From assembly GCF_041146795.1 (NCBI RefSeq), contig NC_135185.1:8543529-8607528 (forward strand): DNA of 64,000 nt, written 5' to 3'. The DNA comes from Maylandia zebra. Its lineage: Eukaryota > Chordata > Actinopteri > Cichliformes > Cichlidae. Under the pieces are notes generated by a model that saw only the letters and a list, made by a program, of their open reading frames with translations, was not told where the DNA came from and did no database searches. Position 1 is the first letter of the stretch. Each line of letters starts with the position of its first letter. Below are positions 1-64,000 of the stretch, in pieces. The position numbers and the translations under genes were made by a program.

Positions 1-1612
1 TTTGCATATGATTTATTGAAGAGGAGTTTAGAATGCACTTTACATTTAGCCTGTTGCTGTTTCATTTTTTACATTGTTGCCGTGTTATGTCATGAATAAG
101 GTTCACCTGCTGGGGGTTTGATGGATCAGCTGGACAACAGTCAAAGACAGACTTCATTCATCATATGCAAGAATCCTAGTTGGATTTTTGTTGTCACTCA
201 TGTTTTTGAACCAAATATTGAAAACAATTCTGACAGACTGGATACCTGGTCAGGGTGTACATTACCTTTTACTCAAGCATCCCAGGACAGAGCCCTGCCC
301 CACCATGAGCCTGGGTGGATACGTGGTTATAATATAAAAGGACTGATACTGAATATGAATATTTCATGAAAATCAAATTATAATACAAATTCCTAGGTGT
401 TTGTTATATCCAGCAAGAGTAATATCGATTACATATGTCTGAATTGCTAACCCTAACCCTAGCTCAACAGACCACAGTGCCCTGGACTGTCAGTATTATT
501 ACATGCTGTGAACATAAGTACCTTTGATCACAGTTTATGTTGTAAAAGAGAAGGAATATTGGAAAAAAAGATCAACATTGTGATATTATTTCTTCCAAAC
601 TGACCAGAAACATGCTTGTCAGACTCTCACAGCAAAGGATCAGACTCACTGTGCATGACAGCTCAGGCCAATGATGTCTGTTAGATTGTCAGTTGTTTAG
701 TGCTTCTGTACAGTTAGGGTCACCGTCTCTATTTAAGAATAATTAATATGCGGAAAACACTAAAAGTTGATTGTCTTCCAATATTCTAGCATAATTAAAA
801 AACTTTGACTTTGTAAGTACATATTGTTACAGTCCTAATTCCAATATGATTCTTCATAACGCCTGCTTTGAAATACTGAACTTTGAAATTTACCTGATGA
901 AAGATAGTTTACAGTGGCACTCTGTCAGGATAATTCTGACTATAAGATCACTGTATTAATCTGAATCCTTCTGAAATGTGCTGTGAATGAATGCTGATGC
1001 AACTCACTGTGGGAAAGCTGTTAATAAAATGAATCTGTGACACATGCAACACATTCACAGAGGAAGAGGACACAAAGGGAGGACATGCAGAGGCTGTGTT
1101 GAAGTCAGAAATCCAAATCTTTATTAAAAAACAGGCGGCGGTAACAAACAGGAAGACAAGCAGTCCATCAAACAGTCTACAGGGTCAAACATACAGAGAA
1201 TTCAAACAGCAGTAAAAAATAACTGGACTCTGAAAAACTTAAAGCAATGTGTGACGCAATAAAAGGAAGCAGCGCAGTATATTCACTGAATTATCATCAA
1301 TTACAAAAGAGAAAAACGACGATTTCTAAGGATTATTTTCTTAAATGCAGTTAGAGTGTGGCTGGTAAAGATGGAAACATACAGAATGTAAACTGTGTGA
1401 GTTTGTGAACTTTGTTAGTAACAAATGAGGTAAAAAAAACAACAACCCCAAAACAGACAAAACACAGAAAGAGGCTCTCACTATTCATTAATAATTAGAA
1501 AGAAAAATTCCTGTCGTGGATTTTTACAGTCTTAGTTCCGCTCGCTGTCATTATTATAATCATTATGATCAATGGCGAGGTCCTGAGGTGGGCGGGGCTG
1601 TCTCTGGTGATG
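1..1612. other. No recognisable gene; possible 3' end of a minus-strand transcript
   Basis: AT-rich sequence without a convincing open frame. Near 1118-1125 the minus strand carries an AATAAA polyadenylation signal, so a minus-strand transcript may end around 1100. The short motif of two and a half TAACCC units near 452 is too short to be an interstitial telomere. Confidence 0.4.
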
Positions 1613-1701
1613 TCACCATGAAGGAACAGCATCTGCCACGTGTTGGTGAAACATCTCAGTACACTGGTGTAGTTTCCTCTCCAGCTGTTTGACATGTGAC
1701 A
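1613..1701 (-). CDS. Possible terminal coding exon of an unrecognised host gene
   Basis: On the minus strand a pyrimidine-rich tract ending in AG at 1702-1703 precedes 29 open codons and a stop at 1613-1615. The peptide (beginning SHVKQLERKLHQCTEMF) is charged and heptad-like, as in a short coiled coil. A minus-strand polyadenylation signal lies about 500 bases downstream, which fits a last exon. I do not recognise the protein and cannot see convincing upstream exons between 1.7 and 4.2 kb. This may be chance; confidence is low. Confidence 0.3.
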
Positions 1702-4214
1702 CTTGAACATTAAGGGGAAGAAGAAGAAACAGTGTTAGGTCAGGTGACCACATGGTTTCTAAAGTAACTGACAGGAAGTAACCAGGCCGTTAGAAATGGA
1801 TGGCATGTGTTTAGAGTTACTGTAGTTGGGTAACTCTACTTACCAAAAGCAGAAGCACACAGATGACAGATCAGATGCTGAATGTTGCAGGAACATGCTC
1901 ATGTGTGGTGGTCATTCAGTGCTGCAGGTTAGACAGTCCAAGACTGATATGCTGCCCATCTGAGAGTTTGAAAACACACATGCAAAGATTTATTTTGTAT
2001 TACAGTCAAAGTTGGATGTTCATTTTTGTCCTTTAAAAATGTTTGTGTATTTGAAAGCACTAACATTTAAGGATGACTTGGATCGTCTCCTTTAAAGGGG
2101 AGACAAGTGTATCCACTGATCCACGTCACTTTACCTGGATGATGACTCCTCTCCCCCTCACTCAGAAACACTCCTAATATAACCAAGCAAATAAATAATA
2201 TTGAAGATTTACTTACATCATTACAAAAACAGCAAAAACATCTCCCTTTGATTCCGTTTCTACATTCCTGCTGAACATCAGGCAACAAATATCTCAATAA
2301 ATCACAGTAAAATGTAAAGCACATATTTTCTTTGTCTAACCTCTGCAGAGCCTCTGTCAAGAAAAACACATCTGTAAGCATAAAACAAATATACATTCAT
2401 GACACGTCACTGGACAAACCTCGGTCAGTTGATTTCCTCTGTGCAGTGCAGACGAGCATCAGTCAGCAAGTCAAGGTGGTGAGATGGACTGGTGTCCTTT
2501 GTGACTCTGCTGGTTCTTCTGAGGAAACACCACCGTCTCTCCACACCGTCACCATCTGTGAGCACAAACTGCTGCTCTGCTCTGCCAGCATGTAGGAAAT
2601 CACATATCACACACACAGGGGTGAAGAAACATTAGAGCTCAACTTTGGATACTTTAGATCTAAACAGATCAAAGTAGCTCTTAGCTTCAACAATCAGTGA
2701 GCAGACAAACAATGATACCAAACTGATTCTGTATGAATACAATATGGTATTTTCAATACAGCTGTCAAATTAATTTATTAAAACTAATACAGATATATGT
2801 ATATTTTTTTTGATAAATTAGTTTGCTAAATTATAAGAATATATTTTTATTTTTTTTCATTTAACAATTGCAACTGAAAGAAATTAAATATTGAACAAAA
2901 ATATATTGTCACATTCTGAGCATGCTCAGCACGCTGACAGACTTGAAGTTGCTACAGATTTTAAGAAGTGATAATTATAGGAAAGAAACTTCTCTTTTTC
3001 ATCCGTTTAATCAAACATTTGATGCCTCAGCTGTCTCAGTCTATAGCGTTCTGCAACTACAACTAACCTGAAGCTTGGATTTGGCTGCAGGTGCCCCTGT
3101 ACATCCTTCTCAGCAGCACACATATGGGTACCATTTAATCACACTTCTTCCTGAGCTTTGCTTCATCACAAGACCAAAGGTGGCATCCCGTGTCAGTCTT
3201 ATCATCATCCAGAAGAAACATTTGAAGAAACATCATGGAGAAGAAACATGTACGCGCCTCCTGGTTTTGTTTTCTGATCCTGTAAAAAGACTGAGGACAA
3301 CAAAGCCCAGAGAACACGAGATACACAACATCCAACATTCAGACTCAACAGCCTCCATAAATGAAGAGCACCAGGTTGGTTCAGTTATAGTAGATATGAG
3401 CATACTTCACATTACTGGGTATGAATAATAATGAGGAGGCAAACTTTGAAGATGCAGAGCATGATGTCCCATCATCAGACTGTAAACAAACATCCACCAG
3501 GCTTTGTTGCCAAAATTGATGATTCTCCCATCAGGGATCAGTAGAGTGTAGAAGCAGCAGTCACTGAAATATTACTGTTTCAGATAAGAAATCTAGCACA
3601 TAAAAGCCAGGGTGGGAGGGATCTCTGCAAACTGACTTACCTCTGCAAGTGTGAAGCTCAACAAAAATCTGACTCTCCCATCATAGACAAACAAAAAACT
3701 CCAGCTGGGAGATAGAAAACGCTGTCTGGGTCTTGCTGGATGTTGCTGGTCAGAGTCCCACATTAGCAGAGTGCTTCTTGGTCCCACTGACCCATGTGGA
3801 CAGCGACTGTGGAGAACTGTTCTGGAAAACAGAAAAGAGAATTAAAATAACAAAAAGCCAAACAGGATTTCCACAAAGACTCTCTTGGAATCAGCAATCA
3901 AAAAAATCACTGGTTCATATTTCAATTAAATATGAACAGGTTCCTTAAATGTACGCAGTTCAGATCTGATTTAATTTAATTTCCTTCACACAGCAAATTC
4001 GTCCAGGCTGACAGGTAAACATAGAATTAATCTCAGGTAACATGACTCATAGTAGAGATTCAGTAAGAAAGATTGCAGGCTTTAATATTATTACCACACA
4101 ATCCAAGGACACACCAACAGCTCAGAGTTCTAGAACTATTTAAACAAATGTCAGTCTATCCATTCATTTTCTTCTGAATATTCAATTCATGTTCACAGTG
4201 GGAGGGTGGGGGGG
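1702..4214. other. Region without a gene I can support
   Basis: Several frames of 60-117 codons are open, but none shows a family signature or consistent splice sites. The stretch 2740-2890 is A/T-rich low complexity. Upstream exons of the possible minus-strand gene ending at 1613 could lie here, but I cannot identify them. Confidence 0.4.
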
Positions 4215-4564
4215 TGTCGTGGAATTTTTTTAATAAAGTCTGCAACACAGAAAGAGCTGTGATCAAGCTATTTATTACTGCGCACAGGAGAGCCAGCACA
4301 CATCAAATATCACAGTTCACAGTCAGCTCTGCCACAGAAGTGGTGCTCCCACTCCTTTATGCATTCCAAGGAAGAGGGAGGAAGTTAAACTGATCACACC
4401 ACACTTCACGCGCCTCGCTATGAAACCTAACCGATCAATGGTTAAGCTGTTTTGTGCCCTTGGCCTTATCAGCACCTGTAAAGGGAGTTGTTTTCTCAAA
4501 CTGCTGACGCTGAAGTAAGTTCATCTAGTTTTAGAAACTTTCACTGAACAGTAACAGTGTCACA
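4215..4564 (-). mobile_element. Probable solo LTR of a retrovirus-like element
   Basis: Read on the minus strand, this 350-base unit begins TGTGACA and ends CACGACA. It has the order expected of an LTR: a TATA-like GCATAAAGG, a short R region, an AATAAATAG polyadenylation signal and a T-rich U5. No internal coding region and no clear target-site duplication flank it, so it would be an old solo LTR. Family unknown. Confidence 0.45.
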
Positions 4565-5428
4565 ACTAAGCATATGCATAAGCACTTAAATACTTTAAAT
4601 GAGAATAACAGAAAATTTCTATTACAGAGGCTAGAGCCTGTCTCAGCCCATATGGAAAAGATATATATAAATCTTATAAAGTTTGTATCTGTCTTGTGTG
4701 AAACTTGTATGAAAAGCATATAAGTGTGAAAACAGATATAATGATATAATTGAAAAATTATATAATGAAACTTGTATGTTTTGGATACTTACTAAAACAA
4801 TGTATGAAAGTAATGCGAAAGTGGCCACTTTCATGAGTAATCACATATAAGTTTTTACTATTTCTTTTCCGTATGGGAGTAGTCATAGGTAGAGCACACC
4901 TGGATAGGTCACCAGTCTGTCAGAGGACTAACACAGAGACAGACATCAGAGTAACAAATCTATTTAAAATTAATGTAAGTTTGCTGCAGCTGTATGTATG
5001 AACATGTGTTTCTGTGCTCACAGTCCACCTCTCAGGAACCTGCAGTTCATTTTAAGTCAACTTTAAACAGACCTCACAAAAGGCTGATGTGGCTGGATCA
5101 GTAGTCTGATTTAAGTACGATACCTTTGGCCAGGGATTAATCTGGTGCATCGCTTCACTGCAGTCTTACGTATTTTCCCCACACCTGAATTAAAAAAAAT
5201 ACTGATATATACAAATAACAGCTTCAGCTGATGCAGCCTGACTCAATCCTAAATGTTCAGCACACAGAGACACAGAGGTACCGTTTAAAGTTTAGTGTTA
5301 ACCTGAGTCACTGATCATTTACAGTATTACAGAGTCTGGCAGTCTGCTTCTAGCTGACTCTCAGGTGTGACAGGTGTGCCAGCAGGAAAGAGTGATAATA
5401 ACCTGCATCCTGAGGTTTGTCATGCAGG
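4565..5428. other. Intergenic, nothing recognised
   Basis: AT-rich sequence with no open frame of family interest and no clear repeat boundary before the LTR element that starts at 5434. Confidence 0.4.
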
Positions 5429-5433
5429 ATTAA

Positions 5434-6073
5434 TGTCACAGTCTGGCTGGGGCAGACCGTATGTGTTGCAGAGGAGGACTCAAACGCAGACCAAAGCGTA
5501 GTGTGGATAAACAAAACAAGCCGTTTATTGAGGCTAGCAATGAGGGTAAAATTAATCGGGCATCGGTGAAAACTAAACAATAACCTAAACTGGGTGAACT
5601 AATAACAAAACATGAAAAAGCTTAACCATAGTGAACTGACATGGGTACCTGGGGATGAGACATGGATGAGCAGACGACCTGACAACAAATGACTGAAAGC
5701 ACACGGACTAAATACACACAGGAGGATGATGAGGGAAGTGGGAACACATGGGGAAACAGCTGGCACACATGAACATAATGACGTCACAGTGGGAGAGTAA
5801 GACTGAACACGATGAACACAGAAACACCAGACCTCTTCACAATAAAACAGGAAACATAATGAGACATAGACATGACAACCCGAACTTGACAACGTAAGAC
5901 ACAGACATGAAACGCATGAAGAGCAGGGGAGATTTAACATAGTTGGAAACACGAGGGGGAAATAATAAGAACTAGAAACACCTAGGCATGATAACAAATG
6001 AACTTAGGAAACCTGAAGGGCTTACATAAACTAAAACTCAAAATGCTGGGTCAACAGACCCAGGATCATGACA
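5434..6073 (-). repeat. 3' LTR of LTR-family member 1
   Basis: 640 bases starting TGTCACAG and ending ATCATGACA on the plus strand, matching 8461-9100 almost base for base. On the minus strand it carries the TATTTAG box, a predicted transcript start beginning GTCAGGTCGT (5674-5683) and AATAAA. Confidence 0.9.
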
Positions 6074-8448
6074 GAGCCCCCCCTTCAAGAGCGGATCCCA
6101 GACGCCCAAAGACATAAAAAAAAAAAAGCCCCCCCACGGGCGGGCGGCGGGGGTCCAGGACGGAGGGCCAAAACAAAAACTACCACCAGAAGCACAGAGG
6201 ACAGTCCAGAAATCAGTCCAGTGGGCCAACCCAAAGGGCAGCAGCACCAGAGTCCGAACAGTTCAGGGGGCCGACCGTGCGGACGGCAACGGCGGCGACG
6301 ACATGGAAACAGTTCAGGGGGCCGACCGCGCGGAAGGCAGCGGCGGCGACGAAGGAGACGGAGCAGTTCAGGTGGCCGGCCGCGCGGAAGGCAGCGGCGG
6401 TGCTCCAGTGTCAAGCGTACTGGCCGAGGCCCGGTGGGCACAGGACCAGACGAGGCCGGACCAGGCGTAGACGATGTAGCCGAAGCAGAGGCCGGACCAG
6501 GCGTAGCCGAAGCAGAGGCCGGACCAGGCGTAGCAGAAGCAGAGGCCGGACCAGACGAGGACGAAGACTCGGATGAAGCCGGACCAGGCGAGGCACAGGC
6601 TGAAGCTGGACCAGGCGAGGATGAAGACTCTGATGAAGCTGGACCAGGCGAGGATGAAGACTCGGATGAAGCTGGACCAGGCGACGACGAGGCGGCCGCA
6701 GGTGGTGGCTGGACAGGCTCTTCGGGCCCTCCAGCTGACGCAGCGTGAGGCTGAACGGGCCCCTCGGACCCTCCAGCGGAGACGGGAGGCTGAACGGGCC
6801 CCTCGGACCCTCCAGCGGAGACGGGTGGCTGAACGGGCTCCTCGGGCCCTCCAGCTGACGAGGCATGAGGCTGGTGTGGTTCTCCGGAACCACCAGCTGA
6901 CGAGGAAGGCTGCTGGACGGGCTCCTCGGGCCCTCCAGCTGACGTGGCATGAGGCTGGACGGGCTCCTCGGGCCCTCCAGCTGACGTGGCATGAGGCTGG
7001 ACGGGCTCCTTGGGCCCTCCAGCTGACGTGGCATGAGGCTGGACGGGCTCCTCGGGCCCTCCAGCTGTCGAGGCATGACCAGCAGGTGTAGAGACCACCG
7101 GCTGGACAGAAGGCTGAGCAGGTGATGGAGCAAATGACTGAGCTGCACAGTGGGTTAAGGGCTGGGCTAACGGAAGCACAGGAATGTAAGCTACGGACCG
7201 GGCTGCTAACAGAGCTAATGACTGAGCTAATGACTGAAAGGCATGCAGTAGCGATGGCGGTGTGGATTGCAGACCGAATTCTCCTGAGCCCTCAGTAGAG
7301 ACAGGGACGGGTGCAGGAGCATGCCGGACACTAGCCACTCCCACCCGAGGAGTAGGTACGGGTGCGGAGACGGGCTGTATCCTGGCTGCCCTCACCCTGG
7401 GGACCGGAACAGGTACCGGCAACGGCTGGGCAACTACCCTTCCCACCCGAGGAGCAGGTACGGGTGCAGAAAGGGTCAGAGCCTCAGCCGGCCTGGAAAC
7501 CAGAGCGGGAGCCAACTGGGCCTGAGGCTCCCCAACCCGAGGAACAGACACGGGTGCAGAGGTACGCTGGGCCCGAGTTGCCCCGGGAGGAGAAACACGA
7601 GCAGGAACGGGAGTAGGCTCAGAAAAAACAGTCGCAGAAACGGCAGGCTCAGGGTCAACACATACAGGGTCGACAAAAACGGATCTATCAAAAATGAACC
7701 CGCCGTCCACTTCATGTTTAGCAGTCTTAGCATTTGCAGTCCTAGTTTTAACAGCTTTCGAAATCCGTGGGTTAGTGGTAGCAAAGCGGGTTGACTCAGG
7801 GATAACTGAAACGGACCTGACAGAACCTGAACAGACGGAAGCGGAACCGAGTGTGTTTGTCCTGGTAACGTAATTAACAGTCTTTCCCTTAACCGTATGT
7901 GCAGGCTTAGGCGAGCGGGAATTGTCTTTCATCCCTCCCTGTGTAGAGGGAGTAAAACAAAACGGATCCTCCCAGTCCACGTCGTCATCCAAATTCCCCA
8001 TGGATCGGAAGTGAGCCGATTGTTGTTAGCATCAGACGGGACGTGAGGGTAATAGTCATTGTTACTCACCACCATGAGCTCGGCATTGTCCAGTTTATGG
8101 CGACGGGCGCGCCGCTTCCTTCGAATGGAGGAAGCCGGCGGAGTGAGCGACTGAGCCCCCGGTGCACAACACGGCGACAACGAGGCTGGAGCGTGAGCGA
8201 CTGGAGCGTGAGCGACTGGAGCGTGAGCGCCTGTAGCCACGCGAAAAACTCCCACCTGAAGCGGACGAGGTTTGGAAACAGGCGGGGACTTACGGCAGCT
8301 CTTGGGACCTCCGAGAGCCAGCCGAGTCCCGTGGAAAATGCGCTCATAGTCGGGGGCGCGCCACGGCTTCCAGCGGAGCTCCTCCTCCAGCTGGGCGAAG
8401 GCTGCCTCCCGACGCGCGTAAAGCTCGCGGTCTGCTGAGTCCATAGTG

Positions 8449-8458
8449 GTCAGGTCGT
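8449..8458 (-). promoter_or_regulatory. Candidate self-priming primer-binding site
   Basis: Two bases inside the 5' LTR the minus strand reads ACGACCTGAC. This is the exact complement of GTCAGGTCGT at the predicted 5' end of the element's own RNA (minus strand 8710-8701). It does not begin TGG, as a tRNA 3'-end primer site would. Tf1 of fission yeast and the Tf1/sushi group prime this way. The related element at 53 kb shows the same pairing with a compensatory base change. Confidence 0.7.
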
Positions 8459-8460
8459 AC

Positions 8461-9100
8461 TGTCACGGTCTGGCTGGGGCAGACCGTATGTGTTGCAGAG
8501 GAGGACTCAAACGCAGACCAAAGCGTAGTGTGGATAAACAAAACAAGCCGTTTATTGAGGCTAGCAATGAGGGTAAAATTAATCGGGCATCGGTGAAAAC
8601 TAAACAATAACCTAAACTGGGTGAACTAATAACAAAACATGAAAAAGCTTAACCATAGTGAACTGACATGGGTACCTGGGGATGAGACATGGATGAGCAG
8701 ACGACCTGACAACAAATGACTGAAAGCACACGGACTAAATACACACAGGAGGATGATGAGGGAAGTGGGAACACATGGGGAAACAGCTGGCACACATGAA
8801 CATAATGACGTCACAGTGGGAGAGTAAGACTGAACACGATGAACACAGAAACACCAGACCTCTTCACAATAAAACAGGAAACATAATGAGACATAGACAT
8901 GACAACCCGAACTTGACAACGTAAGACACAGACATGAAACGCATGAAGAGCAGGGGAGATTTAACACAGTTGGAAACACGAGGGGGAAATAATAAGAACT
9001 AGAAACACCTAGGCATGATAACAAATGAACTTAGGAAACCTGAAGGGCTTACATAAACTAAAACTCAAAACGCTGGGTCAACAGACCCAGGATCATGACA
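8461..9100 (-). repeat. 5' LTR of LTR-family member 1
   Basis: 640-base direct repeat of 5434-6073. On the minus strand the start of the LTR holds a CTGGGTC/GACCCAG hairpin (9073-9090). A TATTTAG box lies at 8735-8741 and the predicted transcript start at about 8710, some 31 bases downstream. Confidence 0.9.
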
Positions 9101-9105
9101 ATTAA

Positions 9106-10189
9106 AGGAGCCAGGCTTTGTTCACACAGCTGGGATTGTATTTTACACTGACCCTGGGTCAGTATAAGTATCATACAGTTTAAACGAAGCACTGAAACTT
9201 GCACATATTTATTATAGATGCACTGAAGCTAATCGAGATATTTGCTGTCAGTCTGTGGCTGCGATTAATCACTTTACTGGAAACTTTATTAACTAGTAAC
9301 TTCATCAGTCATGACAGAAGCTAATATTTCTGTGCTAACATCGTTTAACCAGTAACAGTTTTCCTCCAATATAAGCTAACGTTTACACCGTAACTTTAAG
9401 CTAGCACCATAAAGACGGTAAAACACGTAATAATATCTACAAATGCATCTTAAAGCTGTTATATTAGCACTCGGTGTATTACTAACATAACCACATTAAC
9501 ATTACTGACACTCGCTGACTTTTAATAGTCATTCTAATGCTGTCCGTTTAAATGGTCTTACCTGTAAACACTGCTGTATCCACCGGATTCCAGCCAGAGT
9601 GGATTCTGGAGTCTTCCACGCTCCTGTTAGTGATCCTCCATCTGGATGGATGAGAACAACCTTCTGAACAATCTAGCAGGAGATGGCCCATATCTATGGG
9701 ACTGATTTGTGCTAATAACGCCCATTGTATGTACTGATAACAGCCGAAGCGGGTGAATAAAGTCACCCAAGCTGTGCCATTACCCAGCATACACCACTCC
9801 CTCCATAAATGCAATAAATGATACAAAAGTAATAGCCTATAATTAATTTCTCTGCTGTATCTGCTGTTTCTCAGGTAGTTGCTTACATTATATAATTGAT
9901 TGTTTTCTGTATACGTCACTACAATGTGATTTTGGAAATGTATAAATATACCGACAACAGGCTCTTCCGCGGCAATCTCTTGTCGTCAATAAGCAACGTT
10001 TAGGGAGCTCTATAGTATTCAATGAGAGGACCCTGCACGTCAATTCTCGACGGGAGAGGGGTACCCTGCGCGTTGATAAGTGAAGCAGAGGGAGCCTGAC
10101 CATGCGTCACACGTTTGACGAGTTGGGAGTGAGAACGCGTTGGCTCTTCTGGAAGCTGCAGCGCCAAATCACAACAACAGTCACCTTAT
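9106..10189. other. Intergenic, nothing recognised
   Basis: No frame or repeat that I can assign. The stretch 9960-10160 is richer in CpG than its surroundings and could be an old promoter or the edge of a repeat, but there is no gene to attach it to. Confidence 0.35.
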
Positions 10190-11100
10190 TTTAAGGTAGA
10201 CCCTGCAATAATACATACAGAGAAACACCCCACAATCCCTATGAGCAAGCACTTTGGTAACAGTGGGAAGGAAAAACTCCCTTTTAACAGGAAGAAACTT
10301 CTGGCAGAACCAGGCTCTGGGAGGGGCGGGGCCATCTGCTGCGACTGCTTGGGGAGACAGAAGGAAGACAGGATAAAAAACATGCTGTGGCAGAGAGCCA
10401 GAGATTAATAACAAGTGTGATTCAGTGCAGAGAGGTCTTTGAACACATAGTGAGTGAGAAAGGTGACATAAGAAGAAATACTCAATGCATAGTGTCATTC
10501 TCCCGAATCCAAACGGGAAGCAGATTCTATAGAAGAGGGGCCTGAAAACTGAAGGCTCTCCCTCCAATTCTACCTTTAAATACTCTAGGAACAACAAGTA
10601 GGCCTGCAGCGCAAGAATGAAGTGCTCAAATGGGGTGATGTGGTACTATAAGGTCATTAAGATAAGATGATTATTTAAGACCTTGTATGTGAGGAGCAGG
10701 ATTTTGAATTCAATTCTGGATTTAACAGGAAGCCAATGAAGGGAAGCCAAAACAGGATTAATCTGCTCTCCCTTTCTAGTCCCTGTCTTGCTGCAGCATT
10801 CTGGATTAACTGAAGGCTTTTCAGGGAGTTTTTAGGACATCCTCATAATAATGAATTACAGTAGTCCAGCCTGGAAGTAATAAATGCATGAACTAGTTTT
10901 CAGCTTCACTCTGAGACAGGATATTTCTAATTGTAGACATGTACTGCAAATTGAAGAAAGCAGTCCTACATATTTGTTTAATATGTGCGTTGAAGGACAT
11001 ATCCTGGTCAAAAATGACTCCAAGGTTCCTCACAGTGTTACTGGTGGCTGCTACTGCTACCCCGCAGCATCTAAGTAGATACACCCTTGGTATCAATTTC
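10190..11100 (-). mobile_element. L2/CR1-type LINE, 3' end
   Basis: On the minus strand, broken frames give typical LINE reverse-transcriptase C-terminal sequence: VRNLGVIFDQDMSFNAHI near 10990-11030, then pieces corresponding to the HAFITSRLDYCN and HWLPVKSRIEFKI regions of L2 elements (10690-10870). The plus-strand text matches a very common fish repeat containing GGAAGGAAAAACTCCC. It is 5'-truncated and carries several frameshifts. No target duplication seen. Confidence 0.7.
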
Positions 11101-11765
11101 AAAATCCTACTTCACCTTCTCGAGTTATCACGACACATGGGTGTCTGTCAAAACAATATTACCGGTCAATGACCAGCAGCATATTTAGTTTGAATATTGA
11201 TATAAATTGAAGTGGGTGAGTTAATGCCTTATATTCTCTAGAAAGGGGAGAGAAAATTGATCCAGTTGAAATTGGGAACTTGGGAACTGTTGGTGTGCTG
11301 AACCTGCATATTATGGGAGTTTAAAGAGGAAAAATCTCCTCTGTATTTAGGAAGTAACTGACCAGAAGAAACTGTTCAAGACCTGGAGAGGAAGAGCTTG
11401 AGAGTTGAATTCCCAGGATGTGGCATGGAAACACACTCCCTATTAATGCAAGACCTATCAAGGTGGTTGAAAAGCCTTTCTCAGGAAGATGTAAGATTAA
11501 TATGTTCTTGACTGCTTGTTCTTCTCAGTGACCACCTTTTCCTTTGTTGTTTGTAACCAGGCTAATAACTTTGACTGTGGTGGCTTTGGGCCTTGGATTG
11601 CAGGCCAGAAATATGTCTTAAGTGACTAGTCTGTTTCAGAGAAAAATAAACCTTGTGTACTCAATTTTCAGTGAGTGTGGTGGTTTTTTACTGGTCACTA
11701 TTAGAACTTATTACTTTCTTGTCCTGAGGCTGTTTTGTTGCCCACATTACATTTAACACATTTAC
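11101..11765. other. Intergenic; possible old repeat
   Basis: No open frame of interest. An AATAAACC signal near 11647 follows a pyrimidine-rich tract and could be part of an old LTR, but no ends can be defined. Confidence 0.3.
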
Positions 11766-11890
11766 CTTCATTTACTGCTTCCTGAACCTCAAACCCTGAT
11801 TCATCAGACAGGTACAGGTGAGTATAGTTTCTCTGTAACTCACAAGTTGATCTTCCCTCCCAGATGAGACAGTGATGAGTTCTTTCAGGC
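11766..11890 (-). pseudogene. Fossil exon of an NT5C1-like gene (isolated copy)
   Basis: The minus strand of this segment is clearly related to the third-from-last exon of the NT5C1-like genes at 22068-22196 and 59714-59842: it shares CTGAAAGA near its start and CACCTGTACCTGTCTGATGA in the middle. Splice-like AG and GT flanks are retained. It is about 125 bases against 129 in the intact copies, so the frame is lost. No neighbouring exons are recognisable, which makes this the oldest of four copies in the window. Confidence 0.7.
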
Positions 11891-12343
11891 CTGTAAACAA
11901 GAATGAATTGATGGTGAGCAAAAGGTTTCGCATTAAAGACCCTCCTTTAATTGAGGTTTACTCCTGGATATTTCTGGATGTTTGTCTGATAGAACTGAAT
12001 CTATAAAAAAAGCTGTACACTCAAATTCTAACCAATCAAAATAACTTTCAGCATTTAGACAAATCTAATCCTAGCAAATGGTTTTTGTGGAATATCTGGT
12101 TTTTCATTGTGGCACAAGAAACTGATTTTTAAAAAAATCTAGAATATGATATAAAGGATGGAAAGTTTTTCATTGAGATAACTTGTATCAAAATATGAAA
12201 GCAGCAAGAATGCATTTCTTGAATATCAGAAACTGAAATCCATCAAACAGGAAAAACTAAATCCCACTCAGCCTATACACCATACACCACACTAAGCTAT
12301 TATTTATAATTGATAAATCAATTTCCTTCCCAACCGTAAAGTT
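11891..12343. other. Intergenic, nothing recognised
   Basis: AT-rich sequence ending at the left target-site duplication of the L1 element. Confidence 0.4.
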
Positions 12344-13272
12344 GAAGCGAGGTCTTTCCTTTTTTTTTTTTTTTTTTTATTGAAAAAGGACTTACAATAA
12401 AGTGCACTGATATTATTTAGTCAAAAAGAAAATAAAGATTTTTTTCTTAGTCCTTTTGTTCTACATTGAGATAACAAAAAATGAACTCGGTGGCTTGACA
12501 GTGTATGGGGGACACAAAGCTAATCCATTTATTTCATATTTTGTAGAATTTATCTTTTCGAATTTTTAAGGAGAATGTCAATTTTTCCATTTTAAATATT
12601 TCAAAAACCACATTAAACCAATCCTCAAGTGTTGGTGGAGTTGGATTTAGCCACTTTTTTTGCTGGCCGCTAATAGCGCTTGTAAAAGCTTTGTGTCCCC
12701 TCCCCGGACCGAGCCAGCAACCAGGCCCAAGTACAAATTTACAAAATTAATATCAGATTTTATCTTAAAGACCTCACACAGAGGTTTATGAACTCCCGGC
12801 CAGTATTTTTTTAATTAGGGCAATCCCAAAAGATATGGTAAGGATGTGCCTCTTCTGATCCACGTCTTCTCCAGCATTCTGCTGTCCCATTTTTATATCT
12901 AGTTTGATGATGGGTTTTGAAAAATCTAATAATATTCTTCCAACAGTGGTCTCTCCAAGATAGGGAACTTGTTGAGTACCAATGAAAATTACAAATCCTC
13001 TCTTAGTTCTCCTTTGTTATACCCATCCCTGATTCCAGTTCCCATTTGGTCTTAATATTTTGGGTAGTATCCTTCCTTGCCTGTAGAAGCACATTTTGGA
13101 GATTGCCTTTCTCAGAGAACCAACATATGCTAATTTAACTATCTTAGAAATTCCTCACTCAACCGAGTTTGGGTTTGAGATATTGCAATGTTTGTTAAAA
13201 TAATCCCGCATTTGAAGAAACCTGAAAAAAAAATCAACTTGTCTTAGGTCATTTGTTATTTGTAAAGATTGG

Positions 13273-14088
13273 AAACTCTGTAGTGTCCAGGCACGTGCAG
13301 AGGGGGGGCTAGAGGGGCTTGAGCACCCGCCCCTTTCCTGATGGGTGCCCAAAGTGCCCTTTTGTTGAGGCAACTTTTTAAAAAAAAGTTGTTTTTTTTT
13401 TTAATGTGTGTGTGCGTGCGGAGTCCTGTCTGTGCCCCTCAACAATAATAGTTAACTTGTAATCACAGTTTTGCTAAATGAAAGGATCTGGCTTGCATCA
13501 GTCACATGATCACATTTAACCAATGATCGCCCTTGACAGCAGAACGCGCTGGTTACGAGCCGGGAACGAGCTCACAAAGAGCACGCGCATTTGTTGCGGT
13601 CCGGAGCTGTAGGAGAAACACAAGTTAACTCAGAGACACAGACTGATGCGACAAAACCAGTAAGTAGGTGTACAGCGTACACTGTAGTGTATAGCACCCA
13701 GGAGTATTAGCTTATTACGTACACGTTGGTAAGCTGTCTTGTTGCAACTGACGAACTGAAACAAATGAGCGTACTGTGTGTGCAACAGCGTGACAAACAT
13801 TACCTGTCCTTTTATTAACTGCACAGGTAGTGCTGGTCACAGCTGCTGGCTACCTGTGTAAGGCTGTCATGGGTCTGTAGCTCTGTCACCGTTTTAGTGA
13901 ACATATTTAGTTTTAATGTAAGTTACAGAGCTTTTCCTGCCTTTCTGGAGGGATTATATTTCACTAAAAACGATCTAATATGCATGTCCACATAATTATG
14001 CATTATTATAATTATAATATTTTAAAAAACACATGCTGTATTTTAAAGAAAATACATTAAGTGGTAAATGGCCTGTATTTGTATAGCG
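13273..14088. other. Unassigned repeat between the L1 and LTR-family member 2
   Basis: Starts CAGGCACGTGCAGAGGGGGG, which resembles the terminus of a hAT-type DNA transposon, and runs through a CpG-rich stretch with a good splice donor (CAGTAAGTAGG near 13660). The last 25 bases before 14089 resemble the tail of a tRNA-SINE. No transposase is seen. The assignment is a guess. Confidence 0.3.
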
Positions 14089-15060
14089 CACTCGGCTGGC
14101 TCTCGGCGGTCCCCGGAGCTGCCAGAAGTCTCCACCTGTTGCTCCGCTAGCACGCAAGATGCGGCCGTTTCAGTTGGGAGTCCTCCGCGTGGCTTCAGGC
14201 ACTCACGCTCCGGCCTCAGCGTCACCATTCTGTGCACCGGAGGCTCAGTTGCTCACGCCGCCAGCTACCTCTGCCCGAGGGAAACGGCGCTCACGTCGCC
14301 GTCATATGGACACGTCTGAGCAACCTCAGGTGGTGAGTCAAAAGGACTACACTTTCCAAACTCCACCTGAGCCGTTGAACAGTAAAGACTATGAACTCAC
14401 CTCAGACACTTTTGGGATTTCTTTTCTCGACGAGGATTTGGATTGGGAGGCCAGTTTTGGTTTGAATCTTCCCACGCTAGTTCATCGCAATAAGCATTCA
14501 TCTGAGATTTTTAGTTTGAGGTCTGCTCGTTGGGGTGGGAACAAATTAAAACCTCAGTTTGCCGAGTCTGTTTTTTCTGAGACTGTGAACACTGCTAAAT
14601 CTAAGACTGTACAGACTGTTAAACGTGGTGGGGAAGGGTCGTCACCTGTTTTTGATGAGCCAGTTTTCAGTGAGCCTGCTCCTTTGCCTTCCGGTGCTCC
14701 TTTGCCCAGGGCAACTGCGGTCCAGCCATCTCCTGCACCTGTATCAGTTCCTCAGGTGAGGGGGGCTAGGGCCCAGTTTGTCCCTGCTCCAGTTTCCAGG
14801 CCAGCTGAGGCTCCGCTAGTCTCTGTGCCCGTGGGTGGGAGCGGCTACTGCCCAGCAGGCCACTGCACCGGTTTCTGTCCTCGCTGGAGGCTCGGGTGAG
14901 CCCGTCCAGCAGTTTTCCGTAGGCTCTGAAGACATAGCTCAGCTTAGTGCTCATCCACCACCTCACCCACCATTACTACCATCTTTACAACAGTCGATAC
15001 ATATTAGACTTCTCTCCATAGCTCAGACATTAGCTCACCTATCGGCTCAGTCACCTGCTC

Positions 15061-15770
15061 AGTCACCTGTCTCTGCTGGAGGGTCCGAGGGGCCCGTTCA
15101 GCCTCCTGTCTCCGCTGGAGGGTCCGAGGGGCCCGTTCAGCCACCCGTCTCCGCTGGAGGGTCCGAGGGGCCCGTTCAGCCACCCGTCTCCGCTGGAGGG
15201 TCCGAGGGGCCGCTTCAGCCACCCGTCTCCGCTGGAGGGTCCGAGGGGCCGCTTCAGCCTCCTGTCTCCGCTGGAGGGTCCGAGGGGCCCGTTCAGCCAC
15301 CTGTCTCCGCTGGAGGGTCCGAGGAATCGCTTCAGCCGTCTCTTCCTGCTGGAGGATCCGAGGGGCCAGTTCAGCCTCCTGTCTCCGCTGGAGGGTCCGA
15401 GGGGCCCGTTCAGCCACCTGTCTCCGCTGGAGGGTCCGAGGAATCGCTTCAGCCGTCTCTTCCTGCTGGAGGATCCGAGGGGCCAGTTCAGCCTCCTGTC
15501 TCCGCTGGAGGGTCCGAGGAACTGCTTCAGCCACCTGTCTCCGCTGGAGGGTCCGAGGAACCGCTTCAGCCACCTGTCTCCGCTGGAGGGTCTGAGGAAT
15601 CGCTTCAGCCGTCTCTTCCTGCTGGAGGATCCGAGGGGCCCGTTCAGCCTCCTGTCTCCGCTGGAGGGTCCGAGGGGCCCGTTCAGCCACCTGTCTCCGC
15701 TGGAGGGTCCGAGGAACCGCTTCAGCCACCTGTCTCCGCTGGAGGATCCGAGGGGCCCGTTCAGCCTCTT
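15061..15770 (+). repeat. 39-base coding minisatellite
   Basis: About eighteen in-frame units, each giving 13 residues of the type SAGGSEGPVQPPV, with variants (EESLQPSLP, EEPLQPPV) arranged in higher-order blocks. The units are contiguous, without spacers, so this is a tandem repeat and not a CRISPR array. Confidence 0.9.
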
Positions 15771-16656
15771 GCCTCGTCAGCTGGGGGTCCGGGAGGACCC
15801 AGCCAGCACGTCCCAGTGTCTGCTGATGGTTCTGGCGAGGCCGTTCAGCCACCACCGGCTCCACCGCCTGGTCCGGCCTCCGAGTCTGCAGCTCCGCCTG
15901 GTCCGGCCTCTGCAGCTTCGCCTGGTCCAGTCTCCGAGTGTTCAGCTTCGTCTGCTCCTGAGGTCTCCATGCTGTCTGTTCCTGCACGTCCCGTCCGGCC
16001 TGCACGTCCTGCTCGTCCCGTCCGGCCTGCACGTCCTGCACGGCCTGCACGTCCTGCACATCTTGTCCGGCCTGCTCGTCCTGCTCGTCCTGTCCGGCCT
16101 GCTCGTCCTGCACGTCCTGTCCGGCCGATGACTGGACGTCATTGCCGTCATGGACGGCCCCCTGAACTACGTCGCCGTCGGTGCCTCCCGCCCGGCCGGC
16201 CTCCTGATCTGCTCGGTCGCCGTCGGTGCCTCCCGCCCAGCCGGCCTCCTGATCTGCTCCGTTGCCGTCGGTGCCTCTCGCCTGGCCGGCCTCCTGAACT
16301 GTTTTCTGGGCTCTTGGACCATCAGCCTCCGGGCCGCCCCCCTGAACTGCCCGGGTTTGGACTATCGTGCTGTCAGCCTCCGGGCCGGCCCCCTGAACTT
16401 TTTTGGGACTTTGCCTGGGCCTTGGTGCTGTTGTTTTGGACTTTGTTCCTGTTTTTTGTTCTGTTGCTTTCCGGGCTCCAGTGTTTGCATTTTTTTTTTT
16501 TTTTTTTTTTTGTTTTTGGCTCCTTGTTTGGTTTGTTTCGGGCCCTCCATCCTGTTTCCCCCGCCGCCCACCCTGGTTGGGTTGTTTTTGTTTTTTTTTT
16601 TGATTTTGGTGTTTTGGTTTGGGCTGTCTGGAAGCCAGCCCTTAAGGGGGGGGTAC

Positions 16657-17327
16657 TGTTAGGATGCCTGGGTCGTTGACCCAGGGGTTTTGAGTTTATT
16701 ATATTTATACTTTCTAGTCTTTGGTTTCTTTGAGTTCTGTTTTATAGTTTATGTCTCTGTCTTCTCTAGCTGCTTTGTCTCCCCTGTCAGCTGTATCCCC
16801 TTGTCTAGTTCGCGTCTCTGTGTGTCCTTAGTGGCTGTATCCCCTTGTCTAGTTCGCGTCTCTGTGTGTCCTTAGTGGCTATATCCCCGTGTCCAGTCAG
16901 TGTTTGTGTCTGCCCTGGTCCCACGTCTCTGTTCCCTCTGTTGCAGTGCGTGCGAGTCTGTGTCTTTGTTCAGTCTGTGTTATGTGTTTCCTGTTTTACT
17001 TTGAAAGTCCATGTCTGATGTTAATGTGTCTGGTTTTGCTTCCCCTTGTCTCGTTAGGCCTGATTTGCCCCAGCTGTGTTTCCCTCCTGTTACCCATTCC
17101 CTGATTGCTCCCTCTGTGTATTTAAGCCCTGTGTTTCTGTGTCCATGTCGCGATCTACCGTTTTCTTAGCTGTGTGTTCTGTCATTTCTCTAGTTTAAGT
17201 TTGTTTTGAGTTTTTTTTAGTTTTGTTATATTTTGAGTATTAAATTAAAGCCTTTTTTGAGTTCACGTCTGTCTCCGGAGTCTGCACCTTGGGTCCTATT
17301 CCTGCCTGCACACAGCCTCACCTAACA
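16657..17327 (+). repeat. Right LTR of LTR-family member 2
   Basis: 671 bases with inverted ends TGTTAGG and CCTAACA. Near its start is the hairpin CCTGGGTC-GTT-GACCCAGG (16667-16685), shared with members 1 and 3. It has TATTTAAGCCC at 17119, a predicted transcript start GTCGCGATCT near 17147, and a late A-rich polyadenylation region. Confidence 0.75.
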
Positions 17328-18067
17328 CACAGATTACCAGACCTTGTGAATTCACCATTAAATCAAATATTTGTTTATATACTGCCCAGTTGCTTCCTGG
17401 AGGAATATACACATTTATAAAAGTCGTTTCCAGACCTTCAATTTTGTCCGTAATTTTTATAAACCTTCCCTCCCCATCCTGTAGTTCTGATATGTGTTCA
17501 TAATTAATTGTATTTGAAATAAGTATAGCAACTCCTCTCCTATGTCCTGCCATATATGAAGACAAAAATACATTTTTAAAACCTTGTCTTCTCAATTTAA
17601 CATGTTCTGATTGACTCAGGTGGGTCTCCTGAAGGAAGGCCACCTGTGCCTTTTCCCTTTTTAATTTAGACAAAATCTTACTTCTTTTGACCGGATTTAT
17701 TTACATTAATTCAATTGGTTCTCCCTGCATTCATACCTTGCAATTTCCCCCTTTCTCCCCCACTTCATATAGACTGCTGCCTCGTAAACACAGTAAAAAA
17801 AAAAAAATTGCCACCAACTAAAAATAAAATTGTGAACACTAAACAGTTCTCCCTCTTCTGACTTCCACTCCCCCTGTGCGAACAAGCCAGTGTCACTCTC
17901 CCAGAGTGACACTGGCTTTTCAATCACTTTTACCGATACTTGTCATCCTTTTCGATGCCGACGGTGACCTCGCTATGTCTGCTGTTGCCTCTTCAACCGT
18001 GTCGTACGTTGTCTTCGTAATGTACTCTCAAACGGGCTGGATACAGGGTTTGGAAACATATCGTGTA

Positions 18068-18290
18068 GGGGCAGGGATAGCTCACTAGGTAGAGTGGTGG
18101 CCCCGTGATCAGAAGGTTGGGGGTTCGAATCTACTGAACGGCTACCCTGAGGTATCCCTGAGCAAGGTACCGTTCCTACACACTGCTTCCCGTGCGCCCA
18201 ATGGCTGCCCACTGCTTCACTGGAATGGGTTAAATGCAGAGAGGAATTTCCCCACAGGGATCAATAAAAGTATAAAAAACAATAAAAATA
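18068..18290 (+). mobile_element. tRNA-derived SINE inside the L1 ORF1
   Basis: Pol III box A-like TAGCTCACTAGGTAGAGTGG (18078-18097) and box B GGTTCGAATC (18122-18131) at tRNA spacing, followed by a tRNA-unrelated body and the LINE-like tail TTTCCCCACAGGGATCAATAAA. It interrupts the L1 ORF1 frame, so it is younger than the L1. Confidence 0.75.
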
Positions 18291-19090
18291 AGGATAGATC
18301 TGGGCTTCACATCTGTTGGAGGCTGAGGTCCCAGGGCCCGGTGCGCTCTTTCAATGTGCATCTCTGTTGAGACAGGGATTGCCAAATTTTCTTTGAGGGC
18401 TTTCTCGATAAACGCTACCATTGTTTTTGCGTTTCCTTCTGCGCCCTTAGGGATTCCATATATTCTCACATTCTCTTTCCTTGAGCGGCACTCCTGGTCT
18501 GTTAACTTCTCTTGTAGCTGCTCTTGCATATGCAGCAGGCCTGTTAACACTTCTTCCATATCTTGTAGTTTCCTCTCATTTCCCTCGATCCTGCTCTCAG
18601 CTTCTTCCAGTCTGGCGTTTGTCTTTGTAAACGCTGCCTTAATTTCTTGTCAATATTCACGCAGTTCTTTAAGTATTATTTTGTTCGTCACTTCTTCCTC
18701 CGTGTTAGCTTCACCTGGCGTGTCTTTGCCAGTAACGACATCATGCACTGACACATTTGTCTCTTTTGTCATTGTCGTAGTGGTCTTCCTTCTTTTTTGT
18801 TTCGTGGCCATCGTTCCCCTATCCAGGAATTCACTGAGACTATTTTAGTCGTAGTAAATTGACTTTCTGGGGTGATCGGGAGACTACGATCTAAGCTGCC
18901 ATCCCTTAGTTGCCCGGAACCGGAAGCCCCCGAAGTGAGGTCTTTCCATTAACCAGATCAAAAGTTCTCGACACAAATATGCATAATCAAAATGTGATAA
19001 CTGAGAAGATTTTGGGATCCACTGTATTCGGAATATTGAATCAATCCTGCTTTCATGTAAATATGGTTTTCTTTAACACCAAACACTGAT

Positions 19091-19652
19091 GTGAGAGTGA
19101 TAGCTTAAGCTTGTCATTTGCACTTAGAAACATATAATCATTTATGCTTAGAGATATATAACTGACAAAATGACAAAATGTCTCATCCTTATTTAGGTCT
19201 GCTAAGGTTCTGTGTGCACTCTGTGTACCATGAAATGGGAGGACGTTCACTCCCTATGGTGTCTGGCATACCTCATACACATGCATGGGAAGGTCGCATC
19301 TTGTTTGGTGATATATGGTATGGCGGAACACACACTCTGTATCTGTTCAGTTACAACAGTCTTTTGTCTTAGTTGGGCTGCTGCAAGGAAGACTCCCACT
19401 ACTCACCCACACCCACACACATGCCTGTTTGAGACTGTCACGTGTTAATGGAACTATGCATATTCTTGTAATCACAATAAAAGAAGCGCTACGAGGAGTC
19501 CGGCCGAGGTTGACTGGGTTCAAGTGGAGGGAACAGCGCTTGACCTTAGTCGGCTTCCCTCGTGAGTGATCACACAAAGAGCTCTGTCTTGTGTCTTGTT
19601 TTGCTGCTGCAGTTGATTGTCTAATTGTTCCAGCAGGGTTTGCACTTAGATA
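19091..19652 (+). mobile_element. Possible solo LTR
   Basis: A stretch with promoter-like sequence, an AATAAA at about 19481, a GC-rich R/U5-like segment and an end reading CCCAACA. No internal region or target duplication is seen, and the left end is uncertain. Confidence 0.3.
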
Positions 19653-19869
19653 AACCCAACAACTGATATAAAACATGTTTGTAGGCCTGGATGTTCTCAT
19701 CTCGTCTACAACGATGCTTCTCCCAAAGATAAAAAGAGAATCAGCATTAGCTCAGAATAGGTTGATTTGATCATCAATTGATTATTTTTTTGAGATGATT
19801 ATTGTTTTTAATTCTGTTTTTGCTTTTCTCCTGCTAAATTGCTTTAACAAAATGTCCTGCAATTAAAGT

Positions 19870-21223
19870 CTAAATTGTGAACATTCTTAATCCTATGTGA
19901 AAGGGTAAAGGGACAAATGTGAGTATTGAGTAGTTTTAGTTTAAAAAGCTCTTACAGGCTACTCCACCTTCTAAGGTTACAGTCCCTGGAGGCCTGTTTT
20001 CCAGGCTTCTTAAATAGTCCCAAGTGCAACAATTGAGAGGGGAGGTGCTACTAACAGGTGTGATTGATAAGATCTGACCTACATTGCTTCTCATATGAGG
20101 GAAAGCAGGGGAGACACTTGGACTACAGGGACGTTAGTACTGGGTGAGTTCATCACTCACCATCAGCGCAATCTAAACTCTGCTACCTGCTGGGTAAGAC
20201 TCATATGAACATCTTCATTAAAGGAGCTGAAACAGACTTCCTGTATAGAGGTGCCCGTCGTGCAGATCAGTAATTCATAATCCAATCTGTCTCATCAGAG
20301 CAAGAAATCGTCAGAGGTCGCAAAGGTACAGACATTCTGTACTTTTCACGAGTTATTGTTGCTGATTTCCATCCTCTGTACTCAGTATACTGTTAATGCC
20401 TTTGTATTTGTTTATGCCTGTTTGTGTCTTTATACTAGACACTATAAAGTTGGTGTGAAGGTGGAATTCAGTGAATGAATCTAAGCATCATCAGCTTAAC
20501 CTTTAATTCATCTCTACTACACTTGATGTAACGTAACTCTGACCACAGACACTGTAATAGACGGGCTCATAGATGGACTTTTTTTTTTTATCTTAAACTT
20601 TAATTTACATTTGACCTTTTGTATTGTCTTTATTGTCTGTATTGTCTGTTTGGGTAACTGGAGTTCTGTTTATTTAAGCCCTTTCTGTACAGTGCTTTGT
20701 GACTGCTTGTCTATGAAAAGTGCTTAATAAATAAACCTTACTCATCTCTCTTTTGATTAAAATAACATATTTCAATAATAATACTTTAAATCTACATCCT
20801 GAAAGATTGTTTCTGTGTGAGGAAATCCAAGTCTACTATTGCAGCTCTTTCACATAGTTCAGACTTTTTTTTTACATAATATAATAACACAATATTTTTT
20901 TATGAACATATTGTCACAAAAATGCTTTCATCACTTCTGCCATGCCTGTCTGATCTGCTGATTCAGTTGTTGCTTTTCACTCAAAAGTGAAAAGAAAACC
21001 ATCAGCTGATTTTCACAAACAGCTGATTTACTAAGAAGCATTTGATAGAATTAAAAATTTACAAAAACAGTGATACTGCAGAAAAAACACAACAGACCAC
21101 AGATGAGATAAAGATGTTTGCTTGTTAATTTATTTGCATTTATGAAGCATTATGGAAACATACTTTTCAAGTTCACATATTTCCAGCAGTTATAAAATCC
21201 AATCAACAGATTGCTATTTATTG
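19870..21223. repeat. Segmental-duplicate block A, 3' flank of the NT5C1-like gene
   Basis: No gene. The sequence matches 52930-53003 plus 57652-58848 along its whole length, including the repeat-like AATAAATAAACC end near 20727. It is the duplicated downstream flank. It also gives the undisturbed form of the site where LTR-family member 3 inserted in block B (GTAGTTTTAGTTT near 19930). Confidence 0.75.
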
Positions 21224-24200
21224 TTAGTTTGGTGAGAGCACCAGACATGCCACTGTGCCGACCTCCAATGCAGCACCAACGTGACACTGCTGGTCATCAA
21301 AGAAGATGTGAGGCTTGATCCTCTGCAGTGTAGGACCTTTGTTAGCCCCTCCCACAAACACAGCTTCATCAAGCTCCAGATCCCAGGTGTGCAGAGTGTT
21401 TAAAGCTCTGTAGCCGTCACAGCCTGCCCCTCGAGATGTCACCAGGTAGGTACGAATGGGACACTTCTTGTACAGGCCTCTATTATGCAACTTTTTCTGC
21501 AGTTTTATTAAAACCTCCAAAAATCCTCTGAATGGTCCCTGAATAAAGAAAAGAGAAGAAGAGCAGAGACTCAACACATGACAATCTGGTCAAAGCAGGA
21601 AAGTGCATTTGGATAATTTAGTTGATATCAGTCTATTTGAATGTAATCTAACAGACATTTTCTTTTCTTTGATTAAATATATATTGTTTATGACATCGCA
21701 GAAGGACAACATAACTATCATATAATTAAATGAGGTGTTATAAAATATGACAAGAAGGTAAAATGTGTTACTATCATACCCCATTCATTGTATTTTCAAC
21801 ATTTTGCTTCTCATTCTTCAAGTATTCTTGTAGTCCACCACTCTTGAACACGAGCTCTGACTCATTAGAGAAGAGGACAGCGTCGCCATCAAAGGCAACA
21901 CGCAGCTGATTCTCAGACTTTGTGATGATGTTTGTTGGGGTGAACATGATAGCAGCTGCTACACCTGATGTAGGGACATTCATTCACAGTAACACACATA
22001 GTCATTAATGTACAACAGCACAGACTGCACTTTGTCTTAAAATTAGCACCACATTTAACACTTTTACCTTCATTCAAAGCTTCCTGAACCTTCAACCCTG
22101 GTTCATCAGACAGGTACAGGTGGGTTTTGTTTCTTTTTAGCTCACACACAAGTTGATCTTCAGTCACAGATAAAATAGTGATGAGATCTTTCAGCCCTGA
22201 AAATAAGAATGAATGAAAAGTCTGCTGGACAATCTGTTTCCCCAAAACTGTTTAGATTCATCAGGAGTACTGTTAGCAATAGTGTTACTATTACTTACTT
22301 ATATCTATTATTTTTTTTATTGACTTGCTTTAAAAGTACTTACACTTTCAAGTGTATTCTACTTTATTCTATTTTGTTTTTAGTTGTTTTATTTTCTTAT
22401 TGTAAGCCTGTCAGTGATCTGTGAAAAACTTTGAAGGTGCTGTACAAATAAAGCCTGAATTATTTAGAAAGACTGGTAGAGTCAGAGAGTTAGAGGTTTC
22501 CTTATAAGACCCATCTATTTGAATTAATAATAAGTGTGTTTGGAGGTATCATTAACTCACCATGGATCATGGGATTGAGAAAGTCTGATGATGAGCTGTC
22601 ATCGATGAGTTTGACTTTAAAGAGCTCCTCACTCTCAGGATAATGGTTTATAAGTTCAGCATTGACTGCCTTCAGAGCCTGAGAGCACAACAAGAAAGAG
22701 CAATTAAAATGAAGTGAATGTTAAATAACTGTGTGAGTGCAGTATGTATGTGCAGGTTTTTTGTGGCGCTTTCTCTTATGTGGTATATTCTCATCTTCCA
22801 CAGTCATTAACGTCTAACCACTACATGAAATTGTGTGTGTGCATGCGTGTGTGTGTGTCTGTGTTGTGTGTGTGCGCATGTGTCTGTGTTGTGTGTGCGT
22901 GCGTGCGTGCGCACGTGTGTGTGTTGTGTGTGTGTGTGCTTTCCCCTCATAATATATGACCTTGACAAAATCGAAGGCAGGGCCATGGTCCTGCTGTTCC
23001 TGCTTGAAGAAGAGTCTTGAAGACATGGCAATGGTGACAGGGATCTCTGGTTCAAGCTGAAGGAGAAAAAAAATGTTCTGAGTATTCTAATACTCCCAAA
23101 ATTCAATAAAGACATTTTTTTTGCATATCTTAAAAGTAAATTGTCAAAAGAAAATCTTATTTGACCTCTAATACAGCATGTATCTTAGTTAGTTGGTTTT
23201 AATGCTTTATCTGTACTTGTGTGGGGGGTTTTTATGAATATGTTTTCAACCTTCAATCTCTCTCTGCCTATAAGACCTTAATGAAAATGACTGAATTTTC
23301 CTTGTATTCAGTGTATTCAGTTTCCAATACTGCCATTAAATTTTGTCTTCTGCTCTTGTGTCTGGTTCGATAACTCTTGTATACTCTCCCACTTTGTTTT
23401 TGTTATCCACAATTTTTCCTAACAGGAATCAATCTAATCATCCCACAGAACTGTTTTTTAGTGAGAAAAAAGAATTTCTGTTTAACACATGTTCAACACA
23501 TACACTTATTGTTGTGATGAATAAGGACGTTTAAAAGATGGTCAGACGGAAAAACACAAACTCAGAAGAGTTGGTTTGTACAAAATGAAATGGCTGGCAG
23601 TGTCATGCTCTAACAGTCCTGCCCATTGTGTTTTTGTGTTTATTCTATCTCTTCCTCCCTATGTGTTTGTTTACGTCTTGACGGAGATGCGCACTCTCAG
23701 AAGTGCTCCAGCACTGACGCCTTCCACACCTGCGGTAGCTAACCGGATCTGACCGGCTGCCAGTAATTATCTGCCATCCTAGTGCTGTCTATATAACAGT
23801 GTGCTCGGGCGTCAGCCAGCGCTGGAGCATTAAGCAAAGCTTGGTAATACAGTCGTGGCAGTATTTTGGATAGATAGAACTGTTGTTGTTTCACTTCACT
23901 GTAAATAAACTCACTGTTCTTCCCGAAGGAGCTCTGCATTCAAGTCCTCTCATTCACCACACCTTCACAGGCAGTGTACAGTATATTGTATCTACACAAG
24001 GGACTTCGAAGAGGCTACAGCAGCCGTGACAGTTTGTCTTGAAACAACAACTGTAATCTCCACATTTTGACCTTTTTCTCAAAATAGTATTTCGACGTTT
24101 TTTAGACGTAGTAGTTCATCCATGGAGTTTCATAGCCAAGGCAAGTTGTTTATTCTTATTCTGACATTTTAGCAATTACTTTTTTGTTGCAGCTTGACCC

Positions 24201-27200
24201 GTCAAAGCTGAAACTCGAACTCTTCTCTATGCAGTTGAAACTGACATTTGCTTACTACGATCACTTTTAATCTGTGATGCTGTGAGCCACGTCACGCAAG
24301 CTGTTGACTCTCAGAAACTTGTGTTTGGAGTCTTTGGGTCTACCAGGGCCCTGTTTCAGGAAGCCGGTTTGGAAAACTCAGAGTGAAAAACGACACTCAC
24401 GGTTGAGTAACCCCGAACTGTCCAACTCGGAATATTCCGTTTCAGAAAGGCTGATAACAATTAGTTCAGTCAACGCGGAGTTGCTTTAACCCCAAGTGAA
24501 GCGCGCGGACGAGGATACATAAAGCCCTGATAAGCGGAGCACAGATTAAGCGAGTCACCATGGAGACGCAGGGAAAGAAGGCGCGGTCAATGTATTTTAC
24601 AGCGCTTGAGGCCGAAATTCTGATGGCAGCATATGCCGATAACATGCAAATTCCGCGGAAAAAAGTAACACAGCCACAGCTGCAAAAGCATGCATGGCAA
24701 AACATAGCCGACAGAGTCAATGCGTGAGTGTTAATTTAAACATTGATCGAGGGATTTCCACCCATTTAACACGTTATTTTATCATATGTTATTTTATTTG
24801 TTATTTTATACATTTTATTTTGTGATGTGATTTGAGCGCAGGTGCAACCCAACAGGCCCCAAACGTGCCTGGCAGCAAGTAAAAATGAAATATAAAAATA
24901 TAGTCCAAACAGGTAAGGTGTAATTGTATTATGAGCCACAGTGCTTGGTCTGTTTGTCCGATGTAAATCAATTGCAGTTAGAGGCTACATTAATTTTCTT
25001 TCTGTAAGCACTTATTGAAATTATCTGAGCACATTACAAGTACATATTTGCTTACTCTGTATGCTCAAATGTGGCCCGTTATAGCCAACAGAAAAAAAGC
25101 GGAGGCCCGAAAAACAGGTGGGGGTCCTCCACCACCACCACTCACAGAGGCTGAGCAGTTGGCCCTCAGCCAAAACAGTGGGCGCCCTGTGGCCGAAGGC
25201 ATCTCTGCGGGGACATCCTCTGAGTCAATAACCCCGCAAGACACAAGTGCCTACATAGGGGGTAAATTCAAAATAATACATGATGTGCATACATCCTTTC
25301 TTCACAGTCACCTTTGCAGTGCTACTCATTCATTTGATAAACTCTTTACCATAATGGATTATTTTGTAGTGAAGTTATTTTCCGACTGATTTTGCCTTCC
25401 CTCAGTCTTGGTTGTCTTTGAGAGCATAATGACAATGAAGTGTAAGGTGCTTGGTATGTTTGTTAATTGCCATTTGGTCCCTTGTAAGTTATAAGTGACC
25501 TGTATAAACCTCATATTCTATCAGTTGATGGTGATGGTGTACTGCATCTGGTGCAGCCTCCTGTTGAGCCAGACCAACATGCAGTTGTGAGTAATACTCC
25601 ACAGATTATATGAGTTTACAGTAGAACAGCAATGTTGTTTATTTCTTTACTACAGGAAAATAATGAAGAAACATTGACAGCTGTTACAGAGGAGGAAGCA
25701 ACAGAGACACTTTATGAGGTTTACATCTTTTAATACTTTGTGTACAGGAAATACAGGCGACCAATAAAGCCAGTTGAACAAAAAATCTGTTTATTCTTCT
25801 TTCAACATGTTGAGGTGATGGGTCAAAAGAAATGATTGTGACATATGGTGTCTCTGACTGCTCTTCCATCTTGTATGTCCGTGGGAGGGTCAGGATGTTC
25901 ATGGTTTGGATCACTGCTGATGTTTGGTTCAGAAGGACAGTGTTCTCCTCTAATTGTGGCAATGTTGTGAAGAATCACACATGCCACAATAATGTCACAT
26001 GCCCTTTCTGGGGTGACCCTGAGTCTTTGCAGGCACTGGAACCGGGCCTTAAGCATTCCGATAGTCATTTCAATTCTGGCTCTTGTCCTGCAATTAGCCA
26101 GATTATATCGCTGCTGTGGGCCCGGTTCAGGGTCAGGGTAAGGGGTAAGCAAATAGGGTAAACATGGATACCCCCTATCACCAAGCAAGTAGCCAGTGAA
26201 CTCTCCTAAGACAGAAGGATACACTTCTGAAGCAATTGGTCTTTATATATTTTAAAGTATTCTCAACTCACCATGTCCAAATTTTGTGCTCAGTGTACAT
26301 TCACGGAATATTTGTGAGTCATGGACAGAGCCTGGCCACTTGGCTTCCACATTTGTGATAATGTTGGCAGCATCATATATGATCTTCACAGTGCAGAGAA
26401 CACAAATTAGCATCCATTACTATGATGAAATAATTTGTTAGTTTGACATGCTACAGGGAACTATGTACCTGTACATTAATGCTGTGGAAAGACTTCCTGT
26501 TCACATAGTCTCCTTCATTTACTGAAGGAGCAATGATTGGAATGTGAGTGCCATCTGTACAGCCAATCACGCCTGGGAACCCTGAAAATAAATGTAATAT
26601 TTAAGTAGTAGTCCAAGTATCACCACATCATAAATTAAGTTTTGTTCATCCTGATACCTGCAATTTTGTGGCATCCCTCTTTGATAAATCTTGTGGGTCT
26701 ATGACCGGGGAACACCACAGACGAGTACAGGAGACGTTTCAGTGCAACTGTAACATTCCTGACTGCCCGACAGACGGTAGCCTTGGAAACGTGCTCAGCG
26801 TCACCAATATTATACAGAAAGCTCCCGTTTGCAAAAAACGAAGTGCAATACAAATAATATGTAATGAACTGAGAGCATGTCCGCGATGTGTCACATGCGT
26901 AATATATGGCCTGAGGATGTTATCCAAATAAATTATAGATTGTGCTGAGAAACGGTAACGTTCGCACAGAAAATCATCAGGAAATGATAAAATGTCCAAA
27001 CGCGCTCTGATCACTCTCTCCCGGCGGAGAGCTCTGCGGAGAATTTGGGCTTCACGATCTACTGGCTCTTCAAGGAAGGGGCACGCCATGTCCGACACTT
27101 CCTACTGTCAGGTTTCCGACAAAGGGGCGGAGACAGTCAGGGTTAGTTGTAGTAAACCTGCTAGGGGGCAGGTTAGCTTCACGGAGTGTGTCGTCATAGT

Positions 27201-27868
27201 GACTCACTCAGGCTGCAGCTGAACTCGCTTTGTGAAACCGAAAACCCAGAGTTTTCGTTAACTCAGGGTATACTTACTCAGTTTTTCCACTAAACCGGCT
27301 TCCTGAAACAGGGCCCAGGTCTCTTCCTCTCAGTTTCCCCCAGTTTTTGTGGATCAGCAAGCGACTTTTACCCTCTCTGCAGCATTTTTTCCAAAATCTC
27401 TTTTTGGATTATTCAAATGTTTTGGTCCCAAGATAATATTCAAATTAATGGTGTGGGATTTAACACATATCTGTATATGACAAAAGAAAGAAATTGCCTA
27501 ACTTGTCAAAAGAAAAGAGGTTTAGAGTAGTATACTGCAACAGTTGGTTGTAGTGTCAGTTACAGGAAGAAAGTTCAATGACTCTGTTCATAGCTGCGTA
27601 TCTTTTTTTAAATTATTCTTGAATACTTAACAGAAGTTTACACTATATTTATAAAAACTGCTATAACAGACATATTTTCTTGTTAATAATGAACAGCTTT
27701 CTGTAATACTGTTTTATTGAATAATAAAGTGAAAAAAACCTAGAGGATGGCACACCATTATCCACCAACAGAGCATATAGCTTTCACTAAGTTGTTAAAG
27801 CTACTACATAACCGGCATAAATTAATAGGTTAAACTTGACTTAGTGTAGAAGTTTTGCCCTCACTCAT
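21224..27868 (-). CDS. Cytosolic 5'-nucleotidase I-like gene, copy A (possibly inactive)
   Basis: Family: cN-I enzymes (NT5C1A/NT5C1B), soluble nucleotidases that dephosphorylate AMP. Exons on the minus strand: 27868-27845 ([11 protein letters not shown]-type leader), 23056-22961 ([14 protein letters not shown]), 22678-22561 ([17 protein letters not shown]), 22196-22068 ([17 protein letters not shown]), 21964-21780 ([13 protein letters not shown]) and 21538-21224 ([19 protein letters not shown]). All join in phase to 288 residues; human NT5C1A has about 368. The fish copies lack the segment between SSRxLF and GPAF, and the region matching TNNHAQVGVRLINSI is strongly changed. At the exon 1 donor the invariant GT reads CT, so normal splicing of the first intron is doubtful. 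That intron holds Harbinger copy 1 and a probable solo LTR. Copy B keeps the donor. Confidence 0.7.
22829..22941. repeat. GT-rich microsatellite
   Basis: About 110 bases of TG/GTGCG dinucleotide-type repeat in the second intron of NT5C1-like copy A. Block B has only a short remnant at the same place. Confidence 0.85.
23601..24031 (+). mobile_element. Probable solo LTR in intron 1 of NT5C1-like copy A
   Basis: 431 bases from TGTCATGC to GCCGTGACA with TATATAAC near 23790 and an AAATAAACTC polyadenylation signal near 23905, in LTR order. It is absent from block B. No matching target duplication is visible, so the exact ends are uncertain. Confidence 0.45.
24560..25733 (+). CDS. Harbinger Myb/SANT-like accessory protein (copy 1)
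   Basis: Five exons with consensus splice sites join in phase: 24560-24723, 24842-24912, 25085-25261, 25525-25586 and 25656-25733, giving 183 residues. Residues 1 to about 80 form a Myb/SANT-like DNA-binding domain ([12 protein letters not shown], then [19 protein letters not shown]). A K/R-rich and PPPPP stretch follows, then an acidic tail. In Harbinger elements this protein binds the transposon ends and brings the transposase into the nucleus. The frame is open throughout, so this copy looks intact, unlike the one in copy 2. The ATG is chosen because it opens the domain directly and sits in good context (CACCATGG). Confidence 0.8.
25823..27089 (-). pseudogene. Harbinger DDE transposase (copy 1), frameshifted
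   Basis: HARBI1-like transposase in four exons on minus: 27089-26658, 26581-26469, 26383-26272 and 26205-25823. The intact length would be 346 residues, close to the family norm. The DDE residues fall in GCTDG (exon 2), SVHDSQ (exon 3) and RARIEMTIG (exon 4) and are all present. A one-base loss in exon 1, in the T-run following CACTTCG (minus strand, near 26837), shifts the frame after ALRF. Copy 2 does not have this change. The C-terminus here is longer and open to CHNHFF. Confidence 0.8.
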
Positions 27869-29041
27869 CGTGCTTCTTAAAGTATTGGACCACAGATAGA
27901 AATAAGCTTGAATTTCTTCTTTTTGCTGACTGCAGTACAGTAGCTGCTGTTCTTCCTTTTGATTCTAATTAGAAAAGCCACGTCATGATGTAGAACCTGT
28001 GGAACCTGTTGCCATGCCATTGGTTTTGATTGTTTGATGAAGATCTGACAAGTCCTTAGTTTCTGAATAGCACACTGTAAAAAAAAAAAAAAAAACGTTG
28101 CAAAAACTTAAAAACTCAAGGCAACCCACTGCATTTATGTTTTTAGGTTCTGATGGATAACTTATAATTTCAAGTTTAGGAGCAAAGTTGTTTCAGCTAA
28201 TGTTTTTGTGTTTACAAAATTAATAATTGTGCTTTTTCTTAACTCATATTTTATTGTTTTGGCAACGTATTTCCTAAAGTTTAGAAAAAGTATCTTTTAT
28301 AGTTTCCATGAGGTGCTCCCTGTTGTACCAATGAATGTTTAGAGAGTTGATTTTCAAATAACTTTGTGTTCAAACACAACTGCACCACTGACAATGTTGA
28401 CTTTTGAGATCAGCCATTTTTAACATAGGCTACTGACAACATTCAGCCACAAATAAAGTCCTTCCAAAAACACAAAAAAGTCAAATTTTTGTAACAAATG
28501 TTACTCATTCAATTTTAAAGGTGTGGTATTGTCAGGCAGAATATCAAACCTATCTTGATACAGTCACTAACAAACAGATTCAAAACATCAGATGGCAGCA
28601 AACAACTTTCAAACAAATTTTTCCACCACTTGTCTTTTAATAGTAATGGTATCAACACTAATTTCCTCTGAAGTTCAGTATCGCGCCACATTTGTTATAA
28701 AACTAGTACCTAAAACCAGATTATAAAAATTGTTTAAAACAGTTCAAGTTAGAATAAACACTTTCAACATTTTATAAAAAAAATTGTTATACATGAAATC
28801 TGCAGTCAGTCATGCAAGCTACATTAAGTAAAGTTAGAACAGAAGAGATTGATTCAGAACTTTCTGCACCTTACCATTTTCTTAAAGTCAGAAATTAACT
28901 TTTTTCAGAGCAACTTACCACGAAACCCAAAAACTGTAAATCAAAGCAAATTGCTGCATTCTGTTTTACACAAGTTGCATTTGAGTTGAACATGTTGTCA
29001 AATAGGTTAGACTTTGGTTAAGAACTTGGTTTTGAAGCTTT
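27316..29041. other. Rest of intron 1 and 5' flank of NT5C1-like copy A, then unassigned sequence
   Basis: 27545-28060 matches 63180-63690 of block B, including the first exon of the NT5C1-like gene at 27845-27868. A 16-base poly(A) run lies at 28081-28096. 28100-29041 is AT-rich with no recognised gene or repeat. Confidence 0.55.
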
Positions 29042-29372
29042 TTATCCTCTGGGAATATAAATGTGTTGCACAGCTTCAAATGTGTACTTGAGTTCTTTGG
29101 GAAACTCCATGTTAAGCCCATAAAGTAGGCCAAACAGGTAGGCAAAGGCAGTGGGAAGGTCTGGCAGATCATCAAGAATAATGTCCGCTTCCAAAACAAT
29201 GGCAGTGTTGACCACTGTGGACTGTGAGTTGGGTCCCACGTAGTCCTCCAGAACAGTGAGGATGCCCACCGTAACACCTCGGGTTGCCCTCTCTACTGGA
29301 TCTGTATCCTATGCATAAAAAACAACAACAACAGTACATACAAGTCTCTGAAAACCAAAACCGAAGATTGAG

Positions 29373-30170
29373 TACATTTGCATGCTCACCAGACATGTCC
29401 ACATCACTCAGGACCTGTCATGGTCCTGCCACATCAACACCCTGGTTAAGAAAGCCCGTCAGCGTCTCTTCTTCCTCAGAAGACTTAGAGACTTCCATCT
29501 GCCACTGAAGGTGCTCAAGAATTTCTACTCCTGCACCATCGAGAGCGTCCTGACGGCAAACATCTGCACCTGGTTTGGGAACAGCACCAAGCAGGACAGA
29601 CGAGATCTGCAAAGGGTGGTGCGCTCGGCAGAACGCATCATTCAATCAGAGCTCCCTGACCTGCTGTCCATCTACACCAAGCGGTGCAAGTCCAAAGCTA
29701 GGAAGATTATGATGGACCTCTCCCATCCCAACAATGGACTCTTCTCACTGTTGAGGTCTGGGAAGCGCTTCCGCTCCCTTAAGGCCAAAACAGAGAGAAT
29801 GAGGAGGAGCTTCTTCCCCCAGGCTATTCGGGGCCTGAACCAGGTGTAGGACTGGACTCTCCCAAACACGTCACTATAAGACTGGACTCTCACACACGTC
29901 ACCACACATTTCCTATAATCCTTTAATTCCTATAATTTATAATCCTTATCTTTATAATCTCTTCTGCTATTTGCACATTCTTTACTGTAAATTCCTAAGT
30001 TAATTTGTAAATTTTTGTAGTAAACTGTAAATTGTAAATATTGTAAAACTTTTCTTCTGTCATTTAATGGTCGGGCATTGTACAGCTACAAGCATTTCAC
30101 CCCCATGTCATACTGTGTATGGTTGTGTGTGTGTGACAAATAAAATTTGAATTTGAATTTGAATTTGTTA
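29373..30170 (+). mobile_element. L2-type LINE, 5'-truncated
   Basis: An open stretch (29382-29849) codes for the C-terminal part of an L2/CR1 reverse transcriptase: SWSCHINTLVKKARQRLFFL, FYSCTIESVLT, KARKIMMDLSHPNNGLF. It is followed by a 3' UTR and a short tail of TTTGAA units, as in L2 elements. The coding frame is uninterrupted, so it is fairly young. It appears to split exon 3 of the SAMD3-like gene. Confidence 0.8.
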
Positions 30171-30666
30171 AGAAGAGTTTGGTCTCGTCATCGCGAACAA
30201 ATATCGGAAACCTTTCCAAACTGATGGTTCGTCGATGCTGGACTATGTTTGAGACCTAAAACAAGGAAATCAAATAAGACTCAGTCTCATTTATAAACCT
30301 ACCATTTTGTTTTTAAAACACATTAAGTTTTTTTGCTAAAAATACAGCCTTAAGAAATAAGACGTTGAAATTAGTTATTCCAGATAATTGCTCATGGTTT
30401 TGTCAGTTTTTTTAAAGTAATTTTGATGTGCAAGAAATGTAGCACACTTATTACAACATGTATAACAAAAAGGGCCATGAGTGGGATGAGAGTTCAACTG
30501 TCTGTCATGACCTGCCATCTGCCAAACACACAGCGCTGCTTGTTAGCTTATAATCCTATTCAGGACAAACTTTCTGAAAACGATTAAATATTTACCAAAT
30601 TGATGTTAAAAATTGTTAAAATATCTTTCGTTACAGTGGGAACTTCAGGTTCCTCATAAACCAGAC

Positions 30667-30855
30667 TGTGTGATTCTTACTCTGAATCTGAATAAGTACG
30701 CGGGACCACTGTGTGCGGTAAGACCATCTCTTTACTTCCTGTATACCATCTACCGGCATGCATTGCCAGTGCGTAACACGTAATTACACAATCAAACAGT
30801 GAACACATACTGCCCATACAACAAATGTACCAGAGACAATTATGAATACACCACA
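30667..30855 (-). repeat. 3' LTR of the Mag/Jule-like element
   Basis: 189 bases, apparently identical to 35118-35306. Confidence 0.95.
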
Positions 30856-33800
30856 TCTCCCCTTTTAAACAAAAACAGAATATTACTTTTCTCAAGACAG
30901 AACTTCCAACCAGACTACCTCTTGATTCTTTTTTTTCTCTTTTTCAAAGCCATACAAGAACATCTGGCAAACAATCTGCATTACATTTTTAACCTTTTGT
31001 TTTTGTTTTCTTGTTCTTTTCTTTTCTTAACAACTCTTTTTAGCTTTATTTTACTGTGCTCTACAAAACCATTATAACACAGTTATATAACAACAACCTT
31101 TTTTTTTTTCTCTCTTACAGATCTAACTTTTTAGGTTTAACTATTGGCCTCCCTGACTTGGTTCTGACCACATCAGTGTTAACAGGTGTAGCAGGGATCA
31201 CACTGGGTGTTTGAGGCTTCTGCAACACAGGCACATTAGCAGGTTCATGCACAGGTGAACTTAAAGGAATCAAATGCACACGATTACGCCTCACAGTCCC
31301 TTGTGGTAACTCCACTGTGTATGATCGGGGTGTAGAGTGATTTTGGATAACAGTGCCTGTAGTTTTGACATCAGTCACCCAAACTTGCTCTCCTGGGGAC
31401 AGGCTGCATAAAGGTTTTGCGCGGTGGCGCCTGTTGAAGTTTGCCATGTCCATCATCCTCTTCTCCCTTTCCTTTCGAGCGAGCAGTGCGTTGTCCGGCA
31501 GTGTGGGCTCCAGCTGCGATGGAAGCATCGGCAGTGTGGTTCGCAGACGTCTGCCCATTAAAAGCTCTGCAGGGCTGTATCCGGACTGCAGTGGTGTAGC
31601 TCTATAGGCAAGAAGAGCTAGATAAGGATCAGCTGCTTTTTTCAGAAGATTTTTTACAGTCTGCACAGCACGTTCTGCTTCTCCATTACTTTGTGGAAAC
31701 TTGGGACTGCTTGTGATGTGTTTGAAGCCGTATGCTGCTGCAAAGTCTGTAAAGATTTGACCTGAATACTGTGGCCCATTATCAGACATGAGGACCTCTG
31801 GGATGCCGTGACGGGCAAAGAAAGATTTCAGGTGAGTAATGACATCGTTTGATCTTGTCCTGTTTAACAAAGCAATCTCAACAAATCTAGAGTGATAGTC
31901 AACGGCGAGAAGGTAAGTTTTCCCTCCCAGCTCGAAAAGATCTGTGCCCACTCTCAGCCATGGGCGGGCAGGGTATTCTGTTGGCATGAGTGGCTCACTG
32001 TTATTGTGTCTTTCTTGAATACACGTTTTGCACTTGAGCACCATCTCAGAGATTTGTTGACTCAGCCCGGGCCACCACACTGTTTGGCGTGCACGAGCTT
32101 TACATTTTACCACACCTTGGTGTCCTTCGTGAAGTTTTTCCAGCACCTCGTTTCTCATTGCTGAAGGAATGACAAGCCGTGTGTCTTTTAACAAAAGGCC
32201 GTCTTCAACAGTGAGCGTGGCTCGGTCAGGCCAGTAATTTCGCAGTAAAGGCTCTTGTTTTGCATGTTCTGGCCAGCCTTCGGTGCACATGTCCATGACG
32301 CGAGCACACACACTGTCGCTTTTCAGTTGTTCCTTCAGTGTTTGCATATATGATGAACTGACAGGCATGTTTGCTACAATACTGTCGACATATATGTCTG
32401 TGCTTTCCATCAGCTTTGTCTGACAGGTTCATTGGTTTTTTCAGAGGTGAGCGGGACAAAGTATCTGCTGTCCAGAGCGATTTCCCTGGGGCGTACTGCA
32501 CAGTGTACGAGTAACGCATGAGTCTCATTCTGAATCGCTGGATCCTGGGTGGCAAGAGATCCAGAGCTTGTCCTCCCAGTAAGGAAACGAGAGGTTTGTG
32601 GTCCGTTTCAAGACAAAAATGTTTACCAATCAGGAAATCACGAAAACGCTCACACGCCCATGTAGATGCCAGTGCCTCTTTTTCCACTTGTGCGTATCGT
32701 TGTTCTGTAGGAGAAAGGGACCTCGATGCATACGCCACTGGTCGCCATCCTTCTTCCCACAGCTGCAAAAGAACACCTCCGAGACCATAGGATGAAGCAT
32801 CTGCTGATACTTTAATGTCTCTGTTGGGGTCATACATTGCGAGCACTGGGGGTGAGGTCAGGGCATCTCGTAATGTTTTGAAAGCTCTCACTTGGTCAGT
32901 TCCCCAATACCATGCGTTCTTTTTGGAAAGAAGATCTCGCAGGGCTTTGTCTTTTTCAGCTAAATGGGGGATGAACTTGCCCACTTGATTCACCATGCCC
33001 AGAAAACTACGCAACACATTAGTTGGCTCTGTCATTTCTGTAATTGCCTCCGTTTTCTTCGGGTCAGGACTGATTCCTGTATCCGCTATGATGTGACCCA
33101 AGAAAGCAACCTTGCTCTGGGAGAGCTCGCATTTTTCAACATTCAGCGTTATGCCTGCTTTTTCCAGTCTTTGCAGTGTAGCATGGAGACGGGAATCGTG
33201 CTCCTGATGGTTACGTCCCCACACCAACACATCGTCAATGTGACACACCACTCCTTCGAGACCCTCGATGACCTCCGCCATCATGCGCTGAAAGTGTTCG
33301 GGCGCTGAGTTGATCCCAAACGGTAGGCGGTTAAAGTGGAACCGCCCAAAGGGTGTGATGAAGGTGGTGAGTTTGGCAGACTCATCGGACAGGGGAATCT
33401 GCCAGAAGCCCATGTTGGCATCCAGTTTGCTAAACACTTTGGCTCCTGCGAGCATTCCGAGACTTTGTTCAACCGATGGCAGCACATATTTTTCCCTGCA
33501 CACATACTCATTTAGTCCGGTAAAGTCTACGCAAAGTCTTAGCCTAGGGCTGTTTTTCTTTGGAACAACAACCATGCCGGCACACCAATCCGTTGGTTCC
33601 TCAACTCGGGTAATGACACCAAGCTCTTCCATTCATTGGAGTTCCTCTTTTACCCTTCCCATCAGAGGCAGAGGAAGCCTTCGCGGAGTTTTGAGTGAGT
33701 ACGGCACAGCATTCGGTTTGAGTTTAATGTGATAGGCCCGCTGCACTTTCCCTAGACCATTGCAAAGTTTAGGGTAAGTAGTCTTCAGAGTGTCCATTGA

Positions 33801-35117
33801 AACCGCGTCAACTCGCACCAGCAGGCCAAGAGCTGTAATGGCGGGCAGGCCTAGCAGTGGAGTGCTCAGGTTTCTTACAACATAGACCTTCTCTGTTGTC
33901 TGTTTCGCTCCGTAGTTGAGCTGTAGCTTTGTAAAACCTGCAACGTCCAGTGGTGTTTTTCCAGGGCCTAACAAAGGTTTTTCTGGCTGCTGGAGGACTG
34001 GTCTGTGTTCGTTAGCAAAAATCTTTGATAAGTCCGAGTCAGCTATTACAGTCACATCTGCTCCCGTATCCAGTTTGAAAGTGATTTTTGCATCTTTCAC
34101 TTGTATGTTGGCTGTCCACGCCTGGCCGTCACTGGAAACTGAGCCTAGGAAGAAACCTTGCTCCTCTTCCTCCTCAATACTTTGCACTGTCTTGCTTTGT
34201 CTGCAGACTCGCTGGTAGTGACCTTTTTTTCCACATAAATGACATTTTGCATCATTTGCTGGGCACTCAGGTTTCTGATGTGGAGAGCCTCCGCACTTGT
34301 AGCATTTGTTACTTTGTCTCTTGCTATATTGCTGTTGTGTTTTGACAGTTTTATTTTTGAACATGTTGAACTTTGTTTTGTCGTGCTTTTGTATCACTCT
34401 GTCAACTGTTTTCGCATTTACATGCATTACATTTGTTTCACTTCTCAAAGCTGACTGTTGCTTTTTGATTTCTTCTGACTGCCTGGCCATATTTATAGCT
34501 TTATCCAAGTCCAAGTCTTTTTCCATCTGCATGCGCTCAGACAGCCTCGTGTCGGCCAAGCCCACTACTATTCTGTCTCTTATCAGCTCATCGTGGAGCG
34601 GTCCGTAGTTACAGTGCTCTGCTAATGCATGCAAGGCAGTCACGAATGCATCAACAGTCTCATTCGGCTCTTGTTTGCGCATATTAAAACGTGCGCGCTC
34701 ATAAACAACATTTTTCCTGACAATGAAAAAGTTGTGGAAGCTATCTCTCACTTTAGCATAGTCCCGTTGGTCTACATCACTTAACTTTAGTCCTCTCAGG
34801 ACGTCATCCGCTTCGTCTCCCATACAATATATGAGAGTGTTCACTTGATTTTCCTCCGAGCTCGCAGACAGATTACTTGCCTGACGGAATCTCTCGAAGC
34901 GACGGACCCATCTTGTCCATTCGTGTGGTTTGGAAAAATCAAAGGGCTCCGGTGGTTGGATGCTAAACGTAGCGCTGGGAGTGCTAGCCGCGGTGCTAAC
35001 TCCTGCCCTCGGACGATCGTCTACGTCGTCATTCGGCATTTTGTTTCCACCTTCCCCTTCTCCTCACACTCGGCAGATGTATGGAGTCTTACAAGTCACA
35101 CAGCACTTCTGACACCA

Positions 35118-35306
35118 TGTGTGATTCTTACTCTGAATCTGAATAAGTACGCGGGACCACTGTGTGCGGTAAGACCATCTCTTTACTTCCTGTATACCAT
35201 CTACCGGCATGCATTGCCAGTGCGTAACACGTAATTACACAATCAAACAGTGAACACATACTGCCCATACAACAAATGTACCAGAGACAATTATGAATAC
35301 ACCACA
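35118..35306 (-). repeat. 5' LTR of the Mag/Jule-like element
   Basis: 189 bases. On the minus strand it starts TGTGGTGT and ends ATCACACA. It is followed inside the element by the primer-binding site. Confidence 0.95.
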
Positions 35307-36029
35307 CAGACACCAATACATTTTTATATATAATACCTGTTCATCAAACTCCTGCAACAGGGAATCCATGTCATTGCGGAAAGCAGCTTTTCTAATTCGA
35401 TACAGCTTAATCAGCCGAAGTGAGTAAGTGTCGAGGGCAGTCATGAAGGTCCCCATGAGATCCTTGGTGGTAATGCGTGAGAATTCCGCACAAATCTACA
35501 AAGCAACAACAACAAAAAAAATATATAGAAGAAAACTTTTAAAGGTACATTATATAAAAATGACATTGTTTTCAAATTTGGTTAAAACAGCTTAATTTCA
35601 AAACATTTAGTCTCGGTTGATCTATTTGTCAGGTCTTGATTGGATTTTTTCCCCCTTTTAGTGGTAGTGGTGGTACAAATTATAACTGACGCATTAAAAA
35701 AAAAGAAACAAGAAAAATCTGATCGGCAGATTTTACATTAAGTATATAGAATACCTAATCAAATGCTGATTAGACAAAATAATGGTTTCAACTGTTACAG
35801 GATGCATTGCAGAAAAGAAATAAATCAGTAAACTGTATTTTAAATTCATTGCAAAAATTTCATTAACTTTATAGTTTTGTAAGAATGAAGTAAGAATAAC
35901 ATCCTGTGGTCAAATTTGGATATTTTCATAACACGCAAGTGACTTTCTCAATCCTGTTCTGTGAGTTTCATGTCTGTGGCCTGCTAAGGGTCAGCACCAA
36001 AAGATTCTAGATGCCCAGTGAAGACAAGC

Positions 36030-36330
36030 CATTGCGGCGACCGTGGTTCAGGGGGTTGGGAAACTCATCTATAACCAGAAGGATGCTGGTTCTGTCCCCC
36101 AGCTCTCTCTGTCCTGGTCATTGCGTCCTTGGGCAAGACCCTTTACCCTACCACCCTTTGGTGTTGGCCAGAGGGGCCAATGGTGCAATATGGCAGCGTC
36201 GCTTCTGTCAGTCTACCCCAGGGCAGCTGTGGCTATAACTGTGGTTTCCCTGCACCGATGTGTGAATGTGAGAGTGAATAAGTAGTGGAATTGTAAAGTG
36301 CCCAGCAAAGTGCAAAATAAATGCAATCCA
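36030..36330 (+). mobile_element. tRNA-derived SINE
   Basis: Degenerate box A (ACCGTGGTTCAGGGGGTTGG) and box B (GCTGGTTCTGTCCCC) at the 5' side, then the body CCTTGGGCAAGACCC and CCCCAGGGCAGCTGTGGCTA, shared with the SINE at 47190-47504. It ends in AAATAAATGCAATCC. Confidence 0.65.
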
Positions 36331-36538
36331 TTATTATACACAGTAAGTTGACAAGTAAATAGATTTCACTTCAATCGAATTGTTGGTAATACCAAAATTA
36401 GCTTAATATTTTTAGAGCCAACTATTTTTTTATATTTTACCATTAGCATTGTTAGCTCAACGGTAGCCTTCAACCTTTTCTACAAGATATTGGAGTGATA
36501 CAAACAGATGTTTCTCAAGGGCACAAGAAATGGCGCTC

Positions 36539-36843
36539 ACGTTCATTTACTCACCCAGACAAGTTTCAAGGCATTTGGAGTTGTTCAAAAGAAATTTTAT
36601 ATCATATAAAATCAACTTTTTGGAGCTTTTAAACACATTTTAATGTTATTTCCTTATATTAAAAAATCCCCACAGTGGTTTTTGGCTTAATTCAGGCATT
36701 TCTTAGTGGTCTCAGTGAATCCTTTCCCCATAACCGTGACTCAGCTCTCTCCTGCAAAACGACTGACTCGTAACATTGGGATTAAAATTTCTTTCTAACA
36801 ACTCCAAATGCCTTGAAATTTGTCTGGGTGAGTAAATGAACGT
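36539..36843. mobile_element. MITE-like palindrome
   Basis: 47-base arms at 36539-36585 and 36797-36843 are near-perfect inverted repeats (ACGTTCATTTACTCACCCAG on the outside) around a 211-base AT-rich core without coding. This is the layout of a small non-autonomous DNA transposon. The outer ends and target duplication are unclear. Confidence 0.65.
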
Positions 36844-37166
36844 TTTCCATTCTAGAAATAAGACCACACTGAAAAAAAATGGAAGTTTTCCTTTAAATAT
36901 TTAAGAGATTATCTAACCTGTTCTTTCAAGAAGAGAGCCGGGCCCTGTTTCAGGAAGCCGGTTTAGTGGAAAAACTGAGTAAGTATACCCTGAGTCAACG
37001 AAAACTCTGGGTTTTCGGTTTCACAAAGCGAGTTCAGCTGCAGCCTGAGTGAGTCACTATGACGACACACGCCGTGAAGCTAACCTGCCCCCTAGCAGGT
37101 TTACTACAACTAACCCTGACTGTCTCCGCCCCTTTGTCGGAAACCTGACAGTAGGAAGTGTCGGAC

Positions 37167-38449
37167 ATGGCGTGTCCCTTCCTTGAAGAGCCAGTAGATC
37201 GTGAAGCCCAAATTCTCCGCAGAGCTCTCCGCCGGGAGAGAGTGATCAGAGCGCGTTTGGACATTTTATCATTTCCTGATGATTTTCTGTGCGAACGTTA
37301 CTGTTTCTCAGCACAATCTATAATTTCTTTGAATAACATCCTCAGGCCATATATTACGCATGTGACACATCGCGGACATGCTCTCAGTTCATTACATATT
37401 ATTTGTATTGCACTTCGGTTTTTTGCAAACGGGAGCTTTCTGTATAATATTGGTGACGCTGAGCACGTTTCCAAGGCTACCGTCTGTCGGGCAGTCAGGA
37501 ATGTTACAGTTGCACTGAAACGTCTCCTGTACTCGTCTGTGGTGTTCCCCGGTCATAGACCCACAAGATTTATCAAAGAGGGATGCCACAAAATTGCAGG
37601 TATCAGGATGACCAAAACTTAATGTATGATGTGGTGATACTTGAACTACTACTTAAATATTACATTTATTTTCAGGGTTCCCAGGCGTGATTGGCTGTAC
37701 AGATGGCACTCACATTCCAATCATTGCTCCTTCAGTAAATGAAGGAGACTATGTGAACAGGAAGTCTTTCCACAGCATTAATGTACAGGTACATAGTTCC
37801 CTGTAGCATTTCAAACTAACAGATTATTTCATTATAGTAATGGATGCTAATTTGTGTTCTCTGCACTGTGAAGATCATATGTGATGCTGCCAACATTATC
37901 ACAAATGTGGAAGCCAAGTGGCCAGGCTCTGTCCATGACTCACAAATATTCCGTGAATGTACACTGAGCACAAAATTTGGACATGGTGAGTTGAGAATAC
38001 TTTAAAATATATAAAGACCAATTGCTTCAGGGACATTTGAACTGAAGTGTACCCTTCTGTCTTAGGAGAGTTCACTGGCTACTTGCTTGGTGATAGGGGG
38101 TATCCATGTTTACCCTATTTGCTTACCCCTTACTCTGACCCTGAACTGGGCCCACAGCAGCGATATAATCTGGCTAATTGCAGGACAAGAGCCAGAATTG
38201 AAATGACTATCGGAATGCTTAAGGCCCGGTTCCAGTGCCTGCAAAGACTCAGGGTCACCCCAGAAAAGGGCATGTGACATTATTGTGGCATGTGTGATTC
38301 TTCACAACATTGCCACAATCAGAGGAGAACACTGTCCTTCTGAACCAAACATCAGCAGTGATCCAAACCATGAACATCCTGACCCTCCCACGGACATACA
38401 AGATGGAAGAGCAGTCAGAGACACCATATGTCACAATCATTTCCTTTGA
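37167..38449 (+). pseudogene. Harbinger DDE transposase (copy 2), frameshifted
   Basis: Four exons: 37167-37599, 37676-37788, 37874-37985 and 38066-38449. The start [15 protein letters not shown] is chosen because it is the first ATG of the frame. DDE residues are D154 (GCTDG), D204 (SVHDSQ) and E265 (RARIEMTIG). The exon 1 frame is open here, unlike copy 1. One extra A after CACCCCAG (near 38262) shifts the frame near the C-terminus and truncates the protein after about 289 residues, downstream of the catalytic triad. The rest, up to the TGA at 38447-38449, is readable in another frame. Confidence 0.8.
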
Positions 38450-39554
38450 CCCATCACCTCAACATGTTGAAAGAAGAATAAACAGATTTTTTGTTCAACT
38501 GGCTTTATTGGTCGCCTGTATTTCCTGTACACAAAGTATTAAAAGATGTAAACCTCATAAAGTGTCTCTGTTGCTTCCTCCTCTGTAACAGCTGTCAATG
38601 TTTCTTCATTATTTTCCTGTAGTAAAGAAATAGACAACATTGCTGTTCTACTGTAACCTCATATAATCTGTGGAGTATTAAGAGTACTCACAACTGCATG
38701 TTGGTCTGGCTCAACAGGAGGCTGCACCAGATGCAGTACACCATCACCATCAACTGATAGAATATGAGGTTTATACAGGTCACTTATAACTTACAAGGGA
38801 CCAAATGGCAATTAACAAACATACCAATCACCTTACACTTCATTGTCATTATGCTCTCAAAGACAACCAAGGCTGAGGGAAGGCAAAATCAGTCGGAAAA
38901 TAACTTCACTACAAAATAATTCATTATGGTAAAGAGTTTATCAAATGAATGAGTAGCACTGCAAAGGTGACTGTGAAGAAAGGATGTATGCACATCATGT
39001 ATTATTTTGAATTTACCCCCTATGTAGGCACTTGTGTCTTGCGGGGTTATTGACTCAGAGGATGTCCCCGCAGAGATGCCTTCAGCCACAGGGCGCCCAC
39101 TGTTTTGGCTGAGGGCCAACTGCTCAGCCTCTGTGAGTGGTGGTGGAGGAGGACCCCCACCTGTTTTTCGGGCCTCCGCTTTTTTTCTGTTGGCTATAAC
39201 GGGCCACATTTGAGCATACAGAGTAAGCAAATATGTACTTGTAATGTGCTCAGATAATTTCAATAAGTGCTTACAGAAAGAAAATTAATGTAGCCTCTAA
39301 CTGCAATTGATTTACATCGGACAAACAGACCAAGCACTATGGCTCATAATACAATTACACCTTACCTGTTTGGACTATATTTTTATATTTCATTTTTACT
39401 TGCTGCCAGGAACGTTTGGGGCCTGTTGGGTTGCACCTGCGCTCACATCACATCACAAAATAAAATGTATAAAATAACAAATAAAATAACATATGATAAA
39501 ATAACGTGTTAAATGGGTGGAAATCCCTAGATCAATGTTTAAATTAACACTCAC

Positions 39555-40239
39555 TGTTATGACCCAGTGATGTGTTTGTTGGTATTGTGCATCCCCACCG
39601 GAGGATGGTTGGTGGTATTTTCCCTTTTCTTTCTTTTTCCCTCTCCTAGAAGGTGGACACCTAGGCGTGGCTGCTAAGTATCCGGGTGGAGTCTTTACCT
39701 ATCCTCGGACTGGATAATTGATGGACCACCTCCAGTACTTAACGTCCGGATGACAGACACCTGGCAGTGCTTTTGGGGAACCCCGTTGACTCGATCACGG
39801 AGTTGTGTGTGTGGTTATTGTAGTGCAGGCTGGAGTATTCACGTGTACCTCTAGCCTTGCCATGTAAATAATTGTAAATAGGTTAACAAGTGGCGGCCAC
39901 TTTTTTTTTTTGTACCTTTGCTGTATAACTTTCACTGTCGCAGCCTAGTAGGCGTGAGAAGCCGTTTCTTTTGTTGAACAAGTTTTCTCCTGTTTTTCGT
40001 TAGGTAATTAGGTAAGAGACTTGTCTTTTGTTTTTGTTTTTCTTTTTTTCTAGGGAAGTGTAGGGAGTGGGTTTTAGGGGGTTTTGTTTATTGTTTTGGC
40101 ATTGCTCACTGCCGATGAAAATAAATGGCTGCTTAAATACTTGACAAAGGTGTCTTTGTTGGGGTTTGTGCGTGGGTGGGAAGTGAGTGGGGCAAAACTT
40201 TTGTTGCGTTTGATTGCTTGCCGGGACCAGAACGTAACA
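39555..40239 (+). repeat. 5' LTR of the Gmr1-like element
   Basis: 685 bases, TGTTATGACC...ACGTAACA, apparently identical to 45075-45759. Confidence 0.95.
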
Positions 40240-40334
40240 TATTGGGGGCTCGTCCCTTTGGTGGTTCTTTTTGTGGCTTGTTTTCTTGGTTGGCGGTTTT
40301 TTCTTGTGTGGGGGGTGTGTGTGTGTGTGTTAGG

Positions 40335-43300
40335 ATGGAGTTTAAGTTGGAGGACTTCACTCTGAGCCCGTCTGCGGAGAAGTTGGACAGGTGTAAAAAG
40401 GCTGACCTCTTGCTTGTTGCTGAATTCTTTGATGTGACTGTGCCGTTGACTGCGAAGAAGAAAGAGCTTAGGGAGCTCCTGTGTGTCCAGTTGACGGACA
40501 GGGGGTTGTTTGGTGAGCCGGGTCCTGCAGGGGGGGTTGAGCTGGGGGCTGTTGCTGGTGTTTCTGCCCCACTGAAAAATCTCCCTTTTCCACCTAGCCC
40601 TTCTGTGGAGGAGCTGCGGTTAACGCTGCGCATTAAGGAGGTGGAGCTAAAGAAACAGCAGTTGGAGGTGGACGCTATGCACTTGAGGATCAGGGCTCTG
40701 GAGGTAGAGAGGGGAGCCTCTGTGTCTGCCAGCCCTCCTGTACCTCGGTTAGCCCCGCAGTCACCATCCCCGCAGGTACCCTCCCCGGAGTCATCATCCC
40801 CGCAGGTACCCTCCCCGGAGTCATCATCCCCGCAGTCGCCATCTCCGCAGCCACCGGCCCCGATGCCAGGTGGTGGCTTTGATGTGAGTAAACACATCAA
40901 AATGGTGCCGGCGTTTCGGGAAACTGAGGTGGATTCGTATTTCACAGTGTTTGAACGTATCGCAGGTGCGCTGCACTGGCCAAAGGATGTGTGGTCTCTT
41001 TTACTCCAATGTAGATTGGTGGGGAAAGCTCAAGAGGTATGCACCGCTCTTTCTCTGGAGGACAGTTTTGACTATGATACGGTGAAGGCTGCTGTCCTGC
41101 GCGCTTACGAGCTTGTGCCAGAGGCTTACAGGCAGAGATTTAGGGATGGGAAAAAATCCGCCAACCAGACCTATGTGGAGTTTGCCAGAGAAAAGAAAAC
41201 TCTGTTTGATAAGTGGTGTCATGCTACAGAAGTAAAAACCTTGGAAGACCTGCGTGAGTTGGTGACGTTAGAAGAGTTTAAAAATCAACTACCAGACACT
41301 GTGGTAACCTACTTAAACGAACAGAAGGTTACGACTCTCGCCGCTGCTGCTATACGGGCTGATGAGTTTGTGTTGACACATAAAGTGGTGTTTTCGGCTC
41401 CTGCTCACAGTGTTCCGTCTTCCGGTGGCCCGCCCCGATGGTCTCCAAGGGGCACCCGCCGTGCCATCCCCTCATCCGTTGAGAACCGCGTGTGTTTTTT
41501 TTGCCATGAGCAGGGACACCTTATTGCGGTTTGCCCTGCTCTGAAAAGAAAAGAAATGACCAGGAAGGGTGCATCTCCTTCCCCAATAAACCTTCTACAG
41601 ATAAACCCTCCTCCTTTGGGGGAGGTGATGGTACCCGAAAATGATAAGGTAGATGAGGAGTTTAAGCCATTTGTGTCACACGGTTTTGTTTCCTTGATAG
41701 GGGAAGATCGGCGGGCTCCTGTCAGTATTTTGCGAGACACTGGTGCGAAACAGTCGCTCATTCGTGAGGGGGTTTTACCGTTTTCAGCTCAATCCTATTG
41801 TGGGGCTGATGTGTTAGCCTGGGGAGTTAGGATGTGTGTAATACGGGTTCCTTTACATTTGGTGCAGCTTTCGTCTCAGTTTTTGTCTGGTGAGGTTAAG
41901 CTTGGGGTGCGACCCCAGTTACCGGTTGCAGGTATTGACATCATTTTGGGAAACGATCTAGCTGGCTGCACAGTTTTTCCGTCGCCAGAAGTAGTTGATA
42001 TACCACTTACAGATAATAGTGGTTTCGCTTGTGCCACATCAAATGCTGTTCCTTTGTTTCCTGTGTGTGCTGTGACACGTGCGCAGGCACGCAAACAGGG
42101 TGACTTGGTGGGTCTTAGCGACTTTTTCTTAAGCGCTTCAGACACACTGAGCTTGCGACCCGCCTGTGAAGGTACCCCTGTCTCTGTATCACTTCAGCCG
42201 GATGAGGAGACTATGACTCTGTCAGTAGATAAAGACAAGCTTATAGAAATTCAAAAAAATGATGAGAGCTTGTCATCTTGTTGGGCGTATGTGACAGAGC
42301 CTAAGAGTGGGAGATCTGCGTCCTACCTTATTGAGGATGGGGTGCTGATGCGCTACTGGACTCCCAGTTCTGGCTGCACCCATGAGGGAGTGCAGCAGAT
42401 TGTTGTTCCGCAGTCGCTTCGTCCCCAGGTCCTAAGCTTGGCACATGACCACATTATGTCCGGTCACTTGGGAATCACAAAAACATATAACCGTGTCCTC
42501 CGTTATTTCTTTTGGCCTGGTCTCAAATCTGATGTGGTAAGATTCTGCCGCTCGTGTCACACGTGTCAGCTTGCTGGTAAACCAAATCAGGCGATTCCCG
42601 CTGCTCCGCTACAACCCATCCCGGTTGTTGGGGAACCTTTTGAACATGTCATTGTTGATTGTGTGGGTCCTCTTCCTAAAACACAGTCCGGAAATCAATA
42701 CCTACTTACCATGATGTGTATTACCACTCGTTATCCGGAGGCCATTCCACTACGCTCATTAAAAACCCGTGGGATTGTGAAAGCATTAGTTAAGTTTTTT
42801 TCCACTTTCGGGTTGCCTAAACGCATCCAAACTGATCAGGGCACAAACTTTATGTCTAAAATCTTTGCCCAGGTCATGACAGAGCTCGGTGTCACTCATC
42901 ACACTTCGAGCGCATACCACCCGGAGAGTCAGGGTGCATTAGAAAGGTTCCATCAAACCCTAAAAAACATGCTTCGCAAATTTTGCACGGAGTCTGGCCG
43001 TGAGTGGGATGAGGGGGTGCCACTACTGTTGTTTGCCGTCAGGGAGACATGTCAGGAGTCTTTGGGGTTCAGTCCAGCTGATTTGGTTTTTGGCCACACG
43101 GTGCGCGGTCCGTTACGTCTCCTGAAAGAGAAATTTCTCTCAGATAGTCATCGGCCGAAAGAAAATATTCTGGACTATGTTAGTTTGTTTAAGGAGAGGC
43201 TACATAATGCCTGTGCTTTGGCTCGTGACATGCTAGCAAAGGCTCAGGTTAGAATGAAAACACATTTTGATAAGAAGTCTGTAGTACGGATGTTCCAGTC

Positions 43301-45020
43301 AGGTGACCGCGTGTTGGTTTTCTTGCCGGTTGTTGGTTCTTCCCTGCAAGCAAAGTTTTCCGGTCCGTATGTCATTGAGCGCAAACTAAGTGAGACGGAT
43401 TATGTGGTGTTAACCCCTGATCGTAAGAGGAAAAGTCGCGTCTGTCACATCAACATGCTGAAGGAATACATTGATCGTGACCGCTCTAGTTTGGCACCTG
43501 TTGTGTCACCTATTGTGTCGGTATCCGTTTCTCAACCCTTGTATAGTCCCGGCGATGACGGGTTGGATGACAGGCACACCTCTGTTTCGGGTGCGCGTCT
43601 TGGGAACTCTGAAATCTTGGCTGACTTGGATGCCTATTTGGCGCCCCTGTCTGATCCCGCTAATTCTGATGTCCGTGAGCTCATTACAAACTACTCTGCT
43701 CTTTTCGGTGACATCCCCACTCAAACGCATGTATTAAGTCATGATATTGATGTGGGTGACCATAAGCCCATAAAGCAGCATGCATACCGGGTAAATCCCA
43801 CTAAGCGGGCCATTATGCAGCAAGAAGTCCAGTATCTTCTTGACCACGGTTTTGCTTTCCCCAGTAATAGCTCTTGGAGCTCACCATCACTTCTCGTTCC
43901 AAAACCCGATCAAACTCCCCGTTTCTGTAATGATTTCCGAAAAGTAAATGCTGTTACGAAACCCGATTCGTTTCCTCTCCCACGTATGGATGATCTGGTC
44001 GATCGTGTGGGTTCGGCAAACTTTGTAACCAAACTTGACCTCTTAAAAGGGTACTGGCAGGTCCCCTTAACTCAACGCGCATCAGAAATCAGTGCCTTTG
44101 TTACACCCGATCATTTTTTGCAATATACCGTCATGCCGTTCGGGTTGAGAAATGCCCCCGCCACATTTCAACGACTGATGAACACTGTGTTACAGGGAGT
44201 CGTAAATTGCGAAGTGTACCTGGATGATATAGTGGCCTATTCCTCCACCTGGACTGAACACCTCAAGATTCTCAGGGAAATATTTGACCGGTTGCATGAT
44301 GCCTCTCTGACACTGAATCTGGCTAAGTGTGAGTTTGGAAAGGCGGTTGTAACTTATCTAGGGAAACAAGTAGGACAAGGTAGAGTCCTCCCTGTTGCTG
44401 TGAAAGTGCAGGCAATAGTAGACTTTCCAGTTCCACAGACTCGCCGGGAGCTGCGGCGTTTTTTGGGCATGGCAGGTTATTACCGTGGGTTCTGCAAAAA
44501 CTTCTCTGAGGTAGTAGCCCCGTTAACCAGTCTTGCCAGTCCAAAATCGCCATTTGTGTGGACAGAGAAATGTCAGTTCGCTTTCGAAGCTGCTAAAGCT
44601 CTCCTTTGTAGTGCTCCGGTGTTGGCCGCCCCTGATTTTACACATCCGTTCAAGCTTGAGGTGGACGCCAGTGTTTTGGGGGCAGGTGCAGTGCTCGTGC
44701 AGGAGGATGACAATGGCATTGACCACCCAGTCTGCTTCTTTTCTAGAAAATTTCTAAAACACCAACTGCATTACAGCACGATTGAAAAGGAAGCCTTAGC
44801 CTTGCTATTGGCCTTGCAGCACTTTGAAGTGTATCTGGGATCTAGTCCTGTTCCAACCATTGTGTTCTCTGACCATAACCCTCTCCAGTTTCTATCTCGG
44901 ATGCAAAACAGCAACCAGCGCCTTATGCGTTGGTCCCTACTCCTTCAGGACTTCAACATTGAGATCCGATATAAAAAGGGCTTAGAGAACGTTATGGCTG
45001 ATGCCCTCTCTAGGGCTTAA
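40335..45020 (+). CDS. Gmr1-like Gag-Pol polyprotein
   Basis: 1561 residues from the first ATG after the primer-binding site (MEFKLEDFTLSPSAEK). The frame is also open upstream into the LTR, but an ATG there would lie before the likely RNA packaging region. Domains: an N-terminal SAP-like helical segment; gag capsid region (about residues 190-350); one CCHC knuckle (CFFCHEQGHLIAVC, about 386-400); protease (DTGAKQSLI, about 468); integrase zinc finger (HIMSGHLGITKTYN through CRSCHTC, about 704-745) and DDE core (D near 775 in VDCVGPL, D near 834 in TDQGTNF, E near 869 in ALERFHQ); reverse transcriptase (YLDDIVAYS, about 1295); RNase H (LEVDASVLGAGAVL, about 1440). The two enzyme blocks are in the Gmr1 order. 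Confidence 0.9.
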   Translation: MEFKLEDFTLSPSAEKLDRCKKADLLLVAEFFDVTVPLTAKKKELRELLCVQLTDRGLFGEPGPAGGVELGAVAGVSAPLKNLPFPPSPSVEELRLTLRIKEVELKKQQLEVDAMHLRIRALEVERGASVSASPPVPRLAPQSPSPQVPSPESSSPQVPSPESSSPQSPSPQPPAPMPGGGFDVSKHIKMVPAFRETEVDSYFTVFERIAGALHWPKDVWSLLLQCRLVGKAQEVCTALSLEDSFDYDTVKAAVLRAYELVPEAYRQRFRDGKKSANQTYVEFAREKKTLFDKWCHATEVKTLEDLRELVTLEEFKNQLPDTVVTYLNEQKVTTLAAAAIRADEFVLTHKVVFSAPAHSVPSSGGPPRWSPRGTRRAIPSSVENRVCFFCHEQGHLIAVCPALKRKEMTRKGASPSPINLLQINPPPLGEVMVPENDKVDEEFKPFVSHGFVSLIGEDRRAPVSILRDTGAKQSLIREGVLPFSAQSYCGADVLAWGVRMCVIRVPLHLVQLSSQFLSGEVKLGVRPQLPVAGIDIILGNDLAGCTVFPSPEVVDIPLTDNSGFACATSNAVPLFPVCAVTRAQARKQGDLVGLSDFFLSASDTLSLRPACEGTPVSVSLQPDEETMTLSVDKDKLIEIQKNDESLSSCWAYVTEPKSGRSASYLIEDGVLMRYWTPSSGCTHEGVQQIVVPQSLRPQVLSLAHDHIMSGHLGITKTYNRVLRYFFWPGLKSDVVRFCRSCHTCQLAGKPNQAIPAAPLQPIPVVGEPFEHVIVDCVGPLPKTQSGNQYLLTMMCITTRYPEAIPLRSLKTRGIVKALVKFFSTFGLPKRIQTDQGTNFMSKIFAQVMTELGVTHHTSSAYHPESQGALERFHQTLKNMLRKFCTESGREWDEGVPLLLFAVRETCQESLGFSPADLVFGHTVRGPLRLLKEKFLSDSHRPKENILDYVSLFKERLHNACALARDMLAKAQVRMKTHFDKKSVVRMFQSGDRVLVFLPVVGSSLQAKFSGPYVIERKLSETDYVVLTPDRKRKSRVCHINMLKEYIDRDRSSLAPVVSPIVSVSVSQPLYSPGDDGLDDRHTSVSGARLGNSEILADLDAYLAPLSDPANSDVRELITNYSALFGDIPTQTHVLSHDIDVGDHKPIKQHAYRVNPTKRAIMQQEVQYLLDHGFAFPSNSSWSSPSLLVPKPDQTPRFCNDFRKVNAVTKPDSFPLPRMDDLVDRVGSANFVTKLDLLKGYWQVPLTQRASEISAFVTPDHFLQYTVMPFGLRNAPATFQRLMNTVLQGVVNCEVYLDDIVAYSSTWTEHLKILREIFDRLHDASLTLNLAKCEFGKAVVTYLGKQVGQGRVLPVAVKVQAIVDFPVPQTRRELRRFLGMAGYYRGFCKNFSEVVAPLTSLASPKSPFVWTEKCQFAFEAAKALLCSAPVLAAPDFTHPFKLEVDASVLGAGAVLVQEDDNGIDHPVCFFSRKFLKHQLHYSTIEKEALALLLALQHFEVYLGSSPVPTIVFSDHNPLQFLSRMQNSNQRLMRWSLLLQDFNIEIRYKKGLENVMADALSRA

Positions 45021-45074
45021 ATCAAACATCTTTGTGTGGGGTTGGATGTTTGATTTTTTTTGGGTGGGGGAAAC

Positions 45075-45759
45075 TGTTATGACCCAGTGATGTGTTTGTT
45101 GGTATTGTGCATCCCCACCGGAGGATGGTTGGTGGTATTTTCCCTTTTCTTTCTTTTTCCCTCTCCTAGAAGGTGGACACCTAGGCGTGGCTGCTAAGTA
45201 TCCGGGTGGAGTCTTTACCTATCCTCGGACTGGATAATTGATGGACCACCTCCAGTACTTAACGTCCGGATGACAGACACCTGGCAGTGCTTTTGGGGAA
45301 CCCCGTTGACTCGATCACGGAGTTGTGTGTGTGGTTATTGTAGTGCAGGCTGGAGTATTCACGTGTACCTCTAGCCTTGCCATGTAAATAATTGTAAATA
45401 GGTTAACAAGTGGCGGCCACTTTTTTTTTTTGTACCTTTGCTGTATAACTTTCACTGTCGCAGCCTAGTAGGCGTGAGAAGCCGTTTCTTTTGTTGAACA
45501 AGTTTTCTCCTGTTTTTCGTTAGGTAATTAGGTAAGAGACTTGTCTTTTGTTTTTGTTTTTCTTTTTTTCTAGGGAAGTGTAGGGAGTGGGTTTTAGGGG
45601 GTTTTGTTTATTGTTTTGGCATTGCTCACTGCCGATGAAAATAAATGGCTGCTTAAATACTTGACAAAGGTGTCTTTGTTGGGGTTTGTGCGTGGGTGGG
45701 AAGTGAGTGGGGCAAAACTTTTGTTGCGTTTGATTGCTTGCCGGGACCAGAACGTAACA
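45075..45759 (+). repeat. 3' LTR of the Gmr1-like element
   Basis: Direct copy of 39555-40239 at a constant offset of 5520 bases, with no difference seen by eye. Confidence 0.95.
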
Positions 45760-46429
45760 CTCACGCATTGACTCTGTCGGCTATGTTTTGCCATGCATGC
45801 TCCCTTTCTTTTGCAGCTGTGGCTGTGTTACTTTTTTCCGCGGAATTTGCATGTTATCAGCATATGCTGCCATCAGAATTTCGGCCTCAAGCGCTGTAAA
45901 ATACATTGACCGCGCCTTCTTTCCCTCCGTCTCCATGGTGACTCGCTTAATCTGTGCTCCGCTTATCAGGGCTTTATGTATCCTCGTCCGCACGCTTCAC
46001 TTGGGGTTAAAGCAACTCCGCGTTGACTGAACTAATTGTTATCACCCTTTCTGAAACCGAATATTCCGAGTTGGACAGTTCGGGGTTACTCAACCGTGAG
46101 TGTCGTTTTTCACTCTGAGTTTTCCAAACCGGCTTCCTGAAACAGGGCCCTGGCCATCTGAGCTGCATTTCCTTGACCAAGGGCTGCATCTCCACAACTT
46201 CTTTCCTCCTGAGAGAGAATGTGATGTCCATCTTTTGGGTGATGAGTGCCATGTTCTTATCCCTCTTCTTCATTTCATCTTCCAAAATGCATCTTTCATT
46301 TTCAAGAGACTCATCATTGTAGTTTTCTGGGGCATCAGGGATAAAGTTGACTTCACCTCGCTTTGGTTTCTTTAATAAGTTTTAAAAGTTACTCAAGTCA
46401 TTTAAAAGTAACAGACCCTTGGAACTTAG

Positions 46430-46840
46430 TCATGGAAGCCACTAAATTGAACCCAGTTAATTACCAAATGCACAGATGTAGAGGGGAGCTACCATAACAG
46501 GTGTGACTGGTAAAACTGGTCCAGAAGGCTACTCAGGACCCATTTGTTTGTTGTTGTTGTTGTTGTTTTTAACAGGATGGAGTAAACAACTAGAGGGCTT
46601 TTGAGGCAGTTAGAACAGGGTGAGTTACCTTCATCATCGGCTCCATCTAGGCTCTACACTGCGTATTGGATAAGGCCCGAAGGATAAATGACTAGACATT
46701 TAAACTAAGAGCTGATCCAGACTTCCTGTATTGGGGTGCTGGTTCCACAGATTGACACACGTCATTATGCTGCAGTGAGGATAAAGCTTTCCCTTCTGTT
46801 GGATTCTACCTCAAGGTCAACTAAAACATTTGAATATATA
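46430..46840. repeat. Third partial copy (block C) of the duplicated noncoding segment
   Basis: Pieces such as GAGGGGAGCT..AACAGGTGTGA, GGGTGAGTT..CATCATC and CCAGACTTCCTGTAT occur in the same order as at about 20035-20280 (block A) and 57755-57900 (block B). It is more diverged than A and B are from each other. Confidence 0.6.
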
Positions 46841-46954
46841 TTTGAATATATTTAAATCTACCAGGCGCTCCTGCTGTTTCCTCTTTCTGTTTGTTTTGTT
46901 TAAACAAAGAGAGAGAACAAAACAGAAAATATATTACCTGCGAACTACTGTACA

Positions 46955-47085
46955 AGGTTGCTATGACACTCACTCACTGCACCTCCGTAAAATATAGCAA
47001 AATATGACATCAGTTTGGAAGTACTGGATCCTGCTGCTATTCCACTTGAAAAGAACCTCAGTTCAGCCACAACAGAAGGAGTCAG
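46955..47085 (-). pseudogene. ISG12/IFI27-like exon remnant
   Basis: The minus strand gives FFSSGIAAGSSTSKLMS followed by GGAV, which lines up with FTSVGIAAGSYAASMMS of the intact ISG12-like gene at 47955. Only this exon is recognisable. It is in opposite orientation to the other copies and diverged. Confidence 0.5.
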
Positions 47086-47189
47086 AGCTAGTTTCCATCT
47101 GCAGTCCCCGCGGAGGTCAAAGAGACATAAAAACATGATATGAATGAATCATGTGGTTAATAATGTCATGTGATGCGTACCTCCTAGGT

Positions 47190-47504
47190 AAATTGTAAAT
47201 TTGTATAGCTTTACTCAGTCCCTAAGGATCCCAAAGCACTTTACAGTCATTCACCCATTCACACACTGGAAATGGCAAGCTACATTGTAGCCACAGCTGC
47301 CCTGGGGCGCACTGACAGAGGCGAGGCTGCCGGACACTGGCGCCACCGGACCCTCTGACGACCACCAGTAGGCAAATATGGGGTTATTATCTTGCCCAAG
47401 GATATTTGGTCCAAGGACATTTTGGGAGGCAGCCTGGGATCGAACCACCGACCTTCTGATTAGTGGCTGACCTACTCTGCCACCAGAGCTACAGCCACCC
47501 CATG
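47190..47504 (-). mobile_element. tRNA-derived SINE
   Basis: On the minus strand: box A TAGCTCTGGTGGCAGAG, box B GGTTCGATCCC, then a body with CCTTGGGCAAGA and CCCCAGGGCAGCTGTGGCTA as in the SINE at 36030. The tail is GTAAAGTGCTTTGGGATCC. Confidence 0.7.
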
Positions 47505-47867
47505 CAGTATTGTAAAAATACAATACTGCAATGTGGTAATTTTGGGTATAATTACTGTCAATTTATTTGTATTTATTTTTTCTTACCATACATAATAGCA
47601 CAGAAATACATTTGCAATGACCCAAGTGAAGTCCATACAAGCTCTGCATAACGACTTGTTTTTGTTTTTTTAATTTTAGGCAGGGTGACTAAGCAACTTC
47701 CTCTGTTGCAAATTCCCTGAAATACTTCACTGTATATGAAAAGCATAACAAAAGTAAAATAAAAATAAATATGTCAAACCCTCTGAGATCCAACCTCAGA
47801 ATCACTTGTTCCAAAATGACTGAGGAAGCGTTGTTTACTTCACAGACCCAGTGACGCCCACTCTAAG

Positions 47868-47879
47868 AGTTTCGTTTCC
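47868..47879 (+). promoter_or_regulatory. Interferon-stimulated response element
   Basis: AGTTTCGTTTCC matches the ISRE consensus AGTTTCNNTTTCC exactly. It lies 30 bases upstream of a TATA-like TTTATAAG (47908-47915) and 87 bases before the ATG of the ISG12-like gene. Confidence 0.8.
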
Positions 47880-47954
47880 TAGGAATAACAGCTGACCCTC
47901 CCACTTGTTTATAAGGCACAATCCAGTCTTAGGCTCCTCATCCTGAGTGGAATA

Positions 47955-48679
47955 ATGGGTCTATGTGAGTACAGCTGCCTTTTTATATTATCTATAACTA
48001 CATCATATAGGCTTATGATAGTAGCATCACAGAAAATGTCAAAATATTTACAGCTGAGCTGAGGTAAGATGTTTTTTCTTTCTTTTTTTGTGTTCCAGTG
48101 GCAGCTATAGCAATCGCAGCTGGAGCAGGTAATACAGCTGTTTGTTTTTTTATTTATTTATTATCACTCAGGCTGGTAGAAGTTGCACATATCATACAAG
48201 TATTCATTTCGAAGCATCCTGATGATCACTAACCAGGTTTTTCTTCCTGTTGTCAGGTGGAGCAGTGGTGTCTGCTCCTATTGTCCTGGGGGCTGTAGGT
48301 TTCACCTCAGTTGGTATAGCTGCAGGCTCCTACGCTGCAAGCATGATGTCTGCAGCTGCTGTGGCCAATGGAGGAGGAGTGGCAGCAGGAAGTCTGGTGG
48401 CTGTTTTACAGTCAGCAGGTAAAAAAACAAAAACAAAAAAACCCTTAGTATGATATACCGGACAGGCCTTATAAACAATAACATGTCGCTGTGTTGCAGT
48501 GAGGATAAAGCCTCCCCCTCTCCTCTGCAGCTCAGTTATTTCATCTAACTGCTCGATCAGCTGTCTGGTGTTCTGAAGCCTGTTTTCTCTCTGCAGGTAT
48601 GGCAGGTCTGTCTGGGGCCGCCACCGCAGCCGTGGGCTCTGTTGGAGGGGCTGTGGGATTTTTGGCTACTCTCATCTGA
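47955..48679 (+). CDS. ISG12/IFI27-like interferon-inducible protein
   Basis: Four exons with consensus splice sites: 47955-47964, 48099-48128, 48257-48418 and 48597-48679. They join in phase to 94 residues. The protein starts MGLLAAIAIAAGAGGA, has the family core VLGAVGFTSVGIAAGS and NGGGVAAGSLVAVLQSAG, and ends GFLATLI. Small, Gly/Ala-rich and hydrophobic, with two to three membrane-spanning helices, it is typical of the IFI6/IFI27 (ISG12) family. Those proteins are strongly interferon-induced and act at mitochondrial or nuclear membranes, mainly in apoptosis and antiviral response. The ISRE and TATA box just upstream support interferon control. All exons are open, so this is the intact member of the local cluster. 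Confidence 0.85.
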
Positions 48680-49087
48680 GACCAGGAAATTATGATAATC
48701 AGAAAGAAAAATAATAATAACAAAGAAAATAATTACTGTTGTTGGAAACAGTTGCCAAAAGTATCAGCGTCATGCTTCAGTAAAGCTTGGCTGAAATGTG
48801 AGTGCTGGTAATGCTGTGGTGTTTTATTACGAAACACATGGACACGGTCAAATTGTGCAACTTGTTAAAAACGTTGATGGTCTGCCCAAAATGATTTCTG
48901 CTATATAAACTGTTGGAAATAAATTGCTGACATTTAATCTGTCAAACACATCTGAAACATGTCTCTCATTAATGACATCTGAGCAGTTTTGTGCCAGAAA
49001 GAACATTCCAGTCAAAACACGATCCAGTTTGTGTGACTCTCTGTCGCCCTCTGTTGTTCAGCTGTGAACACAAAGTTTTGTTTCTGA

Positions 49088-49280
49088 GGAAATGAAACCT
49101 TGCTTGCTATAAAAACCAGTCCGTTTCAGAGCAGACGCAGAGCAGATAAAGACATGGACCCTGGTGAACCATTTGTCTTTGATAGAAACCAGCTGAGTTA
49201 TGGCCCAGTGTTCTTATGTTGTGTTACAGCAGTGGTTACCAATTTTGTTTTGCTAGGACCTCGCTTTGTTTTACAAGAAA
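49088..49280 (+). pseudogene. ISG12-like promoter plus first exon, orphan copy
   Basis: GGAAATGAAACC (an ISRE on the minus strand, 49088-49099), TATAAAAA (49108-49115) and a start ATGGACCCTG at 49154 match the promoter and first exon at 52330-52405 almost base for base. The sequence after the first codons is unrelated to the other exons, and no exons 2-4 follow. It is a partial duplicate whose promoter may still work. Confidence 0.65.
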
Positions 49281-49479
49281 ATCATCCCCCCGCATAAACA
49301 CATCCTAAAACCAGTTTTCAAACCTTTTGTAAACAATTAAACAAATAAAAGTTAACTGCAATAAATTACAGGTTGCAATTAAATAAACCACTACCTCCTT
49401 TAAAAATCAGAAAAACAAAACATCTTTAATTATTTTACATATAGTTGTTTTTTTTTAATATATACAGGGCTGGACTGGG

Positions 49480-49580
49480 ACAAAAAAGTACATACATATA
49501 GATATATTCTATATATCTATATGTATCTATATCTATCTATATCTATCTATATCTATATATATCTATATATATATACTTTA
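49480..49580. repeat. TATCTA-type microsatellite
   Basis: About 90 bases of ATCTAT/ATATCT units. Confidence 0.85.
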
Positions 49581-49997
49581 ACATGTGCTATACACAACTC
49601 AGATGTTTTTGAATAAAATATGACCTTCTAAATGATATAGTTACAAATTATGTTTCTTCTTTTCAGTAACCGTGTAGATTTACACCACTTTAAAATGCTG
49701 AAATTACAAAAACTTTAACACCAGTCTATTTTGAGAACATGACTCTTCTGATTACTGTCTGCATTTGTACCACCGTGGACACAAAGTACCAGAAGCTTTT
49801 CTAGTTAGTGAGACAAGAACTTCAAAGCACGCACAGCCATAAGTACTGTAATAAATGGACTCATCTCTCTTGATGCAATAAAATATTTTTTTATGAACGA
49901 AAAGAAAAAATTATTTTCAGTGTCTTTAAAGCAAAATGGAAACATCTTTTTCAAGTTCATGTATTTCCATCAGTTATGAGATAATCAGTTCATGACT

Positions 49998-50260
49998 CTA
50001 ATGAATAAATTCCCATTCAGTGTTACTTGAGGGCACCGGGCATGTCACTGTGCCAGCCTTCAATGCAGCGTCAGCATGATGCTTCTGGTCATCAAAGAAG
50101 ACATGAGGCCTGATCTTCTCCAGTGTGGGACCTTTCTTAGTCCGTCCCTCAAACACAATTTCATCAAGCTCCATACCACAGGTGTACAGAGTCTTTAAAG
50201 CTCTGTAGATGCCATAGTCCGCCTCTCGAGATGTCACAAGGTAGGTACAAATGGGAAAGT
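49998..50260 (-). pseudogene. NT5C1-like last-exon fragment (copy C)
   Basis: The minus strand encodes ICTYLVTSREADYGIYRAL, LDEIVFEGRTKKGPTLEKI and RPHVFFDDQ, matching the last exon of copies A and B. The first part of the exon is missing: the sequence jumps at about 50262 to intron sequence also found at 21607 and 59238. The usual stop is replaced, extending the frame by about eight residues. No other exons are nearby. Confidence 0.75.
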
Positions 50261-50384
50261 TTGTACCTATCAAATTCGTACCATTTGGATAATTTAGCTG
50301 ATATCAGTTTATTTTAATGTAATCTATCTGAGATTTCAATGATTAAAAATCACAGAAACCCAACATAACTATATCCATATACAC

Positions 50385-51147
50385 TCAACAAAAATATAAA
50401 CGCAACACCTTTGTTACTGCTCCCATTCCCCATGGGATGGACATAGAGACCTAAAATTCATTCCAGATACACAATATAACCATCCCTCCCAAACAGTGGT
50501 CACAAATCAGTCCAAATGTGTGGTAGTGGGCACATCTGCTATATTGAGATAATCCATCCCACCTCACAGGTGTGCCACATCAGGATGCTGATCTGACATC
50601 ATGAGTAGTGCACAGGTGTACCTCAGACTGCCCACAACAAAAGGCCACCCTGGAATGTGCAGTTTTGTCTCACAGCAAAATGCCACAGATGCCACAAGCA
50701 ATGAGGGAGCGTGCAATTGGCATGCTGACAGCAGGAATGTCAACCAGATCTGTCGCCCGTGCATTGAATGTTCATTTCTCAACCATAAGCACGTTGGAGA
50801 GGTGTGCGCTTCACGGATGAATCATGGTTCACATTGTTCAGGGCAGATGGCAGCTGAGAATGTCCCAGTTCTTGCATGGCCAGCATACTCACCGGACATG
50901 TCACCCATTGAGCATGTTCGGGATGTGCCTGACCGGCATATACGACAGCGTGTACCAGTTCCCACGAATATCCAACAACCTCGCACAGCCATTGAAGTGG
51001 AGTGGACCAACATTCCACAGGCCACAATTGACAATCTGATAGACTTCATGCGACGATGTGTTGCACTGCATGAGGCAAATGGTGGTCACACCAGATACTG
51101 ACCGGTTCTGGGTCCCCAGACCCCCAATAGCACAAAAAACTGCACAT
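50385..51147 (+). mobile_element. Tc1-like DNA transposon remnant
   Basis: Begins with CACTCAACAAAAATATAAAC, the terminus of a common fish Tc1-like family. The transposase start encodes a helix-turn-helix region (MRERAIGMLTAGMSTRSVARAL near 50700-50760). After an internal deletion comes the C-terminal region PAYSPDMSPIEHVRDV and NGGHTRY (about 50890-51100), which holds the last catalytic acid. The right inverted repeat is missing, so it cannot move. Confidence 0.8.
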
Positions 51148-51469
51148 CACACAGTGAGTCTTCAGAATCAGTTTTAGTAAGAATGAAAGAAATGATTTTT
51201 CTTTTAGCTCATGAACACAGTGTGATGATAAGTATTAGGCTGTACAAAAAGCTGCGGCTGGTAATGGACAGATGCGAGGTTATCGATGGTTACATCCTCG
51301 TGCAATAAAGAGGATGAATGTTGTATCACAAGACGGCTGATCAATTTGTTTCACTAACTCATCTAAATAAGGAATTTTCTTTAGCGGATATAGCGCATGT
51401 GGCAGTTTGTGTTCAAACAGTAATGTCCATATCAACAACTTTTCTGTTGTGGCTCTAATACTCCGTCGT

Positions 51470-51740
51470 AGGATAAAGCCTCCCTGTCTTCTCTGTAGCT
51501 CAGTTACTTCATCTAACTGCTCGATCAGCTGTCTGGTGTTCTGAAACCAGGAAATGATGATAATCAGAAAGAAAAAAAATAGTAATAAATGACATATTTA
51601 CTGCTGCCAATTGGAAACAGTTGCAATAGTATCAGCGCCATGCTTCAGTAAAGCTTGGCTGAAATCTGAGTGCTGGTAATGCTGTTGTGTTTTTTTTTTA
51701 GAAAACACATGAACACTGTCAAATTGTGCAACTTTGAATA
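51470..51740 (+). pseudogene. ISG12-like gene tail lacking its last exon
   Basis: Matches intron 3 and the 3' UTR of the gene at 47955-48679 (GATAAAGCCTCC.., CTGCTCGATCAGCTGTCTGG, then ACCAGGAAAT..ATGATAATCAG). Exon 4 is absent: the two flanks join at a TCTGA motif that occurs at both sides of the deleted segment in the intact gene, which suggests a microhomology deletion. Confidence 0.6.
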
Positions 51741-52329
51741 AAGCCCTAATAATGAAAAGCATTTTAAAGTTGTGTTCTGGTTATTTTTATTATTTTGTTT
51801 ATATTTTATTATTCTATTTATGTTATCTGTTATTTGAAAATAATAATACATTGATCATTATTTTTATGTAATTGAGTACCAAGGCTGACATACTTGCTTT
51901 TTATAACTGGCAGAAATAAGGCGATCATCAAAGCTTGAAGTGAAAACACAAAGTCATACACACTGAGTGTCGCACATGATACAAATTCTACTTCTAAGCA
52001 TAAATTATTTAGATTTTTTTTCACTGCATTTTATCTACTGATAAGAAAGTGATATCTTGCCATCTGGTTATAAATATTTCCGACATTAAAACTGTTGTGA
52101 ATGACGAACTGGCATTTAATCTGACGCAAATCTCTCATGAAGCTACAGCCACAAAGATACCGGTTTCTTTATTTTATACATGTGACCCTTTCGTAAATAC
52201 TACTAATACCACCGCATTTACCAATATAAGCAAAGATAAGAAACACAAAAAACAGAAATCACTCTCCAGTTTGTGTTGCTCTCTGTCGCCCTCTGTTGTT
52301 CAGCTCTGAACCAAAAGTTTTGTTTCCGA
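51741..52329. other. Intergenic, nothing recognised
   Basis: AT-rich sequence. The last 70 bases (CTCTCTGTCGCCCTCTGTTG onward) duplicate the upstream region of the orphan ISG12-like copy at 49.0 kb. Confidence 0.45.
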
Positions 52330-52341
52330 GGAAATGAAACC
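52330..52341 (-). promoter_or_regulatory. Interferon-stimulated response element
   Basis: The minus strand reads GGTTTCATTTCC, an ISRE-type GTTTCNNTTTCC. A TATA box TATAAAAA lies at 52350-52357 and an ATG at 52396. Confidence 0.65.
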
Positions 52342-52395
52342 TTGCTTGCTATAAAAATCAGCCCATTTCAGAGCAGACACAGGGCAGATAAAGAC

Positions 52396-52767
52396 ATGGA
52401 CCCCGGTGAGTCATGTCTTGTTTTGATCCCTTCTGGGAGCTGCTGGTTTCACCTCAGCAGGAATAGCTGCAGGCATGATGTCGTCTGCTGCAGTTGCTAA
52501 TGGAGGAGGAGTGGCAGCTGGAAGTGTGGCGGCTGCTTTACAGTCAGCAGGTAAATTAATAATTAGATGTTTCATTAGGATTTTAACTTGCAACAACATG
52601 CAAAAAGAAAAAGTTCATCAAAATATCATAATTTTAGATTAGATAATTGCATCTGTTGTATGCTTTTGACAGCTTCTTTGTGTCATGGTGCTGCAGGTGC
52701 AGCTGGTCTGTCAGCTACTGCTGGTGCTGGAGCAGCAGTGGGATGGTTGGTGAGTTTCATCAGCTGA
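52396..52767 (+). pseudogene. ISG12-like gene, shortened (may still code)
   Basis: Exon 1 (52396-52405, ATGGACCCCG, with a GTGAGT donor) is followed by a fused stretch that lacks exon 2 and the first part of exon 3. It then has family sequence: TSAGIAAGMMSSAAVANGGG up to 52550, a GTAAAT donor, and exon 4 at 52697-52767 (AAGLSATAGAG.., stop TGA). A cryptic acceptor CACCTCAG before 52458 would join in phase and give a protein of about 57 residues with a core similar to the family. Otherwise the gene is dead. It has its own ISRE and TATA box. Confidence 0.55.
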
Positions 52768-53003
52768 AAATCATGTAGAACTCATATGTTTGCTTTATGC
52801 CAAAACTGGAAGTCTTGTTATTCTCTCAAGATTGTTTTTAATCATTGTGTTGTGTTTTCATGATGATAATTTTTATACATTTATATTAAAATTAACTATT
52901 ATGGTGCAAAGCTTGTGTGTATCATTAGTACAGCTAACTGTGTTCAATACACTTAATCCTTTGTGAAAGAGTAAAGGGATAAATGTGAGTATTAAGTAGT
53001 TTT

Positions 53004-53716
53004 TGTCACGGTTCTGGGTCAGTTTGACCCAGTATTTTGAGGAGTTATGTTTTTGGTGTGTTTTTGCATTTTTGATTCTTTTCTTATTATGATGATAATG
53101 ATGATTATGACTCTATGTTTCGGTTATTCTTGTTTAGGGATTAGTTCGTAGGTTTTTGTGTTCTCATGTTTATTGCAGGTTTAGTTCAGTGTCTAGTCTG
53201 TCTCTCTGTGTCGTGTCTGCGTGTTTGTTTAGTGGTGTCTTGTTTCCTGTTTTACTCTGAAGGTTCATGTTCCCGTCTTATGTCAGTGTTTCTAGCTTTG
53301 TTCCTCCTGTCTCATTAGGTCTTATTCCTCCCAGTTGTGTTCTCCTTCTGTCTCTAATTCCTTGATGACGGCCTCAGTGTATTTAAGCCCAGTGTGTCTT
53401 TGTGTCAGTGTCAGATCGTCTGTTATCCTCACCTCGTATTTTCGTAGTTTCCCTTGTTGTGACACTGTTTCATAGCCTGCTTAGTTACTCTGTGTTTATA
53501 GTTTTTTCCATAGTTCCTTCACAGAGTGTCTTAGCCTTTTTAGTTTACACAGTGTTCTCTGTCTTCTTAGTTTTCCCAGTTTCAGTGTTCCCTAGTGTTT
53601 TTGTTATGCCTTCAGCCACAATAAAGGCTTGCCTTATTTTGGAAACCTAGTTCTGTCTCCACTGTGTCTGCTCTTGGGTCTACCTCATTCTTCACACCGG
53701 CGCGCCCGCCGTGACA
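53004..53716 (+). repeat. Left LTR of LTR-family member 3
   Basis: Shows the hairpin CTGGGTC/GACCCAG (53014-53032), TATTTAAGCCC (53380), a predicted transcript start GTCAGATCGT (53410-53419) 30 bases downstream, and AATAAAGG near the 3' end. Confidence 0.85.
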
Positions 53717-53718
53717 GT

Positions 53719-53728
53719 ACGATCTGAC
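53719..53728 (+). promoter_or_regulatory. Candidate self-priming primer-binding site
   Basis: ACGATCTGAC starts two bases after the LTR end (53716). It is the exact complement of GTCAGATCGT at the predicted RNA 5' end (53410-53419). In member 1 both strands of this pairing carry the compensatory change (ACGACCTGAC with GTCAGGTCGT). Confidence 0.7.
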
Positions 53729-56700
53729 CATGTCAGACCCAGCGGACAGTCCAGACGAGATTGGGGAGAAGCTGCAACAGATCAGCCGGCTCATGACGCG
53801 CATCTGTGGGTGCACGGACCCCAGAGTGGTGTCCACTGGGTTGGCGGCCATTGACGCCATCCTCCAGAAGGCGCCGCAGCTCCGACAGTTTCCCCAGCTT
53901 TTTGAGGCGTTCGACTCTCTGGCCCCCCTGAAGGAGGAGCTTCGCGCCCGCACGCTGGCCCAGAGGGTGTTAAACGCCGCCTCCGCACCTACGACTCCGA
54001 CCCGTAAACGGTTGTCGTTGTCGTCACCGCTGCCTCGCGAGCCGGAGGCAGTCAGAGTAGGGACTCTGAGGCTCACCGCTGCACCGCCATCGACTCACAG
54101 TTCGTCTCCGCCACTGTCAAGCTGCACAGCCCAGCGCACCGAGATGGTGGAGGCCACAGATTTCGACGACGATGAGCGACAGCAGGTATTGCTAGCTTTA
54201 TGGGAGGACGAGCTTCGTTGGAAGCCCTGGCTCATTTCGGAGGAGGAACTCACACCTGTTGCACCGCCTCGGACCAGCCGCTCGCCCTCTCCACCCCGCT
54301 CGGACTTTACTTCACCTGCCTCTTTTCTGGCAAGGATGTGGGAGGACGACGAGGAGATCGCCGTCACATCACCCTCTTCTTCGGTGGCTTCAGCATCCAT
54401 CGTACCCACTTCCAGAAAGAACCGGCGTCAGCGCCGCCGTCAGCGCCACCGTCAGCGCCGCGCTACCCCTGGGGGTGAGTGACTGTGTGTCTGTGTCTCA
54501 TAATCCTTCTATAGAGAGGAGCGAGATGTGCATTGATTCGCCGGGGCCGGACACTATGACTGAATCATGTTCTGAGACTGACAGTACAGTGTTTAGTTGT
54601 TTAGAAAGACCTACTACGGAAATCATGGAGTCCGGCCTCTGTGAGCGGCAGCAAGCAGCTTGCACCCACGTAGAGGAGGCGCTCCGGGGAAAGCCGTGGC
54701 TCACCCCCGATTGTCAGCACATCTTTCGGGGAACACGCCTGGCTCTCGGGGGGCCCTCGGAGCTGCCAGGGTCTGCCACCCCTCACTTCCCCAACAGCCA
54801 ATGCTTCAGCCTCAGTGGTTTCTTCAAAGAAGAGGCGACATCCACGTCGCCGCAGCACCACGCAGCAGCTGGAGGTTGGTGGAACTCTCGTTTCCTCTCG
54901 GACTCCGTTAATAATAGAGGTTAGTGACAATCTTTCGCCTCAAAGTCTTCCTAAGTTTCTGGAATGTGACTGTCATGAAGGGTTCGCAGACGCTCCAGAG
55001 ATAAAGACAATTTCTACATGTGTTGGAGGAGCAATAGCGACCCAGTGCTCCTCAACACCACCCATTCTCTTAATAAACGATGAAAGTATTGATCACGAAC
55101 TCATGTTTGGTGTGAAGGGTGGTGATATAACCTCTGGGCATGAGCGGTGTGACTTAAATAATGACACCCTGTCTGTACCCGGTGATCAACTTGACTGTTC
55201 CTCAGCTCATTCATCTTGTGACTCATCTACTTGTTATGAATTGTGTAAACCAGAGGAGAACAATTCAAAGCAACCTCTGAGTGATGCTCTCACTCCTGTA
55301 CTCAACAAGCACAATTCACCTGAGTTTTGTGTTCCAGGTCAAGAGAACAGTAATGGGAATGTGGTTTATGTTCTGAACTCTAAAAGTGAATTGTGCCCCC
55401 CAGAAGAAGATGGGGGACACATGTCTGAACCATGTAGCTCCAGCACCCCTCAGGGCGCAGTGAATGCTGGGGCTGAGATCTGGGCCTCCGATACTATCTC
55501 TAATGGTCATGTTTTACCGTCAGTTTGTGTAAATTTGGAATCATGTTCTTTTGTTTCTTCTAAATCATTTCAGGATGGGGTGTTGGTTGGGAGCACTACT
55601 GATATAGTAAGCTCAGAGTCTGCACCACCACTGGCAGCCACAGCTCTATTAGACTCTGTGTTAGCTGCACCTCCATTCATAGATGACTCAGAGTCTCTGT
55701 CTAAGTCAGCTTCTGGTGGGGGGCTAGCTGGGGAATGCAGGCCTGAGACTGCCAAATACCAGGCCGAGCCGCATGATTCCTGTCAGTCAGAGCGTAATGA
55801 GGCTTCAATCCCCTCTGACAGCGTCACTTTTGCTTCGTTTGTGCCTAATGTGTTCTCTGCTAAATCTAATGGCTCTGTCAAACCAATCACAGAAGAGTTT
55901 ATTCAGACTCTTGGCGTTAACCTAGTGCCAGCCGTCCCATCAGAAGTAAGTGTAACTGCTGTATCTGTAAGCACAGACTCTGATCAGGTTACAAGTCCAC
56001 CACATGACTGCAAAATGAACGTGAATGAGTCTTCTTTACCCAGTTGTGCCGACTTAATGGATGTCCAGGAACCTAGCCATGAACTGATTAATCATGTTTC
56101 TATGAACGGTTCAGTTATACACGCAGCTTATGTGGTCGAACTAGCCCCTTTGGTGACTGAAACCCTGTCACAGGTGAAGACTGTCACAGGACAACAACGT
56201 GACGTTTCTTTAGAGGAAATGAACTGTACTGAGAGCCTTGGGGGTCCAACTTTCGAACAGGGTTTTTCCATAACAGTTAACTTGCTTGCTAGGAATGGCG
56301 AAACTTCCGCTAGAGCTGATGCAGAGACTGTTACTGACTCTGGGCAATATTATGGGGTTGATGCTGCCTGTGTGTCCAAGATATGTAATTCTGGTGAGGG
56401 TGAGGCAGCCAATCTGAGTTTGTGTTTTTCTGCTTCTGAGTTAAAAGAACCAAAGACTGAGAATAAAGACCCTGACTTTATGTTTGTGAAGGAAAATGAA
56501 AATATGAATTTGGACAATGACAGGCAGACCTCTGAAGGGAACACACACATAGTACTTGGCTGCGACACCACTTCTTCTCAGACTGCCATGGACATTTCTG
56601 TTCTGGGTTCTGAACCAGACGGTGAACAAATGAGTAATGTTTTCAGGGGCGATCTGGTGGGAAATGAATTGTGTGATGTTACATTAAATTTCCCAGAGAG

Positions 56701-57322
56701 TCAGCGGCATCTTTCTTCTGCCAGAGTAACGGCTCAGCCCCCTGTTCAGCTCTCTGTTTTGCCAGGGGTCTCCATAACTGCTCATCCTGCATCTGTAGCT
56801 GGATGCCTGGGTGTGCCACCTCGGCACCTCGCAGCACCCCCGCTGCTTCATGCCTCGTCAGCTGGAGGGCCCGAGGAGCCCGTCCAGCCACCTCTACCAC
56901 CTGCGGCTCCGTCGCCCGCAGCACCTACGCCGTCGCCTGGTCCAGCTTCTGCTCCGCCTACGCCATCGCCTGGTCCAGCTCCGGCTGCCGCTTCCTCTCT
57001 GCCTGGTCCAGCTCCGCCTGGTCCAGCTCCGGCTGCCGCGCCACCTCGGGATCGCCGGCCACTTTCCAGGCCGGCCGCCGGACGTCATTGGTGTCGTGGA
57101 CGGCCTCCTGATCTCTGTTGCCGCAGTCTTCCTCACGGCCGGCCTCCAGACCTGTTTTACTTTGGACTCCTGTGCTGCCGCCCGCATGGTCGTCCCCCAG
57201 AACTACTTGCCCGCCACCACCGTTGCCGCCCGCACGGTCGGCCCCCTGAACTTTTTGAGGCTCGTGTTGGCTTTAGTTTGATTTTGTCAGTTTTCCTGGA
57301 CTCTCCTTGTTTTTTGTTGGTT

Positions 57323-57646
57323 TGTGTCTTTGTGTCAGTGTCAGATCGTCTGTTATCCTCACCTCGTATTTTCGTAGTTTCCCTTGTTGTGACACTGTTT
57401 CATAGCCTGCTTAGTTACTCTGTGTTTATAGTTTTTTCCATAGTTCCTTCACAGAGTGTCTTAGCCTTTTTAGTTTACACAGTGTTCTCTGTCTTCTTAG
57501 TTTTCCCAGTTTCAGTGTTCCCTAGTGTTTTTGTTATGCCTTCAGCCACAATAAAGGCTTGCCTTATTTTGGAAACCTAGTTCTGTCTCCACTGTGTCTG
57601 CTCTTGGGTCTACCTCATTCTTCACACCGGCGCGCCCGCCGTGACA
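57323..57646 (+). repeat. Partial right LTR of LTR-family member 3
   Basis: 324 bases identical by eye to 53393-53716, ending GTGACA before the GTTTT duplication. Confidence 0.85.
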
Positions 57647-57651
57647 GTTTT

Positions 57652-58848
57652 AGTTTAAAAAGCTCATACAGGCTACTCCACCTTCTAATGTTACAGTCCC
57701 TTGGTGCCTTCTTTCCAGGCCTCTTAAATCATCCCAGGTGAACAAGTGCAATGATCAAGAGGGGAGCTGCTGCTAACTGGTGTGACTGATAAGATCTGAC
57801 CTATAGTGCTTCTCAGGGTTTATCATATGAGGGAAAGCAGGGGATACACTTGGACTTCAATAAAAAAGCTGAACCAGACTTCCTGTATAGAGGTGCCCGT
57901 CCTGCAGATCAACAATCCAGCCTGTCTTATCAAAGCAAGAAACCTTCAGAGGTTGCAAAGGTACAGACATTCTGTATTTTTCACGAGTTGTCATTGCAGA
58001 TTTCCATCCTCTATACTCAGTATACTGTTAATGCCTTTGTATCTTTTAATGCCTATTTATGTCTTTATACTAGACACTATAAAGTTGGTGTGAAGGTGGA
58101 ATTCAGTGAAGGAATCTAAGCATCATCAGCTTAACTTCAAATTCACCTCTATTTCACTTGATGTAACGTAACTCTGATCACAGCCACTGTAATAGACGGG
58201 CTCATAGATGGACTTTTTTTTTTAAATCTTAAACTTTAATTTACATTTGACCTTTTGTATTGTCTTTATTGTCTGACTGAGTACCTGAAGTTCTGTTTAT
58301 TTAAGCCCTTTCTGTACAGTGCTTTGTGACTGCTTGTCTATGAAAAGTGCTTAATAAATAAACCTTACTTACTCTCTTTTGATTAACAGCACATATTTCA
58401 ATAATAATACTTTGCATCTTCATCCTGAAAGATTGTTTCTGTGTGAGGAAATCCAATTCTGCTATTGCAGCTCTATCACATAGTGCAGACTTTTTTTTTT
58501 ACATAAAATATTTTTTATGAACATAATGTCACAAAAAATGCTTTCATCACTTCTGCCATCCCTTCTGATCTGCTCATTCAGGTGTTGAAGTGGTTTGTTT
58601 TTCACTCAACAGTGAAAAGAAAACCATCAGCTGATTTTCACAAACAGCTGATTTACTAAGAAGCATTTGATAGAATTCAAAATTTATAAAACATTGATAC
58701 TGTAGAAAAAAACACAACAGACCACAGATGAGATAAAGATGTTTGTTTGTTAATTTATTTGCATTTATGAAGCATTATGGAAACATACTTTTCAAGTTCA
58801 CATGTTTCCAGCAGTTATAAAATCCAATCAACAGATTGCTATTTATTG
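57652..58848. repeat. Segmental-duplicate block B, 3' flank of the NT5C1-like gene
   Basis: Continues the homology with block A (from about 19935 to 21223) that the LTR element interrupts. No gene is recognised. Confidence 0.7.
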
Positions 58849-61800
58849 TTAGTTTGGTGAGAGCACCAGACATGCCACTGTGCCGACCTCCAATGCAGCA
58901 TCAACATGTCTCTGCTGGTCATCAAAGAAGATGTGAGGCTTGATCCTCTGCAGTGTAGGACCTTTGTTAGCCCCTCCCACAAACACAGCTTCATCAAGCT
59001 CCAGACCCCAGGTGTGCAGAGTGTTTAAAGCTCTGTAGCCGTCACAGCCTGCCCCTCGAGATGTCACCAGGTAGGTACGAATGGGACACTTCTTGTACAA
59101 GCCTCTATTATGCAACTTTTTCTGCAGTTTTATTAAAACCTCCAAGAATCCTTTGAATGGTCCCTGAATAAAGAAAAGAGAAGAAGAGCAGAGACTCAAC
59201 ACATGACAATCTGGTCAAAGCAGGAAAGTGCATTTGGATAATTTAGCTGATATCAGTTTATTTGAATGTAATTAGCAAAGATTTTCTTTTCTATTATTAA
59301 ATATATATTGCTTATAACAGTGCAGAAGGCCAACATAACTGTAACCATATAGTTAAATTAGCTGTTTTTTTTTTGAAAAATATTAAAAGAAGATGGAATG
59401 TGTTTCTATCATCTATCTTTCATACCTCATTCATTCGAATTTCAACATTTTGCTTCTCATTCTTCAAGTATTCTTGTAGTCCACCACTCTTGAACACGAG
59501 CTCTGACTCATTAGAGAAGAGGACAGCGTCGCCATCAAAGGCAACACGCAGCTGATTCTCAGACTCTGTGATTATGTTTGTTGGGGTGAACATGATAGCA
59601 GCTGCTACACCTGATGTAGGGACATTCATTCACAGTAACACACAGAGTCATTAAAGTACAACAGCAGAAACTGCACTTTGTCTTAAAATTAGCACCACAT
59701 TTAACACTTTTACCTGCATTCAAAGCTTCCTGAACCTTCAACCCTGGTTCATCAGACAGGTACAGGTGGGTGTTGTTTTTTTTTAACTCATTCACAAGTT
59801 GATCTTCAGTCACAGGTAACAGAGTTATAAGTTCTTCCAGCCCTGCAAACAAGAAGGAATGAAAAGGCTGCTGGACAATCTGATTTACCAAATCTGTTTA
59901 GATTCATCAGAGTAGTGTTAGCAATAGTGTTACTATTACTTACTTATATCTATTATTTTTGTATTGACTTGTTTTTAGAGTACTTACACTTTCAAGTGTA
60001 TTCTACTTTATAAGATTCTGTTTTAGTGTTTTTGTTGTCTTATTGTAAGCCTGTCATTAATCTATTTAAAAATTTGAAGGGCATGAAAAGTGCTGTACAA
60101 ATGAAGCCTGAATGATTTAGAAAAGGTATTGGGGTAAACAAGAGTTGATCAGAATCACTTAGAAGTGGAAAGATTGTCTCAGTCTCAGTCTAATTGTTTC
60201 CATTTATCCATTTTCTCAAAATTTAGAAGTTTCCTCATAAGACACATGTATTTGAAATAATAGTAAGTGTGTTTGGAGGTGTCATAAACTCACCATGTTC
60301 ACGGATCCGATCCATGAGAAAGTCTGATGATGAGCTGTCATTGATGAGTTTGACTTTAAAGAGCTCCTCACTGTCAGGGTAATGGTTTGTGAGTTCAGCA
60401 TTGACTGCCTTCAGAGCCTGAGAGCAGGACAAGGAAGATAAATTAAATTCGAGTGAATGTTAAGTAACTGTGTGAGTGCAGTATTTGTGTGCAGGTTTCT
60501 GTGGTGCTTTGTCTTATGTGGTATATTCTCATCTTTCACATAACCACTACATGCAATTTTGTGTATGTGTTTTTCCCCTCATAATATATGACCTTAACAA
60601 ATTTGAAGGCAGGGCCATAGCCCTGCTGTTCTTGCTTGAAGAGGAGTCCTGAAGACATGGCAATGGTGACGGGGATCTCTGGTTCAGGCTAAAGGAGAAA
60701 AAAATGTTTCCCACAATTCAATAAAGACATTCTTTTGCATAGTTTAAAAATAAATTGTCAACAATTTTCTTATTTGACCTCTGCACTCATACAGTATGTT
60801 ATGACACTATTTGCACTTCTTGCTTGCTGATTTAATGCTTTATCTGTACTTTTGTAGGAACTTGTTATGAATCAGTTTTCAACCTTAAATCTTTCTCTGT
60901 CTAGAAGATCTTCATGAAAATGACTGGATTTTATTCACTGAGTTGCCACAGCTGCCATTCACTTTTGTCTTCTGCTCTTGGGTCTGGTGTGATAACTCTT
61001 TATACTCTCCCACTTTCTTTCTGTTTCCCACAATTTTTCCTAACAATCAATCTGAGAATCAATCTGAGTTAGTTAGTGAAAATCGTCCTACAGAATTGTT
61101 TTTTAGTGACAAGGAAGGATATGATTTCTGTTCAACACATAAATATATTGTGGTGATGAGTAAGTAAACATCACACTGCATACTTTCATGCTCGTGCTTC
61201 CAGCATCTTGTTGTTAACACTCGTTTGCCGTTCACAAACACACATTACCAACAACAACAACACTGCAGGACCTAGTTCAGCTTTTAAGTCGGTGAGGTGT
61301 GATTGTGATGGCGCTCAGGTGTGTAGTGGCACCACAGACCACGTCCTGCCACAGAGTATAAGGATGTTTAAAAGATGCTGCAGAAAGCTGCATCTGGTCA
61401 GACGGAAAAACACACAAACTCGGATGAGTGTGTGGCGGAGGTGTGGTTCCTGGCTCAGCTGCAGGGTAGGTGTGCTGCAGTGTATAAAAGGCCCCAAAGT
61501 TCATAGGTGAATTCTATTTGAGCTCTGATACCAGTGTTTGTAAGTTTGTATAAGTTTCTATACTGTTCATGTAGCATTCAACCTTCTGTTAGTTACAGTT
61601 ACTAACAAGAAAATGTGGTGCGGTCGCGTTAAAATTTTCCAACAAACAGACGGCTGAAGCTGTGTTCAGCTTACCGCACCTTATATCAGATTAAATAAGT
61701 AATCTGGGCGCTACAGCTTTACGCAGCTGTGCGCGCTCCTGCGGACGGCAATCACGATCACTGTCTAGCACAACACCTGGAGCTAAGGGGGCAAAACAAT

Positions 61801-63521
61801 CGCATGAGTGCTGCTGTTTGACTGAGGAAGAATAAAGTAGTCGTGGTAAGCCAATCACACGACCACTTTAAGATGACAAAGCAACAAGGTGATATATACC
61901 AGTTTTTAAATTGTGTTGATAGGCCACGTAAAACCAGAGTCATGATAAACAATATATATGTGTGTTTTTTCCTCAATAGTTTCGTCATGTTTACTGTCTG
62001 AGCACAGCGCTAGCAAGCACTCTCTGCTTATGAGCAAAAAATAAAAAACACAAAACAAAAAACAGCCCGTTCGTGTTGGTGGAAAAATGAACCATGTCAA
62101 CTAATCAAAAAAAATGGGCAACTTGACATTTGGTTGTTTAGGAAGAGGGGGAAGTTTTAGGAGTGACGGCGAGAGAGGGTGAGAGAGAAAGACAGCAGAA
62201 AAAGAGAGAGAGCGAATTTTGAGATGTGAGAGATTTGCGATGTTTAGCATGTTTGGAGTGTGTAGTTAATCTTCTGTAGTTAGCGTGTAGTGTTGGGGAT
62301 GGTTTTGTCCTGCTGTCAGGCTTGTAATGTTGTCCTTTATAGTGGACAGAAATTATTATTTTGGAGTGGCACAAATAATTTGTGTGGCATCTTATTGAAA
62401 CTGCAAATAACTTTGTTGTTTGCAAAACTTGTGCATTTGATTTTAAAATTGACAATTTATATTTGCATTTAAAGTTATGAAATATGATTCAATAAACATA
62501 TTTGTGGTTGTTACAGTAAAAAATATAACTTTTTCTACTCTGATTTTATGTTTTTTGTCTTATTTTAGATCAATTGTGTTAATACAGTATGTCAAAATGA
62601 AAACATAACTGTAAATTCAGACACGTGAGGTTGTGCTGAAAAGGATGATACCAAACAAGGCAAAGTAATTAGTTTTTAAAAGTGAAATGTAGAGGAAACA
62701 TCAAATGTATTAAAAAATGACCAATTATACCCTGGACACCAGAGAGTTAAACAATTTTTTTAAGTAACGCAATAGTTACTTTTCAAGTAATTAATTACTT
62801 TTAGAATCTTGTAACTCAGTTACGAACTCACTTACTTTTTTGAAGAAGTAACTAGTAACTATAAATAATTACTTTTTCAAAGTAACTTGCCCAACACTGG
62901 GCACTATACAGTTGGTATGAAGGTGGAATTCAGAGAATGAATCTCAGCATCATCAGCAAAAATTCATATGAATCTGTGCTACACTTGATGTAACATAACT
63001 GTGACCTTTTAATCCATCACAGTGTAGCAAAATAACCTGTTTATCCTGCAGAGGATTTGCATGCAACGTTTAAATAACTCAGTTAGTGTACCACAGCATG
63101 TTTCACATTATTACTGCAGCAGCTGGCTGCTGCTAAACTAATTTCCCCTTGTGAGACAATAAAGAAATTGAATTGAATTGAATTGGTGTCGGTTACAGGA
63201 AGACAATTCACTGACTCTCTTCATAACTGTATATCTTTTTTATTATTCTTGATTACTTAACACAATTTTATACCTTATTTCAAAAGATGACGAAGTTATA
63301 GAAATATTCATTAAAACTGCTATAACAGACATATTTTCTTGTTAATAGTGCACAGCTTTCTGACATAGTGAAAAGAAAATCACAAAGGATGGCACACCAT
63401 CATCCACCAGCAGAGCATATATCTTTCACTAAGTTGTTAAAACTACTACATAATTGCCACACACCAGCATATATTAATACATTAAAAACTGACTTACTGT
63501 AGAAGTTCTGCACTCACTCAT
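58849..63521 (-). CDS. Cytosolic 5'-nucleotidase I-like gene, copy B
   Basis: Six exons on minus: 63521-63498 (MSECRTST, then a GTAAGT donor), 60688-60593 ([17 protein letters not shown]-type), 60417-60294 ([17 protein letters not shown]), 59842-59714 ([17 protein letters not shown]), 59610-59426 ([13 protein letters not shown]) and 59163-58849 ([19 protein letters not shown], stop). All phases agree and give 290 residues. The enzyme family hydrolyses AMP in the cytosol. Retained motifs include DGDAVLFS and FFDDQ. As in copy A, the segment after SSRxLF is shorter than in mammals and the TNNHAQVGVRLIN region is replaced by [13 protein letters not shown], so substrate handling may differ. Of the four copies in the window this is the only one with every exon and splice site in place. 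A TATA-like GAATAAAAAGG lies about 75 bases before the ATG. Confidence 0.75.
61200..63180. other. Intron 1 of NT5C1-like copy B; mixed repeats
   Basis: Up to about 61430 it follows block A sequence (A: 23500-23575). 61430-62740 is unassigned. The stretch near 62900-62960 repeats the GGTGTGAAGGTGGAATTCAG motif of 20450 and 58085. A tail of GAATT units near 63160-63185 looks like a LINE or SINE 3' end. Confidence 0.45.
62750..62899. mobile_element. hAT-type MITE fragment
   Basis: Rich in AGTTACTTTT/AAAGTAACT motifs and ending AAAGTAACTTGCCCAACACTG, the terminus of a widespread fish hAT-type non-autonomous element. The left terminus is degraded. Confidence 0.5.
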
Positions 63522-64000
63522 CGTGCTTCTTAAAGATAGAAATAAACTTGAATTTCCTCTGTTTGCTGACTGCAGAACTGCTGTTCTTCCTTTTTATTCT
63601 AACTAGAAAAGCTACGTCATGATGCAGAACCTGTGGAGCCTTTGGACCCTGTTGCCATGCCATTTGTATTGATTAGTGATGTTCGATTCGTAAACGAATC
63701 GTTCAATACTCGAGAATCACTTTACTGACTCGTGAATCATGATTCACAAGCGCAACTGACTCACTGACTCATCCCTGTTGCTGTTAGCAAACTAATTCCA
63801 TTAGTAGAAATATATCTATCTTATAATTAAAATTGTGGGGGGAAAAAACAACAGCCAGTTTCTTAACAAAAACATTTCTGCTCTGAACTAGAAGAAAAAA
63901 CCCTGAGTAGAAGCTCACATCAAGACAATAGCTCCTCAGTTCACAGTAGCATCGCTTAGCTAGCATGCTAACAGCACATTTGAGTTACTCACCCCCTCCC
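63522..64000. other. 5' flank of NT5C1-like copy B, then an unassigned palindromic repeat
   Basis: Homology with block A ends near 63690. The following 80 bases contain CGATTCGTAAACGAATCG and GTGAATCATGATTCAC, nested palindromes that suggest the end of a DNA transposon running out of the window. Confidence 0.4.

What the first reader, a model, noticed from the sequence alone, without database searches (positions are those of the whole stretch)
53410..53728. Self-priming signal with a compensatory base change between two elements
In member 3 the site ACGATCTGAC, two bases inside the LTR, is the exact complement of GTCAGATCGT (53410-53419), which lies 30 bases after TATTTAA, where transcription should start. 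In member 1 (minus strand) the site is ACGACCTGAC (8449-8458) and the start is GTCAGGTCGT (8701-8710), 31 bases after TATTTAG. The one difference between the elements is present on both sides of the pairing. Tf1 and the sushi group prime reverse transcription with the 5' end of their own RNA, using about 11 bases. No TGG-type tRNA site is present. This links the enzyme-less family to a Tf1/sushi-type helper.
Basis: partly seen in the sequence, partly recalled or inferred. Interest (0 to 1): 0.9.

Follow-up and report, generated by a model that had tools for sequence, protein, structure and literature searches.

The report
Self-priming code in fish retrotransposons
These fish jumping genes, which carry no recognisable enzymes of their own, appear to start copying their RNA with its own first ten letters instead of a borrowed tRNA, and related families in the same genome carry different primer letters whose landing site has changed to match.

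Summary
In detail: in members 1 and 3 a 10-mer 31 and 30 nt after the first T of the TATA box is the exact complement of a 10-mer two bases after the LTR, and their one difference is on both sides. Member 2 lacks a 5' end; its LTR predicts PBS AGATCGCGAC (noted), found in all 5 copies with a PBS region among 20 fetched later. Of 32 junctions with different PBS 10-mers, 20 have an exact complement upstream, 3 complete it with G-U, 6 have one mispair, 3 have no convincing site; permuted partners give at most 5 exact against 18 within 400 nt. Matches of 9/10 or more lie at +29 to +32 from a TATA-like motif and at no other offset from 20 to 44. A further helix, U5 with the bases after the PBS, also co-varies, as in Tf1's 'pretzel'. 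Chromodomain elements with gag and pol show the same primer rule; members 1-3 match neither. Best reading: Tf1/sushi-type self-priming by enzyme-less dependents. Their helper was not identified.

The parts
53004..53716 (+). Member 3, 5' LTR (713 nt), TGTCACGG...CCGTGACA
   Evidence: target duplication GTTTT at 52999-53003 and 57647-57651
53380..53386 (+). TATTTAA, TATA-like box of member 3
53410..53419 (+). Self-primer GTCAGATCGT, inferred first 10 nt of the transcript
53666..53681 (+). U5 arm GTCTGC-TCT-TGGGTCT of the third duplex
   Evidence: LTR position 663
53719..53728 (+). PBS ACGATCTGAC, two bases after the LTR
53735..53747 (+). Arm AGACCCA-GCGGAC after the PBS, pairs with the U5 arm; also codes part of the ORF start (ATG at 53730)
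57323..57646 (+). 3' copy of the LTR of member 3, without U3; primer site repeated at 57340-57349
53730..57322 (+). Internal region of member 3: open frames 250 aa and 921 aa (the second runs on to 57580), no Pfam match at a curated cut-off, no match to gag or pol of two sushi-type elements
8461..9100 (-). Member 1, 5' LTR (640 nt)
   Evidence: target duplication TTAAT at 9101-9105 and 5429-5433
8735..8741 (-). TATTTAG, TATA-like box of member 1
8701..8710 (-). Self-primer GTCAGGTCGT of member 1
8503..8518 (-). U5 arm GTCTGC-GTT-TGAGTCC of the third duplex
   Evidence: LTR position 583
8449..8458 (-). PBS ACGACCTGAC of member 1
8430..8442 (-). Arm GGACTCA-GCAGAC after the PBS of member 1 (ATG at 8444-8442)
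5434..6073 (-). Member 1, 3' LTR, primer site repeated at 5674-5683
6085..8444 (-). Open frames of member 1, 171 and 638 aa, proline-rich, no enzyme domain found
16657..17327 (+). Member 2, 3' LTR; its 5' end and PBS are lost
17147..17156 (+). Primer site GTCGCGATCT of member 2, 28 nt after the first T of TATTTAA (17119-17125); the PBS it predicts, AGATCGCGAC, was found in genome copies

Best explanation
Members 1-3 are LTR retrotransposons without recognisable gag or pol that start reverse transcription with the 5' end of their own RNA. Transcription starts at the G of the primer site; the first 10 nt fold back onto the PBS two bases after the LTR; the helix is held by a second short pairing (bases after the primer with the LTR end) and a third (a U5 arm with the bases just after the PBS); RNase H of a borrowed Tf1/sushi-type reverse transcriptase cuts after the primer and the primer is extended. 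Shown here: the anatomy, its position, the co-variation of primer and PBS, the co-variation of one pair of the third helix, and autonomous chromodomain elements with the same anatomy in this genome. Inferred: the transcript start, the cut, the helper, and that the PBS of each new copy is read off the primer, which would keep the two sites matched and let the pair drift quickly.
For: Exact 10-mer pairs in members 1 and 3 with a two-sided difference. Member 2 prediction, noted: all 5 of the later-fetched copies with a PBS region carry the predicted PBS; 3 pair exactly, 1 has a U-G pair, 1 a mismatch. 32 junctions, one per PBS 10-mer, chosen without regard to the primer: 20 exact, 3 complete with G-U, 6 with one mispair, 3 without a convincing site; 2,000 permutations of PBS among LTRs gave at most 5 exact within 400 nt against 18 observed there, and at most 7 against 21 with G-U. 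In 52 junctions (the 32 and 20 others, some sharing a PBS), matches of 9/10 or better lie only at +29 to +32 from a TATA-like motif, at none of the 21 other offsets from 20 to 44; 38 of 52 junctions against at most 10 in 200 permutations; with one junction per PBS, 23 of 35 against at most 7 in 300. Folding puts the primer on the PBS with mean probability 0.97-0.99 in four RNAs; with another family's PBS it is 0-0.26, except between members 1 and 3, whose PBS differ by one base (0.71 and 0.93). Third helix: U5 G or A matches C or T after the PBS in 47 of 52 loci, mismatches in 2, not readable in 3; Fisher P 5e-7 on distinct combinations, relatedness ignored. Autonomous elements with gag, RT, RNase H, integrase and chromodomain have exact primers of 10 nt (L110) and 11 nt (L109).
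Against: No transcript start was measured. One-sided changes occur: 3 of 17 member-1-type copies have lost the terminal pair; L070, L094, L101, L122, L127, L129 and L140 show one mismatch. L119, L126 and L133 have no convincing site (L133 has only G-U-rich 9/10 matches away from a TATA-like motif), and of 6 member-3-type copies with a PBS one (L027) has none. L120 and L127 break the key pair of the third helix. For member 3 alone the third helix is weak. No autonomous element with the primer of member 1 or 3 was found among the 150 SH3_Tf2-1 matches listed. Copies are related, so counts are not independent events.
Confidence: 0.93

Rival explanations
1. The LTRs use a cellular tRNA (3' end or an internal half) and the match to the LTR is coincidental.
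For: Most LTR elements do so; two other LTR elements of this window have TGG-type sites at or near the LTR end (the tRNA names Pro and Leu are recalled).
Against: No TGG within the first 17 bases after the LTR of members 1 and 3; 29 of 32 different PBS 10-mers have their own upstream complement, exact or with one mispair, and it lies at a fixed distance from the TATA-like motif. A fixed set of tRNAs would not give this. No tRNA set was searched.
Confidence: 0.02
2. The pairing is a real RNA structure but serves packaging, dimer formation or translation, not priming.
For: The helix would exist whatever its use; the third arm lies at the start codon.
Against: The PBS lies two bases after the LTR end, where a primer should sit for the cDNA to end near the LTR; the primer starts where transcription should start; the same anatomy primes Tf1, where it was tested (PMC7175516, PMC10085805, passages).
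Confidence: 0.04
3. Primer and PBS agree because the copying process rewrites the PBS from whatever primes it, so agreement shows copying and not selection for pairing.
For: In retroviruses the PBS of the new DNA is read from the primer (recalled); the Tf1 self-primer is reported as not removed (title of Atwood-Moore 2006, seen only as a reference).
Against: This is a rival to 'compensatory mutation' as a term, not to self-priming; the third helix, which would not be read from the primer, also co-varies at its key pair.
Confidence: 0.5

Closest known systems
Tf1 / Tj1 self-priming (Schizosaccharomyces)
   Same: First bases of the RNA pair with a PBS downstream of the 5' LTR; three-duplex 'pretzel'; self-priming in place of a tRNA (PMC10085805, PMC4600332, PMC7175516, passages read).
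   Different: Tf1 pairs 11 bases and is autonomous; members 1-3 pair 10, leave two bases between LTR and PBS, and code no recognisable gag or pol.
Tf1/sushi group chromoviruses of vertebrates (sushi-ichi and relatives)
   Same: LTR ends fit the published Sushi motif TGTYANR...CNTNACA (PMC3601003, passage); autonomous chromodomain elements of this genome show the same primer rule.
   Different: Members 1-3 have no gag, protease, RT or integrase match, so they can only be dependents.
Plant Tcn1 and TAR lineages with predicted self-priming
   Same: PBS predicted to pair with the element's own RNA (PMC6317226, passages).
   Different: Plant elements with polyproteins; no two-sided variation of the pair is described in the passages read.
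TRIM, Helenus and TR-GAG non-autonomous LTR elements
   Same: Two LTRs, no enzymes, thought to be moved in trans (PMC6934838, PMC10886601, passages; TR-GAG recalled).
   Different: Helenus has tRNA-type PBS and no canonical PBS could be identified for the bivalve TRIMs; TRIMs are under 1 kb; TR-GAG keeps gag (recalled), which was not found here.

Membership tests
Tf1/sushi-type self-priming (as a mechanism) | Start of the RNA complementary to a PBS just after the 5' LTR | tested here: met
   complementarity and position; the RNA start itself is inferred from the TATA-like box
Tf1/sushi-type self-priming (as a mechanism) | Three-duplex 'pretzel' around the PBS | tested here: met
   third duplex; the second (CTG with CAG) is seen in folds of members 1 and 3 but was not tested over families
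Tf1/sushi-type self-priming (as a mechanism) | Primer cut from the RNA by RNase H and joined to cDNA | not testable with these tools
   needs RNA and cDNA
Tf1/sushi group of chromoviruses (as a clade) | Chromodomain integrase and RT of that clade | tested here: not met
   members 1-3 have no match to gag or pol of two such elements and no Pfam pol domain; so filed as dependents, not as members
Tf1/sushi group of chromoviruses (as a clade) | LTR termini TGTYANR...CNTNACA | tested here: met
   members 1, 2, 3 read against PMC3601003; the rGmr1 motif also fits members 1 and 3, so weak
TRIM | Element shorter than about 1 kb | tested here: not met
   member 1 spans 5434-9100, member 3 53004-57646
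TR-GAG | A gag domain (definition recalled) | tested here: not met
   a gag diverged beyond these searches is not excluded

The most novel reading that the evidence does not exclude
Self-primed LTR elements in one vertebrate genome have radiated into dozens of private primer/PBS codes. Because the primer travels in the same RNA, enzyme-less elements need not match the primer of their helper, and because the PBS of a new copy is read off the primer, one change in the R region becomes a matched pair within a cycle or two. The same RNA helix fixes the first codons (M-D-P/S-A) of otherwise unrelated proteins.
Probability: 0.45. Interest if true: 0.78.

Novelty: new variant of a known kind. Interest (0 to 1): 0.65.

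Why it matters
Self-priming has been tested directly in yeast and inferred from sequence in vertebrates and plants (passages of PMC4600332, PMC6317226, PMC10085805). Here one genome offers many natural experiments: many primer sequences, most with their own matching landing site, at one distance from the promoter. That makes the transcript starts of many elements predictable, gives a sequence test for self-priming in any genome, shows enzyme-less elements with the same signal, and raises a testable question: whether the PBS is copied from the primer. I found no paper on enzyme-less self-primed LTR elements or on primer/PBS co-variation in the listings of searches (open-licence PubMed Central papers) or in the passages read; the main paper on vertebrate sushi elements (Butler 2001) was not looked up or read, and two Lin and Levin papers are not held.

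Tried and rejected
Scanning viral contigs for the junction found nothing. The short pattern ACANNACGAYCTGAC is not enriched in the genome (91 hits, 109 for the reversed control), so it was used only to pick places; of the 20 fetched, 12 are LTR junctions used in the counts (L089, L090, L092, L093, L094, L096-L101, L108), L095, L102, L103, L104, L106 and L107 have no site, and L091 and L105 (one mismatch each) were left out as rearranged or doubtful. From the 100 listed junction hits, out of 988, I took one copy of each of 32 PBS variants and dropped three (two off-pattern, one equal to member 1); as the pattern requires ATGGACYCAGC, the M-D-P/S-A start in those 32 is selected, not found. Free of that choice are members 1 and 3, the member-2-type copies, the 12 junctions above, L109 and L110; L109 was read by eye after its LTR and is not in the counts. 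In one search six of 52 junctions were not located (L119, L126, L133, L138, L097, L098); L138 pairs exactly but its TATA region lies outside the piece, and L097 and L098 pair 9/10. In one search the third-helix letter of L118 was read wrongly from inside its PBS; one search corrects this. In one search the third helix of member 3 alone is weak (36 of 2000 U5 shuffles, 193 of 2000 downstream shuffles and 26 of 232 internal 24-mers as good), that of member 1 is stronger (4, 4 and 5), so the case rests on the family comparison. A helper with the PBS of members 1 or 3 was sought by setting the 91 places against the 150 matches: none 2-9 kb apart on the same strand. Structure prediction, Rfam and a set of tRNAs were not used.

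Full report
WHAT IS THERE. So the host is taken to be a cichlid. Member 1 (minus, 5434-9100) and member 3 (plus, 53004-57646) are LTR elements with intact outer ends and 5-bp target duplications. The two LTRs of member 1 are 99.4% alike, and the part of the LTR that member 3 holds twice is identical over 326 nt. Member 2 has only its 3' LTR (16657-17327). No gag, protease, RT or integrase was found in the three: among ten open frames of the window Pfam found such domains only in two other LTR elements, with weak hits below the curated cut-offs for some frames of members 1-3; pol of two autonomous sushi-type elements matches only those same two elements in the window, and their gag matches nothing in it.

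THE OBSERVATION. In both elements the complement is exactly 10 bases and starts two bases after the LTR end; shuffled LTRs reach this in 0.32% and 0.66% of cases without any demand on the position in the LTR. Folding R-U5-PBS puts all ten bases on the PBS with probabilities of 0.94-1.00, and the helix goes on, past one bulged base, with CTG of R on CAG at the LTR end.

A PREDICTION MADE BEFORE LOOKING. The LTR of member 2 has GTCGCGATCT at the expected start, which differs from member 3 at six of ten positions. This predicts PBS AGATCGCGAC; the prediction was written down, before the genome search was answered. Of 20 member-2-type LTRs fetched later (out of 40 scored matches), 5 are followed by a PBS region and all 5 carry AGATCGCGAC two bases after CCTAACA; 3 pair exactly, one has an A-C mismatch (L070) and one a U-G pair (L085). 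The other 15 are followed by unrelated sequence.

MANY FAMILIES. The pattern TGACA, 13-24 bases, ATGGACYCAGC occurs 988 times in the genome and 3 times when read backwards. The 100 places listed hold 35 different 10-mers at the PBS position. One copy of each of 32 was fetched. Twenty have an exact complement upstream (18 within 400 nt; two further out), 3 complete the pairing with G-U, 6 have one mispair (two of these also with G-U), and 3 have no convincing site. With PBS permuted among LTRs the exact count within 400 nt was 0.71 on average and at most 5 in 2,000 permutations, against 18. In a test that fixes the site by a TATA-like motif and not by the PBS, matches of at least 9/10 occur only at +29 to +32, with +31 the main peak, and at none of the 21 other offsets from 20 to 44 (52 junctions, 53 motifs). 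Over 35 distinct primer/PBS combinations from the 46 junctions located, five positions show all four Watson-Crick pairs; the last pair is U-A in 34 and broken in 1.

WITHIN FAMILIES. Of the 30 member-1-type loci cut, 17 hold a PBS. All 17 keep GTCAGGTCGT while the bases before it vary; 14 of 17 keep the PBS exactly and three have lost the terminal pair. A further copy fetched later (L101) has one mismatch in the primer. Among 6 member-3-type copies with a PBS, two pair exactly (one is member 3 itself), three have one U-G pair (L010, L021, L030) and one has no site (L027); L021 shows the change of member 1 on both sides again. L096 and L108 share a coding start but differ by the same two-sided change; L097, of another family, holds a G-U pair at that position.

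THE THIRD HELIX. Yeast elements use a three-duplex structure (PMC10085805, passage read). Here the U5 motif GTCTGC-NNN-TGRGTCY pairs with RGACYCA-GCRGAC just after the PBS; between members 1 and 3 two pairs differ on both sides (sequences). Over 52 loci the key pair is C/G in 36 and T/A in 11, mismatched in 2 and not readable in 3; 42 of 52 duplexes are at or below P 0.05 against 300 shuffles of U5. The arm overlaps the start of the open frame, so the first codons M-D-P/S-A of autonomous gag and of unrelated ORFs may be set at least partly by RNA (in 32 loci these codons are fixed by the search pattern). This is inference.

AUTONOMOUS RELATIVES. The SH3_Tf2-1 domain has 150 scored matches of 1123 candidates, many inside open frames of over 1,100 aa. 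L110 and L109 code gag and a protease-RT-RNase H-integrase-chromodomain frame. L110 has PBS ACGGACTGGC and GCCAGTCCGT in its LTR; L109 has an 11-base match one base after the LTR. L118 and L142, with an SH3_Tf2-1 match about 4 kb downstream, pair exactly; L122 and L140, likewise placed, pair 9/10. So helpers of the right kind exist, though none with the primer of member 1 or 3 was identified.

HOW IT LIKELY WORKS. Transcription starts at the G of the primer; the RNA 5' end folds on the PBS; a borrowed Tf1/sushi-type reverse transcriptase cuts and extends it; the two bases between LTR and PBS would be trimmed at integration. These steps are inferred. Since the primer is in the same RNA, an enzyme-less element need not share the primer of its helper. 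If, as with retroviral tRNA primers (recalled), the PBS of the new copy is read from the primer, matched pairs arise without two independent mutations. This too is inference, and would explain how so many pairs coexist.

WHAT IS KNOWN AND WHAT IS NEW. Self-priming of the Tf1/sushi group, vertebrates included, is in print (PMC6317226, PMC10085805, passages; the original vertebrate paper was not read). What I did not find in the searches named under Why it matters is enzyme-less elements using it, or a genome-wide set of co-varying primer/PBS pairs. I therefore call it a new variant of a known kind.

Noticed in passing
57323-57646: The 3' LTR of member 3 lacks U3: its copy of the LTR begins 17 nt before the primer site, although the outer end and target duplication are intact. 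Probably a deletion after insertion.
   Followed up: partly
39553-45759: LTR element with integrase before RT in one 1614-aa frame and a SCAN domain (Gmr1-like order), identical LTRs, and a TGGGGGCTCGTCCC primer site like tRNA-Pro (recalled).
   Followed up: partly
30667-35306, minus strand: LTR element with 189-nt identical LTRs, gag-protease, RT-RNase H and integrase frames, and a TGGTGTCAGAAG primer site like tRNA-Leu (recalled).
   Followed up: partly
24343-27326 and 36930-39554 / 45755-46153: Large inverted repeats, about 97-99% alike; the Gmr1-like element sits in the right arm.
   Followed up: no
14937-15899 and 6476-7078: Members 1 and 2 carry long coding tandem repeats (39-nt units in member 2, 42-nt and other units in member 1) that match each other in opposite orientation, about 74-93% alike.
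   Followed up: no
8294-8405 with 54655-54767; 8218-8327 with 14090-14211: Short coding stretches of member 1 that are 75-77% alike in members 3 and 2; the protein block (EELRWKPW...FRGTRLALGGP in cichlid relatives) has no Pfam match.
   Followed up: partly
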